Shown one piece after another: positions 1 to 64,000 of a stretch of 64,000 nt of DNA (position 1 is its first letter; every line of letters starts with the position of its first letter). The position numbers and the translations under genes are program-made. Source of the stretch: Lineus longissimus. Its lineage: Eukaryota > Nemertea > Pilidiophora > Heteronemertea > Lineidae. The notes beneath the pieces are model-generated. The model did not search any database. It was not told the DNA's origin and saw only the letters and a program-made list of their open reading frames with translations. Where the stretch lies: contig NC_088310.1 of the NCBI RefSeq assembly GCF_910592395.1, positions 23,701,491-23,765,490 of the forward strand, read 5' to 3'.

Positions 1-2334
1 AATTTTTATCAGATTGTATCATTTTTTTAAATAAATATTATACAGTGTTCAAATCATCGTTCATTGAATTCTTTTTCTATAAAAGAACAAAAGAATAATT
101 TTCCTGTTACATCACAAGATTTGAAAGAGTTGTAACCCCTTGCAAGAGGTTAATAGTGTACTATGCAAGCGGTTAATGTTACTGGCTGGAAATCAAATGA
201 GATGTCAATGCCGTTACATTGTGAATAAAAGAAAGACCAGCCGTTTTAAAAATATTGACCTCTACTTTAATAAAAAGTAGGATGTAGATTATCACCAATC
301 CCATTCACCTCTTGACCCCGACCAACAGAGGTTCTCATATTGCATCAGTCAATGCATTTAGTATGCATTCGGAAGCTACCTTGATGAATCCTCACTTGGT
401 AGGATCGATCCGAGGTCCATGTGATGTCATAACGCCAAATCCAAAGAAAGCTCGTCAAGTGACTTGGGCGTCATCACATGTGCATGCATAGGCCTCTGCA
501 AACCCGTACAGCAGGCAGAAAAAGTAGACGACAACGTATCGTTATAGTGTGGTTTTGCAACCACCACGTTAGGCCCTACGACGACGTTTATCTATTGTGC
601 GAGTTCACCCGAACAATAGACAAACGTCGTCGTAGGGCCTAACCGGGTGGTTGCGAAACCTCACTATTGTGTTATCAATAGCCGTTGTTACAACATTTAC
701 CAGTGATAGGGCCTATTCACTTGACGTAGTGGGGTTCATGGTATTGGCAAAATCGGCCTGAATCGAGAGCCAAACCAGTTAAGGTAAAAATATCGAAGGA
801 CTTGCATTTATACCATATTGATTTCACTGGTCCAATGCAAATTAAAACGCGGATAGTGTCCTGCTTCATGCTCAAATACCAATTACTGTGTAAAACCATT
901 TGCGCTGGAGGATCAAGTAGGTAGCAGGTGTCCCATTGAGAATGCCCCAAACATTGCGGCACTCTCAGTCCAGAGCATCTTCTGGATAACTTGGAAGGAT
1001 ATAATATTGTAAGGAGAGATCATGGCTTTCTTGCGGGAGGCCATGATAGTTTTGTTCTACATTGGAAGCGAGTATAAAAGAAGATAGAGAAGGGAGGACG
1101 CCGTAAGTTGCAAATTTACTTATTTTCGATTTCAGTTGATGGTGAAGCATGCGAGTGCGTCGGCAGTGCCACATCACCAGTATAACATGACTCTGTGTCC
1201 CAAACAACTTTGATCTACTGGTTTTCTTAGGGGCAGAATTCAATTTCGTACCGAGCGTGTTACTCTTGACTGGAACACTGTAGTCTCACGGGATTAACTG
1301 AACGAGATGATGTCTGTAATGATACTTACATGTACATAATGTAACATAACTGTAGGGATAACGTGCATTTTGTTCTTTTGCACAATTGGGTCCTGTGGCA
1401 TACATGTACGTTGAATTAATTTTTATCAGGAAGGTATAAGCCTACCAAGACCAATAAAGTCGCCTCTAACTGCGCGATGCAGAGCGTAGGTCTACTCGTC
1501 CGAACGATCTAGAAGACGACCATCGTACGTACGTAGACCATTGTAGACCAAAGATTTGAAATAATTCATCCAGGCGTTTTTGCACAGATGGAATACAAAT
1601 GGGGAGGCGCAAACCCGATGAAAGCCAGCATGAAATACTTATGATTTTCTGGTTGGTCATGTCTCGTTCGATTTGTCTCCTAACGTTACTGAGATCCTGA
1701 TCTCTTATGTGTTCTTGCAACCGTAGCTATGTTTGATGAATATAAGTATACTCAATATATTATGGCCTGCAGCATGTGTATTCTATTGTGTATGTTCACA
1801 TAAAGACCCGTGCTCTGAACTCTCATCATCCGATCGTTGTAGAGCCTGTGTTGAAATCGGAGAAATCGTTTGGTCTTTTAATTTGATCGAATTCCTTTGA
1901 ATCGATACAAGGTGCTTCCTACATCATCTCTAGTTAAAGGGCCTATATGTACCTATTATAGATTATCTGCTATTCATTCCAATCATCGGGCTGTTGTAAT
2001 ATAATTAGCGAGTGTGAAAATGTTATATTTTTGAGGGTTTTTTTTTTAAAATGATGGAGTTTTACACGCCTCAAAATGACATATGCATGGATCTGTTACA
2101 ACAATGATTTGAGAAGGCAACGGCTTTTTAGGACAACAGCGATTTTCGAAAGAAATATATTCAGTAAGGGTCGCCACCAAAGACATATAGACCGATTTCA
2201 AATTCTTGTTTTTTTTTTTCGGGATATGTAATTTCAGACCTTTGCTTTATCAGCGATGGAACTTTTAGCCTGAATCGAAAAAAAGACTGATGCAGATAAT
2301 ACCTATATTGCATTCCAAATGTGCTTTATTTCAG
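1..2334. other. Upstream region with no supportable gene
   Basis: No exon with splice sites and a convincing protein is seen here. The short open frames have neither domain similarity nor splice support. The stretch contains a foldback inverted repeat at 544-667 and AT-rich sequence. A splice acceptor at 2333-2334 directly upstream of the first coding ATG implies that the 5' untranslated region of the next gene continues into an upstream non-coding exon somewhere here. That exon and the promoter could not be located. Confidence 0.6.
544..667. repeat. Foldback inverted repeat (MITE-like)
   Basis: Two arms of about 55 bp (544-598 and 613-667) are near-perfect reverse complements around a 14-bp loop. 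Both arms contain the block taggccctacgacgacgtt or its complement. No coding capacity and no clear target-site duplication are visible. It resembles a small non-autonomous foldback or MITE copy. Confidence 0.85.
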
Positions 2335-2345
2335 GAAGGCGGGCA

Positions 2346-2427
2346 ATGTTTCCCAAATTGGCCACTCTGGCCCTTTTCCTTCTGTCCCCCCTTCTCTCTG
2401 TCAGTGACACAGCAACAGTTGATGCAG
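2346..2427 (+). CDS. Gene 1 exon 1: signal peptide
   Basis: The ATG at 2346 opens MFPKLATLALFLLSPLLS followed by VSDTATVDA: a short basic start, a Leu-rich hydrophobic core and a small-residue region typical of a secretory signal peptide. The exon ends GCA G before gtgagt at 2428 (phase 1), matching every downstream module. An acceptor (tttcag, ending 2334) lies just before the ATG, so there is an intron in the 5' UTR. This start was chosen over the overlapping open frame at 2290 because only this frame gives a signal peptide and a donor of the right phase. Confidence 0.8.
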
Positions 2428-5400
2428 GTGAGTGACGGCATCAGCACAAAAAGTCAAAGATTAAGCAGTTCAGGAATTGAAGTAAATACTGTAGTTATCA
2501 ATGTATTCGATGGGCTTCACTTTCTTGCAGTCCTCTAAGACTCGGTATAAAGTCGATCGAAATTTGTGTTGCAAATGCATTTCTAAACATATTGATGAGA
2601 GACCTGTTCTAAATACAACAGTGATGGTTAAGCTTGTTTTGATAGTTTTTGCCATGCACAATTCATGTTCTACCACAGCCACTGCTTCTCCTCAAACGCC
2701 GGCTATGCCAACTGTACAAGGCCCTACCGCACTGACTGTGACAACTGCACACGCCCCTTCTGCACCAGCCCTCACTACAACTGCTCCTATGTCGGCTATT
2801 TCTACTGTTACAGGTCCAATGCCTGCTGCTGATCCTACCATGCCACCAACTACAGCTACTACGTCTACACCTGTCTTAATACCCAAAACACCTCAAGCCA
2901 CCACTACGGCGCCGTTCGTGATACCAACCACGCCTCAACCGACCACTACCGCACCTGTTATGAAACTCACACTGCAAGACACTACCGCTTTACCAACGCC
3001 GGTGGAAAAAGGTAAACACTATTTTTAAAGACTACATGTATCTTTAACACTGAAATGGAAGTTAGGTTTATCAATATATGTGTTGGAAGAAACCAAAGCT
3101 CTCAGTTAGGCATATTGTAAAATGATTGCTTTGTTTGCATCATCAGTTTGGGTAGGTCGCGCCTCGTTTGAGCCGTTATACAATATGGACTCACTCAAAA
3201 CATCCAAACTTGTATATTTGCCTCGACACAGCCAAGATCCAGGCCGACATCTACTTCATCATGGATTCATCTACACAGACCGGAAGCCTCCAAGTCCAAC
3301 TGGCGACTGCCTTTCTTCTCCAAGTCATCATGACCTACAAGCTCTCCCCGCAGTACCTACAAGTAATCTTCATCTATCAGGACCAGACACAAAAGACCAA
3401 AACAATCCTCTTCAACGACGATTCAAAGCTCATGGACTACTCTAAACAGATGCTCGAAGCAGAAAAGGAGATAGGAAACAAGCAAATTAATTTCGTGTCC
3501 ATGCTGAAGGAGGTTGAGCTGATGATACGGACCAACCATCACGCCCGGGGAGGATTGATACCAAAGGTGCTGACGCTCCTTGGCAGTGGAACTCCCCCAA
3601 AGAAAGACAGGACCGCTATGAGGGATAACATGAAGGCATTATATGCTCTGGGGATAAGGGTAAGATTGCTGATCCTTTAAAGAAGAATCACCAGCTGGAT
3701 ATTCATCTATAGAAAAATCACCTGATGGATATTCATCAAGAAGAAATCCGCATGCGTGTCAAACACCCGCCTTGTAATGATGAGTTTAAAGGCTTGGATG
3801 AAGTTTGTTACATTTAAACAATGCTGTCGTAAAAAGAACACATGCCAGAGTTGTTTGTCGAAAATATTTTCTGTTTGAAAATCACGGCCATCTCCTCTTC
3901 AGATCTATCATATCAGAGTTGGTCTCGTTCTCGATAGCGCCTACCTCTCAACGATAGTGAACAAGGAATACACATTTGAAATCAAACTGGGCATGAACAC
4001 TGAAAAACTAAAGGCGGTGGCAATGGTGTACCTCTTACGTGTGCAAGCGGGTGAGTACATTTATACGTGTATATCTGTTTATTCCTACTTATAAGAAGAT
4101 TTACATTTTTTTTAGAGGACGTCACAACCAGAATGCCGGCCAAGACCACAATAATTGGTACGGTACAATTTACTAGTATATGGCTCTCCATTGTATATTT
4201 TGTACACCACCAGCAATAAATATCATTACAACCGAAATTCATGAAGACATTTATCAGAATCTGTTGACATACACATGTACATGTACCATATCACATGTTT
4301 TCATTTCTCGATTTCAGACCAGAAGTGTAAACTAGGACAGTATCACGCAATGGACAATTGCACACGTAAGTATTGATATCGTCAAAGATTCTAATGCCGT
4401 CAAGATGAAACATTCTAATGAAGGTTCGGTTTTTTAAGTCAAAAATATTAAGACTATCAACTCTGACATACACTCAATTTTCTTGAGAACAAATTCACGT
4501 GGCGACGACCCTATGAGTCTTTAAATACATGTAACTTGTTTTGACTTTCAATGTTCGGAAATCAACCTCGTTGACTCTTTGTTTGAGGATGACTAAGATA
4601 ATATTGGTAAATTTCAGCTGTTGCTTGTCCTGCGAAGTTCGTTTGGAAAGACAAGATTCACATGTGTGATGAAGCAGTATCGGATAGTAAGTAATCGATA
4701 TGATTTGCAGATAAGTTCTGTTGTTACAAGTTCTGCATTTAAAAAACCCCACTGAGCAGAATCAAGCATGTTGGTCCGTCTTTATCGTTTGAGTATGGGC
4801 CTGATAGTCACTGCCAAAATTAGGATTTGAAAAATGCACACTATGTTCTTTATCAGACGCTCTCTCGTACTGCCACACGAATTGCACTAAATCCATTCTT
4901 CAACGTAAACTTGATTGCTAATAAACCAAAATCAAAATAAGAAACTCGTTATTCCGTATTTTTTGTATTACATTTGGGTGGAGCAAGTTGTAATGTGTGC
5001 CTTGTCATTGATACAACCTTACACATTTTCTCTCCAGATAAGATGCAAGTTGACCTCTTGGTAATACTCGACACCTCCGCAAATACCGGGCCAAAAGGGT
5101 TTGAGTTGGCAAAGGCATTCCTGAGAAGGGTCATACAGACGGAAGAGATAGGACCCGAGTATCTCAACATAATCATCCTCTATGCCAATTCGCCGGTTAC
5201 AAAATTAGTAATGAACATCGCAGACAGCAACAACAAGTACACGGAACAAGTACAAAATATCCAATATGGCGGCCAGCAATCCAAAATGGCCGACTTGATG
5301 AATAGCGTCAAAAGCATAGTGGAGAAGAAGACATCTCTCCGCGGTGGCTATTTCAGGCCAGCGGTACTTATGTTGGGTAGCTGTACCCCCGAACCTCCTG

Positions 5401-8400
5401 AGCAGAGAGTAGTGATGGATACTGTGACGTTCTTGTACAACAATGGAGTGAGAATGTATTATGGGAGTGTTGGCAATAAAGTCGACCTGAACTACATGAT
5501 GGGCATCGCCTGGAAAGAGATGACATTCTATCTGTCGCCTGATTTGAATGAAGAACAACTGAAGGAGAGGACAGATTTCGTAATGACAAGGATAGCAGAA
5601 GGTACATGTACATATTAACACGTAACTGTAAAACAATCTATTCCTTAGTCGAATTCGTCGAAGGATACACACGTAACTAACATTAAATCATTAAGTTTAC
5701 ACTTTTAAGTTAATCGTTTTAACGTAAATTATAACTTTTATTCATATTTCAGATGGTAAATGCAAATTGGAGCAAGCAATGAGTGAAAACACTTGTACAG
5801 GTATGTCATTGTTTAAAAATCTTTCGAACGGTTTTCGGCTTTCTGTCGATTTAAAAAGTAAAAGCCATTTTCAAAATTGAAAGATCGCCTCTTTAGTTCG
5901 GAGGGGAATTTACGTTGTGCAAAAACTGGATTCATTCAAATATGACTTATGGTTTCTTTTTTAGCCATCACATGTGGGCAAGGCTACACGTGGAATGGAA
6001 AAATGTGCACAGAAGGAAGACAATGTAAGTGGTCTTTCAAGCAAGGTTTTCCAGAACTGTCATCTTTTTGCCGACATGCGAGGGCTTAATCATTCAAATA
6101 AATGCATTGATTTCGTTGTAAACTTCAGACTGTTACCAATGCGTCCTTTTCAGTTTTCTGTTTTTGTGATTGTTATTCTATGCTTGCAATTATTTCATTG
6201 TCTTACACTTTCAGTAAATGTCAAAGTGGACCTCATCTTACAATTAGATGCCTCGAGCTACACCGGACCAGTTTTCTACAAGGAAATGACTGAGGTACTG
6301 AAACAACTTGTTGACTACTTTACCAAAAACGTTCCCCAGCTGCAAATCGTTGTGGTATATTATGCATCCCAAGCATCAAGTACGAGTCTCCTAGACGCCG
6401 GTCGACTGGACCTACTGGCGACGTTCAAGCAGAAAATAGCCAGACTGCCCTACCAAGGAAGTTTACCGAAGGTTACCGCAGCCCTTGACGAAATTGTAAA
6501 ACTAAAGACACTTCGTGCGGATGCAAAGAAGTTGGTCATGTGTTTAGGAAGCTGCACCCCAGAGCCAACTGAATTGACAGCAATGGTAAAAACATTCAAT
6601 AACATCTACATGGCAGGCTACCAGATTTACCAGGTTCGTGGAGCAGTGATGTTGAACCCTGACATGCTAAAGGGTGTCTTTGCAAATGTCAACGTGTTTC
6701 CGTTGAAGATAAAGAGCGCGAGTCACAACATCATACGTCTTGCTGAGGAAGTGTTCGACAAATTCGAAAAAGGTAGGACGATTTCTATATCGGTAGGATC
6801 CACACAATGTCAATCAACGGCTGTTGACACGATCATCGACCAGGACTTCTGCCCTTAGAACAACCGCCAAATGTGCATGCATTTTTTAATCATCTTACAT
6901 TATGTGTACTACTCTATGTAAAGTTGAGTCAATACATTTTCTACTCGCCAAAACAGGTATCTTTTCTTATTTGAACAGATATCAAATGCCACCCTGGGAC
7001 AATCACGGACGCAACTGGACAGTGCGTGAGTAAGTATTCTGCAGTTTATGGAAATTGATGGGAACAAGTGTCTATAAAACTATTAAATCTATCAATGTTT
7101 AAAAGATGAACAGAAGGCACAGTTCAAATCTTTTCTAAGATATATAATCATTTTTATGCTAATATGCTATGGTTTTAAGTATTCTCCTTTTCCATTCATG
7201 TTCCCTTTTGTTTACTCATTTGGCAGGAAGGTGGACATCTTTTGTCAGAACTTTATCATCTGATAGGTTAACCTGGAGGCCACTACGTACGTGGCGAACC
7301 CACAAACCTACTTACCTATATTAAAACGTTATTACTTAATCTGAAACATATCCGAAAATGGACCATGATGCTGAAGATGGTAATGATAACTGTTTTGTCG
7401 TGCCTTTACAGAAATTCGTTGTCCTGCATCAGACGTAGCATATTTACCATTATGTGACGATTCACTAAGTAAGTACAAGTCTTTCCCTATTTGTGCATTT
7501 GGCGGCTAAGCAAAAACATCTACACTGAAGACCAATGTATAATGCTGACGGTAAAATAGGTAGGAGGTGTTCTAGTTCACCAATTGGATATCAATTGTAC
7601 GGCATATTAAGTAATTCGACGTCTTTTTGTTGGTATAAAAACGATTGTACTGCCAGCCATTTTATTACGCAATATTGGATTTCAATCACATCACTGTAAA
7701 GGAAGTTGCTTTTTCTTCACTTAATGAATTTCCCCCTTTTTTTAGAGCGACCGGTCAAACTTGACCTGTTCATCCTGTTCGACGGTTCAGCCTTCACCGG
7801 TAAACTGGCCGCAGATCCGTCTAAGGCGGTAGCTAAATACATCATCGACCATCTGATCTTAAACAGCACTAATACTCAACTTACCCTTTTGTACTACACA
7901 CACCAAGTTAAAGCAGGATACTTATTAAATGACCCAGAAAAGTAAGTAACCTCGAAAAGCTGATGATACCAAAATTTGTTGTTCAGATGTTGTTGGAGAC
8001 ATAGTCACCAACTACCTTCCTATTACCACTTATCAGAAATGAACTCTAAATTTGAACCAAATTTCTGTGATGTTGAGTGTCTAAGAGAAGTGCAGGAAAT
8101 AACCATGAATTTTGCTTCGGAGGCCTTATAGCTGCACCTTAATTAACTAAGGCAACGTATTAGATTACATGCAGTTGCACTTGATGCAAAGCGAAAATGA
8201 CCCAGTAGTTAAGCTAACTGTAAAAAACCATGTTGATTATTGCTAATGTTTTACTGATATATCGATGAACATGTAATCAAAAATCTTACAATTCAGATTA
8301 GCATTCATCGATCAGTTCCGGAATTTGCCAATCACCTTGCACCCACCATCCATGAATCAAGCCCTGAGTGTGCTGAATGATAACTTAGAGACAAAGAAAA

Positions 8401-11400
8401 ACGTTAGAAATGGCACGAAGAAGGCTGTTCTGTTCTTAGGAAGCTGCACGCCCGTTCCTGCCGAGCAAGTCCTCATTCATGAAAACCTGAAACGCCTGTA
8501 CCATTCGGATGTCAGGGTGTACGGCGTACCTGTCGGCCAACACGTGGATATGACATACTTGCCCGAAATTGTCTGGGAACAGAACCAGTTCTTGGTGACG
8601 AAGAACACAACTGTCAATGCCATTGGCAAGCTGATCGTCGATAGGCTTGCTAATGATATCAGCTGTCCTGAAAACAAGGTGTATGAACGGGGGTCCTGCA
8701 ATGGTATGTAAAACCTCCCTCCCAAGGTTTCTGCAAGGCGGTGCCACCTTAGACCGATGCAGTCAGTCAACGTTATGCCTCCTGCTCCATACACGGCTCC
8801 CTGTGCTTGCTCATGAGGCAGTCTTCTCTTCTTCTGCTCTCTCGGAGACATGATATAGAAAAAATTGCAAACCTCAACCTAAGATGTCTTCACGACAAAA
8901 GAAAATACATTAAATTTATGGTGTATTGAAAATGTACTTAGCTTATCCTACCTCTACATTCTCTGTTATAATCATAAGATCAGAAGAAAAATCTTGAGGT
9001 TATTTTGGTCGTTTTGGTTTCAGACATCCGTTGTGAGAAGCACCAAAAGTGGGATGGGAAGATGTGTGAAAAAAATGAGCTCCGCAGTAAGTACAATGTC
9101 AGTGAGCATACATGTATAATCCTTTATTCGCTTTAGTTCATTTTGTGATAAAAGTGTTTGAACTGATTTTATTTTGATCTGTTTCATACATTACAGGTAA
9201 TCTTGATCTTGTGGTGTTGCTGGATGGCTCAACATATACGGGATTAGCAGCTTTGACGAGAGGCAAACAATTTATCGCAGAGATCCTCACAAACCACTTC
9301 ACTCACCAAGAATACGTTCACATCACCCTCATCTACGCTGGCGATGTAATTGCCACTTACAACTTCAATGGCCTATTCACGGCAGATAGTGTCCGTGACC
9401 ACATAAAAACTGTCATGGCTCTACCACCTGGTACCAAAGCATCCATGCTAGTCCGTGATCTTAAATACGTTGTAGCCAAACTTAAAAATCGCGACGTCCA
9501 TTTGAAGACCCCGTTTGCGTTCCTGAACGTTGGAAGCTGCTCACCCGAGAAGAAAGAATGGGCGGATGCATTCGAGTTGATGGCGAGCATCTATAACATG
9601 GGTATCAGAGTGTACGCTGCACCTCTTGGGGTGACCTTGGACAAGGAATTCATTTACCAGACTGTATGGGAGTTGAATACGTTCTATCTGAATCAAAAGA
9701 CTGATTTGGCGAGCATGGCGACTGAGCTAGCATCCAGAGCTAATGAAGGTAGGCATGCATAGTCCATCCTCTATCAATATACCGTCTTGTTGGTGTCAGC
9801 CCTACACTTTTTTTCAGCTCGCCGTAGTTGAATGTTACCATGTAACCTTTTTTTGTTGACATTGATGTTAAAATGATTGACTATTCATGCTGTGCATTTC
9901 AGACTCCAAGTGCAAGTATGGTTATGTGTCACCCAGAGGAATCTGCGTCCGTAAGGATTATTACTATCCTCTTCAACTTGATATTGTATACTAGAAATCT
10001 CATTGGAATTACTCATGTCTAACACAGAAGTGCGCTCTGAACTGCCATCAGAAAAAGTTGTTTGTCAATAAGTGCATTAAACTATAAAACTGAATTGCAC
10101 CTTTTCTTGGCATTGAGTTGTACGAGATGCACCAGAGGCCATTAACAACAGACTATCAATAAAAGAATTAAGTCTTTACAGAGAGTAAGTTATGATATAC
10201 AATAAACTTGCCTCTTCGTGTACGTTCTTTCTCGGACCTCAATAAGGATTGCATATTTAGCCCTGCTTTGTCTTGTTTACCAATTTCAGCAATCAAATGC
10301 CGTGTTCGATATCGATGGTTGGATAAAATGTGTGTCAAAAAGATATACGTGGGTAAGTACTTTTGTGGGTTGGTAACTTCAGTGTTGATGCCATCACGAT
10401 GTATCAAACGATATGAAATAAGAGAGTTCTTCCATGTCTGTTGGCCTGTTGGCTCCTTACACACACAGTCGTCTTTTAAACTGGTCTACATAGCTTATAA
10501 TGACTCGATGAATTTAGCACACTTAATGTATCACTCTTCTCTTGTAGCGAATAAAAAGTTCGATATCTTCATCCTCTTGGACGGTTCTGGCTACACGGGC
10601 GTGGAAAACTTTCACAAGGCACGCGCCTTTGTTATGGAACTAGTACAGCTGTATAAAGTAGGGAAGGACCACCTCCGAATCATTGTCATCTACTATGCTT
10701 CACAGGTTACAGTCCTGAGGATAGGATTCACCGTACCTAGCCAGATCTTGATTGATAAGTTTATACTGACTCTAAAACACCTGGAGGCAGATAAATACGC
10801 ACCTCAAATGGTAGCCCCAATGGATGAATTGTTTCGAGAAATTCAAAAGATCCCAAAACGGCAAGCAGTACCGAGCGTGATACTTCTTATCGGGGCGTGT
10901 CGGCCCGTGCCAGGACAAGAATTGCGCATAAGGTCTCGCTTTAGAAAATTGTACAAGGCTGGAATCCGTGCCTATACCATTCCCTTGGGGATCATTCAGA
11001 GCAGGTATTTCAGGATGAGCATCGTCCCGGAGCAGAATAATTTCCGGATTCCACACAATCAGAGCCAACAAAAGTTTCTCCATTTTGTCCTCGACCGAAT
11101 GCAAAGGGGTTAGCATATTATTCATATTCATCCAATGCTGTGCTTATTTATTTTTGAATCAACTTGAAGTCGACCATCAGAACTGGGATCTCTTTATTGA
11201 TATGACTAAAAATGAGACAGGATGACACAAGACAACTTTCAAAAAAGCGCAATGACCACTGACTCGTACATACGGTATTACAGCTTGCTACATGCGTTCA
11301 TCGTAAAACATATTTTCCTTCTTTGCAGATGCCGGGTGCCCCATTGGACAGGTTGCTCCGAAGGTTGCATGCGAAGGTGGGTGTTTCAAATCACTATCTA

Positions 11401-14400
11401 TACAGCAGAAAGCTCACATCATTCTCACTAACTATAATGCTCCGACCCACTTCACCTCTCACAACCAATCCCTCATTGATCCAATAATTGTAGGTCAGCC
11501 CCGACTCCTTCTCCGATGTAAACGTCCTCCCTCAGGGCATCAGCGACCACTGTCCCGTGGTAGTCGACATACTCCAAACCAACCCCAAAGCAGCATTCAA
11601 GCGCCCGATCTGGCAGTTCAGCAAGGCAAACTGGAACGACCTCAAACAAGAAATGTCAAGCGTTGATTGGGACAGCCTTCTACACACGGCCAACCTCAAT
11701 GTAGCGGTAGAAGTCTTCACCACCACCCTACTTGAGACAAGTAAAAGATACATCCCCTTCCAGCGGATCAAATTCTCTTCAAACGACAAGAACTGGATAA
11801 CCGCCGAGATCAATATAGAAATCAACAAAAGAAACAAGCTCTTTGGATAAGCAAAGAAATCCGGTTCTAACATCGATTATGATATCTTTAAAAAAACAAC
11901 GCAACCACGTTATCTCACTGATCAAGAAGGCAAAGGATTCCCACCTTTCGTCGATATCGGACAAATTGAAGAATGGAAAAAAGGATAAAGACTGGTGGAA
12001 ACTCGCCAAAAGCATCTGCGGTTCAAGCAAAGCCAACACAACTCCTTCACTAAATGTCAATTGCTTTTCCGTAGACGACCCTGCAACCAAGGCCAACATC
12101 CTCAACGCCCACTTTGCCAAAATCTGCAACGTAGATGAGACCAACATACCCGCCCAAGATGAACTCCCAAACCTCACCAACAACGAGCTCAACGACATCA
12201 TAATCACAGAGCAGGATATCGCCGATCAAATCGCCATCATGGACACTAACAAGGCCATCGGCCCAGACGGCATCAGCCCTCGCATAGTTCATTCATTGAA
12301 GCTCCAATTGACCAAACCGCTCCACATCCTTTTCAACAGATCTCTGAATGAAAACATATTCCCAGAAACATGGAAAAAAGCAAACATTACCCCCATATTC
12401 AAGAAAGGTGACAGGCACGATAAATCCAACTACAGACCCATTTCCCTCCTCAGTGTCATAGGAAAACTTTTTTCGAAAAAAATGTCCACAGAAATGTCTA
12501 CAACCATGTCCGTTTGCTCATCTCGAATAACCAATCTGGATTCCTGGCTAACCACTCTGCAGTTACCCAACTCCTCGAAATAAACCATCAAATACTAATG
12601 GACCTCGATGAACAGAAGGAAGTTTTCTCACTATTCTGTGACATTTCCAAAGCTTTTGACAAGACTTCTCATTAAGGCATCGCATCGAAACTTATCCAGT
12701 TTGGCATCAGAGGAAACCTGTTATCATGGTTCAAGAGCTACCTCCAAGACATGCAACAACGGGTAGTACTCAACGGAAAATCCTCAGAGTGGCTTCGAGT
12801 CAACGCTGGCGTCCCCCAAGGATCTATCCTAGGCCCACTGATGTTCCTGATCTACATTAACGACGTCACGGAGGAAACCAACGGCAGAACGAGACTGTTT
12901 GCCGACGACACTTCAAACGCATTCGCATCACGAAACCTCATAGCATGCACGCCCGAAATCCAACAGGATATAAACAATCTTTACGCATGGGCAATGAAAT
13001 GGGCCATCACCTACCACGCAACAAAAACGCTGTATCTGATTACGAGCAGGCGGAGACAACCCTCTGTTATCCACTGTCATCTCAACAACGTCGCAATTGA
13101 TCAAGCCAAGTCACACAAGCACCTCAGATTAACTTTCAACGACAGAGGAACCCTGGACGACCATATCCAGTCAATCATTACGACCGCAAACCGCAGACTT
13201 GGCATACTACAAAACATTAAATACAAAACGGATAAACAAACTTTACTAACGCTCTACAAGACATTTGTCAGAAGCGAGCTCAAATACGCAGACGTAGTAT
13301 GGGACGGACTCCCCCAGAACTTTGCAACAAAACTGGAAAAAACTCAAATCAATGCAATGCGATGTATAACAGGATTAACAATCAGCTCTCACCACCGCAA
13401 CCTTTACAGAGAATCTGGCCTTCTACCACTCGAAAAGCGCAGGAAATTCCACCGCCTCGTGATGTTCTACAAAATTTTAAACGGACTTGCACCAACCTAC
13501 CTCAAAGACCTCATCCCAGAACTAACCGTCGATAGTCACTACCATAACACACGTTTAGCTACAAACAACAATATAACACCTTTCATTTGCCGCACTAACA
13601 GCCTCTACTCAAGCTTCTTACCTTCTACAATCTGCGACTGGAATGCTCTCGACCATTCTATACGTGCGAAACCAACTCTGAGCTCTTTCGTATATTCCCT
13701 AACCAAACTGCCAGAATTCTCTATCAAACCAATCCCCTCCTGGCTAAACATCGGCCCTCGCCCACTTAACATCATTCTCACACGTATGCTAAACAATTGC
13801 AGCGGACTAACATCTGACCTATACCTAAACCACGTTTCTGAAAACCCCACTTGCCTCATGTGCCCTATGCATGTTCCGGAAACCTCTTCACATTTTTTCT
13901 CGACTGTCCTAAGTACGAAAACCAACGCAACTCCCTGATCGCCAATACCCTTCAAATAACACACTTCCACAATGCAACTCTAAACTCAAACATTCTTCTC
14001 AACGGCCATCCATCTTTCTCCAACCTCGAAAATGCTCTCCTTATCAAATCAACCCTAAAATTCATATCATCCACAAATCGTTTTCAAATCTAACTCAAAG
14101 AAAAATATCTGACCCCCTCTTCTCCGTTACCGCCAACCCCAAACTCGTATGATCATTCCTACTCTTGCACCCCTGTCCCCCTGCACTTTCCAAACTATCT
14201 ATCCTTTTTTTCTCATTTTTACGAAATTTACTACATTTCAACTTCACATGTTTTTCAATTATATATTTTGTATATCTCTTGAAATTATCTTTAAAAAACT
14301 TATGTCACTATTCGTATCTTTATAAACTTATGTAACTATTTGTATATATTTATATTTTGCAGTAGTTTAAGCCTTCGGCTTTTAACTGTAAAATACATGT

Positions 14401-17400
14401 ACAATATAAACAGAATAAACTCTTCGTAAAAAAAACCCACCTAACTTTTGGACTGTGTTACAAAATCATAATTCGTCTTTCAGCCACCAAGTGCGAGATC
14501 TACCAGAAGTGGGATGGTATCATGTGTAAGGATACAGTCACGGCAGGAAAGAGTGGTAGGTCTTCTTTTTTCTCTGTTAAAATCCGAATTCTCAAATAAT
14601 GTAATTGTCTTATCCAAAATTTGTTGTCTCTTCATGTGAGAGAGTCCATTTCTCCTCTTCTTCAGCCACAAAGAAAATAGATCTGTTTATAATGATGGAT
14701 GCTTCCATCTACACGGGGGAAGCTGGCGTCAGACACGCCAAGGATTTCATTGTACAGTTTATGCAGAATTTTCAAATAGATCAAACTGGAACACGAGTAA
14801 GTGATTTATGACTTGAGCTTACATTTCTATCTTCAGCTTATTTCCGTACTGTTGAATCAGATTTGCCTCTGTAAGCATCAAGTTCACTGTACTATCTTGG
14901 CAATATATTTATTTGGGCATAAAGACAGTGCTAGAAGTTAGGGATTTCAAAACATGACCCTGAACATCAGGTAGCTTGCAAAGTTACGATACTAAGCTTG
15001 ACGACTTTAATCTCTTTCTAGCTTTTCATCATACGATACGCTAAGAGTGTTGAAGTTCTAGAGGTGGCAACACTGACACCTGATATTACTAAGAAAGTGG
15101 AGAATCTGAATTACGAGCCAGCTAAGCCTGACATGATGAAGGCAATGATTGCATTGAATTCGGTACTGCGAACCAGCACTAACGTCAGGAGGGAGAAGGA
15201 TGTACACAAAGCTATACTTTACATAGGTTGGTATTGAAATTTGCATATTGTGAAACTATTTCATGGTTCGAAATATATTTCAGACAATCACGCTACGTGA
15301 CAATTCAAATTGCAGTCTTCATATCAGCTACTTTACCAAATCTAAATGCTCCATTACAGTGGTCTTTGCATCTATGTGATATTGTATCTGGTATGATTAA
15401 AGGCCTCGTTATGCTTATTTGATACCCAATAAGTATTACTGGCAAATGTGTATACGGTGTTGGTCTACTTGCCGATTGCATTACAAAATGGATCATTTTA
15501 ACATAACGAACAATGCTGTGTATGGAAAAACAAGAAAACTGTTCGATTTTCTTTTAGGTAGCATTCGAGCCCGGGAGGTTGCCGCAGCCTGGACAATCTT
15601 AGCCTACTTCACTCAACTTTACAGACAGAAGATCCGACAGTACGGACTCCCGCTCGGACAGCCGGCGCTGCAATGGTTGAAGTTCCTCATCTGGGAGCAG
15701 AATACATTCCATGTGTCGAAGGTGAACACCATCCACCACCTAGTGAGGCTAATCGGAGTGAGGGTACAGGAAGGTATGTGTCCATCTACGTAACAGGGTT
15801 TGAGAAACAGTTCTGGATACATATTTCTAATGATTATAAAGAAAAGTAAAATCTCAAAATCTCTCCATATTGTTTCTAATTGCTCCAGTGTCAACACAAT
15901 ATTTTAAAGCACAACAAATCAACAAGCTCAAACTCAAGCCTAGCCAAGATAAAAGAGGTTTTTCTGAATTTCAGATACAACTTGCAAATGGAACGAAATT
16001 GACGAAAGAGGAAGCTGCAGGCGTGAGTAGATAATTCAGTTTGCTCCTCTCATCAACACATGGACTTTAAAGTAAACGTTGAGAGACCAAACAAGTTCAC
16101 ATTGAGATTCGGCTATGCACCAGTGCTCTCCTATACAGATTCACCTGACTGTATTGTGGGTTTTTTCCAACTATTTCGACATGTGAATATTTTGTGGGAA
16201 CTTACTTCTCATTTGGATAGATTGTTATTTGTTTTGCAGGAATTACTTGCTATCCGGGCTTTAAATGGGATGAGAAAAAAGGAATGTGTCTTAAAGGAAA
16301 AGGTAAGTAAAATGTTCGAATTGTGTGAGTAATGAATGAAAATACGGATTACAGGCAGTTAGATATTACTATTTAGCATAATAAATGTCATGCAATTTGA
16401 ACTACCAGTTATTGTACGAACTAATTTCTAACCTCCTTTGTATCAACTCCTTTTTAGGCTTTGAATTCAAGTTAGATGTGATTATTCTCTTGGACGGGTC
16501 AAAGTTTACAGGGAAGGCAAACCTAGAGAAGATGAAAGTCTTCCTCATAACTCTGCTGGAAATGCGAGGCTTCTTCAACAGCGATATCCGAATTATTCTC
16601 ATCTTCTACGGCCAGAAGCCACATGTCCTACTAATGGACAACATCAAGTCGACCAAGACTTACATAGGTCAGATAAATGCTTTGAAAATGTTAAATGAGG
16701 TAAATAAAAAAGTCTCAATAAAAAGTCTTAATAATTGAGTCCACTGTAACAGAAAATGCTGTCTTATGGAAAAATAGTTCAAGGTTTAATTGGATATTGT
16801 TTGAGCTCTTTTGTTCCCTTCATATGATGGTATTTTAGTCTGCAACGTTTATGCCTGTCGTTCCCTGTATTTCTAGTAAAGTTGCGGGTCTCTATTAGTC
16901 AGAAAGGTGTCTGTCACTGATATTATTGGTATGATTTTAAACTTTCGTTACCTATAAACCTGTTTAAAGCAGGAGAAATCGTTCATTCCTTTCTGGAACT
17001 AAGTTAATCCGATGATAAAATCAATATAAATTTTTCTTTTGAAAGTTACCTGACGTGGATCCTTTTAACATAGTAAACAATGCTGTTTATGGAAAAACAA
17101 GAAAAATCGTTTGATTTTCTTTTAGGTAGCATTAGTCAAAAAGGTGTCTGTCACTGATATAATTGGTATGGTTTTAAACCGTCGTTACCTATAAACCTGT
17201 TTAAAGCAGGAGAAATCGTTCATTCCTTTCTGGAACTAAGTTAATCCGATGATAAAATCAATATCATTTTTTCTTTTGAAAGTTACCTGACGTGGATCCT
17301 TTAACATAGTAAACAATGCTGTTTATGGAAAAACAAGAAAAATCGTTTGATTTTCTTTTAGGTAGCATTAGTCAAAAAGGTGTCTGTCACTGATATAATT

Positions 17401-20400
17401 GGTATGGTTTTAAACCGTCGTTACCTATAAACCTGTTTAAAGCAGGAGAAATATTTCATTCCTTTCTGGAACTAAGTTAATCCGATGAAAAAATCAATAT
17501 CATTTTTTCTTTTGAAAGTTACCTGACGTGGATCCTTTTAACATAGAAAACAATGCTGTTTATGGAAAAACAAGAAAAATCGTTTGATTTTCTTTTAGGT
17601 AGCATTAGTCAAAAAGGTGTCTGTCACTGATATAATTGGTATGATTTTAAACCGTCGTTACCTATAAACCTGTTTAAAGCGAGAGAAAGTATGCATCCCC
17701 TCCTGGAACTAAGTTAACCCGATGATAAAATCAATATCTTTTTTTCATTTGAAAGTTACCTAATATGGATCCTTTTAACATAGTAAGCAATGCTGTTTAT
17801 GGTAAAACAAGAAAAAACGTTCGATTTTATTTTAGGTAGCATTAGTCAGAAAGGTGTCTGTCACTGATATAATTGGTATGATTTTAAACCTTCGGTACCT
17901 ATAAACCTGTTTAAAGTGGGAGAAAGCTTTCTTTCCCTTCTGGAACTTAGTTAATCCGATGATAAAATCAATATCATTTTTTCTTTTGAAAGTTACCTAA
18001 CATGGCCATTGCGGCGGACGCTGCCCACCTATTCCTTCGCAAAAAATGGAAGATAAGACCGGGCCACGTTGGGAAGGTCGTACTCTACATGGGGAGTTGT
18101 AAACCGGGCTCAGCGGAGGACGCCGCCGCCGTGACCAACAGTATGTCAGCCATGTACAAGGAAGGAGTTCGGCAGTATTCCATCCCATTTGGCCTTGTAC
18201 CGGATGATCAGTTCCAGCGCCACGTGTTCTGGAAAGAAGCAGTGTTTAAGTTTACCATGGCCAAAGGAACGACTGCTGAGAGAGATGTTGCACATCTTCT
18301 GATGAGGCTGCGAGCAGGTGTGTGTGATGTTTTCCATGCAGAAAAAAATTCCATTATTTTTGTCTCTGTTTCTTATGTCATTTTATAATTCGATACAATC
18401 ACCAATCCAGTAGTTCTTTATCCCCGACATTATGTAATTATTGTGAACCAAAAAGCCGGCATGGCATATATTTTTCTACTCATCATCTGCATTGCTTTTT
18501 CATCCTTTTAGATTCTACTTGCAAGCATATGAATGTCATGCGTGGATCAGATTGTAAACGTAAGTAAATGAGGCTTATTCATTTATTTTGCATACAATGT
18601 AACTCATCAGGACAAGCGATCTTGATATTGTTCATGATCAACAGCACCGGAGCCAGTCCCAACAATGCCATGGAGTTGTGTCACAATGCAATTTAACAGA
18701 GGATTTTTTTCATCACTTTTACTTCACGTACGTGTATGATAAAAGAAATAGTGGTTTAAGATACATGTACTTTTGCGGGTTGTATTGATGGTGTTGTTTT
18801 AATTTCAGATGCAACTTGCGCCTACGGACTGTCCTTCCGTGGACCCCTTTGTCACGAACCACCAAGTCCGTTCAATACAAGTACGTTAGCACTGCTTCAT
18901 GAAAAATTATTCCCATCAAAGCATAGAAAAATGTGGTATTAGTTTAAAAAATTGCGCACCAGACGAACGTATCTTTACTGATGCTTACAAAGTTTTAATG
19001 ACTTTTTATTTGTATTCAGGAGCCGTTTGCAGGATATCTTTTAACAAATTCTGTATCTAAATATCGATTGATTATATCCCTTATCCATTCGATGTGTTCC
19101 AGTTTTACTCTGTCCTCGAGGAACGAGATACACACCGCATGGTTGTATTGGACTACGTAAGTTATGGTGAACATTTGACTAGTGCGGAAGATACATTGTT
19201 TGACTTAGTTGACTGAATTATTTTCATCCAATCTTTCAGTGAACGTATGACTGAAAAGTATTTACATGCAAGAGTATCTGTGCACTTGTATTCTGATGCG
19301 TTCTCTTCGTTCAGATAACTAATTGTTGGTGTATTACGCCTTTGACTTAAAGGACAAGCCTCCAGTAATGCTAACTCTTAAGTGGTTGAACCCCTTGCGC
19401 GAAAGTGCTCTCATGGTATTTAGTTTGCCATTAGATTAGTCAACTCCGATAGAGATGACTGGAATAAAGGATTATCGAAGTACTTCTTTTTCTGCGTAGA
19501 AACTGCTCCATGTCCACCGCCTTTCCAGAAGACCGAGACGGGATGTATCTATCAGTGTCCAGTGAACACAATGAAGGTCGGACAGACATGCGTTGCCAAG
19601 GGTGTCGGTGGGGCCAAGGGTAAGACAATATGAACGTAACACATTGACGATACATTTACTGCAATATGTTCAGTGACAGTTATTGAAAGGTAGCTGCTGT
19701 GTTGACATAACCTTTGAACGCAATATTCAAATAACTGCTTTCCAAACCTCGGAGGGGACCACTGCTTTACTGCAGTTAACTGCTTTTGAGACTCTTCCAT
19801 AATCTTTACCAACAAAGCCGCTGCAGCCAAAGCGAGGTGGAACCAAGGTGATTTACATGTTCAATGTCTCCTTGATTATAAGTTGCCCTCAAGACGCTTT
19901 CCTCATGACAAATCATCTGTCCAATATCTGAATGCAATCGGTGCTTTTTTATGCTTTATCATTCTTTTTAGGCACAGATGACTGCAAGAAAACCCATGAT
20001 GGAAAAACATACAACGGCAAAGTGTCCAAGACAAGAAGCGGCAGGAACTGTCAGAGTTGGGCTTCACAAGTGCCGCACAAACACACTGAGAATGTATCAA
20101 ACTTTCCCGATGGGACCCTCGCCAAGGCATCAAACTATTGTCGTAATCCGAGTGGTGCTCCGGAGGGTCCATGGTGCTATAGCACAGATCCTGCTGTTCC
20201 AAAGGAGTACTGCAATGTTCCCTTGTGCAGGGTCTTGGGAAGCGGAGGGAAGCTATGTAAGAATTCATTTTGTATAAATCAATTTAAACGGCTGATTTCG
20301 GCTACGGGAGGCAGATGACTGACATTAACGTCAACATCTGCGTATTTTATCATCCAAACTCATTCTGATCTAGGCGGTCAACTGAAGCCGATTGTCACTT

Positions 20401-23400
20401 TCTGATCAAATCAAAGCTACTCGGATATATGGTTTAGACCAAAGCGCTGGTTTATTTAATCCATGGCCTTTAATGAAGATCTTATTGCCTCCATTGGGCC
20501 TACCATTCATATCGAAATATCCTCTTTATATTAGTTTCTGGGTGTCCACCAGGATTCGACCGCACTTCAAAAGGCTGTTTGCTACAGTGTCCTTCTGGAT
20601 ATGTTAGAAAAGACGGCAAGTGCGTTACCGCACCCAAGACGACAAAGAAACCAACAACAATGCCAGGTTTGCCAAAAGTGGGAATGGCCACACCTCCTGG
20701 CCCACCAAAAGCAGCAGCACCAGCACCAAAACCTGCTGGCCCTCCAACGGTAGCGTCTGCTCCAACGGCAAAACCGGCTGTGCCGAATGTTCCACATCCG
20801 CATTCAGTGAAAACAGCGTTTCCGAGGGTGGCAAAAGCACCGGCCATGCTAATAACGACAACAACCTTGAAACAGCTTCTGAATCCACAGCAACCGGCCA
20901 TCACAACCGCAGTTCCAAAGCAAGGTAATAATGGTGAAATCTTTTTCGCCTCAATGGATTTTTCGATTTTAGCCCTTTCTTTCGGGATGAGCTTGGACTA
21001 TCAGCTCAAAGACAGTGTCACCAAATGTTTGTTGACAAGTGTAGCTTGAAAAACATTGATCATAACTTCAACTCCAGGTCCATGCCCACCACATCATGAA
21101 TTCACCACCAAAGGATGTGTGCTGCAGTGCAAGCCAGGAGAATCAAGAGTTAAAGGAGTCTGCAGAAAAGGTACATTCTTATCCATTCGTAATTGATTGA
21201 TTACCTAGATAAGTCAACCCAGAGTAACCAACGATTTGTAATATCAATCACCAGTGATCTATTGCCAAAGCTGCTCAAAGTCGGGTTAGGTTTGCTGTAG
21301 GTGGGTGGCACCTCAGGCTGTGACACAGTCAGTTCGCAATCGATCATATACACTTACCATCTTTTAATTTGTATTCCTACAGCCACGCATCTGTCGTGTC
21401 CCCCAGGAAACAAACCTTCACCCAAAGGATGCATACCTACCAGCGGTAAGCAACTCAACTTCATTTCAGGATAGAAATTTCGTTACCATTGAAAAGTGAA
21501 ATCGGTAGCAACGTTTTTAACGTCCAATTTGATCTTTTTCCACTTTTTCCTCGGTTGAGACACAAATAGGTAAGTTACTAGGACTAAATTTCTTCTAAGT
21601 CCTATTTTATTTGACCTGTTAAGGTATTTAATGTCTACTGTTGCATGACCAAAGTTCGGGCTGAAGAGGCTCAACTTAACGCTGGCAAAATCGATATATA
21701 TATACTTTGTTGTGTTTAAGGTATCAAGTGTCCACCAAACTTCCAACCGGACGCACACGGCCAGTGTGTGCTGAAATGCCCGACCGGATATGTCAGAACA
21801 CATGATGGTTGCCACTTCAAAGGTATGTCTGCACTGGTGACAGTGTTGAGAAAAAGACTTCGAAATAATAATTCTGCATCAAGAAGTTAAAACATTGTTC
21901 CAACTTTTCAAGAAAAATAAGTTGTTGTTTATGATTTTTTCTAAATGGTGGTGTTTACTCCAACAATAGTCCATTGTTCAATAATGTTTCCAAAGATAAA
22001 ACCAGAACCGAGATTTCCCTAAAGAGCCATACGAGACACTTGATGTGATGCTGGGCTATATAAAACAATAAAACTACAAAAACCATTTTATGTTAGTTGG
22101 TTTCTAGAAAATCGAACCAGGCTTTTCCACGTTTCCAAAAATGGAGGTCGAATAAATTCTGGGTAATAGCAATTTTTCTCTCGTTTGGCCTCGTGGGATC
22201 GAACCGGCCGCAATGATAGATCGTCACCATCTCCTAATATTTTAGCTTCAAAATGGACGGAATTGCGGCCAAAGTTGTACATATGCTACTACTTTATTAC
22301 CAGAATTATTGGCTGGCATCGAAATAATTAAGGCTTCCCGGGATCGAACCGGGCCCAAAAATGGTTGACATAGGCTATACATACATTCACCTCAACTATC
22401 GAAACATCACGAGTAAAGATAAAATTATTGTGAAGTAGTTAGCAAACGTATCACGGGTAGCAGATTTAATCTTGAAATTGTATTCGGGTCCCGGGATCGA
22501 ACCGGGCCCCTGAGGTGAACATTATCTTATGTTCACCTACACCTAAAATGTTTGTGGAGTAAATCATCATTCTCAAGTCAGCGAAAGTCGCCTTTAACAT
22601 GAGATATTTAGGGAACGACATATGGGTCCCGGGATCGAACCGGGCCCCTTGTGGTGAACAGTATTCACCTCCTCCCCCATTGTATACTACGTGATTGCAA
22701 ACGATAGTCACCTATGGAATAACGTCAAGAAATGCCTCCAAGAAATTGACAGCGATGGATGGTAGAATAAAAGGTTGTCCTGCATAGAACCATCCCAGTA
22801 ACTTCACTAATAATATATATTAGGAAAGTCACAGGGAAGGCTAAACGTGCTGTCATTTAAATTCGTTGCATTCCAGCATAGACAACGACATTTGTTTCAG
22901 GTCTTTTATTTTCTCTATCCCTAAACGGTGGTGGTTCTTCCAAGGAATGGCAAAAGCATCAGGAAAAACATCAACATGTTGTGCTCCTTGCGATTTCAGG
23001 TTGCTGCGCGTTTCGTTTCAGGTTGTTTTTCAGGTAGATCGAACTCGACAGATGACGAAGATGCTGATCATGGTCAGATTCCTGAAGAAGCGTCATCTGG
23101 GCCAGTTGCATCTCATGGGAAGGAAGTCTGAGATCATATCACGGAAAAAGAATGTCATTGATGAAGTGAGAAACGTGGGAGGAGCTCTCTGGTTTACAAC
23201 CTTGACCGCTTACGACGGTTGCAGGTAAATCCACTGTTTTGCAACTATTTTTCAGACAGGTTCATTCTGAACGAATGATGATGAAGACAGCGATAGTGGT
23301 CACGATCCTTGAGAAAAACTGCTTCCTGCCGATGAACACAGCTTCGCTGAATCACAAGAAGTGTAGGATGAAGTTCCTGACGGCTGCATGTTTGATTTTG

Positions 23401-26400
23401 GAGGATGGAACTTCTATGACGATAACAGTAACAATTCAAAAGGAAAGGTAAAACCAGGATGGTCATATTTACCATGTCACGAGCGAAAGGTTATGTGCAT
23501 GTTGGACAGTGATTGTGGTTGAAAGTGGTGACATCAGGTACATATGTCCGTCCTCGCCCCATAAGGTAAGTTTGCGTGGCCTGGCGTGAATGTTTGATGT
23601 GAATGAAGGAAGAAAACACAATCTCAGTTTCTTGTTGGCAGGTTAATATCTTCAGCAATATGATAAGACTCGTTCAGCAAAATGATGACAAAGGTACTAG
23701 CTGCCGTCCACGTGAAACCCTTCATTTTAGTGCGATAAGGTAACGTAAAGATCGTTTTACGTGTTTTGGGAGGGATGAAACCAACTCGGCAGGTAGGTAG
23801 ATTCTTCGTATTTTGAAGAGTTTGAAATCAACTCATCAGGTGTTTACCAGGGTACATTCTTCTATATTTTGAAGAATTTAAAATCAACTCAACATATGTA
23901 ATCGATTATTACATGAATAAAGATACATAATAATAATAATGTGTTCCAAAGGTTTATTATTTTATATTTTGAAGAATTTTAAAACAACTCGACAGATGTT
24001 CATAAAGGCTTATTATTCTTTATTTTGAAGAATATGAAATCAACTCAACATATCTATGGGTAAATTCTTCTTTACTTTGAAGAATTTGAAATCAACACAG
24101 CAGATGTTCACAAAGGTTTATCATTCTTTATTTTGAAGAATTGAAAACAACTCAACATATCTATGGGTAAATTCTTCTTTACTTTGAAGAATTTGAAATC
24201 AACACAGCAGATGTTCACAAAGGTTTATCATTCTTTATTTTGAAGAATTGAAAACAACTCAACATATCTATGGGTAAATTCTTCTTTACTTTGAAGAATT
24301 TGAAATCAACACAGCAGATGTTCACAAAGGTTTATCATTCTTTATTTTGAAGAATTGAAAACAACTCAACATATCTATGGGTAAATTCTTCTTTACTTTG
24401 AAGAATTTGAAATCAACACAGCAGATGTTCACTTAGGTTTATCATTCTTTATTTTGAAGAATTGAAAACAACTCGGCACATATACATTGTATATGCGTAA
24501 ATTCTTCTATATTTTGAAGAGTTTGAAATCAACTCAACATATGTTCACAAAGGTTTATCATTCTTTATTTTGAAGAATTGAAATCAACTAGGCAGATATA
24601 TGGGTAAACTCTTCTATTTTGAAGAGTCTAAAATCAACACAGCAGATGTTTATCAAGGTACATTCTATATTTTGAAGAATGTGTCAACGGTTTTTATTCT
24701 TATATATACCAAATGTTTTAGTTTGAAATCGCCTCAGATTTGAAAAGTGGTATAAATCTTCACTACAAAATTAGTAGAATATGACTAATTTTCTGGTGAA
24801 TATAGATGGTGAAAATAATATTTTACAAAATAAAATATTATTTTATTAGTATCAAAAGATTGTACAAGAAAGGCACCATCTCATTTTTTGGAGTCGCCAC
24901 TACAACTTTCTTTTCAAATATCAAAAATGTTTTTGGTCGTGGTTGGGTATTGACATGTTCTGAGACGTCTTTCAGCTGAGCAAAAATGCAAGGTTGGCTA
25001 TGTTTGGGGTGGAGAGAAGTGCGTATCATTGATGGACAAAGAGTTGCGTAAGTGGCTTTCAACCGGACTGCTTGACTGTGTTCTGATAAACAAATGGCCT
25101 GTGGTAATTAGAATAGGGAACTTTTAGTAAACTGTTTGATACATTGAGAGTGTCGTGATATTTCTTTTGTGTTGAAGAAACACTATATTAATTCGGTTGG
25201 CATTTGTATTGACCCCATGATTAATCACGGACCCAGAGAGTACATAGGACAGTGCTGTAACCGGTGTAACAAAATAACTGTCCGCATGAATATGTTCACT
25301 TCTTGTTTCTTTGTCGAATTGTGGTATGTTTAGTAAAATCTAAATAGGCAACATTGCAATATTAGTCTTGATATTTCAGATGAGAACCTGGCTTACAAAA
25401 GGAAGGCATTCCAGAGCACGACAAGCAAGCGGTACAGTGGAGAAGCCTATCGGGCGGTGGATGGCGTGACCAGCAGTAAATATTCGGCCAAGTCCTGCAC
25501 CCACACTGAGGTAGTCCCAAGCGCCAAAACACGGCAGTGGTGGAGTGTTGACCTTGGGACCAGGGCTACGGTTAAGGTGGTGAAGATTACCAATCGGGGT
25601 GACTGCTGCTGTAAGTTTGTGAAATAAATTGAAATATTCTCCAGATAAATTGCTTTTCAGCAGTTTGAGCTTATACCTTTATTCTGAAACGAAAGCAAAG
25701 AAGTCTATCTTGATCGAAGGTTAGATAATTCATAGGTAGCCGTGGTTACAACAATTCAAGTGACTTTATGTAGCCCTAATATTGACGGTCAGTTTCGTCG
25801 TGCATGGAATTTTTGTATTTGACACAACATCACTCACCATCTGTTCCAGGGTAAAGAAAATATCTTCGTTACTCGAATCCTGAAACACTTTAGTATCTAC
25901 AATTCCCCCATCGTATTTTTTGCTTCTGCCATCATAGGGACCTTGTACTCAACATCCATATTTCAGGGACGCGGCTAAAGAAATTCACCATTGTAGTTTC
26001 GGGTGACGCACCCAATAGCAAGACATTCAAGGCGACGAAGGCTAACATCTGCTTCTACGAGGATAAAGCACTCACCAAGGGAGAAACCAAGTCATTTACC
26101 TGTCTGACTGCAATGAAAGGTCGGTTCGTCACCATCATCAAGCAAGACAAGGGCGTGCTGACCTTATGCGAGGTTCAGGTCTTTGGCGATAAGTTGCCAA
26201 CGCCAAGTAAGTTGCAACATTCGATTTTACATAGTCACTCGTAAACAAATATATATGATAGTTTGATGCACCCAAAAATGCTTAATTTGACCCAAAATGT
26301 TGATTGGTTCAGACCAGAGTTAAGGTCATGCCGCCGATGGTGTGGGTGTTGCTTTGAATAGTACGTTTTGCTTTTAATTGGTGCAACACGCTACACAATG

Positions 26401-29400
26401 TCCTTAAGTCTATAGTGCTTTCATCGGAGATCCTTTTATGACAGACAACTTTCAAATTATTTGCACTGAACTTATATCTTATTTCCAACCTTTTAGGCGA
26501 GAAAAAGAAAAATCTCCGACTAGACTTGATCATCCTCATCGATGCATCGAAATACACTGGAAACGCACCATTCCACAAGGCAAAAAAGTTGCTGTTCACA
26601 CTCTTGGATTCGTTCAATGTTGGTCCACAAAGCATCCTGATTCGACTTATACATTACGCTTCCACTCCAAAGCTTTACGTCATGAATAGCCCAGCGGCTG
26701 TTGAAAACTACGTGAAGGTCATCAAGGGTTTGAAATACCTCGGGACGCTACCGAGTATGCCAAAGGCGTTAGCTGAGGTTGAGAAGCTTTTGAAGAACAA
26801 GAAAAACTGGCGTAAGGGTGTCCCAAAGGCTGGTTTCTGCCTAGGAGCCTGCACAGCCTCGGTGACGGATAGCAAAGCAACAATCAGGACACTGGCTGGG
26901 ATATATCGAATGAATCTCCGTTTGTACGCGTCCCTCATCGGTGATGACCTCAACCACCAGTTGAAGCATGATATCTACTTCCCTCAACATATGCTGGTGT
27001 TGTCTCTGTGGAACAAGGCAGAGCTCAAAGCCAAGGCAATTCCATGGATCAACTCAATGGCTTCAGGTTAGTGGATACCAAACCTTTATGTCCAGTTAAC
27101 GCAGTATTTGCGTTGTCACTTGCAACGTATCACTCTTCAGAAAAACGAATAAGCCGAACCCAATCTAAAATGAGGCATGGTTAGCCAATGTGTAAGGGTC
27201 TAAACTATTGTCATAGATAGATATCGCTTTGTCTCAATAATCCAAAATGAAACGGGTCTGAAGAAATATAGACGCCTTTTTCTGGCGTTATGACTTGTCA
27301 TGATATTGAATATTACATCTTATTCTTTCAAGTACGGTGCATAGGGTTTACATGGAAGTAGGTCAGTCATTTTCAATTTCTGTTTTCAGACGGCAAATGT
27401 GCATGGGGAAAGGTTTACCGTTCAAGTAAATGCTATCGTAAGTCAATAGATAAAGCCAAAACTATTACTTTCAGAATGACGAGAAAAAGAGGAAAAAAGT
27501 CAGAATCATTTGGAGTGCACATGTATATCTAATGTGCTCACTTGGCTTATTCACAACCACTGTTTTTGTCTACTACATTACCAAAAGAACTAGAAATTAA
27601 ATGCAGTGTAACAGTTCAACTACACCACACATTCTCAAATAGCGGCTCAGGAATGCTGTGAATCTGCAAATTATAACCATGCTGATAACTTGGCTCCTAT
27701 TTACAGAGGTGGCATGCCACAAAGGATGGGTATGGAACAAGATGATGTGCGTCCGACTCCGAGATTTAAAGGCCCCCTTGAAGAAACGTGAGTTGATATT
27801 TGTCACTAATAGTCAAAACTGAAATGCTGTATCAGAGTATTGCATCGTTAGCTAAGTGGGGGCAATTGTTTATTGTATGAATCTTCGAATTCCTGCATCC
27901 AAATACTAAGTACATGTAATGTTGTGTAGGAAAATGTTCGCCATTGTCACTTTCAGCGCAGTTGACTTCAGATAGAAATGTGCTTGCGGCAAAAATATTT
28001 GAATATTTCTCTAAATTTCACGTTTGTATTTTTTTGTCTTAACAAATAATCATATCCTATTACAGCGATCGTGTATCACTTGTCACCAGTTAAAGGTAAG
28101 TCATATTAAGCACCTAAAATAGCTAACAGCAGGCCTAACACTGATGTGCATGTTTGTAGAATGCATTTGTCCCTTCCGAGTGTTATTGCTCATATCCAAA
28201 AGTGTTCAATACGTTCGTCACATTTTCAAATGTCCATTTCTTTTAATCTCGGTGACATCTGGAGAACAATCTGAAATATTATTCATCTACATCATAATCG
28301 TTCGTAGCTTGAGTTTTTAAAGTTGTCGATAATCTTAGGCGTCCAACACCACGAGTCCTCCGAGAAACCTATTACTCATATGGAATCACCATGAAATACG
28401 GTGATGCACCATCAATTACCGGACAAGTGCCTGGTGCACCAGAATGTGAAGCAAGATGTAGTGATTTAAACTGGGGGATATATCTGATAAGCGGCGTGAT
28501 TGTGAGGTCAGGGGAGCGCTATGGCGGGTCATCCTATTCAATGTGTAAATTATACAGACCAATAGAATGTACGGGTACACTTATATTTAGAGTCATTTTA
28601 TACCAGGCCATTAACACTGTAGACAATGTTATTTACAAAACAATACCAACACATTACCAACGCAACCACGGGATATCAAGAAATGTTGGCAACCACAATT
28701 CTAACTTATACTTCTACCACAAACTATGGTCACAGTCCCATTCAAAAATATAAATCAATAGAATACCACTTGGCCAATCACACGCAAGATTAGTTCCTAT
28801 TCAAGGGTTCGTGACTAAGAATAGAACGTAACCGCAATCAAGGTGATGTCGTAACGCAATGCATGTATTCAATGTTAGTTCCTGGCTAGTAGGCATGGTG
28901 AACACATGCGTTTTGTGGTCGCCTTGTAGACCTGTAGTACACAGGTATGCCTTGGCAGGAATTTCTTTTTCTATTTTGGTAAGTATCGATCGCGTCGTTG
29001 AATCTTCGTGTTACGTTGGACATCTTAGTGATATATTGAACATATTGAATTGCTCTGGTGAATCTTTATTACGGAAAATGATAGATATCCGAGATTATAT
29101 GGTAAGAACATGCGTGACAGTGCTCTTTGATCGACATTCTTTACTGCTATCGAAAGCTTCAGGTTGATAGATTATAAAATAGGTAAGTTTGAATAAAACT
29201 GAAGCTGGTCCCGTTTGCATTTAACTATTAAACGGTCCTCACTACAGACTAAGGTGCAGTCCTTCCGTGCGTGTATATAAACACCACGGAATTTTATTTG
29301 TCACCCTGCACGCGAGTAATTTTCTACCATGGGGTGCAGTACATAATACGGTAGATTACCGCGGTCCTGTCAGTACAATTCAATATTCCTTCGCGTCTAA

Positions 29401-32400
29401 TCAAAATTCATTTCCTCGCAAGCCACGAGTTGTTTAGATAGGCCGATTAACTGTGAATGTGCTACCAATCATTATTTTAACAAGAGGGTGTAATCCTTGT
29501 CTTACGAATAAACGTTTTGAATTTTATTCAGAATGCTTTAAGCATATTTTTTTGAAAGGAACGAGTATGTAAATAAAAACATTTATGTTTCACATTGTTA
29601 CAATGTATTAGTTAATCCAGGTGCTGGATCACAGCTTCTTCTGAACGTTCATGCTATTCAAAATTCCCAAGCTTTCCAATCAAAATCAGATCTGAAGCAG
29701 GCAAAATAGTCACCGAAGAACACTTTTCTTTCAGAACTTAGTCACAACCTTTTGCCTGGCCAAAAAATTGCCCACGAGATCAAATCTCGAAAAACTGTGG
29801 TTCATCACATGGGGCCTACTGTTGCAGTCATACATCAACAGACCGGTGAACAGAAATTGGTTCACGAGAATTTACCTGGCAAGAAATTGGTTCATGGGCT
29901 CAAACCAGGCGTAAAAGTCAATGAAACTTTAAAAGCTGGAAGAGAAGTGGTTCACCATCTCAAACCTGGTGAAAAACTGGTCCATCTTAAGCCTGGCGAG
30001 AAACCTGGCGAGAAGGTGACTGGTAAACCTGGCAAAGAAGGAGGAAAACTGGTCCATCTTAAGCCTGGCGAGAAACCTGGCGAGAAGGTGACTGGTAAAC
30101 CTGGCAAAGAAGGAGGTAAAGGCGTGAGGGCTGGTCGAGACGTGGTTCATAAAGTCGGTAAGAAAGGATCACCAGAAAAACTAAAAGGTACGCCATCACA
30201 AATAAATGATGAGATTTAAAGTACGGGGTCAAAGTATTTTACAAAACTTCAGCATCGTAGACATCAAGGACCTGAACCAAATCGCATTCTCCTCTCAACA
30301 TACAAGGTGAACAATCGTGCATGTTGAAGGAAGTGCCTTTTATTTTTCACAATATATAAATAGGTTATGGTCGACGACATTCACAATCTTAAGCAAAGTT
30401 GAGATTTTTGTTTTTCGGTATCCATTCTGAGCATGACTTATTTTGCCGCAGAGAAGAAGAGCGCAGTGTAAGTTAAGGTGTTAAACTGACTTCTTTACAC
30501 TTCCAGTTGTGCTACACCATACAATGAAAATGAAAGGTAAACTTAAAGTTTGCGCCCTGGATACGTAAATTTAAATTGATATTTCTTTTTGTTCGAAAAG
30601 AGTTACAAGTTTGTAATCAGTGTGATTTTAATCAAACGAGATATTCTGCATGGGCTAGAACCCTATTGATTTAAGAAGCATTTGAAAGTATTTATTGCTT
30701 CCGTTTAAAGCAAGTTTAGGGACTCTTTGAATTTCATAAGCACGAGCGATAGACAAGTTACTTGAATGTATGAACTCGATGTACTCGATGTACTTGATTG
30801 GGGAACAGATACTGACTAATTCCAACAAATGAAAACTTCATAAAATTTTGAAGCATATTTCTTTCTTTTTCAGGTATATTGCATCATGGCCAGATAAAAA
30901 AAGGTACATTGTATTATTATATGTAACTTCTTCGTAACAAGACATGCACAGTCTTAGTATGATAATGAATTGTTCGTGCTTTAAGCCCACATTGCTTTGG
31001 ACAAACGTATCCCCTGAATACTAAATCATAAACAACTTAAAGATAGTGGAACCTGACAAAAACTGGGTACAATTTATTCAACTAGTCACGTTTCGTGAAA
31101 ATCGTCTAGTGCGAAGATAACATTTAACGAGTTACATATTCTGTTCATCGTATATTGACGTGTTTCTAAACCCCATAAGGGTGATCGTGACTAAGTCATA
31201 CATGTAACTCTAATGTTGTCTTTGTGTTTAATCATTTCAGATATTCATCATGGAAGCTTACAATCGAAGGGTGTGTATGAGTTTGAGGAAAAGACTATTC
31301 GACTGACACTGAACAAAAACTCGTTTGTAATCAGCGTGATTTCAATCAAACGAGATATTCTGGAAGGGCTTGAACCCTGTTGATTTAAGAAGCATTTGAA
31401 CGTATTTATCGCTTCTGTTTAAAGCACGTTTAGGGACTCTTTAAATTGCGTAAGCGCGAGCGATAGACAAGTTACTTGAACGTATGAACTCGATGTACTC
31501 GATGTGTTTGATTTGGGAACAGATACTGACTTATTCCAACAAATGAAAACTTCATAACATTTTGAAGCATATTTCTTTCTTTTTCAGGTATATTGCATCA
31601 TGGTCAGATAAAAAAAGGTACATTGTATTATTATATGTAACTTCTTCGTAACAAGACATGCACAGTCTTAGTATGATAATGAATTGTTTGTGCTTTAAGC
31701 CCACATTGCTTTGGACAAACGTATCCCCTGAAAACTAAATCATAAACAACTTAAAGATAGTGGAACCTGACAAAAACTGGGTACAATTTATTCAACTAGT
31801 CACGCTTCGTGAAAATCGTTTAGTGCGAAGATAACATTTAACGAGTGACATATTCTGTCCATCGTATATTGACGTGATTCTCAACCCCATAAGGGTGATC
31901 GTGACTAAGTCATACATGTAACTCTAATGTTGTCTTTGTGTTTAATCATTTCAGATATTCATCATGGAAGCTTACCATCGAAGGGTGCGTATACTGTATA
32001 TGAGTATGTAACGCATATGAGTTTGAGGAAAAGATAATTCGACTGACACTGAACAAAAGCTCAAGACCTTTAGATTATGGAATTCGGATAAAAAAAGTTT
32101 TAATCATGCTCTTCATAGAAAACCAGCAAATGTAGTTGTATTTTTTGTCAGAGATGCTTTAAAGATAATGACTTCTGATCATCAGAACGATTGTAAAATA
32201 TCGTAAGTTGTGTAGAAATTGAGAAGTGTCTTTTACGCCTCACAGTGGCTGCCTCGCATTCCTGTAGAGTGTTCCCTAATTTGTTCAACAGCTTGTCCAT
32301 ACTTGCATTCTTTAAAAAAAAACACGTTAAAAATCACTTTCAACTCATTTATCTTTATTTTTCTAATACAGCTGTAATACACCATGCATTAAAGCTGAAA

Positions 32401-35400
32401 GGTGAGGCTTGGGCGCGTGCTAATGTGAAAAAAACTTGTTTCGTCCGTCACGTCAAAAGTCCAGTTTTTCAGACAAGAATCTTTTTAACAAGAATTCAAA
32501 TTGATTGATTGACCTTTAAAAAATTAAATGCTAAGATCTTGCAAAAAAGTGCAAGTAATGAGATCGACAAATGATACCGTATTGCCCCATTTCTTGCACT
32601 CAGTTTCTCCACAGACGGACTGCTCTATTGTACTTCTGACATTAATTGAGACCTAAAGTGTTGAAGCAAGTTATGCTGATAGTTAAAAATTTTACTCTTA
32701 AGGTGTGGTTCACCATGGTCACAGGGAGAAAGGTTTGTATGACATTTTATTCTATCAAAAGATGCATTATACATGTTCTTCTGGGTAACCTGTTATTGAG
32801 ACAGTACTCAAAGACATCGTATAGACTCAGCTTCAGAGAAATAAAAAATTAGGCTAGTACGATCAAGAATGAATAAAGATGATGCATATTGAGATTGACG
32901 TAGAACATATACAAATATGGGCTCTTAGCCTCTTCTGAGAACAATATTATGCAATAAGCCAATTACGGCGTAAAAGGAATAATCCCGAGTTTAGTTGTAC
33001 ACGTATTACATGATTGCTTTCCCAAAACCCACACGAAGAACTACCTCAGTAAATTACTACGTTAATGACGTTAGACATCTCCTATTTGATTTAGTTCTCC
33101 ATACACGTTCCCTTCTATTTGCTCATTTGACGGTAGTCTAATAACTGGCGTCGACAACAGTTACTCCTGAAACATTGAAAATCGTATCAACTGAAATATG
33201 TTCTCCTTATTTCCATCAACACTCTGATGGTACAGATTTTGTATTCGTTTTCAGTTATCATGCATCATAGCCGTGGAAATAAAGGTGTGTTTGCAATTCC
33301 CTCCTCTTTTGTATGTCCGTCTCAAGAGTCTTTTAACTGTCGTAGTTGATATCTTAACTAAGACTTTCACAAGAATCTTACAGGGATTGTACATGCACTT
33401 GTTCACGAAACTGAATGAGTTTGTAACAATCGTCTCTGGATTTTCGACATGGAATGGACTATCACCTCGATGCATATGTGGACAGTATCGGAATATGTAC
33501 CTGCAGTATCGGAATATGAACAATAGAATATGCGATATATTTCCAAAAAAAGGTTCACAGCCATCGATTTATTTGTGACATTCATTATGTATACTTGCCT
33601 ATTTCAGTTTTGATTCATCATCTGATCGAAGCTGGCAGTAAGTAAAGTCGCCAGCTTTAGTATCATAATGCCAGCTAAATCGCATTAAAGTGATCTTTAG
33701 CACTTTTTGGAAATAATTTGCCCAGGAAATGGCCACACCACCATCCCGTCAGTGTTAATCGTTTTATCGATAAAAACAACTTCAGTTTTAAGTTTTTGCG
33801 AAACATATGTTTGATTTTATGAAATGAAATATATGAATAAAACCCGTTGGTGTAAGTTTGGTCATCATTGCTTTAAACCTTCAATGAATGATTCCCACAA
33901 TAAAAAGGTGGGCACAAGCCAAGGCAACGTTTTTAAAAACGACTATAACTTAAAGCTGGAATAGGCCCTCTATCAAAGTGGCAACCACACAAGGTTCAAA
34001 TCGCCTATGAGACGAGACGAAGATCCCCACCGTATTAACATGAAAGCCTTGATTGTTCAACGGTTAGAATACTGGACGTTTGATTTGGTGGTCACGGGTC
34101 CGACTCACCGTGTTTCCACTATATTTTTCTCTTCTTTTCTTGTATTCATTCTTGTACACGTACATATGGTCTAATTATCATTATTATTATTATCATTTAA
34201 TCATTATCATTGTTTTGAACTAACAATATGACAATATTCTTCTGTAGGAGTTCTTCACCATAAGGCTGGCGTTCATGCAGGTATGTCGGCAACTTCCATT
34301 TATAACAACTCGGCAACTTGATTTTAAGACGTAAGATTCACGTAGAAAATCTGTTAATAAGTTGCATCACAAATTGGCAAGGTACCAGTGAAGTTTCATA
34401 TTCCAGATCGAGAATGCCTAAGGAATCGATACTTTGAAAAAGTTATTTTTGCAATATATATAGTGATATTTACGAGCCCCAAGACTATCATACAAGACTA
34501 CCTCAGTCTTTGACTACATTTATGTTATTCTTTGCAGGCCTTATTCAGCATGTTCATACGAAGTCGGGGGTCCTTCATCATGGGCATACAGCAAAAGGTG
34601 TTGTTCATCATAGAACGTCAGAGAAGGGGGTGCTCCTTCACGGATCGTCAAAAAATGGTGTCCTTCATCACGCACATTCAGAAGAAGGGGTTCTTCACCA
34701 TGGAAAAAAAACAAAAGAAATTCTTCATCATGCAAAACCAGTTAAAGACATTCTTCACCATGGAAAAAAGACACAAGACATTCTTCATCATGCAAAACCA
34801 GTTAAAGACATTCTTCACCATGGTAAAGTAGGAAAAGACATTCTTCACCATTCAAAACCGAAAAAAGACATCCTTCATCAAGAAGAAACAAAAGAGGACA
34901 TTCTTCATCATGGTACCAAGAAGAAAAACGTACTTCAGCACGTTCTCTTGAAGAAAGTGATTCTTCACCACGGTATACCGAGGGCTAATGTTCTCCATCA
35001 TGGTAAATTCATGCAAGGAGCACCTAAACTAGGTACTTATGATTTAACGTTTCATGTTGATAAAATGGATGTACCGCTACATGCGTTTCTTATGTAAAAA
35101 TGTATTATGGCATCACTTGTGGGACTGAACCACTTCTGAAACTAAAATTCCAGGGCCTTCATACTGTTGGCATTGCTAAATAAGATACACTTATGGTGCA
35201 AAGGCATAGCAGCCGGGGAGTTCTGGGCAGGTTGATTTATATTAAGATCCCACACATGTCTGTTCTCGGCCCACGCAAAAAGGTGCCTCCTCGCGGTGAC
35301 GTTGTTATCGAGAAATAGGCCCTTTAAATCTCGCGCGTAAAACCCACTCGTAGCGTGTTTACTTCCTGGTTCGGTGGGTTTTTAATACCAGCCTATTCGA

Positions 35401-38400
35401 GCGCTGACGTCACGGGGAATCCCCTATTGACTGGAGTGGTTTAGCATATGAATTATCCACAAAATTATGTTTTATTTCATGAAAAAAGTGTGAAATTGGA
35501 GAGAGTTTTTGAACAATTGCGAGCGGAGATATCTTGGATATGTTGTCATAACATGCTAATTAATGAAGATTTTCGAAATATTCTAAGTTATTCTGAAATT
35601 ACATTTACAATCCACTAATAACTCAATTTCATGAATTTGGTCCCTAGCCTATCGGCCTTTTTTGCGTGGCTGGTCACAATTTTCATCTTTATCTATATTT
35701 GTTTACAGAGATACTACATCACGCAGTCTTAACGAAAGGTGAGAGGGCGATCTCATATCTAATAGTTCTTTAATTCAAGCTCAAAACGTTTGATTTCTTA
35801 TAATTTCGAATATTTTTTTGAGTGCCAGGACCATGTAGAGTCATAGCAATAGGGTCACTCATTATGATAATCGCAATACAGGAATCTTCAAATGACATTT
35901 ACTAACCTTCTCTAGCATTAGCTGATGAATCTATAGCGACAAGATAACGTGCAACATGCGCCTGTTCATCATAACCTACGTGCCTATTGTAATCTTGATA
36001 TTTGATTCACATTTGCAGTTATTATAGCACATGGTAAAAAAACTGTGATGCCAACCTGCCCGGTGTCCAATGACAAACTTATGGAGATGAAGGTTCCAGA
36101 GAAGTTAGTGGTGAAGGATGTTGACAAAAATGAACTGCAGAAGCTGAAACATACATTGGAGAAGGAGAAGGACATGCCAATTAAGGAGGTGGCGGATCTG
36201 ATCAAGAAGACAATGAAACCCAAACTTACACCTGCTGGTAAGTGAGCAATATACACTAAACACATACTATAAAAGAAAGGCCTTCCGTTTATCATTTTCA
36301 TTTCACCAGAACCGTTAGATATCAATTTCTTTCACCTCAGTTTATAAAATAATTAATACGGGACAACATGTATACCTCTTGATATGTACCAACATTATTG
36401 TTTCAGGCTGTCCGAAAGGAACTTTGTTTGGTAAAGGGGTTTGTTATGGTGAGTATCAAATTTTATCTCGATACATATATGTACATAATGCCACTGAACA
36501 TGCATAGCAAAGGGCTAATTTGCTTTAAATATTTGGCAAGACTAATTGAAACCAGAAGTGAGATTGATCAACCTGTTCGTTCTCGATAAAAACTTGGTCA
36601 CAATTTATATTCATAAGTCCTCACGATGTTGTGTGTTTGTTATCTCCGATGTAGCTGGTATTGATGAGAGATATTGTCGGGTACAAAATACATCCTTTGC
36701 GTTTTCAGTATGCGTTCCACGAGAGCATGCATCGAGACGAGAGAAGGAACTCCTTGAGGTAATGAGGAAGGAACGAAAAAGGTTGGCGGCAGAAGCCAAA
36801 ACTCAGAGTAAGAAGAAGAAGAAACGAGTTAAACTAGCAGATATCATTGCAACTAACAAGAAGCAGAACAGGGTTAAAAAGGCAGTCAGCAAACTCTTCA
36901 AGAAGCTCCATGCAGGCAAAGAAAAGGGAAAGACGAAAAAGATTGCTGTCCTGAAGAAAATCCTTGCGGAATCGAAAGGAAAATTAGATGAGAAGTCAAT
37001 AGATATCATCAATAAATCAATTCAGAATAAGGAGACAGATAAACAGATATTGCAGAAGTTGTCAGCTTATAGGACTAGAAAGGTTACGGGAAAGATGGAT
37101 TCATCACTGAATATGAAGGTGATCAGAAAGGAACTGTCCAAAAGCAAGGAATTCAAAGCTTTGCCTGAGAAAAAGAAAGCTAAGGTTATCGCCAAGAAGT
37201 TGTATGCACGCCTGCAGGAAAATATAAAACTGTTAGCCAAAAATCTATCGAAGCAGAAGAAGCATTTTGCAAGGAATATGGCAATCGGTACAAACTCAGC
37301 CAAACTTGCTGCCATAGATGGTAAGAAGCTAATGAAAGAGCTTGCAAAGAAACAAAAGAATCTTCATGCGGCTGCTAAGGCTATGAAACGTGTTGTCAAG
37401 GTAGAAGCAACAGCAGTGCCGCACTGGGAAATGCCAACTCTCAAACCTAAGGAAGGAACAAAGGCCTCAGAATCTACCATAAAATCAAAGAAGCTAAGGA
37501 AAGTTGTTTCGCCTAAAAATGCTGTTAAACTTAAGCATCTAAAAAAAGTGCACTTCCCGAAGAGAAAATCCACTGATAAGTCCTTGAAATCAATTGCCAG
37601 GATTATTGAAAAGGAAGCAAAACTAAAATCAAAGATAAAACCTAGGCTCACGACTACTGAAGACAAGACTATATTCCATAGCCTTCCGTCTAATGTGGTT
37701 ATGCACCACAAAAAATCGAAAACTAGCAAGAAACCTAAATCACTAGCATCTGAAAAGTCTGAGCCAAAGAGAGCTAAGCTTAAGTCCATACACCATACAC
37801 TTCCATCTAATGTGGTTATGCACCACACAAAACCGGGAACTAGCAAGAAACCTAAATTACTAGCATCTGAAAAGTCTGAGCCAAAGAGAGCTAAACATAA
37901 GTCCATACACCATACACTTCCATCTAATGTGGTTATGCACCACACAAAAACGGGAACTAGCAAGAAGCCTAAATCACTAGCGTCTGAAAAGTCTGAGCCA
38001 AAGAGAGCTAAACTTAAGTCCATACACCATACACTTCCATCTGATGTGGTTATGCACCACACAAAAACGGGAACTAGTAAAAAACCTAAGTCACTAGCAT
38101 CTGAAAAGTCCAGGCCAAAGAAAGCTAAACTTAAGTCCATACACCATACACTTCCATCCAATGTGGTTATGCACCACACAAAAACGGGAACTAGCAAGAA
38201 ACCTAAATCACTAGCATCTGAAAAGTCTGAGCCAAAGAGAGCTAAAATTAAGTCCATACACCATACACTTCCATCTAATGTGGTTATGCACCACACAAAA
38301 ACGGGAACTAGTAAAAAACCTAAGTCATTAGCATCTGAAAAGTCCAGGCCAAAGAAAGCTAAACTTAAGTCCATACACCATACACTTCCATCTAATGTAG

Positions 38401-41400
38401 TCATGGATGAAACAAAATCGGGAACTGATAAGAAACCATCGATCGCAATTAAAAATATCAAGACTAAAGAGAAACCTTCAGTTCTTAAGGGCACACCTAA
38501 ACTACCATCTACCAAGGAATTGAAGAAACTGCTAGCAGCTGAAGAGGCTAAGCTAAGACAGAAACCAGAGTTGACGACAGAGGAGCCTGCAGCAGCCAAT
38601 GTAAAGGTAGTAACATCACAACCACAGACTACAGAGAAACCTTCAATTATTAAGGGCACACCTAAACTACCATCTAACAAGGAATTGAAGAAACTGCTAG
38701 ATGCTGAAGAGGCTAAGCTAAGACATAAAACAAAGTTGACGAGAAAGGAACCTATAGTAGCCAATGTAAAGGTAGCAACGTCGGAACCACAGACCACAGA
38801 GAAACCATCAATTTTCAAGGGCACACCTAAACTACCATCTAACAAGGCATTGAAGAAATTGTTGAAAGCTGAAGAGGCTAAGCTAAGACAGAAACCAGAG
38901 TTGACGAAAAAGGAACCTATAGTAGCCAATGTAAAAGTAGCAACATCGGAACCACAGACCACACAGAAACCTTTAATTATCAAGGGCACACCTAAACAAC
39001 CATCTAACAAGGCATTGAAGAAACTGTTGAAAGCTGAAGAAGCTAAGCTAAGACAGAAACCAGAGTTGACGAGAAAGGAACCTATAGTAGCCAATGTAAA
39101 AGTAGCAACATCGGAACCACAGACCACACAGAAACCTTTAATTATCAAGGGCACACCTAAACAACCATCTAACAAGGCATTGAAGAAACTGTTGAAAGCT
39201 GAAGAGGCTAAGCTAAAAGTAAAACCTGAGTCTGCTAAGAAACCTACAGTAGGAAAGCTAAACATCAGACCATCAGAAGCATCGGCCCAGAAGATAACGA
39301 GGGTTTTGTCTGAGGTGGCTGCAAATATGAAGGTCACTGCAGCGCCAGGGATGGTAAAGTCGAAGATTGATCAAAAAATAAAACTTAAAACTGCTTCTCA
39401 CCAACTTCCCACAAAGGTTGTCATGCATCATATCAGGTTAAAATCGGGAACTTCCAAGCATCCTAAGGTGAAATTGCTGAAAAAGGGCTTTGTGAAGAAG
39501 CCGAAGATGACAGCTAAACCACCGTCAAAAAAAGTATTGGCAAAACTAGTAAAGGCTGCCAATGCTTCGGTTGAAACACCTGTCGGAACGACATCGAAGA
39601 TTTCATCCAAAAAGGTGATGGCTCATCTCTCGATGGCTGCAAAGAGTTCAACGATCAAACCAGGCAAGGTCACACCTCTAGTACCATCTACTCCAGAATT
39701 AGAAAAACTACTAAAGGACGCAGAAGCCCTTAAGGTGAATGGAAAGAACGCATCTAAAACACCAACCCAAAAAATGACAGATCAACTGGTGAAGGCAGCA
39801 AATTGTACCACCACTGTAAAAACAGCCGTAACCACACCGAAAGCACCAACCACGAAGGAACTAGATCAACTTTTGAAAGCTGCAGAGGGTACTAGCAAGA
39901 AACACACTAAAGACGCATCAAAAACGTCATCCATAGAGACGACCATTCGACTATCAAAAGCTATAAAGGGTACTACCAGGGAACCAGCTATTAAGGTTGA
40001 ACCAACTACACCATCAACAGAGGAAATAGGAAAACTAATGAAACCAATGAAGGCTGCTGAAGTTATCAGCAAGCAGTCCAATTTCCAACCAAAGGAATCA
40101 TCTGAACAAGATTTAGCCAAACTAATAACCACTACGAAAGAAACTAGACAGAAACCTCCTAAGGTGTCACCAAAAGTACCATCCGGACAAGACACAGCTA
40201 AGGTAATGAAGGCTGCAGAGGAAACTGCCAAAATCAAACACATACAAGAGAAATTAACAGCAAAGTCTACCAAACGACCATCATATGTCATAGTCAAAAC
40301 AACAGTGCAATCACCGAAAATAGCTACCACTGCAACCAATGCAAAGGTTACCTCCAAAGCTTCAGCGCCACCAAAGATAACCCAGGTAAGGGAAATTTCT
40401 GAAGAATGGAAGAAGGCCGTTCGGTCTAAACACTCAACGACAAAGAAGGTCATACGAAAAGCACCAGCTGTCAAGCTCAAGACGCCAGTTGCCTCAACAC
40501 CAAATGCGCACTCAAAGTCGGCAAAGAAGGAGTCTGCTTCCGAAGCCATAATGAAGGTTTTGGCAAAGTCAGGTAGAGGGGGCACAGTGAAACTCCCACA
40601 GTCTAAGACAACGCCAAAGGTACCGATAGAGGAGTATCTTGCTAAACTATTGGCCAAAGCGACGACTACAATCAGGACTCTGTCTGTAGGTAAAAAGCCA
40701 AAACCGAAGACTGCATCGAAATCGAAGATGGTAGAACTACTGAAACAAACGAAGTCATCTAGGAAACCTGCATCAAAAAAGGATTCATCGTCATTACCAC
40801 AGGCAACAGATAATCCATTGCCCACAATGGCAAGTAAGGGCAAGGTTAGCACCACCGAGACCCTGGCCAGTGTGGTGAAGACCAATGAACTGCTGTCTGG
40901 AAAAAAGGTCGAGAAATTATTAAGAAGTCAACCGAAGAAGAGTACGACAAGATCGCCTACAATAGACGCGGTTACCAAACCTACGGCAGCTGTCGCAGGA
41001 AAGCAAACTGACGCAACTAACGATTTAGGAGGGCCTCCTTCCTTCGATCACATGGCAGAGAAAGATATACTGAATGCACTTGAAGCAGGAGATAAGACAA
41101 AAGGTACAGCCGAAGAAAATAAGGAGAACCTTGAACCGCCTGACATGAACAAATTAGTGGCACAAGTCGAACACAAATCCAAGATACCCACAGCAAAGAA
41201 AACAATCAAAAAGACTCCAAGCATGGAACGAATGACCAACATCTATGGGTTGGAGAATGCAAGTTGGGGCAAAGGGCAAAAACCAGCTGCTTCTGCGATT
41301 AGTAAATCACTGCTGAAACAGCTTTCGGATGATGCTGGTGACAAGGTTAAGACTGTGGATGCAGCTGGAAGAACAACGGGCCAGCCAACTGCAAAGAACG

Positions 41401-43895
41401 GAACCAAAAAGACCACAAATAAAAGGAAGGGCTCGAAGGAGACTGCTAAGGCACGTTCTACGTCTGATTTAGTTGTAGACCAGGATCTTTTGAAACAATT
41501 ATCGGGCGAGACAACAAAGAAACCACCAACTAGCACGATGGTACCTGGCAAAGCATCATCTGCCAAAACAGATGTTTTCAAAAGGTTATCTACCCATACT
41601 GAGAAGCTTAAATCTCACACTAAAAAACTGAACCAACACACAACTTTAGGGAAGAACCTCCTTGAGCAAGCTTTGGCGACGAAGACGAAAGAGCATATCA
41701 AGACCTCTATAAAACACACAGAAAAGACAGACAAGCTGATCGGAAAAACAGAGAAACAAGTAGGTCTTGTGAAGAAATTACTGAAACAAACAGAGAAACG
41801 CCCAAATAATACGGAAACCAAGAACGTATTGGTCAATACTAACACTACGAAGAAGCTTCTAAAGGACGCGAAGAATCTAACGAAATCCGGTATATTAGGA
41901 CAAGGTGTGGGGTCGTCTGCCAAGTCTGACATTATCAAACAGTTGTCAACAAATTCTGAAAAGCTCAAATCCGATACTGACACGCATGGGAAACACACAA
42001 CTTTAACTAAGAAATTACTGAAACAGGTTTTGGCTACGAAGACAAAAAAGGAGATCAAGTCTACCATGAAACAGACGGAAAAGACAGGCAAGTTGATTGG
42101 AAAAACTGATAAACGAGTAGGTGTTTTGAATAAGTTACTCAAACAGACTGAGGTGAAGAAATCGGCAGGGGGACACTTGTTCGAAAAAGGTGCCGATAAG
42201 TTGAGTACGAAACAGGTAGTGAAAGTGGCTAAAAGCAACCCAGTCATTTCCAAACAGTTGCTGGAACGAGCAAATAAGAACACGTCAAGCGGCGAAAGTT
42301 GGCAAACTGGCTCTAAGAAGGTTCGAGTGAAACAACAGGCTGCTACAGGTTTAAGTCTGCCGGTTGACGATTTACGGAGGATAATTTCAGATAGCAACAA
42401 CAAAACGAAAGGTTCTACACCATCCAAGATACAATTAAAGCAACAACTGAAGACCGCAATTGGTACAAGTAATAAGGAGATCACAAGGAAAAAGTCAGTT
42501 ACAGGTAGCGGTACGTGAATTTATTTTGAATATCATCTTAGCATTTTATCAGTTAAGTTATGCTCCGACAGGCATCAATTTGATTATTTCGTAATGCACG
42601 AATGTGCAGTGCATGACAAGAAGTTAACTGAAAAAGAGTGCTTGATTCTGGCATTCTTTTGGTAAAGAATAAGATTTTGGTAGACAATTCATGAAGAGCT
42701 AGAAGTTATGTGACAGTACATGAGCAATAGGAAGGGTTCATGTATGGAACTATATTGAATAAGGAAACAAGAAGGTGGGGAGACATCTAAATGTCAGAGC
42801 AAATTAGAGATACATGTATATGAAGAAAGATGCTGGGTAATGGGCTTCACGATGGTATCGTAATTTCAGGTGTAGGCACGTGCCAAGACACAGATGTTGC
42901 CTTCGTCCTCGACAGTTCAACTGGAGTAACCGAAAAGCAATTCAAGACGGCCAAAGACTTTGTGAAAGCGATAATAGGAGACGGAGGCTTCACATCGAGC
43001 AAAGACCGTATGGCTTTGGTGCGGTACTCGTCCAAGGCTTACATCAACTGGCATGCTGGGTTTGACTGGTTCGACGACAAGAAGGAACTACACGAGGCCA
43101 TAGATGATCTACCTCGCGTGCCTGGTAACCGGGACACTGGCGCAGCCCTTGATGTTGTACGGAGCAGACTATTCACAAAATTAGGCGGAATGAGAAAAAG
43201 GTCCAAAAAGGTCGCCGTTATCATAACCAATGGTGATACCAATGACCAACCCATTTTCGAGAAAGAAGCCAAGGCCTTGAAAAGTATGGAAGTCGATATC
43301 TACGCAATAGCCATCGGGAAGGGTGTAACGCTGGACAAACTGAAGACTGCCGTATCTGCTAGTGGGAAACGTCACGTGTTTGCTGTCGACAAGTATCGGA
43401 ATTTGTCTAAAGTCATGCAACCCTTCCAAGAGGCGACATGTATAGGAGTAGGTAAGTAGGTTTGGCGTCTGAGAATGAACGGAACGTGTAACGGTAGCTT
43501 AGACGATATCAGTGTGCCAAGTGGTTGATATATCCATGCAGGAAAACTCTCATCAAAAGTTCGTTCAAACCGTACATTGTTAAGTTTAGACGGACGGTTT
43601 TCAAAATGGTTGATGGTTCTTAAGTTTGATCAATATGGCGGACAGTTAAAGAGATCTCGTAGCACAACTGTCTGGCCCACAACATACATGTTGATATTCA
43701 TACGCCACTGCCATCATTAAAGAAGTAGTGGTTTTGGCGGTCAAAACTGATCTCCTCCTTCTGTTTTGCCTTTAACAGCCGAGTTTGCATTGTCATATGC
43801 GAATGTGCCCTAGTAGTACTAGTACCGATCATTCTCCATAACTCGATTTCTCTCTCTCTTCTTGTGTAATTGCAGAAAAGCTACCAGGAGGTTAG
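2346..43895 (+). CDS. Giant modular secreted multi-VWA / kringle / F-type lectin / His-Lys-rich repeat protein (gene 1, 63-exon model)
   Basis: Modelled as 63 coding exons totalling about 16.17 kb of CDS (about 5,390 residues), from a signal-peptide ATG at 2346 to a TAG at 43893-43895, with AATAAA at 44031. Order: signal peptide; Thr/Pro mucin-like; VWA1-8 separated by two-Cys exons; Cys-rich exons; kringle; Pro/Ala-rich; Cys-rich; F-type lectin; VWA9; His-His repeat exons; 5.8-kb Lys-rich exon; VWA10; short terminal exon. All module boundaries are phase 1 (final G of a split GNN codon in most exons); only introns inside VWA domains use phase 0 or 2. This is the classic signature of exon shuffling in extracellular proteins. 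The role is unknown; secreted matrix, mucus or adhesive protein is inferred from the signal peptide, VWA and lectin modules and charged repeats. The locus could comprise two or more transcripts, since every phase 1-1 module could be skipped. Confidence 0.7.
2679..3011 (+). CDS. Gene 1 exon 2: Thr/Pro/Ala-rich mucin-like segment
   Basis: About 110 residues composed almost wholly of Thr, Pro, Ala, Ser and Val, with repeated TTAP, TTPQ and PTM words. It is a likely O-glycosylated spacer following the signal peptide. The acceptor is accacag at 2678 and the donor is gtaaac at 3012, phase 1-1. The polypyrimidine tract is weak, so the exact 5' edge is less certain. No domain is recognised. Confidence 0.65.
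3232..4050 (+). CDS. Gene 1 VWA domain 1 (exons 3232-3659 and 3903-4050)
   Basis: A VWA-like Rossmann fold: first strand and metal-site motif IYFIMDSSTQTG, second strand LQVIFIYQD, fourth strand VLTLLGSGTP. The domain is split by a phase-0 intron after ALGIR, and the second exon supplies the last strand and helix. The MIDAS-type metal site keeps D-x-S but lacks the fifth-position Ser, and the usual acidic TDG loop is replaced by GSG. It is the only VWA of the first nine with Gly instead of Cys or Ala-Cys in this loop, apart from VWA7. Confidence 0.75.
4116..4686 (+). CDS. Gene 1 linker exons after VWA1 (4116-4157, 4318-4365, 4618-4686)
   Basis: Three phase 1-1 mini-exons. The 42-nt exon (EDVTTRMPAKTTII) has a weak gtacgg donor and may be optional. 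The 48-nt exon encodes DQKCKLGQYHAMDNCT, the type member of the first linker family (Cys, ten or so residues, Cys). The 69-nt exon encodes a C-P-A-K-x-x-W-x-x-x-x-x-M-C pattern, the second linker family. This pair recurs after most VWA domains and probably forms small disulphide-closed connectors. Confidence 0.7.
5038..5601 (+). CDS. Gene 1 VWA domain 2 (single exon)
   Basis: One 564-nt phase 1-1 exon encodes a complete VWA fold of about 188 residues. MIDAS-position motif LLVILDTSANTG, strand LNIIILYA, loop motif VLMLGSCTPEPP, strand MYYGSVGNKVDL. D-x-S is present but the canonical third Ser and the TDG Asp are not; the GSCTPEP loop is shared with VWA3. Acceptor tctccag at 5037, donor gtacat at 5602. 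Confidence 0.85.
5753..6024 (+). CDS. Gene 1 linker exons after VWA2 (5753-5800, 5965-6024)
   Basis: A 48-nt exon encodes DGKCKLEQAMSENTCT and a 60-nt exon encodes ITCGQGYTWNGKMCTEGRQ. Both are phase 1-1 with good acceptors and gtatgt / gtaagt donors. They match the two linker-exon families seen after VWA1, VWA5, VWA7, VWA8 and VWA9. Confidence 0.8.
6215..6772 (+). CDS. Gene 1 VWA domain 3 (single exon)
   Basis: A 558-nt phase 1-1 exon encodes a full VWA domain. Motifs are VDLILQLDASSYTG, LQIVVVYYASQ and LVMCLGSCTPEPT. An upstream ATG in frame lies in the preceding intron and is not the start; the acceptor ctttcag at 6214 defines the edge. The metal site is degenerate as in its neighbours (D-x-S-x-Y, and GSC in place of TDG). 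Confidence 0.85.
6979..7468 (+). CDS. Gene 1 linker exons after VWA3 (6979-7029, 7412-7468)
   Basis: Two phase 1-1 exons of 51 and 57 nt encode DIKCHPGTITDATGQCV and IRCPASDVAYLPLCDDSL. The two-Cys pattern is kept but the Trp and Met-Cys signature of the second family is lost here. The donors gtaagt at 7030 and 7469 are strong. Confidence 0.75.
7746..8703 (+). CDS. Gene 1 VWA domain 4 (exons 7746-7941 and 8297-8703)
   Basis: The VWA fold is split by a phase-2 intron after NDPE. Motifs are LDLFILFDGSAFTG, QLTLLYYTHQ and VLFLGSCTPVPA. The second exon runs past the domain and includes ISCPENKVYERGSCNG, so the usual separate first linker exon is fused to the VWA exon here. Donor gtatgt at 8704, phase 1. 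Confidence 0.8.
9024..9086 (+). CDS. Gene 1 linker exon after VWA4
   Basis: A 63-nt phase 1-1 exon encoding DIRCEKHQKWDGKMCEKNELR, a clear member of the second linker family (Cys, Trp-Asp-Gly-Lys-Met-Cys). Only one linker exon is present because the first-type linker is fused to the end of the VWA4 exon. Confidence 0.8.
9197..9748 (+). CDS. Gene 1 VWA domain 5 (single exon)
   Basis: A 552-nt phase 1-1 exon. Motifs are LDLVVLLDGSTYTG, VHITLIYAGD, FAFLNVGSCSPEKK and VYAAPLGVTLDKEF. Acceptor ttacag at 9196, donor gtaggc at 9749. D-x-S is retained and the TDG loop is replaced by GSCSP. Confidence 0.85.
9903..10352 (+). CDS. Gene 1 linker exons after VWA5 (9903-9950, 10290-10352)
   Basis: A 48-nt exon (DSKCKYGYVSPRGICV) and a 63-nt exon (IKCRVRYRWLDKMCVKKIYV), both phase 1-1. 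They belong to the first and second linker families. A possible alternative terminal exon lies in the intron between them (see 10028-10163). Confidence 0.78.
10028..10163 (+). other. Candidate alternative terminal exon with polyadenylation signal
   Basis: After an acceptor-like aacacag (ending 10027), one frame reads KCALNCHQKKLFVNKCIKL then stop, with three Cys like the linkers. In the phase-1 frame used by the neighbouring exons, reading stops after 14 codons. An AATAAA signal lies at 10158-10163. This could be an intronic polyadenylation exon giving a short VWA1-5 isoform, or a decayed linker exon. The phase mismatch for the Cys-containing frame lowers confidence. Confidence 0.3.
10548..11108 (+). 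CDS. Gene 1 VWA domain 6 (single exon)
   Basis: A 561-nt phase 1-1 exon. Motifs are FDIFILLDGSGYTG, LRIIVIYYASQ, VILLIGACRPVPG and AYTIPLGI. Acceptor cttgtag at 10547, donor gttagc at 11109. The domain is rich in basic residues compared with VWA2-5 and has GACRP in the degenerate acidic loop. Confidence 0.83.
11329..11376 (+). CDS. Gene 1 linker exon after VWA6 (first family)
   Basis: A 48-nt phase 1-1 exon encoding DAGCPIGQVAPKVACE with acceptor ttgcag and donor gtgggt. The 3-kb LINE copy lies in the intron that follows; the second-family linker exon is on the far side of it at 14484. Confidence 0.7.
11405..14435 (+). mobile_element. Degenerate 5'-truncated non-LTR retrotransposon (Jockey/CR1-like LINE)
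   Basis: The element begins inside the C-terminal part of an apurinic endonuclease domain (SDHCPV motif near 11540) after a frameshift. It continues with the ORF2 linker (to about 11850), then reverse transcriptase in broken frames: GPDGIS, SNYRPISLLS (about 12430), DISKAFD (about 12650), GVPQGSILGP (about 12810) and FADD (about 12900). A C-terminal Cys-Cys-His region lies near 13850. At least three frameshifts or stops (one in DISKAFDKTSH-stop) make it non-functional. The 3' UTR has a small hairpin (aagccttcggctt) and ends in a short A-run. It lies in an intron of gene 1, same orientation. Confidence 0.9.
14484..14555 (+). CDS. Gene 1 linker exon (second family) downstream of the LINE
   Basis: A 72-nt phase 1-1 exon encoding TKCEIYQKWDGIMCKDTVT and a short Ala-Gly-Lys-Ser tail. 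The Cys, Trp-Asp-Gly, Met-Cys pattern matches 9024-9086. It pairs with the linker exon at 11329 across the retrotransposon insertion. Confidence 0.8.
14666..15773 (+). CDS. Gene 1 VWA domain 7 (exons 14666-14796, 15022-15226, 15558-15773)
   Basis: The only VWA domain split into three exons. Exon 1 has IDLFIMMDASIYTG and ends phase 0; exon 2 starts LFIIRYAKS and ends phase 1 at ILYIG; exon 3 starts GSIRAREV and carries IRQYGLPLGQP. In this domain the GSC loop has become GSI, and it is the exon junction. The intron before exon 3 ends in a sequence (tcgattttcttttaggtagc) that is copied in the 237-bp satellite downstream. Confidence 0.78.
15975..16302 (+). CDS. Gene 1 linker exons after VWA7 (15975-16022, 16240-16302)
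   Basis: A 48-nt exon (DTTCKWNEIDERGSCR) and a 63-nt exon (ITCYPGFKWDEKKGMCLKGK), both phase 1-1, with donors gtgagt and gtaagt. They are standard first- and second-family linkers. Confidence 0.8.
16458..18317 (+). CDS. Gene 1 VWA domain 8 (exons 16458-16699 and 17993-18317)
   Basis: Exon 1 carries LDVIILLDGSKFTG and IRIILIFYGQK and ends phase 0 at MLNE. Exon 2 starts LPNMAIAADAAHLFL after an acceptor ending gaaag at 17992, and includes VLYMGSCKPGSA and YSIPFGLVPDD. The two halves are separated by an intron almost filled by a 237-bp satellite whose units contain the same gaaag acceptor and ttacct start, so the true acceptor is the last of about five similar sites. Confidence 0.78.
16894..17992. 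repeat. 237-bp intronic tandem repeat (about 4.6 copies) carrying splice-acceptor copies
   Basis: The block attagtc-a-aaaggtgtctgtc recurs at 16894, 17131, 17367, 17604 and 17841, a period of 236-237 bp with few differences. Each complete unit includes ttttcttttgaaagttacct (the acceptor region of VWA8 exon 2) and gattttcttttaggtagcatt (the acceptor region of VWA7 exon 3). The array therefore appears to be built from sequence around two VWA exon starts of this same gene. Confidence 0.92.
18512..19619 (+). CDS. Gene 1 Cys-rich exons before the kringle (18512-18559, 18809-18880, 19103-19156, 19500-19619)
   Basis: Four phase 1-1 exons: DSTCKHMNVMRGSDCK; TCAYGLSFRGPLCHEPP; LLCPRGTRYTPHGCIGL; and a 40-residue exon with CPPPFQ, GCIYQCP and QTCVAKG. 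The first two continue the VWA linker families; the last two introduce the CP-x-G-x-C style (CPPG...GC...QCP...C) that recurs at 20535, 21078, 21383 and 21721. Small disulphide-bonded modules are likely; no named domain is recognised. Confidence 0.75.
19972..20256 (+). CDS. Gene 1 kringle domain exon
   Basis: One 285-nt phase 1-1 exon encodes a full kringle: DDCKKTHDGKTYNG, SGRNCQSWASQ, the conserved NYCRNPSG and GPWCYSTDP, and EYCNVPLC. All six kringle Cys are visible in the expected order. Kringles are protein- or ligand-binding triple-disulphide folds of secreted proteins. Acceptor tttttag at 19971, donor gtaaga at 20257. Confidence 0.93.
20535..20924 (+). CDS. Gene 1 Cys module plus Pro/Ala-rich spacer exon
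   Basis: The exon begins FSGCPPGFDRTSKGCLLQCP, then GYVRKDGKCV, so it is a four-Cys module. It continues into about 90 residues rich in Pro, Ala, Lys and Thr (KAAAPAPKPAGPP, TTTTLKQLL). Phase 1-1, acceptor tattag at 20534, donor gtaata at 20925. The spacer is probably unstructured. It is the first of several modules combining a Cys head and a low-complexity tail. Confidence 0.72.
21078..21822 (+). CDS. Gene 1 Cys-rich exons (21078-21170, 21383-21445, 21721-21822)
   Basis: Three phase 1-1 exons of the CPP type: GPCPPHHEFTTKGCVLQCKP with a VCRK end; HLSCPPGNKPSPKGCIP; and IKCPPNFQPDAHGQCVLKCP with a TGYVRTHDGC end. All have clear acceptors (ctccag, tacag, tttaag) and gtacat / gtaagc / gtatgt donors. 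They form a run with the Cys part of 20535-20924. Confidence 0.78.
22180..22660 (-). repeat. Four tRNA T-arm-like repeats with paired inverted repeats
   Basis: On the minus strand, ggttcgatccc (the exact RNA polymerase III B-box / tRNA T-arm consensus) occurs four times, around 22190, 22340, 22492 and 22627, about 135-155 bp apart. Three copies have a perfect cccgg-ttcgatc-ccggg T-arm. The first, second-last and last copies are each followed by a short inverted repeat (for example ggccgcaat/attgcggcc and aggtgaacat/atgttcacct). No complete cloverleaf or A box could be folded by eye, so these are not called functional tRNAs; a degraded tRNA-derived SINE cluster is possible. Confidence 0.6.
22866..23560 (+). 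other. Intronic stretch with fragments of acidic coding-like sequence
   Basis: Within the long intron 21823-24975, one frame at 23034 after a tttttcag acceptor-like site reads RSNSTDDEDADHGQIPEEA. Near 23265 a similar acidic segment (DDEDSDSGHDP) recurs, and near 23390 FDFGGWNFYDDNSNNSKGK precedes a gtaaaa. The frames are interrupted and no phase 1 donors follow the first segment. It may be a decayed transposase-like or host exon set. No function is assigned. Confidence 0.25.
23800..24690. repeat. Tandem repeat array with 107-bp higher-order unit
   Basis: A 50-60-bp monomer built on tattttgaagaattgaaatcaac is repeated throughout. From 24115 a dimeric unit of exactly 107 bp recurs at 24115, 24222, 24329 and 24436, nearly identical between copies. 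Flanking monomers (23800-24110 and 24540-24690) are more diverged, as expected for a satellite homogenised from the centre. It lies in the intron before the F-type lectin linker exon. Confidence 0.92.
24976..25047 (+). CDS. Gene 1 linker exon before the lectin domain
   Basis: A 72-nt phase 1-1 exon encoding QKCKVGYVWGGEKCVSLMD, a second-family linker (Cys, Trp, Lys-Cys). Acceptor tttcag at 24975 and donor gtaagt at 25048. It is separated from the previous exon by a repeat-filled intron of about 3.15 kb. Confidence 0.78.
25380..26206 (+). CDS. Gene 1 F-type lectin (fucolectin, FTP) domain (exons 25380-25610 and 25967-26206)
   Basis: The domain opens ENLAYKRKAFQSTTS, then YRAVDGVTSSKY, SCTHTE, QWWSVDLG and ITNRGDCCW at the exon junction. 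The second exon starts TRLKKFTIVVSGDAP and ends LTLCEVQVFGD. These are hallmark F-type lectin motifs, including the R-x-D-x4-R part (RGDCCWTR) of the fucose-binding signature and the vicinal Cys-Cys. The expected upstream His is present in SCTHT, with about four residues more spacing than the usual H-x26-R. F-type lectins bind fucose in many animals; sugar binding here is likely but untested. The intron is phase 1 inside the codon for Trp. Confidence 0.92.
26497..27066 (+). CDS. Gene 1 VWA domain 9 (single exon)
   Basis: A 570-nt phase 1-1 exon. Motifs are LDLIILIDASKYTG, ILIRLIHYAST, LPSMPKALAEV and AGFCLGACTASVT. Acceptor ttttag at 26496, donor gttagt at 27067. It is unusually Lys-rich and lies directly after the lectin. 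Its GACTA loop resembles VWA6. Confidence 0.83.
27390..27787 (+). CDS. Gene 1 linker exons after VWA9 (27390-27437, 27707-27787)
   Basis: A 48-nt exon (DGKCAWGKVYRSSKCY) and an 81-nt exon (VACHKGWVWNKMMCVRLRD and a basic tail), both phase 1-1. These are the last linker-family exons before the His-His micro-exon region. Confidence 0.8.
28066..28095 (+). CDS. Gene 1 micro-exon: His decapeptide unit PIVYHLSPVK
   Basis: A 30-nt phase 1-1 exon with acceptor ctattacag and donor gtaagt. It is the first of the micro-exons. The dyad is Tyr-His instead of His-His, but length, hydrophobic pair and terminal Lys match the family. Confidence 0.65.
28096..29734. other. Intron with a decayed micro-exon and no other supportable exon
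   Basis: Apart from the pseudo-micro-exon at 28339-28368, nothing with splice support is seen. The open frame at 28391-28753 has a few Cys but no acceptor of the right phase and no similarity that I recognise. Confidence 0.5.
28339..28368 (+). pseudogene. Decayed His-His micro-exon (5' splice site lost)
   Basis: After an acceptor-like aatcttag (ending 28338), 30 nt encode GVQHHESSEK in the phase used by the real micro-exons, with the dyad at positions 4-5 and Lys at 10. The position expected to read G|GT at the 3' edge reads c|ct, so no donor is present. It looks like a micro-exon that lost its 5' splice site. Confidence 0.6.
29735..30187 (+). CDS. Gene 1 exon: His/Lys/Gly-rich repeat segment
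   Basis: About 151 residues after acceptor ctttcag at 29734. Units such as TVVHHMGPT, KLVHENLPGK, KLVHGLKPG and EVVHHLKPGE run at roughly ten-residue spacing. They are followed by a 24-residue tandem (KLVHLKPGEKPGEKV... then TGKPGKEGG) present twice in direct 72-bp repeat. Donor gtacgc at 30188, phase 1. It is related to the His-His decapeptide family but has drifted toward KPGEK repeats. Confidence 0.75.
30507..30536 (+). CDS. Gene 1 micro-exon: His-His decapeptide VVLHHTMKMK
   Basis: A 30-nt phase 1-1 exon with acceptor cttccag and donor gtaaac. It fits the consensus: one GNN-encoded residue, two aliphatics, His-His, four variable residues, Lys. Confidence 0.78.
30874..30903 (+). CDS. Gene 1 micro-exon: GILHHGQIKK (copy A)
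   Basis: A 30-nt phase 1-1 exon, acceptor tttttcag, donor gtacat. Its duplicate at 31588 encodes the same ten residues. Confidence 0.8.
31241..31270 (+). CDS. Gene 1 micro-exon: DIHHGSLQSK (copy A)
   Basis: A 30-nt phase 1-1 exon, acceptor atttcag, donor gtgtgt. The His-His is at positions 3-4 rather than 4-5, but total length is still ten residues. Confidence 0.78.
31588..31617 (+). CDS. Gene 1 micro-exon: GILHHGQIKK (copy B)
   Basis: Duplicate of 30874-30903 inside the 714-bp repeat. One silent substitution (ggc to ggt) leaves the peptide unchanged; both splice sites are intact. Confidence 0.8.
31955..31984 (+). CDS. Gene 1 micro-exon: DIHHGSLPSK (copy B)
   Basis: Duplicate of 31241-31270 with one Gln-to-Pro change. 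The donor is gtgcgt. Both splice sites are kept. Confidence 0.77.
32372..32401 (+). CDS. Gene 1 micro-exon: AVIHHALKLK
   Basis: A 30-nt phase 1-1 exon, acceptor aatacag, donor gtgagg. It fits the decapeptide consensus exactly. Confidence 0.75.
32703..32732 (+). CDS. Gene 1 micro-exon: GVVHHGHREK
   Basis: A 30-nt phase 1-1 exon, acceptor cttaag, donor gtttgt (weak). It carries a third His and is the most similar to the units of the 16-repeat exon. Confidence 0.72.
33255..33284 (+). CDS. Gene 1 micro-exon: VIMHHSRGNK
   Basis: A 30-nt phase 1-1 exon, acceptor gttttcag, donor gtgtgt. The VIMHH core resembles the VVMHH core of the 39-residue repeats in the giant exon. Confidence 0.74.
33608..33637 (+). 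CDS. Gene 1 micro-exon: VLIHHLIEAG
   Basis: A 30-nt phase 1-1 exon, acceptor atttcag, donor gtaagt (consensus). The last residue is Gly, not Lys, and the split codon to the next exon starts with A. Confidence 0.72.
34048..34111 (+). pseudogene. tRNA-like fragment (tRNA-derived SINE or pseudo-tRNA)
   Basis: The segment contains gttcaacggttagaata, which resembles a D-arm / A box of Glu- or Gln-type tRNAs. About 30 nt later gggtccgactc is a degenerate B box. The acceptor strands do not pair, so it is not a working tRNA. It sits in an intron of gene 1. Confidence 0.35.
34248..34280 (+). CDS. Gene 1 micro-exon: RVLHHKAGVHA
   Basis: A 33-nt phase 1-1 exon (eleven residues), acceptor ctgtag, donor gtatgt. 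The only micro-exon of the set that is not 30 nt. Confidence 0.72.
34538..35032 (+). CDS. Gene 1 exon: sixteen tandem His-His decapeptide units
   Basis: A 495-nt phase 1-1 exon after acceptor tttgcag at 34537. It encodes 16 consecutive ten-residue units starting LIQHVHTKSG, VLHHGHTAKG, VVHHRTSEKG and passing through ILHHAKPVKD, ILHHGKKTQD, ILHHGTKKKN to VLHHGKFMQG, then a short tail. Most units are [V/I]-L-H-H-[G/A]-x3-K-[G/D]. The unit length equals that of the neighbouring 30-nt micro-exons, so the exon looks like those exons fused without introns. The His dyads and Lys suggest metal binding, pH-dependent charge or cross-linking; none is shown. Confidence 0.85.
35033..35708. other. Intron, nothing recognised
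   Basis: No additional exon, repeat or regulatory element could be supported here. Confidence 0.5.
35709..35738 (+). CDS. Gene 1 micro-exon: EILHHAVLTK
   Basis: A 30-nt phase 1-1 exon, acceptor gtttacag, donor gtgaga. It fits the decapeptide consensus exactly and is the last free-standing micro-exon. Confidence 0.76.
36019..36448 (+). CDS. Gene 1 exons 36019-36237 and 36407-36448: charged helix and Cys connector
   Basis: The 219-nt exon starts VIIAHGKKTV, a degenerate decapeptide, then changes to TCPVSNDKL and a Lys/Glu/Leu-rich stretch (ELQKLKHTLEKEKDM, ADLIKKTM) likely to be helical. The 42-nt exon encodes GCPKGTLFGKGVCY, a small two-Cys connector. Both are phase 1-1 with good splice sites. 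Confidence 0.75.
36709..42510 (+). CDS. Gene 1 giant 5.8-kb Lys-rich repeat exon
   Basis: One uninterrupted exon of 5,802 nt (about 1,934 residues) after acceptor gcgttttcag at 36708; it begins VCVPREHASRREKELLE. Composition is dominated by Lys, Thr, Ser, Ala and Pro and the protein is strongly basic. Three nested tandem families are visible: six 39-residue units (37668-38369) plus a partial seventh, five 55-residue units (38469-39293), and two 119-residue units (about 41550-42170). The rest has looser repeats around LLKAAE. The 39-residue units include VVMHH, echoing the micro-exon dyad. Donor gtacgt at 42511 (an alternative gtagcg at 42505 is in the same phase). Long minus-strand open frames here are shadows. 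Confidence 0.85.
37668..38440 (+). repeat. 117-bp (39-residue) coding tandem repeat, six copies plus partial
   Basis: Unit starts at 37668 and recurs exactly every 117 bp to 38370. Key words per unit are HHTLPSNVVMHHTK, GTSKKPK and ASEKSEPKRAK. Each unit carries two His-His dyads (one degenerate in the first copy). The partial last copy changes MHH to MDE. Confidence 0.93.
38469..39293 (+). repeat. 165-bp (55-residue) coding tandem repeat, five copies
   Basis: Units begin at 38469, 38634, 38799, 38964 and 39129, spacing exactly 165 bp. Key words are KGTPKLPSNK, LKKLLKAEEAKLR, KEPIVANVKVATS. The AEEAKL segment is probably helical. The last unit diverges after KPES. Confidence 0.93.
42870..43451 (+). 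CDS. Gene 1 VWA domain 10 (single exon, more canonical)
   Basis: A 582-nt phase 1-1 exon. Motifs are TDVAFVLDSSTGVT, MALVRYSSKAY, PGNRDTGAALDVV, VAVIITNGDTND and DIYAIAIGKGV. Unlike VWA1-9 it keeps the Thr of the metal site loop (DTGAAL) and an acidic residue after strand four (NGD); DSSTG lacks only the third Ser. It resembles collagen/matrilin-type VWA domains. Acceptor atttcag at 42869, donor gtaagt at 43452. Confidence 0.92.
43876..43895 (+). CDS. Gene 1 terminal coding exon (six residues, EKLPGG)
   Basis: After acceptor gtaattgcag at 43875, the phase-1 frame reads E-K-L-P-G-G then TAG. The downstream 3' UTR contains AATAAA at 44031. If this exon is skipped, VWA10 can join the next phase-1 exon at 45138 in frame. 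Confidence 0.65.
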
Positions 43896-44030
43896 GAAGT
43901 GTATCCAAGAACTACTGGAAAACTCTCGCCCTAAACGAACTGTACAAACTGTCAAAGAGAGACTTTATTTCTTTACTTAGTTATAGATTTTAGCATTTGG
44001 TGAATGGCATAGTGTAAGAAGTCGTGAGTA

Positions 44031-44036
44031 AATAAA
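44031..44036 (+). terminator. Polyadenylation signal AATAAA of gene 1
   Basis: The canonical hexamer lies 136 bp downstream of the TAG at 43893-43895 in AT-rich sequence. Confidence 0.6.
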
Positions 44037-45137
44037 AATGCCAATGGGATATCATATCAGGCTATATAAATTACTCTTAAAAAGTTTTGTTTTGTTCTGT
44101 GAACCATTTAGCGTTTCGACGACTGGACAGCATTGACACATGAGGGAGTCAGTGAATAATCACAAACCCTACCCATGTGTAACATGACATCACCTTAACC
44201 AGTGTGACCATGATAAGCTTTAACCATGCAGTTCCAACACGATCCGTACTCGACTTCGTACGATACGCATTGCTATCGTACCACCAAGGACAATGACCTT
44301 CAACATTTCCAAATTATCAGTATTTGCCCTTGGTCGTACGATGGCAGTAGCGCACCGAGTTTGGTACTACAATGGCAGCTTACATACGACAATGTCTAAT
44401 CCATAACATGAGCTATGATAAAGTTAGCCATGTTTGGAAGTAGAACTGATTACAAAGCTCTACATGTGACCACAGGACATCTTTAGTTTCAACCCCAATC
44501 CAGCCCTCCCTGAACCATAGGAGGGGGCGGGAAGTTGTTCATCAATTGAAGGTTAGTATTGATACTCGCTTTGTGTTATGATTGACACCGGACAACGCAC
44601 ACTATTGGGAGTATGGAAACCTGAAGTCGCGGGAATTGTGATTGGTGTTAATATCGGCGCGGTCATCTGTAGAGAATTAGAGAGCCCGAGCTGGAAGCTG
44701 AAGTCAGTAAAGGAGTACGGGTAGCCAAACACGAGGTCACTGTCGACAGATTGGTATCGACAGATTGGTAAGTATTCCAAGCAATCCTGTAAGTGAATTA
44801 AGATTACCTTCGTTAGATTTATTTCCTTAATACATTCCAAATTATACGTGCGTCATGATATCTCAACGCAATATTAAATCAGAATACTCGACCAATTCAA
44901 TATCAAGCTCATATGATTAACTTATTGATATGTGTTATTGTTATTGTTATTCTTATTACTGTTGATGTTTTCACGGAACGATGCTGCCTTCCACTTGTTC
45001 AAATATTTTGTTTCTTTCAGTTATCTTTTTCATTGCCTTGCGGGAATTTCTTGCTTGCTGCTTATGCTTTATTGATTAATACTAATGAAATAAATATTGT
45101 TACACCATACTAATATACTTTTCCTTTTTCTTTTCAG
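44037..45137. other. Region between gene 1 and gene 2; first exon of gene 2 not found
   Basis: If gene 2 is separate, its signal-peptide exon should be here. The ATG at 44913 opens a very hydrophobic stretch (MINLLICVIVIVILITV) that could be a signal sequence, but no good phase-1 donor follows it. The ATG at 44578 also lacks one. Confidence 0.4.
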
Positions 45138-45191
45138 CAACTTGCCCAGGCGGGCTAACTCTGTTACATGGGAAATGCATAGCAAACAACC
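45138..45191 (+). CDS. Gene 2 Cys exon
   Basis: A 54-nt phase 1-1 exon encoding TCPGGLTLLHGKCIANN. Acceptor ttttcag at 45137, donor gtacgt at 45192. Confidence 0.7.
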
Positions 45192-48100
45192 GTACGTATA
45201 CTTATCTACCAATATTCGACAACATGTTCATTATTCTATCGGATCAAAGTTAAATTCAGAAAAGTACCATTAGAAAGCTAAGCCAAAACTATAGTGAAAA
45301 CACGTTCACCTGTTCAGCAACGATATGAGCATCCTGTTTCATTGCAATCATATGAAAATTATCAGCTTAATGAAAAAACAACTTTGACTAATTGGGTCAG
45401 AGGTTTTTGACGAGAACATTTGAAACTAGCTGAGCTTTCGATTAATGTATACTTAATTTGCTTCGACCCAAATTGAAATGCATCTCGATGTAGACTATGC
45501 GTAACTCGGCATGTCATCCTTCCATTTTCAGAATACGCCGATATCGTCATAGCGATCGACCAATCTGCGGATCTCGGCAGCGTGAACCTGGCTCTGGTGA
45601 AGTCTTTCGTAGAATTCTTCATCCACGGTTTGGACATCAGCAAAGACAAGATGCGAGTGGGCGTGGTCGGCTTCAGTAACAACGTCTACATCTACGGATA
45701 CCTCGACTCCTTCAATGACAAGAAGGAGATTCCTCTACGGCTGATGTCGATGAAGACTTTGGCCGGCCACGCTGACATGGGGAAGCTGTTCCACTTCGTT
45801 GGGTCATCTATGTTTAAGACTAAAGGCGCTAGGGCTGGTGTGCAGAAGATTCTGATCATTCTAGGAGGCGGGAAGTCTATCAACCCAGCAAACGCCGCCA
45901 AGGAAGCAGCAGCGTTGAGGAATCATGCAAGGATTTTCTACGTTGGTGTTGGGACTCACATTGACCCGCAACAGCTGTGGGGCTTGACCTATCAGGGTTA
46001 CTGGTTCATTGTCAAGCCCTCGGACTTGCTGGGTATAGTAAGCATCATGGTAGAGAAGATGGTCCTAGGTAAGGGGAAATACCGACCAATGAAGTTCTTA
46101 TTGCCGAATCAGGCTCGATCTAGTTGTAAAACACTTGGTGTTCGGCACATTAGTATGATGTCCTTGTTATGGAGCGAGGTTCTCTTGGTTTGCCTAACCC
46201 TACTGGTGTGTAGAAGTATCATCACCTAATAAACAGGTATTTTTATAACATGCTGATGTTACTAATCATGTGTTTTTGTCTCGATCGAAGGCTATCCCTG
46301 GTAGCTATCTCTCTTGGCCCATCGTGTCCGTCACATTTGCGTTGATGAACGTTACTTGCGAGAAGGACAGAGAATAACAAACACTTTCCACTGCCTTCGT
46401 TACAATGAGTTGGATGACAGCTTTCCGAAAAGGACATTTCGATTGAGACTAACGGATATTGCATCTTTGGAAGAGCCGTGGTTGACCCTCCGCAAACAAC
46501 ATTGAGAGTTGGACCATGGTTCACCTTCCCGTTGGAATCGAGGAGCCAAATGCAACATGATTTCACTGACATTTGCCAAAATCAAAATTGCTCAGTGATT
46601 GTAAAGCTTGTTGAGGTTCTTAAAATCGACTGTTTTGCTTTGCAGACCTCCGCTGCCATATTGGTTACCAAATGGTAAAGTCAACCTGCTTCAAGATGTT
46701 TATCCGTGAGTTTATCTTTACTATCAGTATTTAAAACTGTTACCGAGTGAACATACCATGGCTCTTCGAAAGGTGAAAGTACAAAATGAAATCGCTTAAC
46801 ACTTAATAAAGTAGTCAGTTATGTACTGTACATTGTACATGTACATGTATCCAAATCGATGGTCAATAATTTTGTCAAAATGTTTTTTTCGTTGTTGTGT
46901 AGAGCTCGAAGTTGTCACAATATGTGAGCAAGTGGAAGGGTACGTGTATGGAGCAGGGTCAACTATCGACTACATGGATCATTTTAGTCGACTATGGATT
47001 TCTTATTTCATTTTGTTACAAGCATGTTTCCGTGAAGAGAACCATGGATGTTCATTCTGCTTTCTCATATTATATGCGTAATCGAATGGAGGGAGGAAAC
47101 AGTAGCTAGACTCTTCAATTTGAGCCAGACTGACTAGCACCTTGGATCGAAAAAATGACGGTCATGAAATAACCCAACTGGAGTTGTAACGCAGCCTGAT
47201 CTTTAGTTAATATCGATCTGTCAACTGTTAGAAGAATTGAATAAATAGCGCAGCAAATATTAATAATAATAATAATAAGGTAAGTTTAATGTTGTAACAC
47301 TACGTTTTTTTCCATCAGTCGAAAATTTAAAGATATCATTTTTGATATGACATTATTCAGTTTCGATCTCAAAAAGTATTTCTTGCGGTTTCATGATGAT
47401 AGTCACTTCTGGCTGAAGAGTAATTAGTTGTGTTATAAAATAGCAAACCGTTTTTAAAGACGATTCTTGTGCACACACGTCATCCAGTCGTTTCATTATT
47501 AAGTGTTGGTTCTTTGTACAGGAAATCATTGGTGTCCTTCCTTTTCCAGAATTCGTCTGCCCTACTGGAATGGCGCGACATGGTCACACCTGTACATGTA
47601 GGTATCTTTATCTTCACTTTTAAATTCTTCTAAATTGAGACGAAACCACAACCTATAGTATAAATAACCCTTGAATATAGATTCCAGTGTGTTATTGAGA
47701 CAACAAGTTGGAGCTTTGAGATGGTAAAACCCGATTTGTTTTTTCAGTCTATCGGTGTCCTCCTGATTACGTGCACGCTTCTGGAATCTGCCTTCGTAAG
47801 TATCATGTTAATAGAAAGTAACTTGAAAAATAGATTCTCATCCCGTATTTGGTCACCGTTCCGAAAATATTTTATTTTCAGTCTTCTAATTCTTTTTCAG
47901 CAGGTTTCATTCTAGTTCTACAGCACAACACAGAATATGTCGTTTCTTTTTTTATAAAATTACTGAAGTAACCAAAAATTTATTTTGCGATTCATTTTTC
48001 AGCTTCAAACTACCAACGGTTCTGTCCACCTGGTTACCTGTGGTCCAGCATGGGACACTGCAGCGGTGAGGTTATTTTATGATTTTATGATTTATAAAAT

Positions 48101-51100
48101 CATAAAATCAGTTATCTTTGAATTCATCCTCTACCCTTATTTCAAGTGGGAAGTGCCATACATAGTCCCCCGTGACCATTTCATGGGAAAATAACACTTG
48201 GGCTCCAGTCCTCCATGGTGAAGTCCCAGTTTCTTTATGTGTTCGATATATATTATTCATATAATTATAAAGTCTCACAGCAAAGATGTTCTCTCTTGCA
48301 GTGGCACCACACACGATCTGCCCGCTTGGAACTCAGCAAAGCGGATATCGATGCGCAGGTATGTGTCTAATTCTGAATGACAAGTACATGAAGACTTACA
48401 GTCAAATTACATTGGTAATTTCAAATTAAAAGAAAACGAATTTATATCGAGCTTGCTTCATTTCTTTCAAAGAACATTGAGCTAAAAATATGAGCCCTAT
48501 GCCGGTTACCAGTAAGCTATCATTTTGAAGCAACCGCCATTGATAAACGGTGACCATTGATTCCATTTCCTCAACAGCGGTTTTCTTTCGCAAACTCAAA
48601 AAGTCAAAGTAGTTGTAAAACAACATACATGTATAGTAATTTGACTAGCGGCTCGTTCCTTTAATCGTTCTAGATGTCGCCTGTTATCACGGTTTGATGA
48701 AGTATGGACAGGTCTGTGCACCAACACTGTCACCATGTAAGTACATGTATGCATCTAACAATCAGAAAATGACATTTGAATTGGAAAACTTATCGATATT
48801 TACGATTTCTTAACTGCAACATAGATATGATTTTATGTTATCTGGTTATTACTTTTTTGCAGTTCAACCACATCCGTGGATGCACCACCCTGTAGACCCG
48901 TTGGTTCACCAACCGCACCCGGCTCACGTCCTACAACGAATCACTTGCCCACCTAACACAGTTACAGTGGGTTTCAAGTGTAGGGTACCATGTCCAGCAA
49001 ATTCAGTTATCGTGGGAGGTCAGTGCAAGGCGGTTGGACAAGGCATAAAACGTTAGTATCAGTGGTTCGTATCTCTGTGTATCTCTGTGCTAGTATACAA
49101 GTGGCTATCGTTCGGTAGGAAAGTTCACCCAAAGATCTGATTCAGCGAATTCTCAGGTAACTACATGTATATACAGCATGACATGAAAGTGAGTGTTTCA
49201 AATCATTAAGCAATCCATCGCTAAATGCATACGATTGCATACATTGAACACAGGCCTACATTATATTAGTTTGCACTGACCAAGGTGCATTACGCTGATA
49301 CGTAAGCATTTCAAATAAACTGTAGGTGCCCCTAGAGACGTTCCTTTCTCTCAAACACTACAGCACATCTAGATTATAACACACTGTATTGAAATGACTT
49401 TCAGCGATTGCACCTGGGGTCTGTCCAGCAGGATACATTCTCCAGAATTCATTGTGCTCACAGACGAAGGTGGTCTTAAATTCCACTTTAGGTAAGGTAA
49501 AAATTTAATATACCGGGTTGTTTCATACATTTATGTTTCTCGCAAAGTGATAATGGTTCACAAGGCAAAGGTAATTTTGTAGCATCAACGATAGTATAGT
49601 GATATCAACATAAATGTATTAACTGTGAAAAGTCTTAACTCATTACGAATTCAAAAGCGTTTGAAAATCCTTGTCGTTCGTGTTATATCATCATGAAGAC
49701 ACTTCAAAAAAAATTAAGAAGTGAACAACATGACAAAATTGCTATCTGACAATTATCTATTTCAGTGTCACCAACTCACGCTTGGTCGTTGTACAAACAT
49801 CGTCCAAAAGTTGTAATGGCAGCTCCTCCCCCGAAGCAAGTGCCACCGCCGCCACTGACTGAGGCTGAGAGGGAGCAAATGAAGATTTTGAGGAGATCAA
49901 AGGGCCACAATTCCGGAGCTGCGAGTGACCAACAGCAAGCATCAACTCCAACGAAAAACCCACACGAAACGGTGGCAATGCCAACGAAACAAGCTCAACC
50001 AAAAAGGAGTAAACACGCATTTCCATTGCTTTCAAATGACGTTCCAAGAAAGCCTGCAAACCAGGACCCCGATGCCTTGCAAAAGATATTGGCTGAGATA
50101 GTCTCTGATGAGTTTCGACTACCCCAGGATCAATCAAAGGGTGAATCCACTGGAACAGCCAAACCTCCTGGTTATGTAAAATTGTCAAGCCCCAAAGAGC
50201 CCACTTTGCAGTCGCCACTTCAGATACCAGCTGCCAAGGCCTTCACGACAGGGAAGGTCACTTCGGCACTAAAGAGGGGCGTGACTGTTCCAGCAGAACC
50301 ATACAAGGCTGGTAAGGGTCCTCCTGGATTCAATGTTAGAGCGGCGATGGACAAGAAGAAAATTGCAAAGAAACGTATTGGTGATCATGAGGATATATTC
50401 CATGTGCGACCACCTAAGCCATCCAGATTCTCACCCTTGGGTATAGGGGAACCAAAAGATCAAATTGCACCTGTCGACCGGCAAAAGTCACAACAGCTCC
50501 ATTCTCATATTCATACTGTACGAAATCGGACTTTCAAAGGTCAGTCTCACGTCAAGGTGTTGGACTTCGTCAACCAGAGAGTCGGGGCCAAACCAAAGTT
50601 AGTTGGTCAAGCCAGTCAAAAGATTCAACGAAAACCCCCCACAAATTTGACGCCGGCCAAGAGGCAATCCTCGAATGTTGCAGCACAAAGACCTCAGTCA
50701 CCAATAGCGAGAGTACCTGGACCAGCGTCACCACTTCAGAATGTTCCACAAAAACCGCCAATTAAACCAGTTTCGGGTGAAACAATTCGGCCGCTACGGC
50801 CAACCTTTTTGACCGCAACTCCCAAGGTCTTGAATGTGGTAGCTCCGAAAAAGATTGCTTCGACACCAAGAGAGATCAGGTATTCAAACTTTGTGGCTCC
50901 AATTGGCAAGCAGAAACCTTCGCTGAAAATACCAAAGCCTTCGGGTGCAGTTGTTGGGCAGACACCTGCAAATTCGCCGCTGAAGAAGCCAGTGCAATTT
51001 GGAGCTCCTCGGAGCAAGATCAATCCACCAAGGAGAGTCATGCCACCTAAGTCACCCATGCTCAATAATGACCCTGTTGCTTCGTCGATACCGAACATCC

Positions 51101-54100
51101 CACAGGTACCAGGGAAGGAGGTGCCAGACAAGAATGCACCACATCAAGCAAAACAGGCTCCTTCATTGGCAGGGGTAGTGAACGCAGCTGCACCTCAGAC
51201 ACCCAAAGCTGTTTCTCACCTGACAAATGTGAATGTACAAGGTCCACAGACGAGTCAAAAAATGGCAAAAACTGGAACTAACGCCCCTGATATAGAACCT
51301 ATTGTAACACCTCGGGGTTTCAAAATAACGAAAGCGCTGAAGACGGTTAAAGGGTTGAATTCAGAAAGCAAGGAAACTGAGTCTGCGTCCGCCAGTCTAC
51401 CGATATACATGAACAAATATCAGAAGATGCAGCCGGCTGTTAAGGCGGCAGGGGCGGCAGCACAAAATACAGTCCCTCAGAAAGGCTCTCTGACCAAAAA
51501 CTTGAACACCAAACTGCCGCAAGTTCCGTTTGTGGCACACCAAAAAACTAATCTCGCACAAAAACTCCCCATGAAGAAGCCGCCTCTAGCCAAGGTTGTT
51601 CCGCAGCTTCAACGAAAGGCTGTCCCATTCCATGCTAAACCAGTAACCAATACACCGAAAAGAGCTGCAACAGCGAATGCCAAATCTGCAAAGCACCAAC
51701 CTGAACGGCAAAGTCATTTAAAGAATGTCGTACACAAGCAAAAAACACCAGATCTGTTCAAGCCACCTATACACGCTGGCGGTGGAGTTGTCGGGAAAGC
51801 ACATACAAGCAAGGCACTGCTTATGCAAAGGTCAGTGCAACCTATATTTGAACAGCATAATCCACCTCTGCCACAGGAGCTATCCGCAGTGCCTAACCAA
51901 CCAGGTTCTCAAGCCAAGATAAAGAAGGCAATGGGCCCTATACAGCATGATCCTAACCATAAGGAATTAGCTGGGGCACGCATTTCACCACCGAGCCTGC
52001 CGCCCGCTAATGCAGTCGGGCCAGTCACAAATGCTGACACTGGGATAAAGCCACTGCGTAGACTCCCGCCTCCAAAGCGTGTGGGCAGTGCTGAACTGCC
52101 ATTCAACGTTCACAGCCAAGCACCGATAGGTTCGAAACATATTTCAAAGCCTTTTGGTCAAGATGCAGCCATTTTTAAACCACTTTCTAAGATACGCCAT
52201 CCGAAGCCAATCCCAAATACAGTGGGGCCGAAACGAGTTCCTCCGAACTCGCCTACAAAGCTAATTCCAAAACAACTTTCAGTCAATGACCATCGAAACC
52301 CGCTTCCGAAGACAGCCGTTCCGATACCACATTCAAAGTTGTCCGCTCCAAAACCGGGCTTACAGTCCGCTGATCCGAAAAGAATAACAAAGTCAGCTGT
52401 TCCGAAACAAGCTCCAAGAGCTGCTGTCCCAAATCTAGTAGCTCCAAAGCCAACTTTAAAGAGACCTGTTCCAAAACCAATTCAAAATGGAGTTATCCCG
52501 ACGGCAGTGGTAAAGTCAGCTGTTCCAAAACCGATTACAAAGGCAGGTGTTCCGAAACCAGTACTGCAAGCATCAGTTCAAACACCACTTACGAAACCAG
52601 CTCAAGAGACAACCGTTCAGAATCCGATGCATAAGACTGGTGTACCAAAGCCAGTCTTAAAGACTGCTCTTCCGAATCCGAATACACGGACAGCTTTTGT
52701 CAAACCGGTTCAACAGTCAGCTGTTCAAAAACCAAACTCGAAAACATCTGTTCAGAAGCCAGGTTTAAGGAAAGTGGGTCCACGCCAATTTTCAAAAAGA
52801 ACTGTTCGGTTACCTGTGTCAAAAACAGTTGTTCGCCAACCGATTTCTGTGGCAGGTCACCTGAAATCTGATTCAAAGAGCCCTCATAAAAAACCGCCAA
52901 ATGCAGCTCTGCGTAAAGCAGTTTCAATGACAGGAATTCCAAGAAAAGCTGAAAATCCAGTTTTAAAAGAGGAACTTCAAAGAATACCAAACAGAGACGG
53001 AATGCCTCCAATTGATGTGAAGGGAATGCCTTTGCCAAAGCAGCACAAGACGCTCTCAATTACTGACCATGGGCCTCCTGGCCAGGTTAATCAACAAATA
53101 CCATCATCTGTGGCTCTAAAATCTAGAGGATTAGTTCATGGTAAAAACATGAAAAAGAAAAAAAACCTGGCGAAACGAAAGTTGCCCCAGTGGATTGCAG
53201 ACAGGGTACATGCATCCAAAAAGAAAGCCAACGAACAACCAGAAGGTTTCAAGAGGAAGGCTGTAGAGAAGAAGCAAGTGCTAGGAGACCTGAACAATGA
53301 GCCAGCGAAGAAGCTTTCAATGAAAGAAGTCCAAAGCAAAGCAATCGGATCTAAAACTCCAAAGACAGGAGCCCAGAGCAATGGACCAACATTGAAAACA
53401 CCAATGTTAGAAGCCCGGAACAAAATTCGTGGCCAGGTGACGAAACCCCCGATGCTTGGAGCTCTAGCCAAAGCACTGGCCAAGGTAAAAGCCGATTCGC
53501 AGAAAATGAACCCGTTACGCGAGAAATTGGCGAAAGATGCTGAACGCCAAACACCAAATTTGGCAACAAAAGTGCACAAGTTATCAAAGTCTTTTAAGGA
53601 GTCTACGAAACCTCAACGTGGTAATAATACTGTGGAATCTACGCCAAAATGGTTAAAGAAGATCCATGGCTTGGCAGCGTCTTTGCGAAACTCGGACATA
53701 GCTCAAGTCCCTGGTAAAGGGGACTATGGAAAACGTCAACATCATAAAAAACACGAACGGAATTTGAATGTTTGGGATTCTCCGCCTTGGGAGCCGGATG
53801 GACATAAGGCAGAGGAGCTTAAGTCCAAAAAGGAGAAGGGGAAAAAGAAACCAGTACATGAGAAGAGAGCTAAAAAGGGAAAGGGTGCGAACATTGATCA
53901 GCTGACTTTATCAGAGAGAACAAAAACAAGATTAAAAAAGACTAGTGCAAATGAGAGTCTTCCTGCTGGTAACGACTTGCTTTTGGATTCACACAAACCA
54001 AACACGGTCCCGGAAAACGGGGCAGTTCACAAACCAAACACGGTTCTGGGAAACGGATCAGCTCACAAACTAAACACGGTCGTCTCGGGAAACGGATCAG

Positions 54101-54762
54101 CTCACAAACCAAATACGGTCCCGGGAAACGAGTCGCCTCACAAACTAAACACGGTCCCGGGAAACGGATCAGCTCTCAAACGAAACACAATTCTGGGAAA
54201 CGGGTCGGCTTACAAACCGAACATGGTCCTTGGAAAGGGGCCAGTACACAAACTACTTACGATCCCGGGAAACGGGGTACCTCCAGGCACGCGCAGTCAG
54301 ATGACAAAGGTAAAACAGCCTGTAAAGGGAACCAAAACGTCAACAAAACCATCACCTTTGAAACAATCTATTTCGGAATTCTCACAGTTGTCTCCTACGA
54401 AGTCGAAGCTAGCTTCTGGAGGTTCGAACCTTGGGGTACCTATCTCCAAGTCTCAAAAGAAGAATACACGTACCCTCAAGTCGAAATCACAATCGTTGAT
54501 GCCGGCACCTAAGCCGAGGACTTCACTGGAGCAACTTGTAAAATACCAAGAACCTTTATTGACGAAGTTTGGAAAACAAAGCCAGGCTATGCCACAGAAA
54601 AGTGGTAAGAAACAAGCAGTGCCTGTGCCGCCGGCAAGCGGCAAGACAGGACCTAAGACTGGCAAACCAAGGGGTCCACCTCCGTGGTTCCCCACCACCC
54701 CAGCCGTGCCTGGACGTAAACCGGGGAAGAAAGGCGCAGTGAATCTCACTGGCAATGGATGA
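45138..54762 (+). CDS. Gene 2: VWA / Cys-module / Pro-Lys-rich repeat protein (partial model, 5' end unresolved)
   Basis: Ten phase-compatible exons: Cys exon 45138-45191, VWA 45532-46068, seven small Cys or His exons (47550-49491) and a 5-kb terminal exon ending in TGA at 54760-54762. All introns are phase 1, as in gene 1. The model totals about 2,070 residues. It is either a tandem paralogue whose first exon was missed, or the 3' part of a longer gene 1 transcript that skips the exon at 43876. A secreted matrix or adhesive role is inferred by analogy only. Confidence 0.68.
45532..46068 (+). CDS. Gene 2 VWA domain (VWA11)
   Basis: A 537-nt phase 1-1 exon. Motifs are ADIVIAIDQSADLG, MRVGVVGFSNNVYIYG, GHADMGKLFHFV, ILIILGGGKSIN and IFYVGVGTHIDP. 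The fold is clear, but D-x-S-x-D and GGG replace canonical MIDAS residues. The donor gtaagg is at 46069; reading through it gives an alternative C-terminus (see 46069-46233). Confidence 0.88.
46069..46233 (+). other. Possible intron-retention C-terminus with hydrophobic tail and AATAAA
   Basis: Reading on from VWA11 without splicing gives 53 residues ending MMSLLWSEVLLVCLTLLVCR and SIIT, then TAA at 46227. The AATAAA hexamer (46228-46233) overlaps the stop codon. The hydrophobic tail could be a membrane anchor or GPI-attachment signal. No splice evidence distinguishes this from chance. Confidence 0.35.
47550..48736 (+). CDS. Gene 2 Cys-module exons (47550-47597, 47748-47795, 48003-48065, 48302-48358, 48674-48736)
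   Basis: Five phase 1-1 exons of 48, 48, 63, 57 and 63 nt: EFVCPTGMARHGHTCT; YRCPPDYVHASGICL; FCPPGYLWSSMGHCS; TICPLGTQQSGYRCA; VACYHGLMKYGQVCAPTLS. All have strong acceptors and mostly gtaag-type donors. They follow the CP-x-G-[Y/x]...C pattern also seen before and after the kringle of gene 1. Confidence 0.78.
48863..49491 (+). CDS. Gene 2 His/Pro-rich and Cys exons (48863-49051, 49405-49491)
   Basis: The 189-nt exon begins FQPHPWMHHPVDPLVHQPHP, a His/Pro-rich segment with one His-His, then a Cys module (ITCPPNTVTVGFKC, VPCPANSVIVGGQC). The 87-nt exon encodes PGVCPAGYILQNSLCSQTK and a short tail. Both are phase 1-1. Confidence 0.76.
49766..54762 (+). CDS. Gene 2 terminal 5-kb Pro/Lys/Ala-rich exon
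   Basis: After acceptor atttcag at 49765 the exon begins VSPTHAWSLYKHRPKVVM and runs open for about 1,665 residues to TGA. It is rich in Pro, Lys, Ala, Val, Gln and Asn and basic overall, and almost free of Cys. A degenerate roughly ten-residue repeat (SAVPKPITKAGVPKPVLQ style) spans about 52200-52870. A 12-13-residue repeat (HKPNTVPGNGSA, eight or so copies) spans about 53990-54290. No globular domain is recognised. It parallels the giant Lys-rich exon of gene 1 but is unrelated in sequence and lies at the C-terminus. Confidence 0.85.
53990..54290 (+). repeat. Coding tandem repeat HKPNTVPGNGSA (about eight copies)
   Basis: The repeat aacacggtcccgggaaacgg, 36 bp (one 39 bp), occurs about eight times with substitutions giving HKLNTV, LKRNTI, YKPNMV variants. 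Confidence 0.85.
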
Positions 54763-55630
54763 CTAGAAGAGGTGAGTGAAGCGGTACATCCACCCTTGCG
54801 ATTTTCAAAAAGCGACGAGCCTGGGCGACGGTCTTGCAATGGAGTGAGGTCTGTGTGGGTCTTACTCACCACAAGTTGACACGGGGCTCCACTTGTGTCT
54901 GAAAAACAAAATGGTTATCAGCAGAGCCGCCTCTAACAAAAGTTCGGTTTACACCAGCAGCTACAAAACTATCACGATCGCATCCCCACCGTAATGTCCA
55001 CCGTACGCAAAAGTCACAATTGTAGTCACTGGCTATGAACATTGCGGTATCTGTTAGTTCTTTTTGAAGAATTCGATACTGAGCTAAATGGTGGACCTAT
55101 ATGGATTTAGGCGTCACATAGTGAACCAAGGTTTTATGAGGGGTGAAACTGAGGGAAAGGAAGGGAACGTGTATGGAGAAGGCAGAAATAAAATCAAATA
55201 CTGTCGTCGTCTTTATAGTAGTGTGGATTCTTCGTCCAGACATTGGACACTAATAACATATCTTATGACCAATATGGCTAAAGTATATATGTTAGTAGAC
55301 TAGTTGTGACGTGGGCTGATGCTAGACCCGTCCGATGTAAAAACAGAAGAGTTAGTCTGTTGGCCGTGATGCTGAAAACCAACCTATTTTCGTGTAGACA
55401 TTGTGAATAGTATGACTGTCGTCTGTTCATTTTTTACTTCCCTCTAAATTATGCCATTCTCAATTTCAGGTCCGCTTGCCTCCGAACACGTACCGACCGT
55501 ACATATCCAGTTCAGAAGCCGTCGTAGTGAAACCTAGTTCCTCTGTGCACTTATGTGGCGGGATTCTAACTTTCATGATATTATATGGGAAAACTATTTA
55601 ATTGGAATAAAGGGTTATTGTGATTAAAAA
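54763..55630 (+). terminator. Gene 2 3' UTR with probable intron and polyadenylation signal
   Basis: A consensus donor gaagag|gtgagt follows the stop at 54771/54772 and an acceptor caatttcag ends at 55469, suggesting a 3' UTR intron of about 0.7 kb. The final exon holds AATAAA at 55606-55611. Confidence 0.55.
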
Positions 55631-56779
55631 GCTTGTCTTATTCAAAAATAACTTTGGTGTGGGTTCGCAATTTTACCAGCACGTTGTCCAAACCCGCCCG
55701 TCCAGTTTACTATACGGTACAATGCAGTTAAGCCTAGCAGGCCTTCGGTCAAAGTATCACTGGCCATTTTGACAAAATGACGTACAGTAATATCTCGTCG
55801 TGCTCTTCATTCGTAGTGCTATACATCCGTGATGCCGGCTAATCAACATTACACATTCGACTATGCACAACCTATTCGCCTCCATGCGCCTCCTCATGTA
55901 GCAACAGACTTACTGCTGAGCACTAATAACGATTTCCGCAAGTGTTGTGATGTGGTTTTGGACATGTCTAGGAAATTCCACCAACCTGCTTGGCAGGACA
56001 CTCACGCCCAAATCCCCAACGATATACTTCATAGGGAAACTGAAGACAATTTGGTGAAGAGCCATCCAATCTAGACGCCTCCTGGTCAAGCTTCGAAAAC
56101 CAGAAGAAACGTCTGAAGGAATTCCTGAAGGCGCATGAGCCTAACCGGGAGCCCTACCCTCTCCATCTCTCCTCTTCTTGTGACTCATTCAGATCCATGG
56201 AGGTCCTTGTGCTGCGGTTTCCGTGGTGTGCCGGGGCTCGCTCACCGGCATCAGGCTACGGTTCCTGCCCGGGTTCCTAATGGCGTGGCTTTGGCTTGTG
56301 TTGTCTGGGCACCTGACGTCACTCTCGCTGTCCCAATAGATCGAGGCCGACGGACCACCGGGATTATTCCTGCTTAGTTCCATTAAGCCCCCACGAGTGG
56401 CGCTGCATCATATCGTCTCCTCTCCCACTTCATACGCGACAAATTTCTCTTCTCTCATCCTTGATTTTGAGATTTCCTTTTTGTTTCTTGATTTATAGGA
56501 TCTCTGCTAAACGCATAGCCAGTGATGCACGTTTGACGGCAAGAACGCTCTGTATGGACGTTTTTTTCAAGTGCAGTTTTGACAACAAAACAGTAACAAC
56601 ATACAATGTATAGGCCTCGTAGGCTACAGTCCCCGGTACCGGTACAGTACATGCTGTCATCATCAACACTGGCTTAGCTGAACCAACTGTTCACCAGGTT
56701 CATTGCATGTCTACAGAGCTATTTAATGTGTGTACATCGTACATCATACAAGCTTTTTTGCTCTGTAGGCATGCCGTGA

Positions 56780-57862
56780 AGCCGAATCGGTAGATGTCGT
56801 CCTGGGTATACCTAAACATTACCCAGGACCAACCTGGGTATCCTAAAAGTTACCCAGGATCCTAAAAGTTACCCAGGATCGTCCTGGGTAATGTTTAGGA
56901 CACTAGGCCTAAACATTACCCAGTTTGAAATTCGCGCATTTTTTCAACCTTCTTCACCTGCAGGCGAGGTTCTTGAAAACGGTACTTTAGCTTTTTGCAG
57001 TGCACGAATTTATTATATTCATCGATTCATTACACACGCTAACGCCTCCACATTTCCGAATACAGAATCGGTAGGCTCCAGGGCAGTACAGGAACCAGGT
57101 CCTGTTCCAGTACTCAGTCAATGTCATCTTTTTTTAGCAGCCCTGCTTCGTTTAATACATAGCTGTCTGTGAAACGGTTTTTCTTTTGAAAAATGTCTTT
57201 TCCGTTTCGAACCCAATGGCGGCAGGCGGGTGTCCGAAATGCGTCTCGTTGAGGGGTCGAGTAATACAGTAACATACTTTTAGATTGTACGCCTTTCAAA
57301 AGTTCAACACCTGGCAAAGTCTTTGCGAGAAGTTCTTCTAGGCCACCTACATCACACTGCTTTCGCATATCAAGCAGGTCAGGGTGGCGTCATCATCATC
57401 ATCATCATCATCATCACCATCATCATATTGCCGTATTAAATCCATTTCATTCCGTGTGTGAGAAATAAATACGATATCAACAGATCAATGTCAAGAATGT
57501 CACAGAGCACATGATTTCGTGTCTTGCTGCACTGAAAACATACCACTTTCAACCTCGCCCGCAGGTTTAAAAAAATGCGCGAATTTCAAACTAGGTAATG
57601 TTTAGTGTCCTACACATTTCCTATGTTTAGTGTCCTAAACATTACCCAGGACGATCCTGGGTAACTTTTACGATTAGGACTTTTAGGATCCTGGGTAAAT
57701 TTCAACCTCGCCCGCAGGTTGAAAAAATGCGCGAATTTCAAACTAGGTAATGGTTAGTGTCCTAAACATTACCCAGGACGATCCTGGGTAACTTTTAGGA
57801 TTACCCACGATGGTCCTGGGTAATGTTTAGGTATAACCAGGACGACATCTACCGATTCGGCT
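56780..57862. mobile_element. 1.08-kb foldback element with terminal inverted repeats
   Basis: It starts agccgaatcggtagatgtcg and ends with the reverse complement of this. The inverted repeats continue inward through cctgggta-acctaaacattacccagga blocks, which are themselves repeated several times. The block aaaatgcgcgaatttcaaac also appears in both orientations. No transposase frame is present. It is a non-autonomous foldback or MITE-like element; target-site duplications are not obvious. Confidence 0.85.
57391..57426. repeat. (CAT)n microsatellite
   Basis: About twelve catcat units with one cac interruption, inside the foldback element. Confidence 0.95.
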
Positions 57863-58296
57863 GCAGTGAACAGTGCCGTGGCTAATCGGTCAAACTGAAC
57901 CTTCCAGCACAGCTATCGCAGTTCGAGTCAGGCAGCTGGAAACCCTGTCTCTTGATTGAGTTTTGGCAGGTTCAGGTACGAATTTTGCGCCCACACGGCA
58001 TATATCCCTGAAGATTTTATATTCTTGAGCCACCAATTTGGCAATAAAAATACACAACTACGGTGTAGGCCTACCCTTTTAATATGAAGCTTATACAAAA
58101 ATGGCATAATAAAGTAGGAGATAAACATTGATTGACCTGTTATTATCAGATAATGCTATGTAATCATGAATTATTTGTATAGTTTTAAGACGTATCATTC
58201 AAGAAAAATACTTCTGAACCGGTTGCACAGCCAGGTCATAAAGGCAACGGTAGGCCTACCTATAGTTTAGTTTTCTCGACCTTGCTTTTTTCAGCT

Positions 58297-61200
58297 ATGG
58301 CTACGAAGAAGTTCATCAACAGTGTTGACAGGTGGGTATGCATCATTGGCATTCTTCAACTATCAAAACAGTCCCAATCCTGTGTGTTGTGGTGAACTGG
58401 GGCTTAGTGCCATTTTCGGCCAAGTCCCTGGTCCATTCATGACGTAAAGATGTAGGCCTAATGTCCCCATGCCATGGAAGTTTTTGGAATTGTGGACAAG
58501 GAACAGATAGTTTGTTGTGGATTTCAACAGAACAATTAATTTGAGAGAGCATTTAGTTGAGTAAATAACTTTCACGCTTTTGTGGTCAGAAGCAAGTTGC
58601 ATACTTTATGGCGTAAATGTATTTCCCTTTGAATTAAAGTTAGGAAAAATAGGTGAGGGCATGATTGAAGCAAGAAGTGTATGTTTCAGGTGTGTTGATG
58701 AATGTCTTGCTGGAGTTGTCGCAGTGAATCCAGGACTGCAGATCCTTGAGGGCCACCGCGTCATCATCAGGGCTGACATTGATCAAGTCAAAGCTGCTGG
58801 AAAGGTGACCATTCTGTGTGGAGGAGGATCAGGCCATGAACCTGCTCATGCAGGTAATTCTAACTTTCGGTGTTGGTCAATCAAAAATCGAATTCTTTGA
58901 ACATGTTGAAATGAAAAGAATACTAATAGTAAAATATCTGTTCTTTTTTATTCAGTAACGTGTCCTGTTTCAATCAATGACATGTCCAACTCTCCTGAAT
59001 AAAGTTCTGGTTATTTGGTTCGTAACTGGCACTTGAAGAGAACTGTCAATATATACATCAATGGCTTTTCTCTGTTTTCAGGGTATATTGGACCAGGGAT
59101 GTTGAGTGGTGCCATTGCTGGAGCGGTATTTACTTCACCTCCACCTAACAGTATTCTTGCTGCTATAAGAGCAGTTGGAAAAGGAAATTCTGGTTAGTAT
59201 ATTATGTTTCTTCATAAATCAAGCAAAAATCAACCTCTTTTCATAACATAGTACGAATAAAAGAACGATACTTGCTGGAGGCTTTGAATGACATTTTCGT
59301 TTATTTAAGTCCATGAACACATCATTCGGAGACAATTTCTTTGCTGAAAAGATTTGTGACTGACATGGCGTGGAATTTAAGCAGGCATACTCAATGTAAA
59401 TTCATCACAGTTCAACCAACTGTCCATATTCCTTGCATGTATCCATGTACACCTCTAGGCTAGGCATAATGAGCGTGGCTGTCCTTTCCCCTACCGTACA
59501 TGCACACGTGTACAACTGGTACACCACAAAGCCTTTACGAGCACTGCAGGTAGGATTTCAATTCTTCCAATTTCAAATTTTCAGCAGGAACACTTTTACT
59601 CATCAAAAACTACACAGGAGACAGGCTTAACTTTGGTATTGCTGCGGAGAGGGCCAAAGCGGAGGGAATCAATGTGGAGATGGTGGTGGTTAGTGAAGAC
59701 ACTGCTCTGACATCCAATGACAAAACTGCTGGCAGGCGAGGACTCTGTGGTACCATTCTCATTGAAAAGGTTTGTTACTTTTAGGTTTAGGTTGTCCTCA
59801 GGAAATTCAGGAGTTGTTAGTTTTGGATACACTGACAGTAAGTGACGTTTTTTCATGGCCAACTGAAATACAGGACATGTAAATATGGTAAGTCAAGTCT
59901 CAATCTATGTCCCCTTTCATATCCTGTACCATCTCTAGCTTTCTGTCCCAGCATTCGGTCTACTTCCATTTCACAAAACTTCAGCAAGCCCTCAAAATCC
60001 TTTACTCGTTCATTCAAATACTACTCCCTCACCTTCAGGTGGCACACTGCTTGTAGTCACCAACTATACAGGTGATCGGTTGAACTTTGGCATTGCTGCT
60101 GAGAGAGCTAAAGCTGAAGGGATAAAGCTAGAGATGGTTATAGTGGGAGAGGACACTGCTTTAACTTCTGATGACAAAACTGCTGGACGTAGGGGACTTA
60201 TCGGAACTCTGTTAACAATGAAGGTTAGTTCTTTTACCTCTGGTTCAATAGGTTCCATAACTTTCTGTTTGGAGGTATGTCGTCTTTCTTCTTATCAGTG
60301 TATACCATGTGATATTTTGATTAACTTCTTAGTATTAAAGTGAAGATGGCAGCCGTTGCTGTCAAAATGTATCAATTGGATGCCATCATGGTGTTGTCAC
60401 TACTCCCCTTATCAACATGTAGTCGGTAGAATCTCTGTTTTCAAGTATTTTACTTCTTGTGTTTCTAGATTACTGGTGCTCTTGCCGATGAAGGGAAATC
60501 ATTGGAAGAGATTGTTGAAGTCGCAAACCAAGCAGTTAGCAGGATGGGTGAGTAAAATTCGTCGGATGATAATCGTTACACTGCATTAGTTTACATGTTT
60601 GAAACATGGAAGGAGTACAACCAAATTTTCCAAACCATCGTTATGCTCTTCCCTAGCATGTTCTTATATCACAATCATCCTTTTGAGGTAAATTAATGGA
60701 TTAAGTGATGTGGAACTATAAGGTATATGCATGACTGTATGTACATGTACATGTGTAGAGTTTCTGCACGTTGCTACTAATATTTCATTTTCCAGGTACC
60801 ATTGGTATAAGTGCTTCACCATGCAGTGTACCAGGATCAGGCCCATCCTTCCAGTTGGGTCAGGATGAAATGGAATTGGGTTTAGGCAAGTAGCAATAGG
60901 TTAAAACATTTAAAGAAGCTTCAATTGAAAAAAATGGTATGTCTCTTTGTGAGGAATACACCTTTTGCTGTGGAAAAACAGCGAGTCCTAAAACTACTGT
61001 ATACGTGGTGTAGTAGACTCGGTGACGGTAACGGAGCAAATTTAGCTCGGCAACATGATTTGTGGGTAGTTATTGACATGATACAGTTCTGAGTTTTATG
61101 TATGTTCATATAGATGCTGATGAGTAGAGTATTTATTTGCCATTGCAGGCATTCACGGTGAAGCTGGTGTAAGAAGAATGAAGGTTAGTATATACATACA

Positions 61201-63964
61201 AAACCTGTACGTTAAGGATAAATTTGGCCTGATAAGTGATTGCGGATATTAATAAGTACTAGCTGTGCATAACTGTATAAGATGAAATAACAAGTTGATA
61301 TCAGTAACAGTCATTTTGTTATAGATTTCATCGGCTAAAGAGACACTGAAGACTATGTTTGACCATCTCTCAAGCGAGGCCAGCAGTACACATCTTCCAA
61401 TTAAGTCAGGTAGGGAATTCAGTTCTTTCCAAGTAAGATGTAATAAAACTCAACCATCTCGGAATGTGGAGATCTGTTTTCGAGCTAGCATTCCTCAAGT
61501 ACATCTAATATGCTCGTATCATACATAGCCCGAATTTCATAATATCTGTACCAAGTCTTCAAAATGATTTGACTTTCTTTGACAGTTTCATTTCCTGCTC
61601 TAGAAACCTAACTTGTTGTCCATCATTTTCTCAACAGGAGACCACGTTGCCTTGATGGTGAACAATCTTGGCGGTACATCAGTACTAGAATTAAACATTA
61701 TGGCGAAAGAGGCAATTGATTATTTAGGTAAGTACTAGCTGATGATGTAGAAAACTTGAAATTGGCACCTGCTGGCTGATTTATAAGGACCGATGTGTGG
61801 GTAAACAAAGGGTTTTACTCATAACAGCTTATTGCTAAGGAAATCTTATGTGCATAGAAAGATTAGCTGAGTTGTACTTGGCAGTCTTTTTGCCGATGGG
61901 CCTGCTTTCCTAATCTGAAATCTTTTTTTCTAGAAAGCAAACATGTAAAGGTTGATCGGGTGTACTGTGGTACATTCATGACATCGCTAGAGATGGCAGG
62001 AGCCACAATGACACTTTTGCACATTGATGATCAATTGAAAAGGTGCTTAGGTGAGTGAGAACAACAACTCTTTTGAAACAAACAAGTTCTAATAAGTCTT
62101 TATGGCTCTGCATGCATAAAATGGCGCATTCCAAAAATATTTATTTACATGCAAACACTCCGTCGTATGGTTTTATAATAGTCGTTAAACATGCAGATAA
62201 CAAACCAACTGCTCAAAAACAAGCTTATAACAATGTTTGCAATGTTGTTATTTCAGATGCTTCAACATCTGCCCCGGCTTGGTCCAAGCCACTCCTCCAA
62301 CCCGGTACTACAGACAGAGTTACTCCAAAACAGATGGCAGCAGTTTGTGGTACTTCTTCTGATAAAGGAACTGACGTTGGGTCGAAGGTTGATGCAGGTA
62401 GGACATTTTGCTACCACAGCAAGTGACATCCTTATTTTCAAACAGACAAGGACATTGACACCTTTCAAATGATAAAAAATGCAAATAATTGGAACATAAA
62501 CTAACAAATGTTTTCTCTTTGTAGGTTTTGGCCAAAAGATTTACAAGTGTATCAAGTCCGTGTGTGATGTCTTGATCCAGTCCGAGAACAAATTGAATAA
62601 ACTAGACACAGAAGGGGGCGATGGTGATTGTGGCACCACTCATAGGAGGGGGGCTGAAGGTATATGTACTCTGTGAACTAAATGTACATGTATGTATTGT
62701 GAATGTCTTCCTTAATACCAGAAACTACTAGAAAAAGTCAAACGAAAAAATTAATGTCGTTTCTTTCTATCCACAATGCATGAATTCCCATAATCGTCAA
62801 TAACAATGTATTCTTCAAGATATGCTATTTGTCATTCACAGCTATCCTAAAGAGTCTCAAGTCCGCAGGCTTAAACGTAACATGTCCATATCAGCTAGTA
62901 TTATCCCTGGCTCATATAGTGGAACAGGAGATGGGAGGGTCCTCTGGTGCTGTAAGTATTTTGCTTGCATGACTCGTGCTTCTTCAACTTATAAATCATT
63001 CAATAATTAGCTACAAGTAGTGTACTGGTTGTTTTAATGCCTTTTTAAAAAAACGATAACTCCTTCAGATATCTGAACAGCTTCATCGGATCTCTTTTTT
63101 AAGATTGTCAATGTTTTAATTTTGAGTTAGATCCAAAATATTGTTACCTTCGACAAAGTTTTCACCACTTTCTCCAAATGGCATCATCAGGTCTGATGAT
63201 TCCCAGTAGATAGCAGCACTGGAAATCTGAAGTAGATTTGCAGTGCTGCCATCTACTGGAAATCATCAGACTCACCATTTTCTCCAAATGGCAGCACTGG
63301 AAATCTGAAGTAGATTTCCAGTGCTGCCATCTACTGGAAATCATCAGACCTGATGATGCCATTTGGAGAAAATGGTGAAAACTTTGTCGAAGGCAACAAT
63401 ATTTTGGATCTGACTCAAAATTAAAACATTGACAATCGAGAACTCTTTGCCTCTTTCAGCTCTACAGTTTGTTCTTGTCAGCAGCAGCCTTGCCTCTAAT
63501 GCAGGACACATCATCCATGGCCTGGTTTGCTGCTCTGGAGAAAGGCATCTCTGCAATGGCAAGGTTAGTTTTTAATTAATATTGATTCTTCACGTTCGAC
63601 TTAATTGATTCAAAAGTACTAATTTTCCCGTAATTGATTTCTTCATATTATTTTCTTACTTTTATTGTTTCCATTTCTCATCTTCAGATACGGTGGTGCT
63701 GACCCAGGTGACAGGACAATGGTAAGACATACAACTATGCATATTATTTGTCAAGAAACTAACTCTTTTTGTCTCTTGTGTGTATTGATGTGAATGTATT
63801 TAGACATGTATGTGCCCAGGCTATATACTGTTTTTTTAAATAATGTTTGAGGTGATGATTTTTATTTACATTTTCAGATGGATTCATTCCATGCTGCACA
63901 GATGACTCTGAAAGAAAACATGTCCAAAGTGGAACCGCTGATGGCACTAGAACTGGCTGTGAAG
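58297..63964 (+). CDS. TKFC: Triokinase/FMN cyclase (dihydroxyacetone kinase), partial at window end
   Basis: It phosphorylates dihydroxyacetone and glyceraldehyde using ATP; the animal enzyme also cyclises FAD to riboflavin cyclic phosphate, acting in the cytosol. Exons: 58297-58331, 58690-58853, 59082-59192, then either 59585-59769 or 60039-60223, 60469-60547, 60796-60885, 61149-61183, 61325-61409, 61638-61727, 61934-62050, 62257-62397, 62525-62659, 62842-62951, 63460-63563, 63688-63721, 63878-63964. The DhaK part has [12 protein letters not shown] and GIHGEAGV (catalytic His). After a linker (62257-62397), the DhaL part has [10 protein letters not shown] (ATP/Mg Asp residues), [10 protein letters not shown] and PGDRTM. 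The start [10 protein letters not shown] follows an acceptor at 58294, so there is a 5' UTR intron. The last C-terminal residues lie beyond the window. Confidence 0.95.
59585..59769 (+). CDS. TKFC: TKFC mutually exclusive exon, copy 1
   Basis: A 185-nt exon, phase 1 in and phase 0 out, encoding [31 protein letters not shown] and [13 protein letters not shown]. It is closer to vertebrate TKFC at the end (LCGT). The acceptor is a tandem cagcag (59582-59587), allowing an optional Ala. Donor gtttgt at 59770. Confidence 0.88.
60039..60223 (+). CDS. TKFC: TKFC mutually exclusive exon, copy 2
   Basis: Also 185 nt and phase 1-0, encoding [32 protein letters not shown] and [13 protein letters not shown]. 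By hand alignment 49 of 62 residues match copy 1. Joining both copies would shift frame and hit a TAG after five codons; omitting both also shifts frame. Acceptor accttcag at 60038, donor gttagt at 60224. Confidence 0.88.
60886..60891 (+). promoter_or_regulatory. TKFC: Non-canonical GC 5' splice site (gcaagt) in TKFC
   Basis: The exon 60796-60885 ends GLG with ...tttag|gcaagt, and the next exon at 61149 starts with the Gly-Ile-His-Gly codons in correct phase after ttgcag. No GT donor fits the conserved protein here. The remaining donor positions match the consensus, as is usual for GC-AG introns. Confidence 0.8.
63103..63437. mobile_element. Foldback (MITE-like) element in a TKFC intron
   Basis: The 335-bp element starts gattgtcaatgttttaattt and ends with its reverse complement. 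Internal blocks (cagtagatagcagcactgg and complements) are repeated in both orientations, giving a nested hairpin. It has no coding capacity and lies 23 bp upstream of the exon at 63460. Confidence 0.88.
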
Positions 63965-64000
63965 GTATGTAATACCGTTCGAGTCAATTTAAGTCAAAGG

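Follow-up and report, generated by a model that had tools for sequence, protein, structure and literature searches.

Proteins whose repeat units are each encoded by an exon of their own have been described before. The PTS domain of chicken Muc13 carries one low-complexity extracellular repeat unit per exon, and control of its length by splicing was proposed in 2006; exon phase goes unmentioned in the excerpt of that text consulted (PMC1552070). In schistosome MEGs, most of the coding region lies in very small symmetrical exons and alternative splicing is possible (PMC4350168), and MEG proteins, as far as the excerpt goes, have very few common conserved motifs besides the signal peptide (PMC10526429). 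The locus considered here, within a 64-kb window of Lineus longissimus DNA, carries an array of twelve micro-exons, each encoding one unit of about ten residues that mostly contains a His-His pair. In titin PEVK, too, repeats are encoded by symmetrical exons, and the length of the elastic region depends on which of them are included; unlike ours, these exons are larger and belong to an intracellular muscle protein without the His-His motif. Tandem 81-base exons of schistosomes were reportedly described by Davis and colleagues in 1988. The first-pass annotation of this DNA knew of no described family with one unit per micro-exon, which holds for the motif, whereas the comparable kind is known from Muc13 (PMC1552070) and MEGs (PMC4350168). 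One-repeat-per-exon organization with suggested splice tuning is thus already in print, and the His-His decapeptide motif is not described in the parts of those sources consulted. Among the literature matches listed, covering titles and starts of abstracts with subscription papers mostly outside, no description of a His-His decapeptide-per-exon gene was found.

All twelve segments lie on the + strand as open frames of phase 1-1 flanked by AG and GT, with a length of 30 nt in 11 and 33 nt in one (34248-34280). In order, they encode PIVYHLSPVK (28066..28095), VVLHHTMKMK (30507..30536), GILHHGQIKK (30874..30903), DIHHGSLQSK (31241..31270), GILHHGQIKK again as a recent copy of 30874 (31588..31617), DIHHGSLPSK as a recent copy of 31241 (31955..31984), AVIHHALKLK (32372..32401), GVVHHGHREK (32703..32732), VIMHHSRGNK (33255..33284), VLIHHLIEAG (33608..33637), RVLHHKAGVHA (34248..34280), and EILHHAVLTK (35709..35738). 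Open frame and splice sites are present at all 12, those of 32703 being the weakest of the set. His-His is present in 11 of the 12 (28066 has Tyr-His instead) and a terminal Lys in 10. The earlier proposal that all fit one template is borne out for coordinates, AG/GT flanks, length, and phase in every case, whereas the strict form x-[VI]-[LIVM]-H-H-x4-K is matched by 7/12. The exceptions are 31241 and 31955 (DIHHGSL[QP]SK), in which His-His is shifted one residue earlier, 33608, with Leu at position 2 and no terminal Lys, 34248, with 11 residues, and the divergent 28066. An alternative AG 3 bases downstream (TAGGAG) would bring 34248 to exactly 30 nt, at a lower score. The exon at 28066 has the top full donor score of the set and ranks second of 320 by motif-free splice score; we tentatively regard it as an array member, sited upstream of a putative Cys-containing exon of phase 1-1 (28323..28574, +; open frame, AG/GT) that has no Pfam match and was not chosen in the exon chain.

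The micro-exons are situated between and next to larger decapeptide exons, and together they therefore extend one repeat domain. To the left, an exon of 151 codons (29735..30187, +) encodes degenerate decapeptide units (VVHHMGPTVAVIHQQ, KLVHGLKPGV) and Gly-Pro-Lys repeats; to the right, a phase 1-1 exon of 16 tandem decapeptides (34538..35032, +) has HH in 12 units, a register identical to that of the micro-exons, and a weak donor (0.3 in the exon chain). The next exon (36019..36237, +) starts with a degenerate unit, VIIAHGKKTV, and is followed by a giant Lys-rich exon (36709..42510, +) of 1934 codons with 20% Lys and 39-residue repeats, within which five HH pairs are spaced ten residues apart. 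The 16-unit exon, the degenerate units of 29735-30187, the HH pairs of the giant exon, and the recent duplication are additions to the first-pass annotation. While one repeat unit per exon is found in all 12 micro-exons, the same domain thus has multi-unit exons too. With all micro-exons included, the repeat domain runs to 276 residues, among them 55 His and 40 Lys. It has 23 His-His pairs, and of the 22 intervals between these, 13 are exactly ten residues. Mucin PTS composition is absent, Pro, Thr, and Ser together making up 26/276 residues (9.4%); the low-complexity unit encoded per exon is a likeness to Muc13, and the His-His decapeptide, in place of a Pro/Thr/Ser mucin repeat, is the difference from what the consulted part describes (PMC1552070). 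The repeat has no sequence matches in the PDB at E up to 1. Searches for relatives of the 16-unit exon gave 22 pattern matches in prokaryote genome contigs and 2 in viral contigs, none of which was confirmed, as expected for an animal gene.

The array is part of a large VWA-containing mosaic gene with VWA, kringle, and Cys-rich exons; its domains and introns mark it as a gene of an invertebrate animal. Phase 1-1 exons for VWA domains stand upstream (26497..27066, +; Pfam PF00092, 46.5 bits at 26502-27071) and downstream (42870..43451, +; PF00092, 121.1 bits at 42860-43459), and 10 of the 24 translations scanned had PF00092 matches, 7 above the Pfam cut-off and 3 below it (E cut 0.1, in one scan 0.05). 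The PDB relatives of the VWA at 42870 are collagen VI, PTMP1, and integrin alpha-M. Mussel proximal thread matrix protein 1 (PTMP1, PDB 4cn8) matches it across two domains with 93.4 bits (E 1.4e-25), and its best single domain (53.5 bits) is about level with integrin alpha-M (54.9 bits); PTMP1 comprises two VWA-like domains, and the part of its description consulted mentions no His-His array. We infer that the encoded mosaic protein is probably extracellular or secreted. A 22-exon model, hand-curated for phase 1-1, comprises 2969 codons (8907 coding bases), is stop-free, and has all exons 1-1. None of the 231 possible pairings of these exons creates a stop codon at the junction. That the units are symmetrical and frame-neutral, as first proposed, is supported. 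Very small symmetrical exons are shared with the schistosome MEGs, for which long introns, secreted products, and alternative splicing are described (PMC4350168, PMC10526429). In contrast to the MEGs as described there, our micro-exons share one short motif inside a VWA mosaic gene, and exons of ≤36 nt make up 363/8907 modelled coding bases (4.1%) and not most of the coding region.

In the window, segments of 30 nt between AG and GT that encode ^.[VILM]{1,2}HH number 11 on the + strand (including 34251, the 33-nt exon read as 30 nt, and excluding 28066) and 0 on the - strand; 200 first-order Markov sequences gave 0.055 such segments on average and at most 2. We ranked all 320 open phase 1-1 segments of 30 or 33 nt between AG and GT on the + strand by the splice signal outside the exon, with the motif ignored; the twelve fill 11 of the first 13 ranks, the exception being 32703 with its weak sites. 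HH-positive segments (n = 17, 6 of them outside the twelve) score above HH-negative ones (n = 303; p = 1.3e-6), also with the two recent copies removed (p = 1.6e-5), and the 10 non-recent copies have a combined p of 2.4e-8 for extended acceptor strength and 9.0e-6 for donors. Exon chaining without the motif recovered 9/12 micro-exons (31241, 31955, and 32703 were missed), with a codon model trained partly on the two decapeptide exons, 6 of the 12 training intervals being skipped for want of an open frame. A profile scan of both strands for further micro-exons of 27, 30, 33, or 36 nt between AG and GT found none above 11.4, the highest value reached by 40 second-order Markov sequences, with a profile trained on the array units except 31241 and on the units of the 16-unit exon; 33608, 31955, and 31241 themselves score below this threshold. 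At 28339, an AG-flanked, unit-like stretch (GVQHHESSEK) scores 14.2; it lacks a donor, shares bases with the putative Cys exon in a different frame, and is treated as a coincidence or a decayed unit.

The reading that we favour, with moderate confidence, is that these are functional symmetrical 1-1 micro-exons of a VWA mosaic gene that serve His-His metal cross-linking and whose number is changed by duplication and perhaps by skipping. Each micro-exon would add one decapeptide with a [VI]-[LIVM]-His-His core to the repeat domain, and since every unit is frame-neutral, the number of units could be altered about ten residues at a time, by duplication, which is observed, and perhaps by exon skipping. 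A closely overlapping explanation, which is this reading minus its splicing part, stands equally well at slightly above even odds: the micro-exons are real and constitutively spliced, there is no regulated choice, and unit number is altered only by genomic duplication. The recent duplication did alter unit number in the genome, and in splice strength 9 micro-exons do not differ from 21 exons elsewhere in the gene (acceptor p = 0.80, donor p = 0.33); the donors not being significantly weaker, there is no pointer to regulated skipping. Nor is symmetry peculiar to the array, because 1-1 is the commonest exon class of the gene, with 33/47 exons before 57 kb in an automatic chain that includes some false exons (e.g., one within a retrotransposon). 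Against constitutive splicing, very short exons are often skipped, and 32703 has weak splice sites. Alternative inclusion of micro-exons, which like their function was marked as an inference in the first-pass annotation, may occur. The stronger proposal of a splice-tunable cross-linker, in which cells choose the number of micro-exons and so set the metal-coordination sites of a secreted material, seems rather unlikely.

The function of the His-His pairs is the next point to be weighed. They would most likely be metal-binding, reversible cross-linking sites of a secreted load-bearing or adhesive material. Mussel foot protein 4, which Zhao and Waite are said to have described in 2006 as a histidine-rich metal-binding protein of load-bearing junctions in the mussel byssus, reportedly has a tandem His-rich decapeptide repeat, its decapeptide differing from the micro-exon unit. 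Conceivably, though with somewhat less than an even chance, the His-His repeat could instead serve pH-dependent assembly or the spacing of basic residues in a Lys-rich disordered matrix protein. The model protein is indeed 18% Lys, and the single-sequence structure prediction of the 16-unit exon (very low confidence, mean pLDDT 38.9) fits disorder without showing it. Nevertheless, constraint within the unit is strongest in the paired-His core, while its neighbours are free. In 8 non-recent micro-exons aligned by register (28066 and 31241 excluded), identity at codons 2-5 is 68% (pS 0.86, pN 0.19), the low pN at His codons being partly ascertained because the motif defined most units, whereas codons 6-9 have pS 0.74 and pN 0.73. 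The ten-residue His-His spacing also recurs in the unlike repeat of the giant exon. Metal-dependent cross-linking by the His-His pairs remains, in our judgement, the most likely function.

As for the origin of the array, self BLASTN of 26001-36600 revealed a tandem genomic duplication (30609..32062, +) of 714 and 740 bp (30609-31322 and 31323-32062). Aligned over 740 columns with a single gap, the copies are 91.9% identical, and each holds two micro-exons. The earlier count of 11 to 12 separate exons is right in that all 12 are present; however, 31588 and 31955 arose recently by copying of 30874 and 31241, and the independent units therefore number 10. The array thus grew via tandem duplication of exon plus intron, and the 16-unit exon also grew through internal 30-bp and 60-bp repetition. 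Outside the duplication, comparison of introns of up to 800 bases gave a single weak match, between 35033-35708 and 35739-36018 (z 4.2). An improbable alternative is that introns were inserted into an older tandem decapeptide exon at a recurrent AAAG/G-like junction; the 16-unit exon does have AAAG-like unit ends in register (last base G in 14/16), but about ten separate insertions would be required, whereas the sequence itself displays an exon-plus-intron duplication. That the segments are old coding-repeat duplicates stranded in introns with splicing lost is very improbable, for although unit length and motif vary slightly (7/12 fit the strict template), flanking intron blocks are at random identity (26-29% among the 8 aligned micro-exons) while the reading frame, the splice sites, and the codons of the core are kept, phase 1 reads through without a stop in 10/10 non-recent copies as compared to 5 and 7 for the other two frames, and the splice-score ranking, which is free of the ascertainment bias, agrees. 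At the protein level, the [VI]-[LIVM]-His-His core has been conserved against a background of saturated introns, and very probably the micro-exons are genuine exons rather than relics.

The array is a clear natural case of one short peptide unit being one exon, and its two modes of growth, duplication of an exon with its intron and tandem repetition inside an exon, can be seen next to each other in one reading register. If the splice-tunable cross-linker were true, units would be added or removed in steps of about ten residues with the frame kept and the His-His spacing nearly kept; and if inclusion varies, this would be a genetic dial for the cross-link density of a protein material. As 30-nt exons are commonly overlooked by annotation pipelines, domains of this decapeptide-per-exon type may be under-counted.

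All twelve segments that the first-pass annotation had claimed between 28066 and 35738 as an array of micro-exons were found on the + strand with AG and GT flanks and are open in phase 1-1, and they measure 30 nt in 11 cases and 33 nt in one. When read with the real neighbouring bases, the micro-exons encode, by start position on the + strand, PIVYHLSPVK (28066), VVLHHTMKMK (30507), GILHHGQIKK (30874), DIHHGSLQSK (31241), GILHHGQIKK (31588), DIHHGSLPSK (31955), AVIHHALKLK (32372), GVVHHGHREK (32703), VIMHHSRGNK (33255), VLIHHLIEAG (33608), RVLHHKAGVHA (34248), and EILHHAVLTK (35709). His-His is present in 11 of the 12 peptides and Lys is the last residue in 10; the single template proposed for every unit (x-[VI]-[LIVM]-H-H-x4-K) fits seven in its strict form and not the remaining five. 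The acceptor of 34248 is a tandem TAGGAG, where splicing at the second AG would shorten the exon to exactly 30 nt.

Segments of the form AG|30|GT with [VILM]{1,2}HH after the first residue numbered 11 on the + strand (the 33-nt exon is counted in its 30-nt reading, and 28066 is not among them) and zero on the - strand, while first-order Markov sequences yielded a mean of 0.055 and a maximum of 2 (n = 200). Because the motif itself defines this count, we also ranked the 320 open phase 1-1 segments of 30 or 33 nt between AG and GT on the + strand without the motif, using a splice score from bases outside the exon only. The top 13 contained 11 of the 12 micro-exons, the other two segments being 14767 and 29532; micro-exon 32703 ranked low. 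A simple exon-chaining program to which the motif was unknown, with a codon table trained partly on both decapeptide exons (29735-30187 and 34538-35032), chose nine of the 12 and missed 31241, 31955, and 32703.

A tandem duplication (30609-31322 / 31323-32062; 714/740 bp) shows 91.9% identity in an alignment of 740 columns with a single gap; each copy holds two micro-exons, and the breakpoints fall within introns. Micro-exons 31588 and 31955 are recent copies made by this duplication and, therefore, the array comprises ten independent units rather than twelve. Duplication in tandem of exon together with intron has altered the size of the array, and the copy number of this segment is possibly variable. 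The ten non-recent copies exceed the window’s 3902 AG in acceptor strength (combined p = 2.4e-8) and its 3611 GT in intronic donor strength (combined p = 9.0e-6); the phase 1 frame is open in all ten, and the other two frames in 5 and 7. Across eight non-recent micro-exons aligned in register (28066 and 31241 excluded), codons 2-5 show 68% identity with pS 0.86 and pN 0.19. The latter is biased downward as the core was partly used to find the units; neither the saturation of the introns nor the splice-score ranking carries this bias. Codons 6-9 gave pS 0.74 and pN 0.73, and six 30-base blocks of flanking intron gave 26-29% identity, which is random. The [VI]-[LIVM]-His-His core is thus retained, whereas the introns and the remainder of the unit are saturated.

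The same decapeptide recurs in neighbouring exons. Exon 34538-35032 carries 16 tandem units in exactly the micro-exon register (His-His in 12 of 16), and exon 29735-30187 carries a degenerate form. The predicted fully spliced product of 30507-35738 has 276 residues and 23 His-His pairs, with exact ten-residue spacing in 13 of 22 intervals. At 36709-42510 lies a giant single exon (1934 codons, 20% Lys) with repeats of 39 residues (6.5 copies) and 55 residues (4.6 copies), and five pairs of His-His spaced ten residues lie within the unlike 39-residue repeat. An MBDa match in part of it (26.9 bits, just below the Pfam cut-off of 27) is probably due to composition. A second giant open exon at 49766-54604 (about 1612 codons) is Pro- and Lys-rich by eye and, up to E 0.05, matched nothing in Pfam.

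Phase-compatible exons suggest that the + strand of the window holds one large mosaic gene. A curated model of 26497-43451 has 22 exons, all AG/GT and 1-1, with 2969 codons and zero stops; the automatic exon chain before 57 kb is 1-1 in 33 of 47 exons, some of the remaining 14 being false. Pfam VWA was matched by 10 of 24 scanned translations (7 above cut-off, 3 below) and a kringle at 19972-20256 (+ strand) scored 83.8 bits; several short exons contain Cys. Against PDB, VWA 42870 matched collagen VI, mussel PTMP1 (E 1.4e-25), and integrin alpha-M. Scores were about equal for integrin alpha-M (54.9 bits) and for the highest-scoring single domain of PTMP1 (53.5 bits). VWA 45532 had collagen VI as its best match and PTMP1 as a weak one (38.0 bits), and VWA 26497 matched collagen VI only. 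vWF-like domains are described as common in load-bearing systems such as mussel and sea star adhesives (PMC4754843). By eye, 3156-18385 is a series of diverged VWA-like exons, several with non-canonical metal-site motifs, with small Cys-rich exons between and a GSCTPxP-like phrase common to many. A retrotransposon remnant lies inside the gene at 11494-13938 (reverse transcriptase RVT_1, 40.2 bits; non-LTR type by eye), and GC skew is -0.217 over 12001-16000. The downstream gene at ~58.3-64 kb (exons 58295-63964) is dihydroxyacetone kinase-like (Dak1, 36.8 bits); its stretches 59585 and 59939 encode an identical 20 protein letters, which suggests duplication of one exon.

The claim that no such family had been described stands in part. 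In chicken Muc13, each exon was described in 2006 as encoding a single repeat unit, and splicing was suggested as a means of varying the length of the domain (PMC1552070); very small symmetrical exons permitting alternative splicing are the hallmark of schistosome MEGs (PMC4350168; PMC10526429). What appears new is the His-His decapeptide per 30-nt exon, for which no earlier description was found in the portions of the literature searched.

Inclusion of any subset of units was expected to keep the frame and would do so, with stop codons at 0 of the 231 junctions of a model exon to any later exon; every micro-exon is a complete, frame-neutral unit. Constitutive inclusion with no regulated choice is at least as likely as tuning of unit number, because the splice sites of micro-exons and other exons do not differ significantly (acceptor p 0.80, donor p 0.33) and exon symmetry is common in the mosaic gene. 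The number of His-His units might be set by splicing. Zhao and Waite reportedly described metal coordination and cross-linking by His-rich mussel byssus proteins in 2006, and by analogy, the His-His pairs probably serve metal coordination and the cross-linking of a secreted, Lys-rich, perhaps disordered material.
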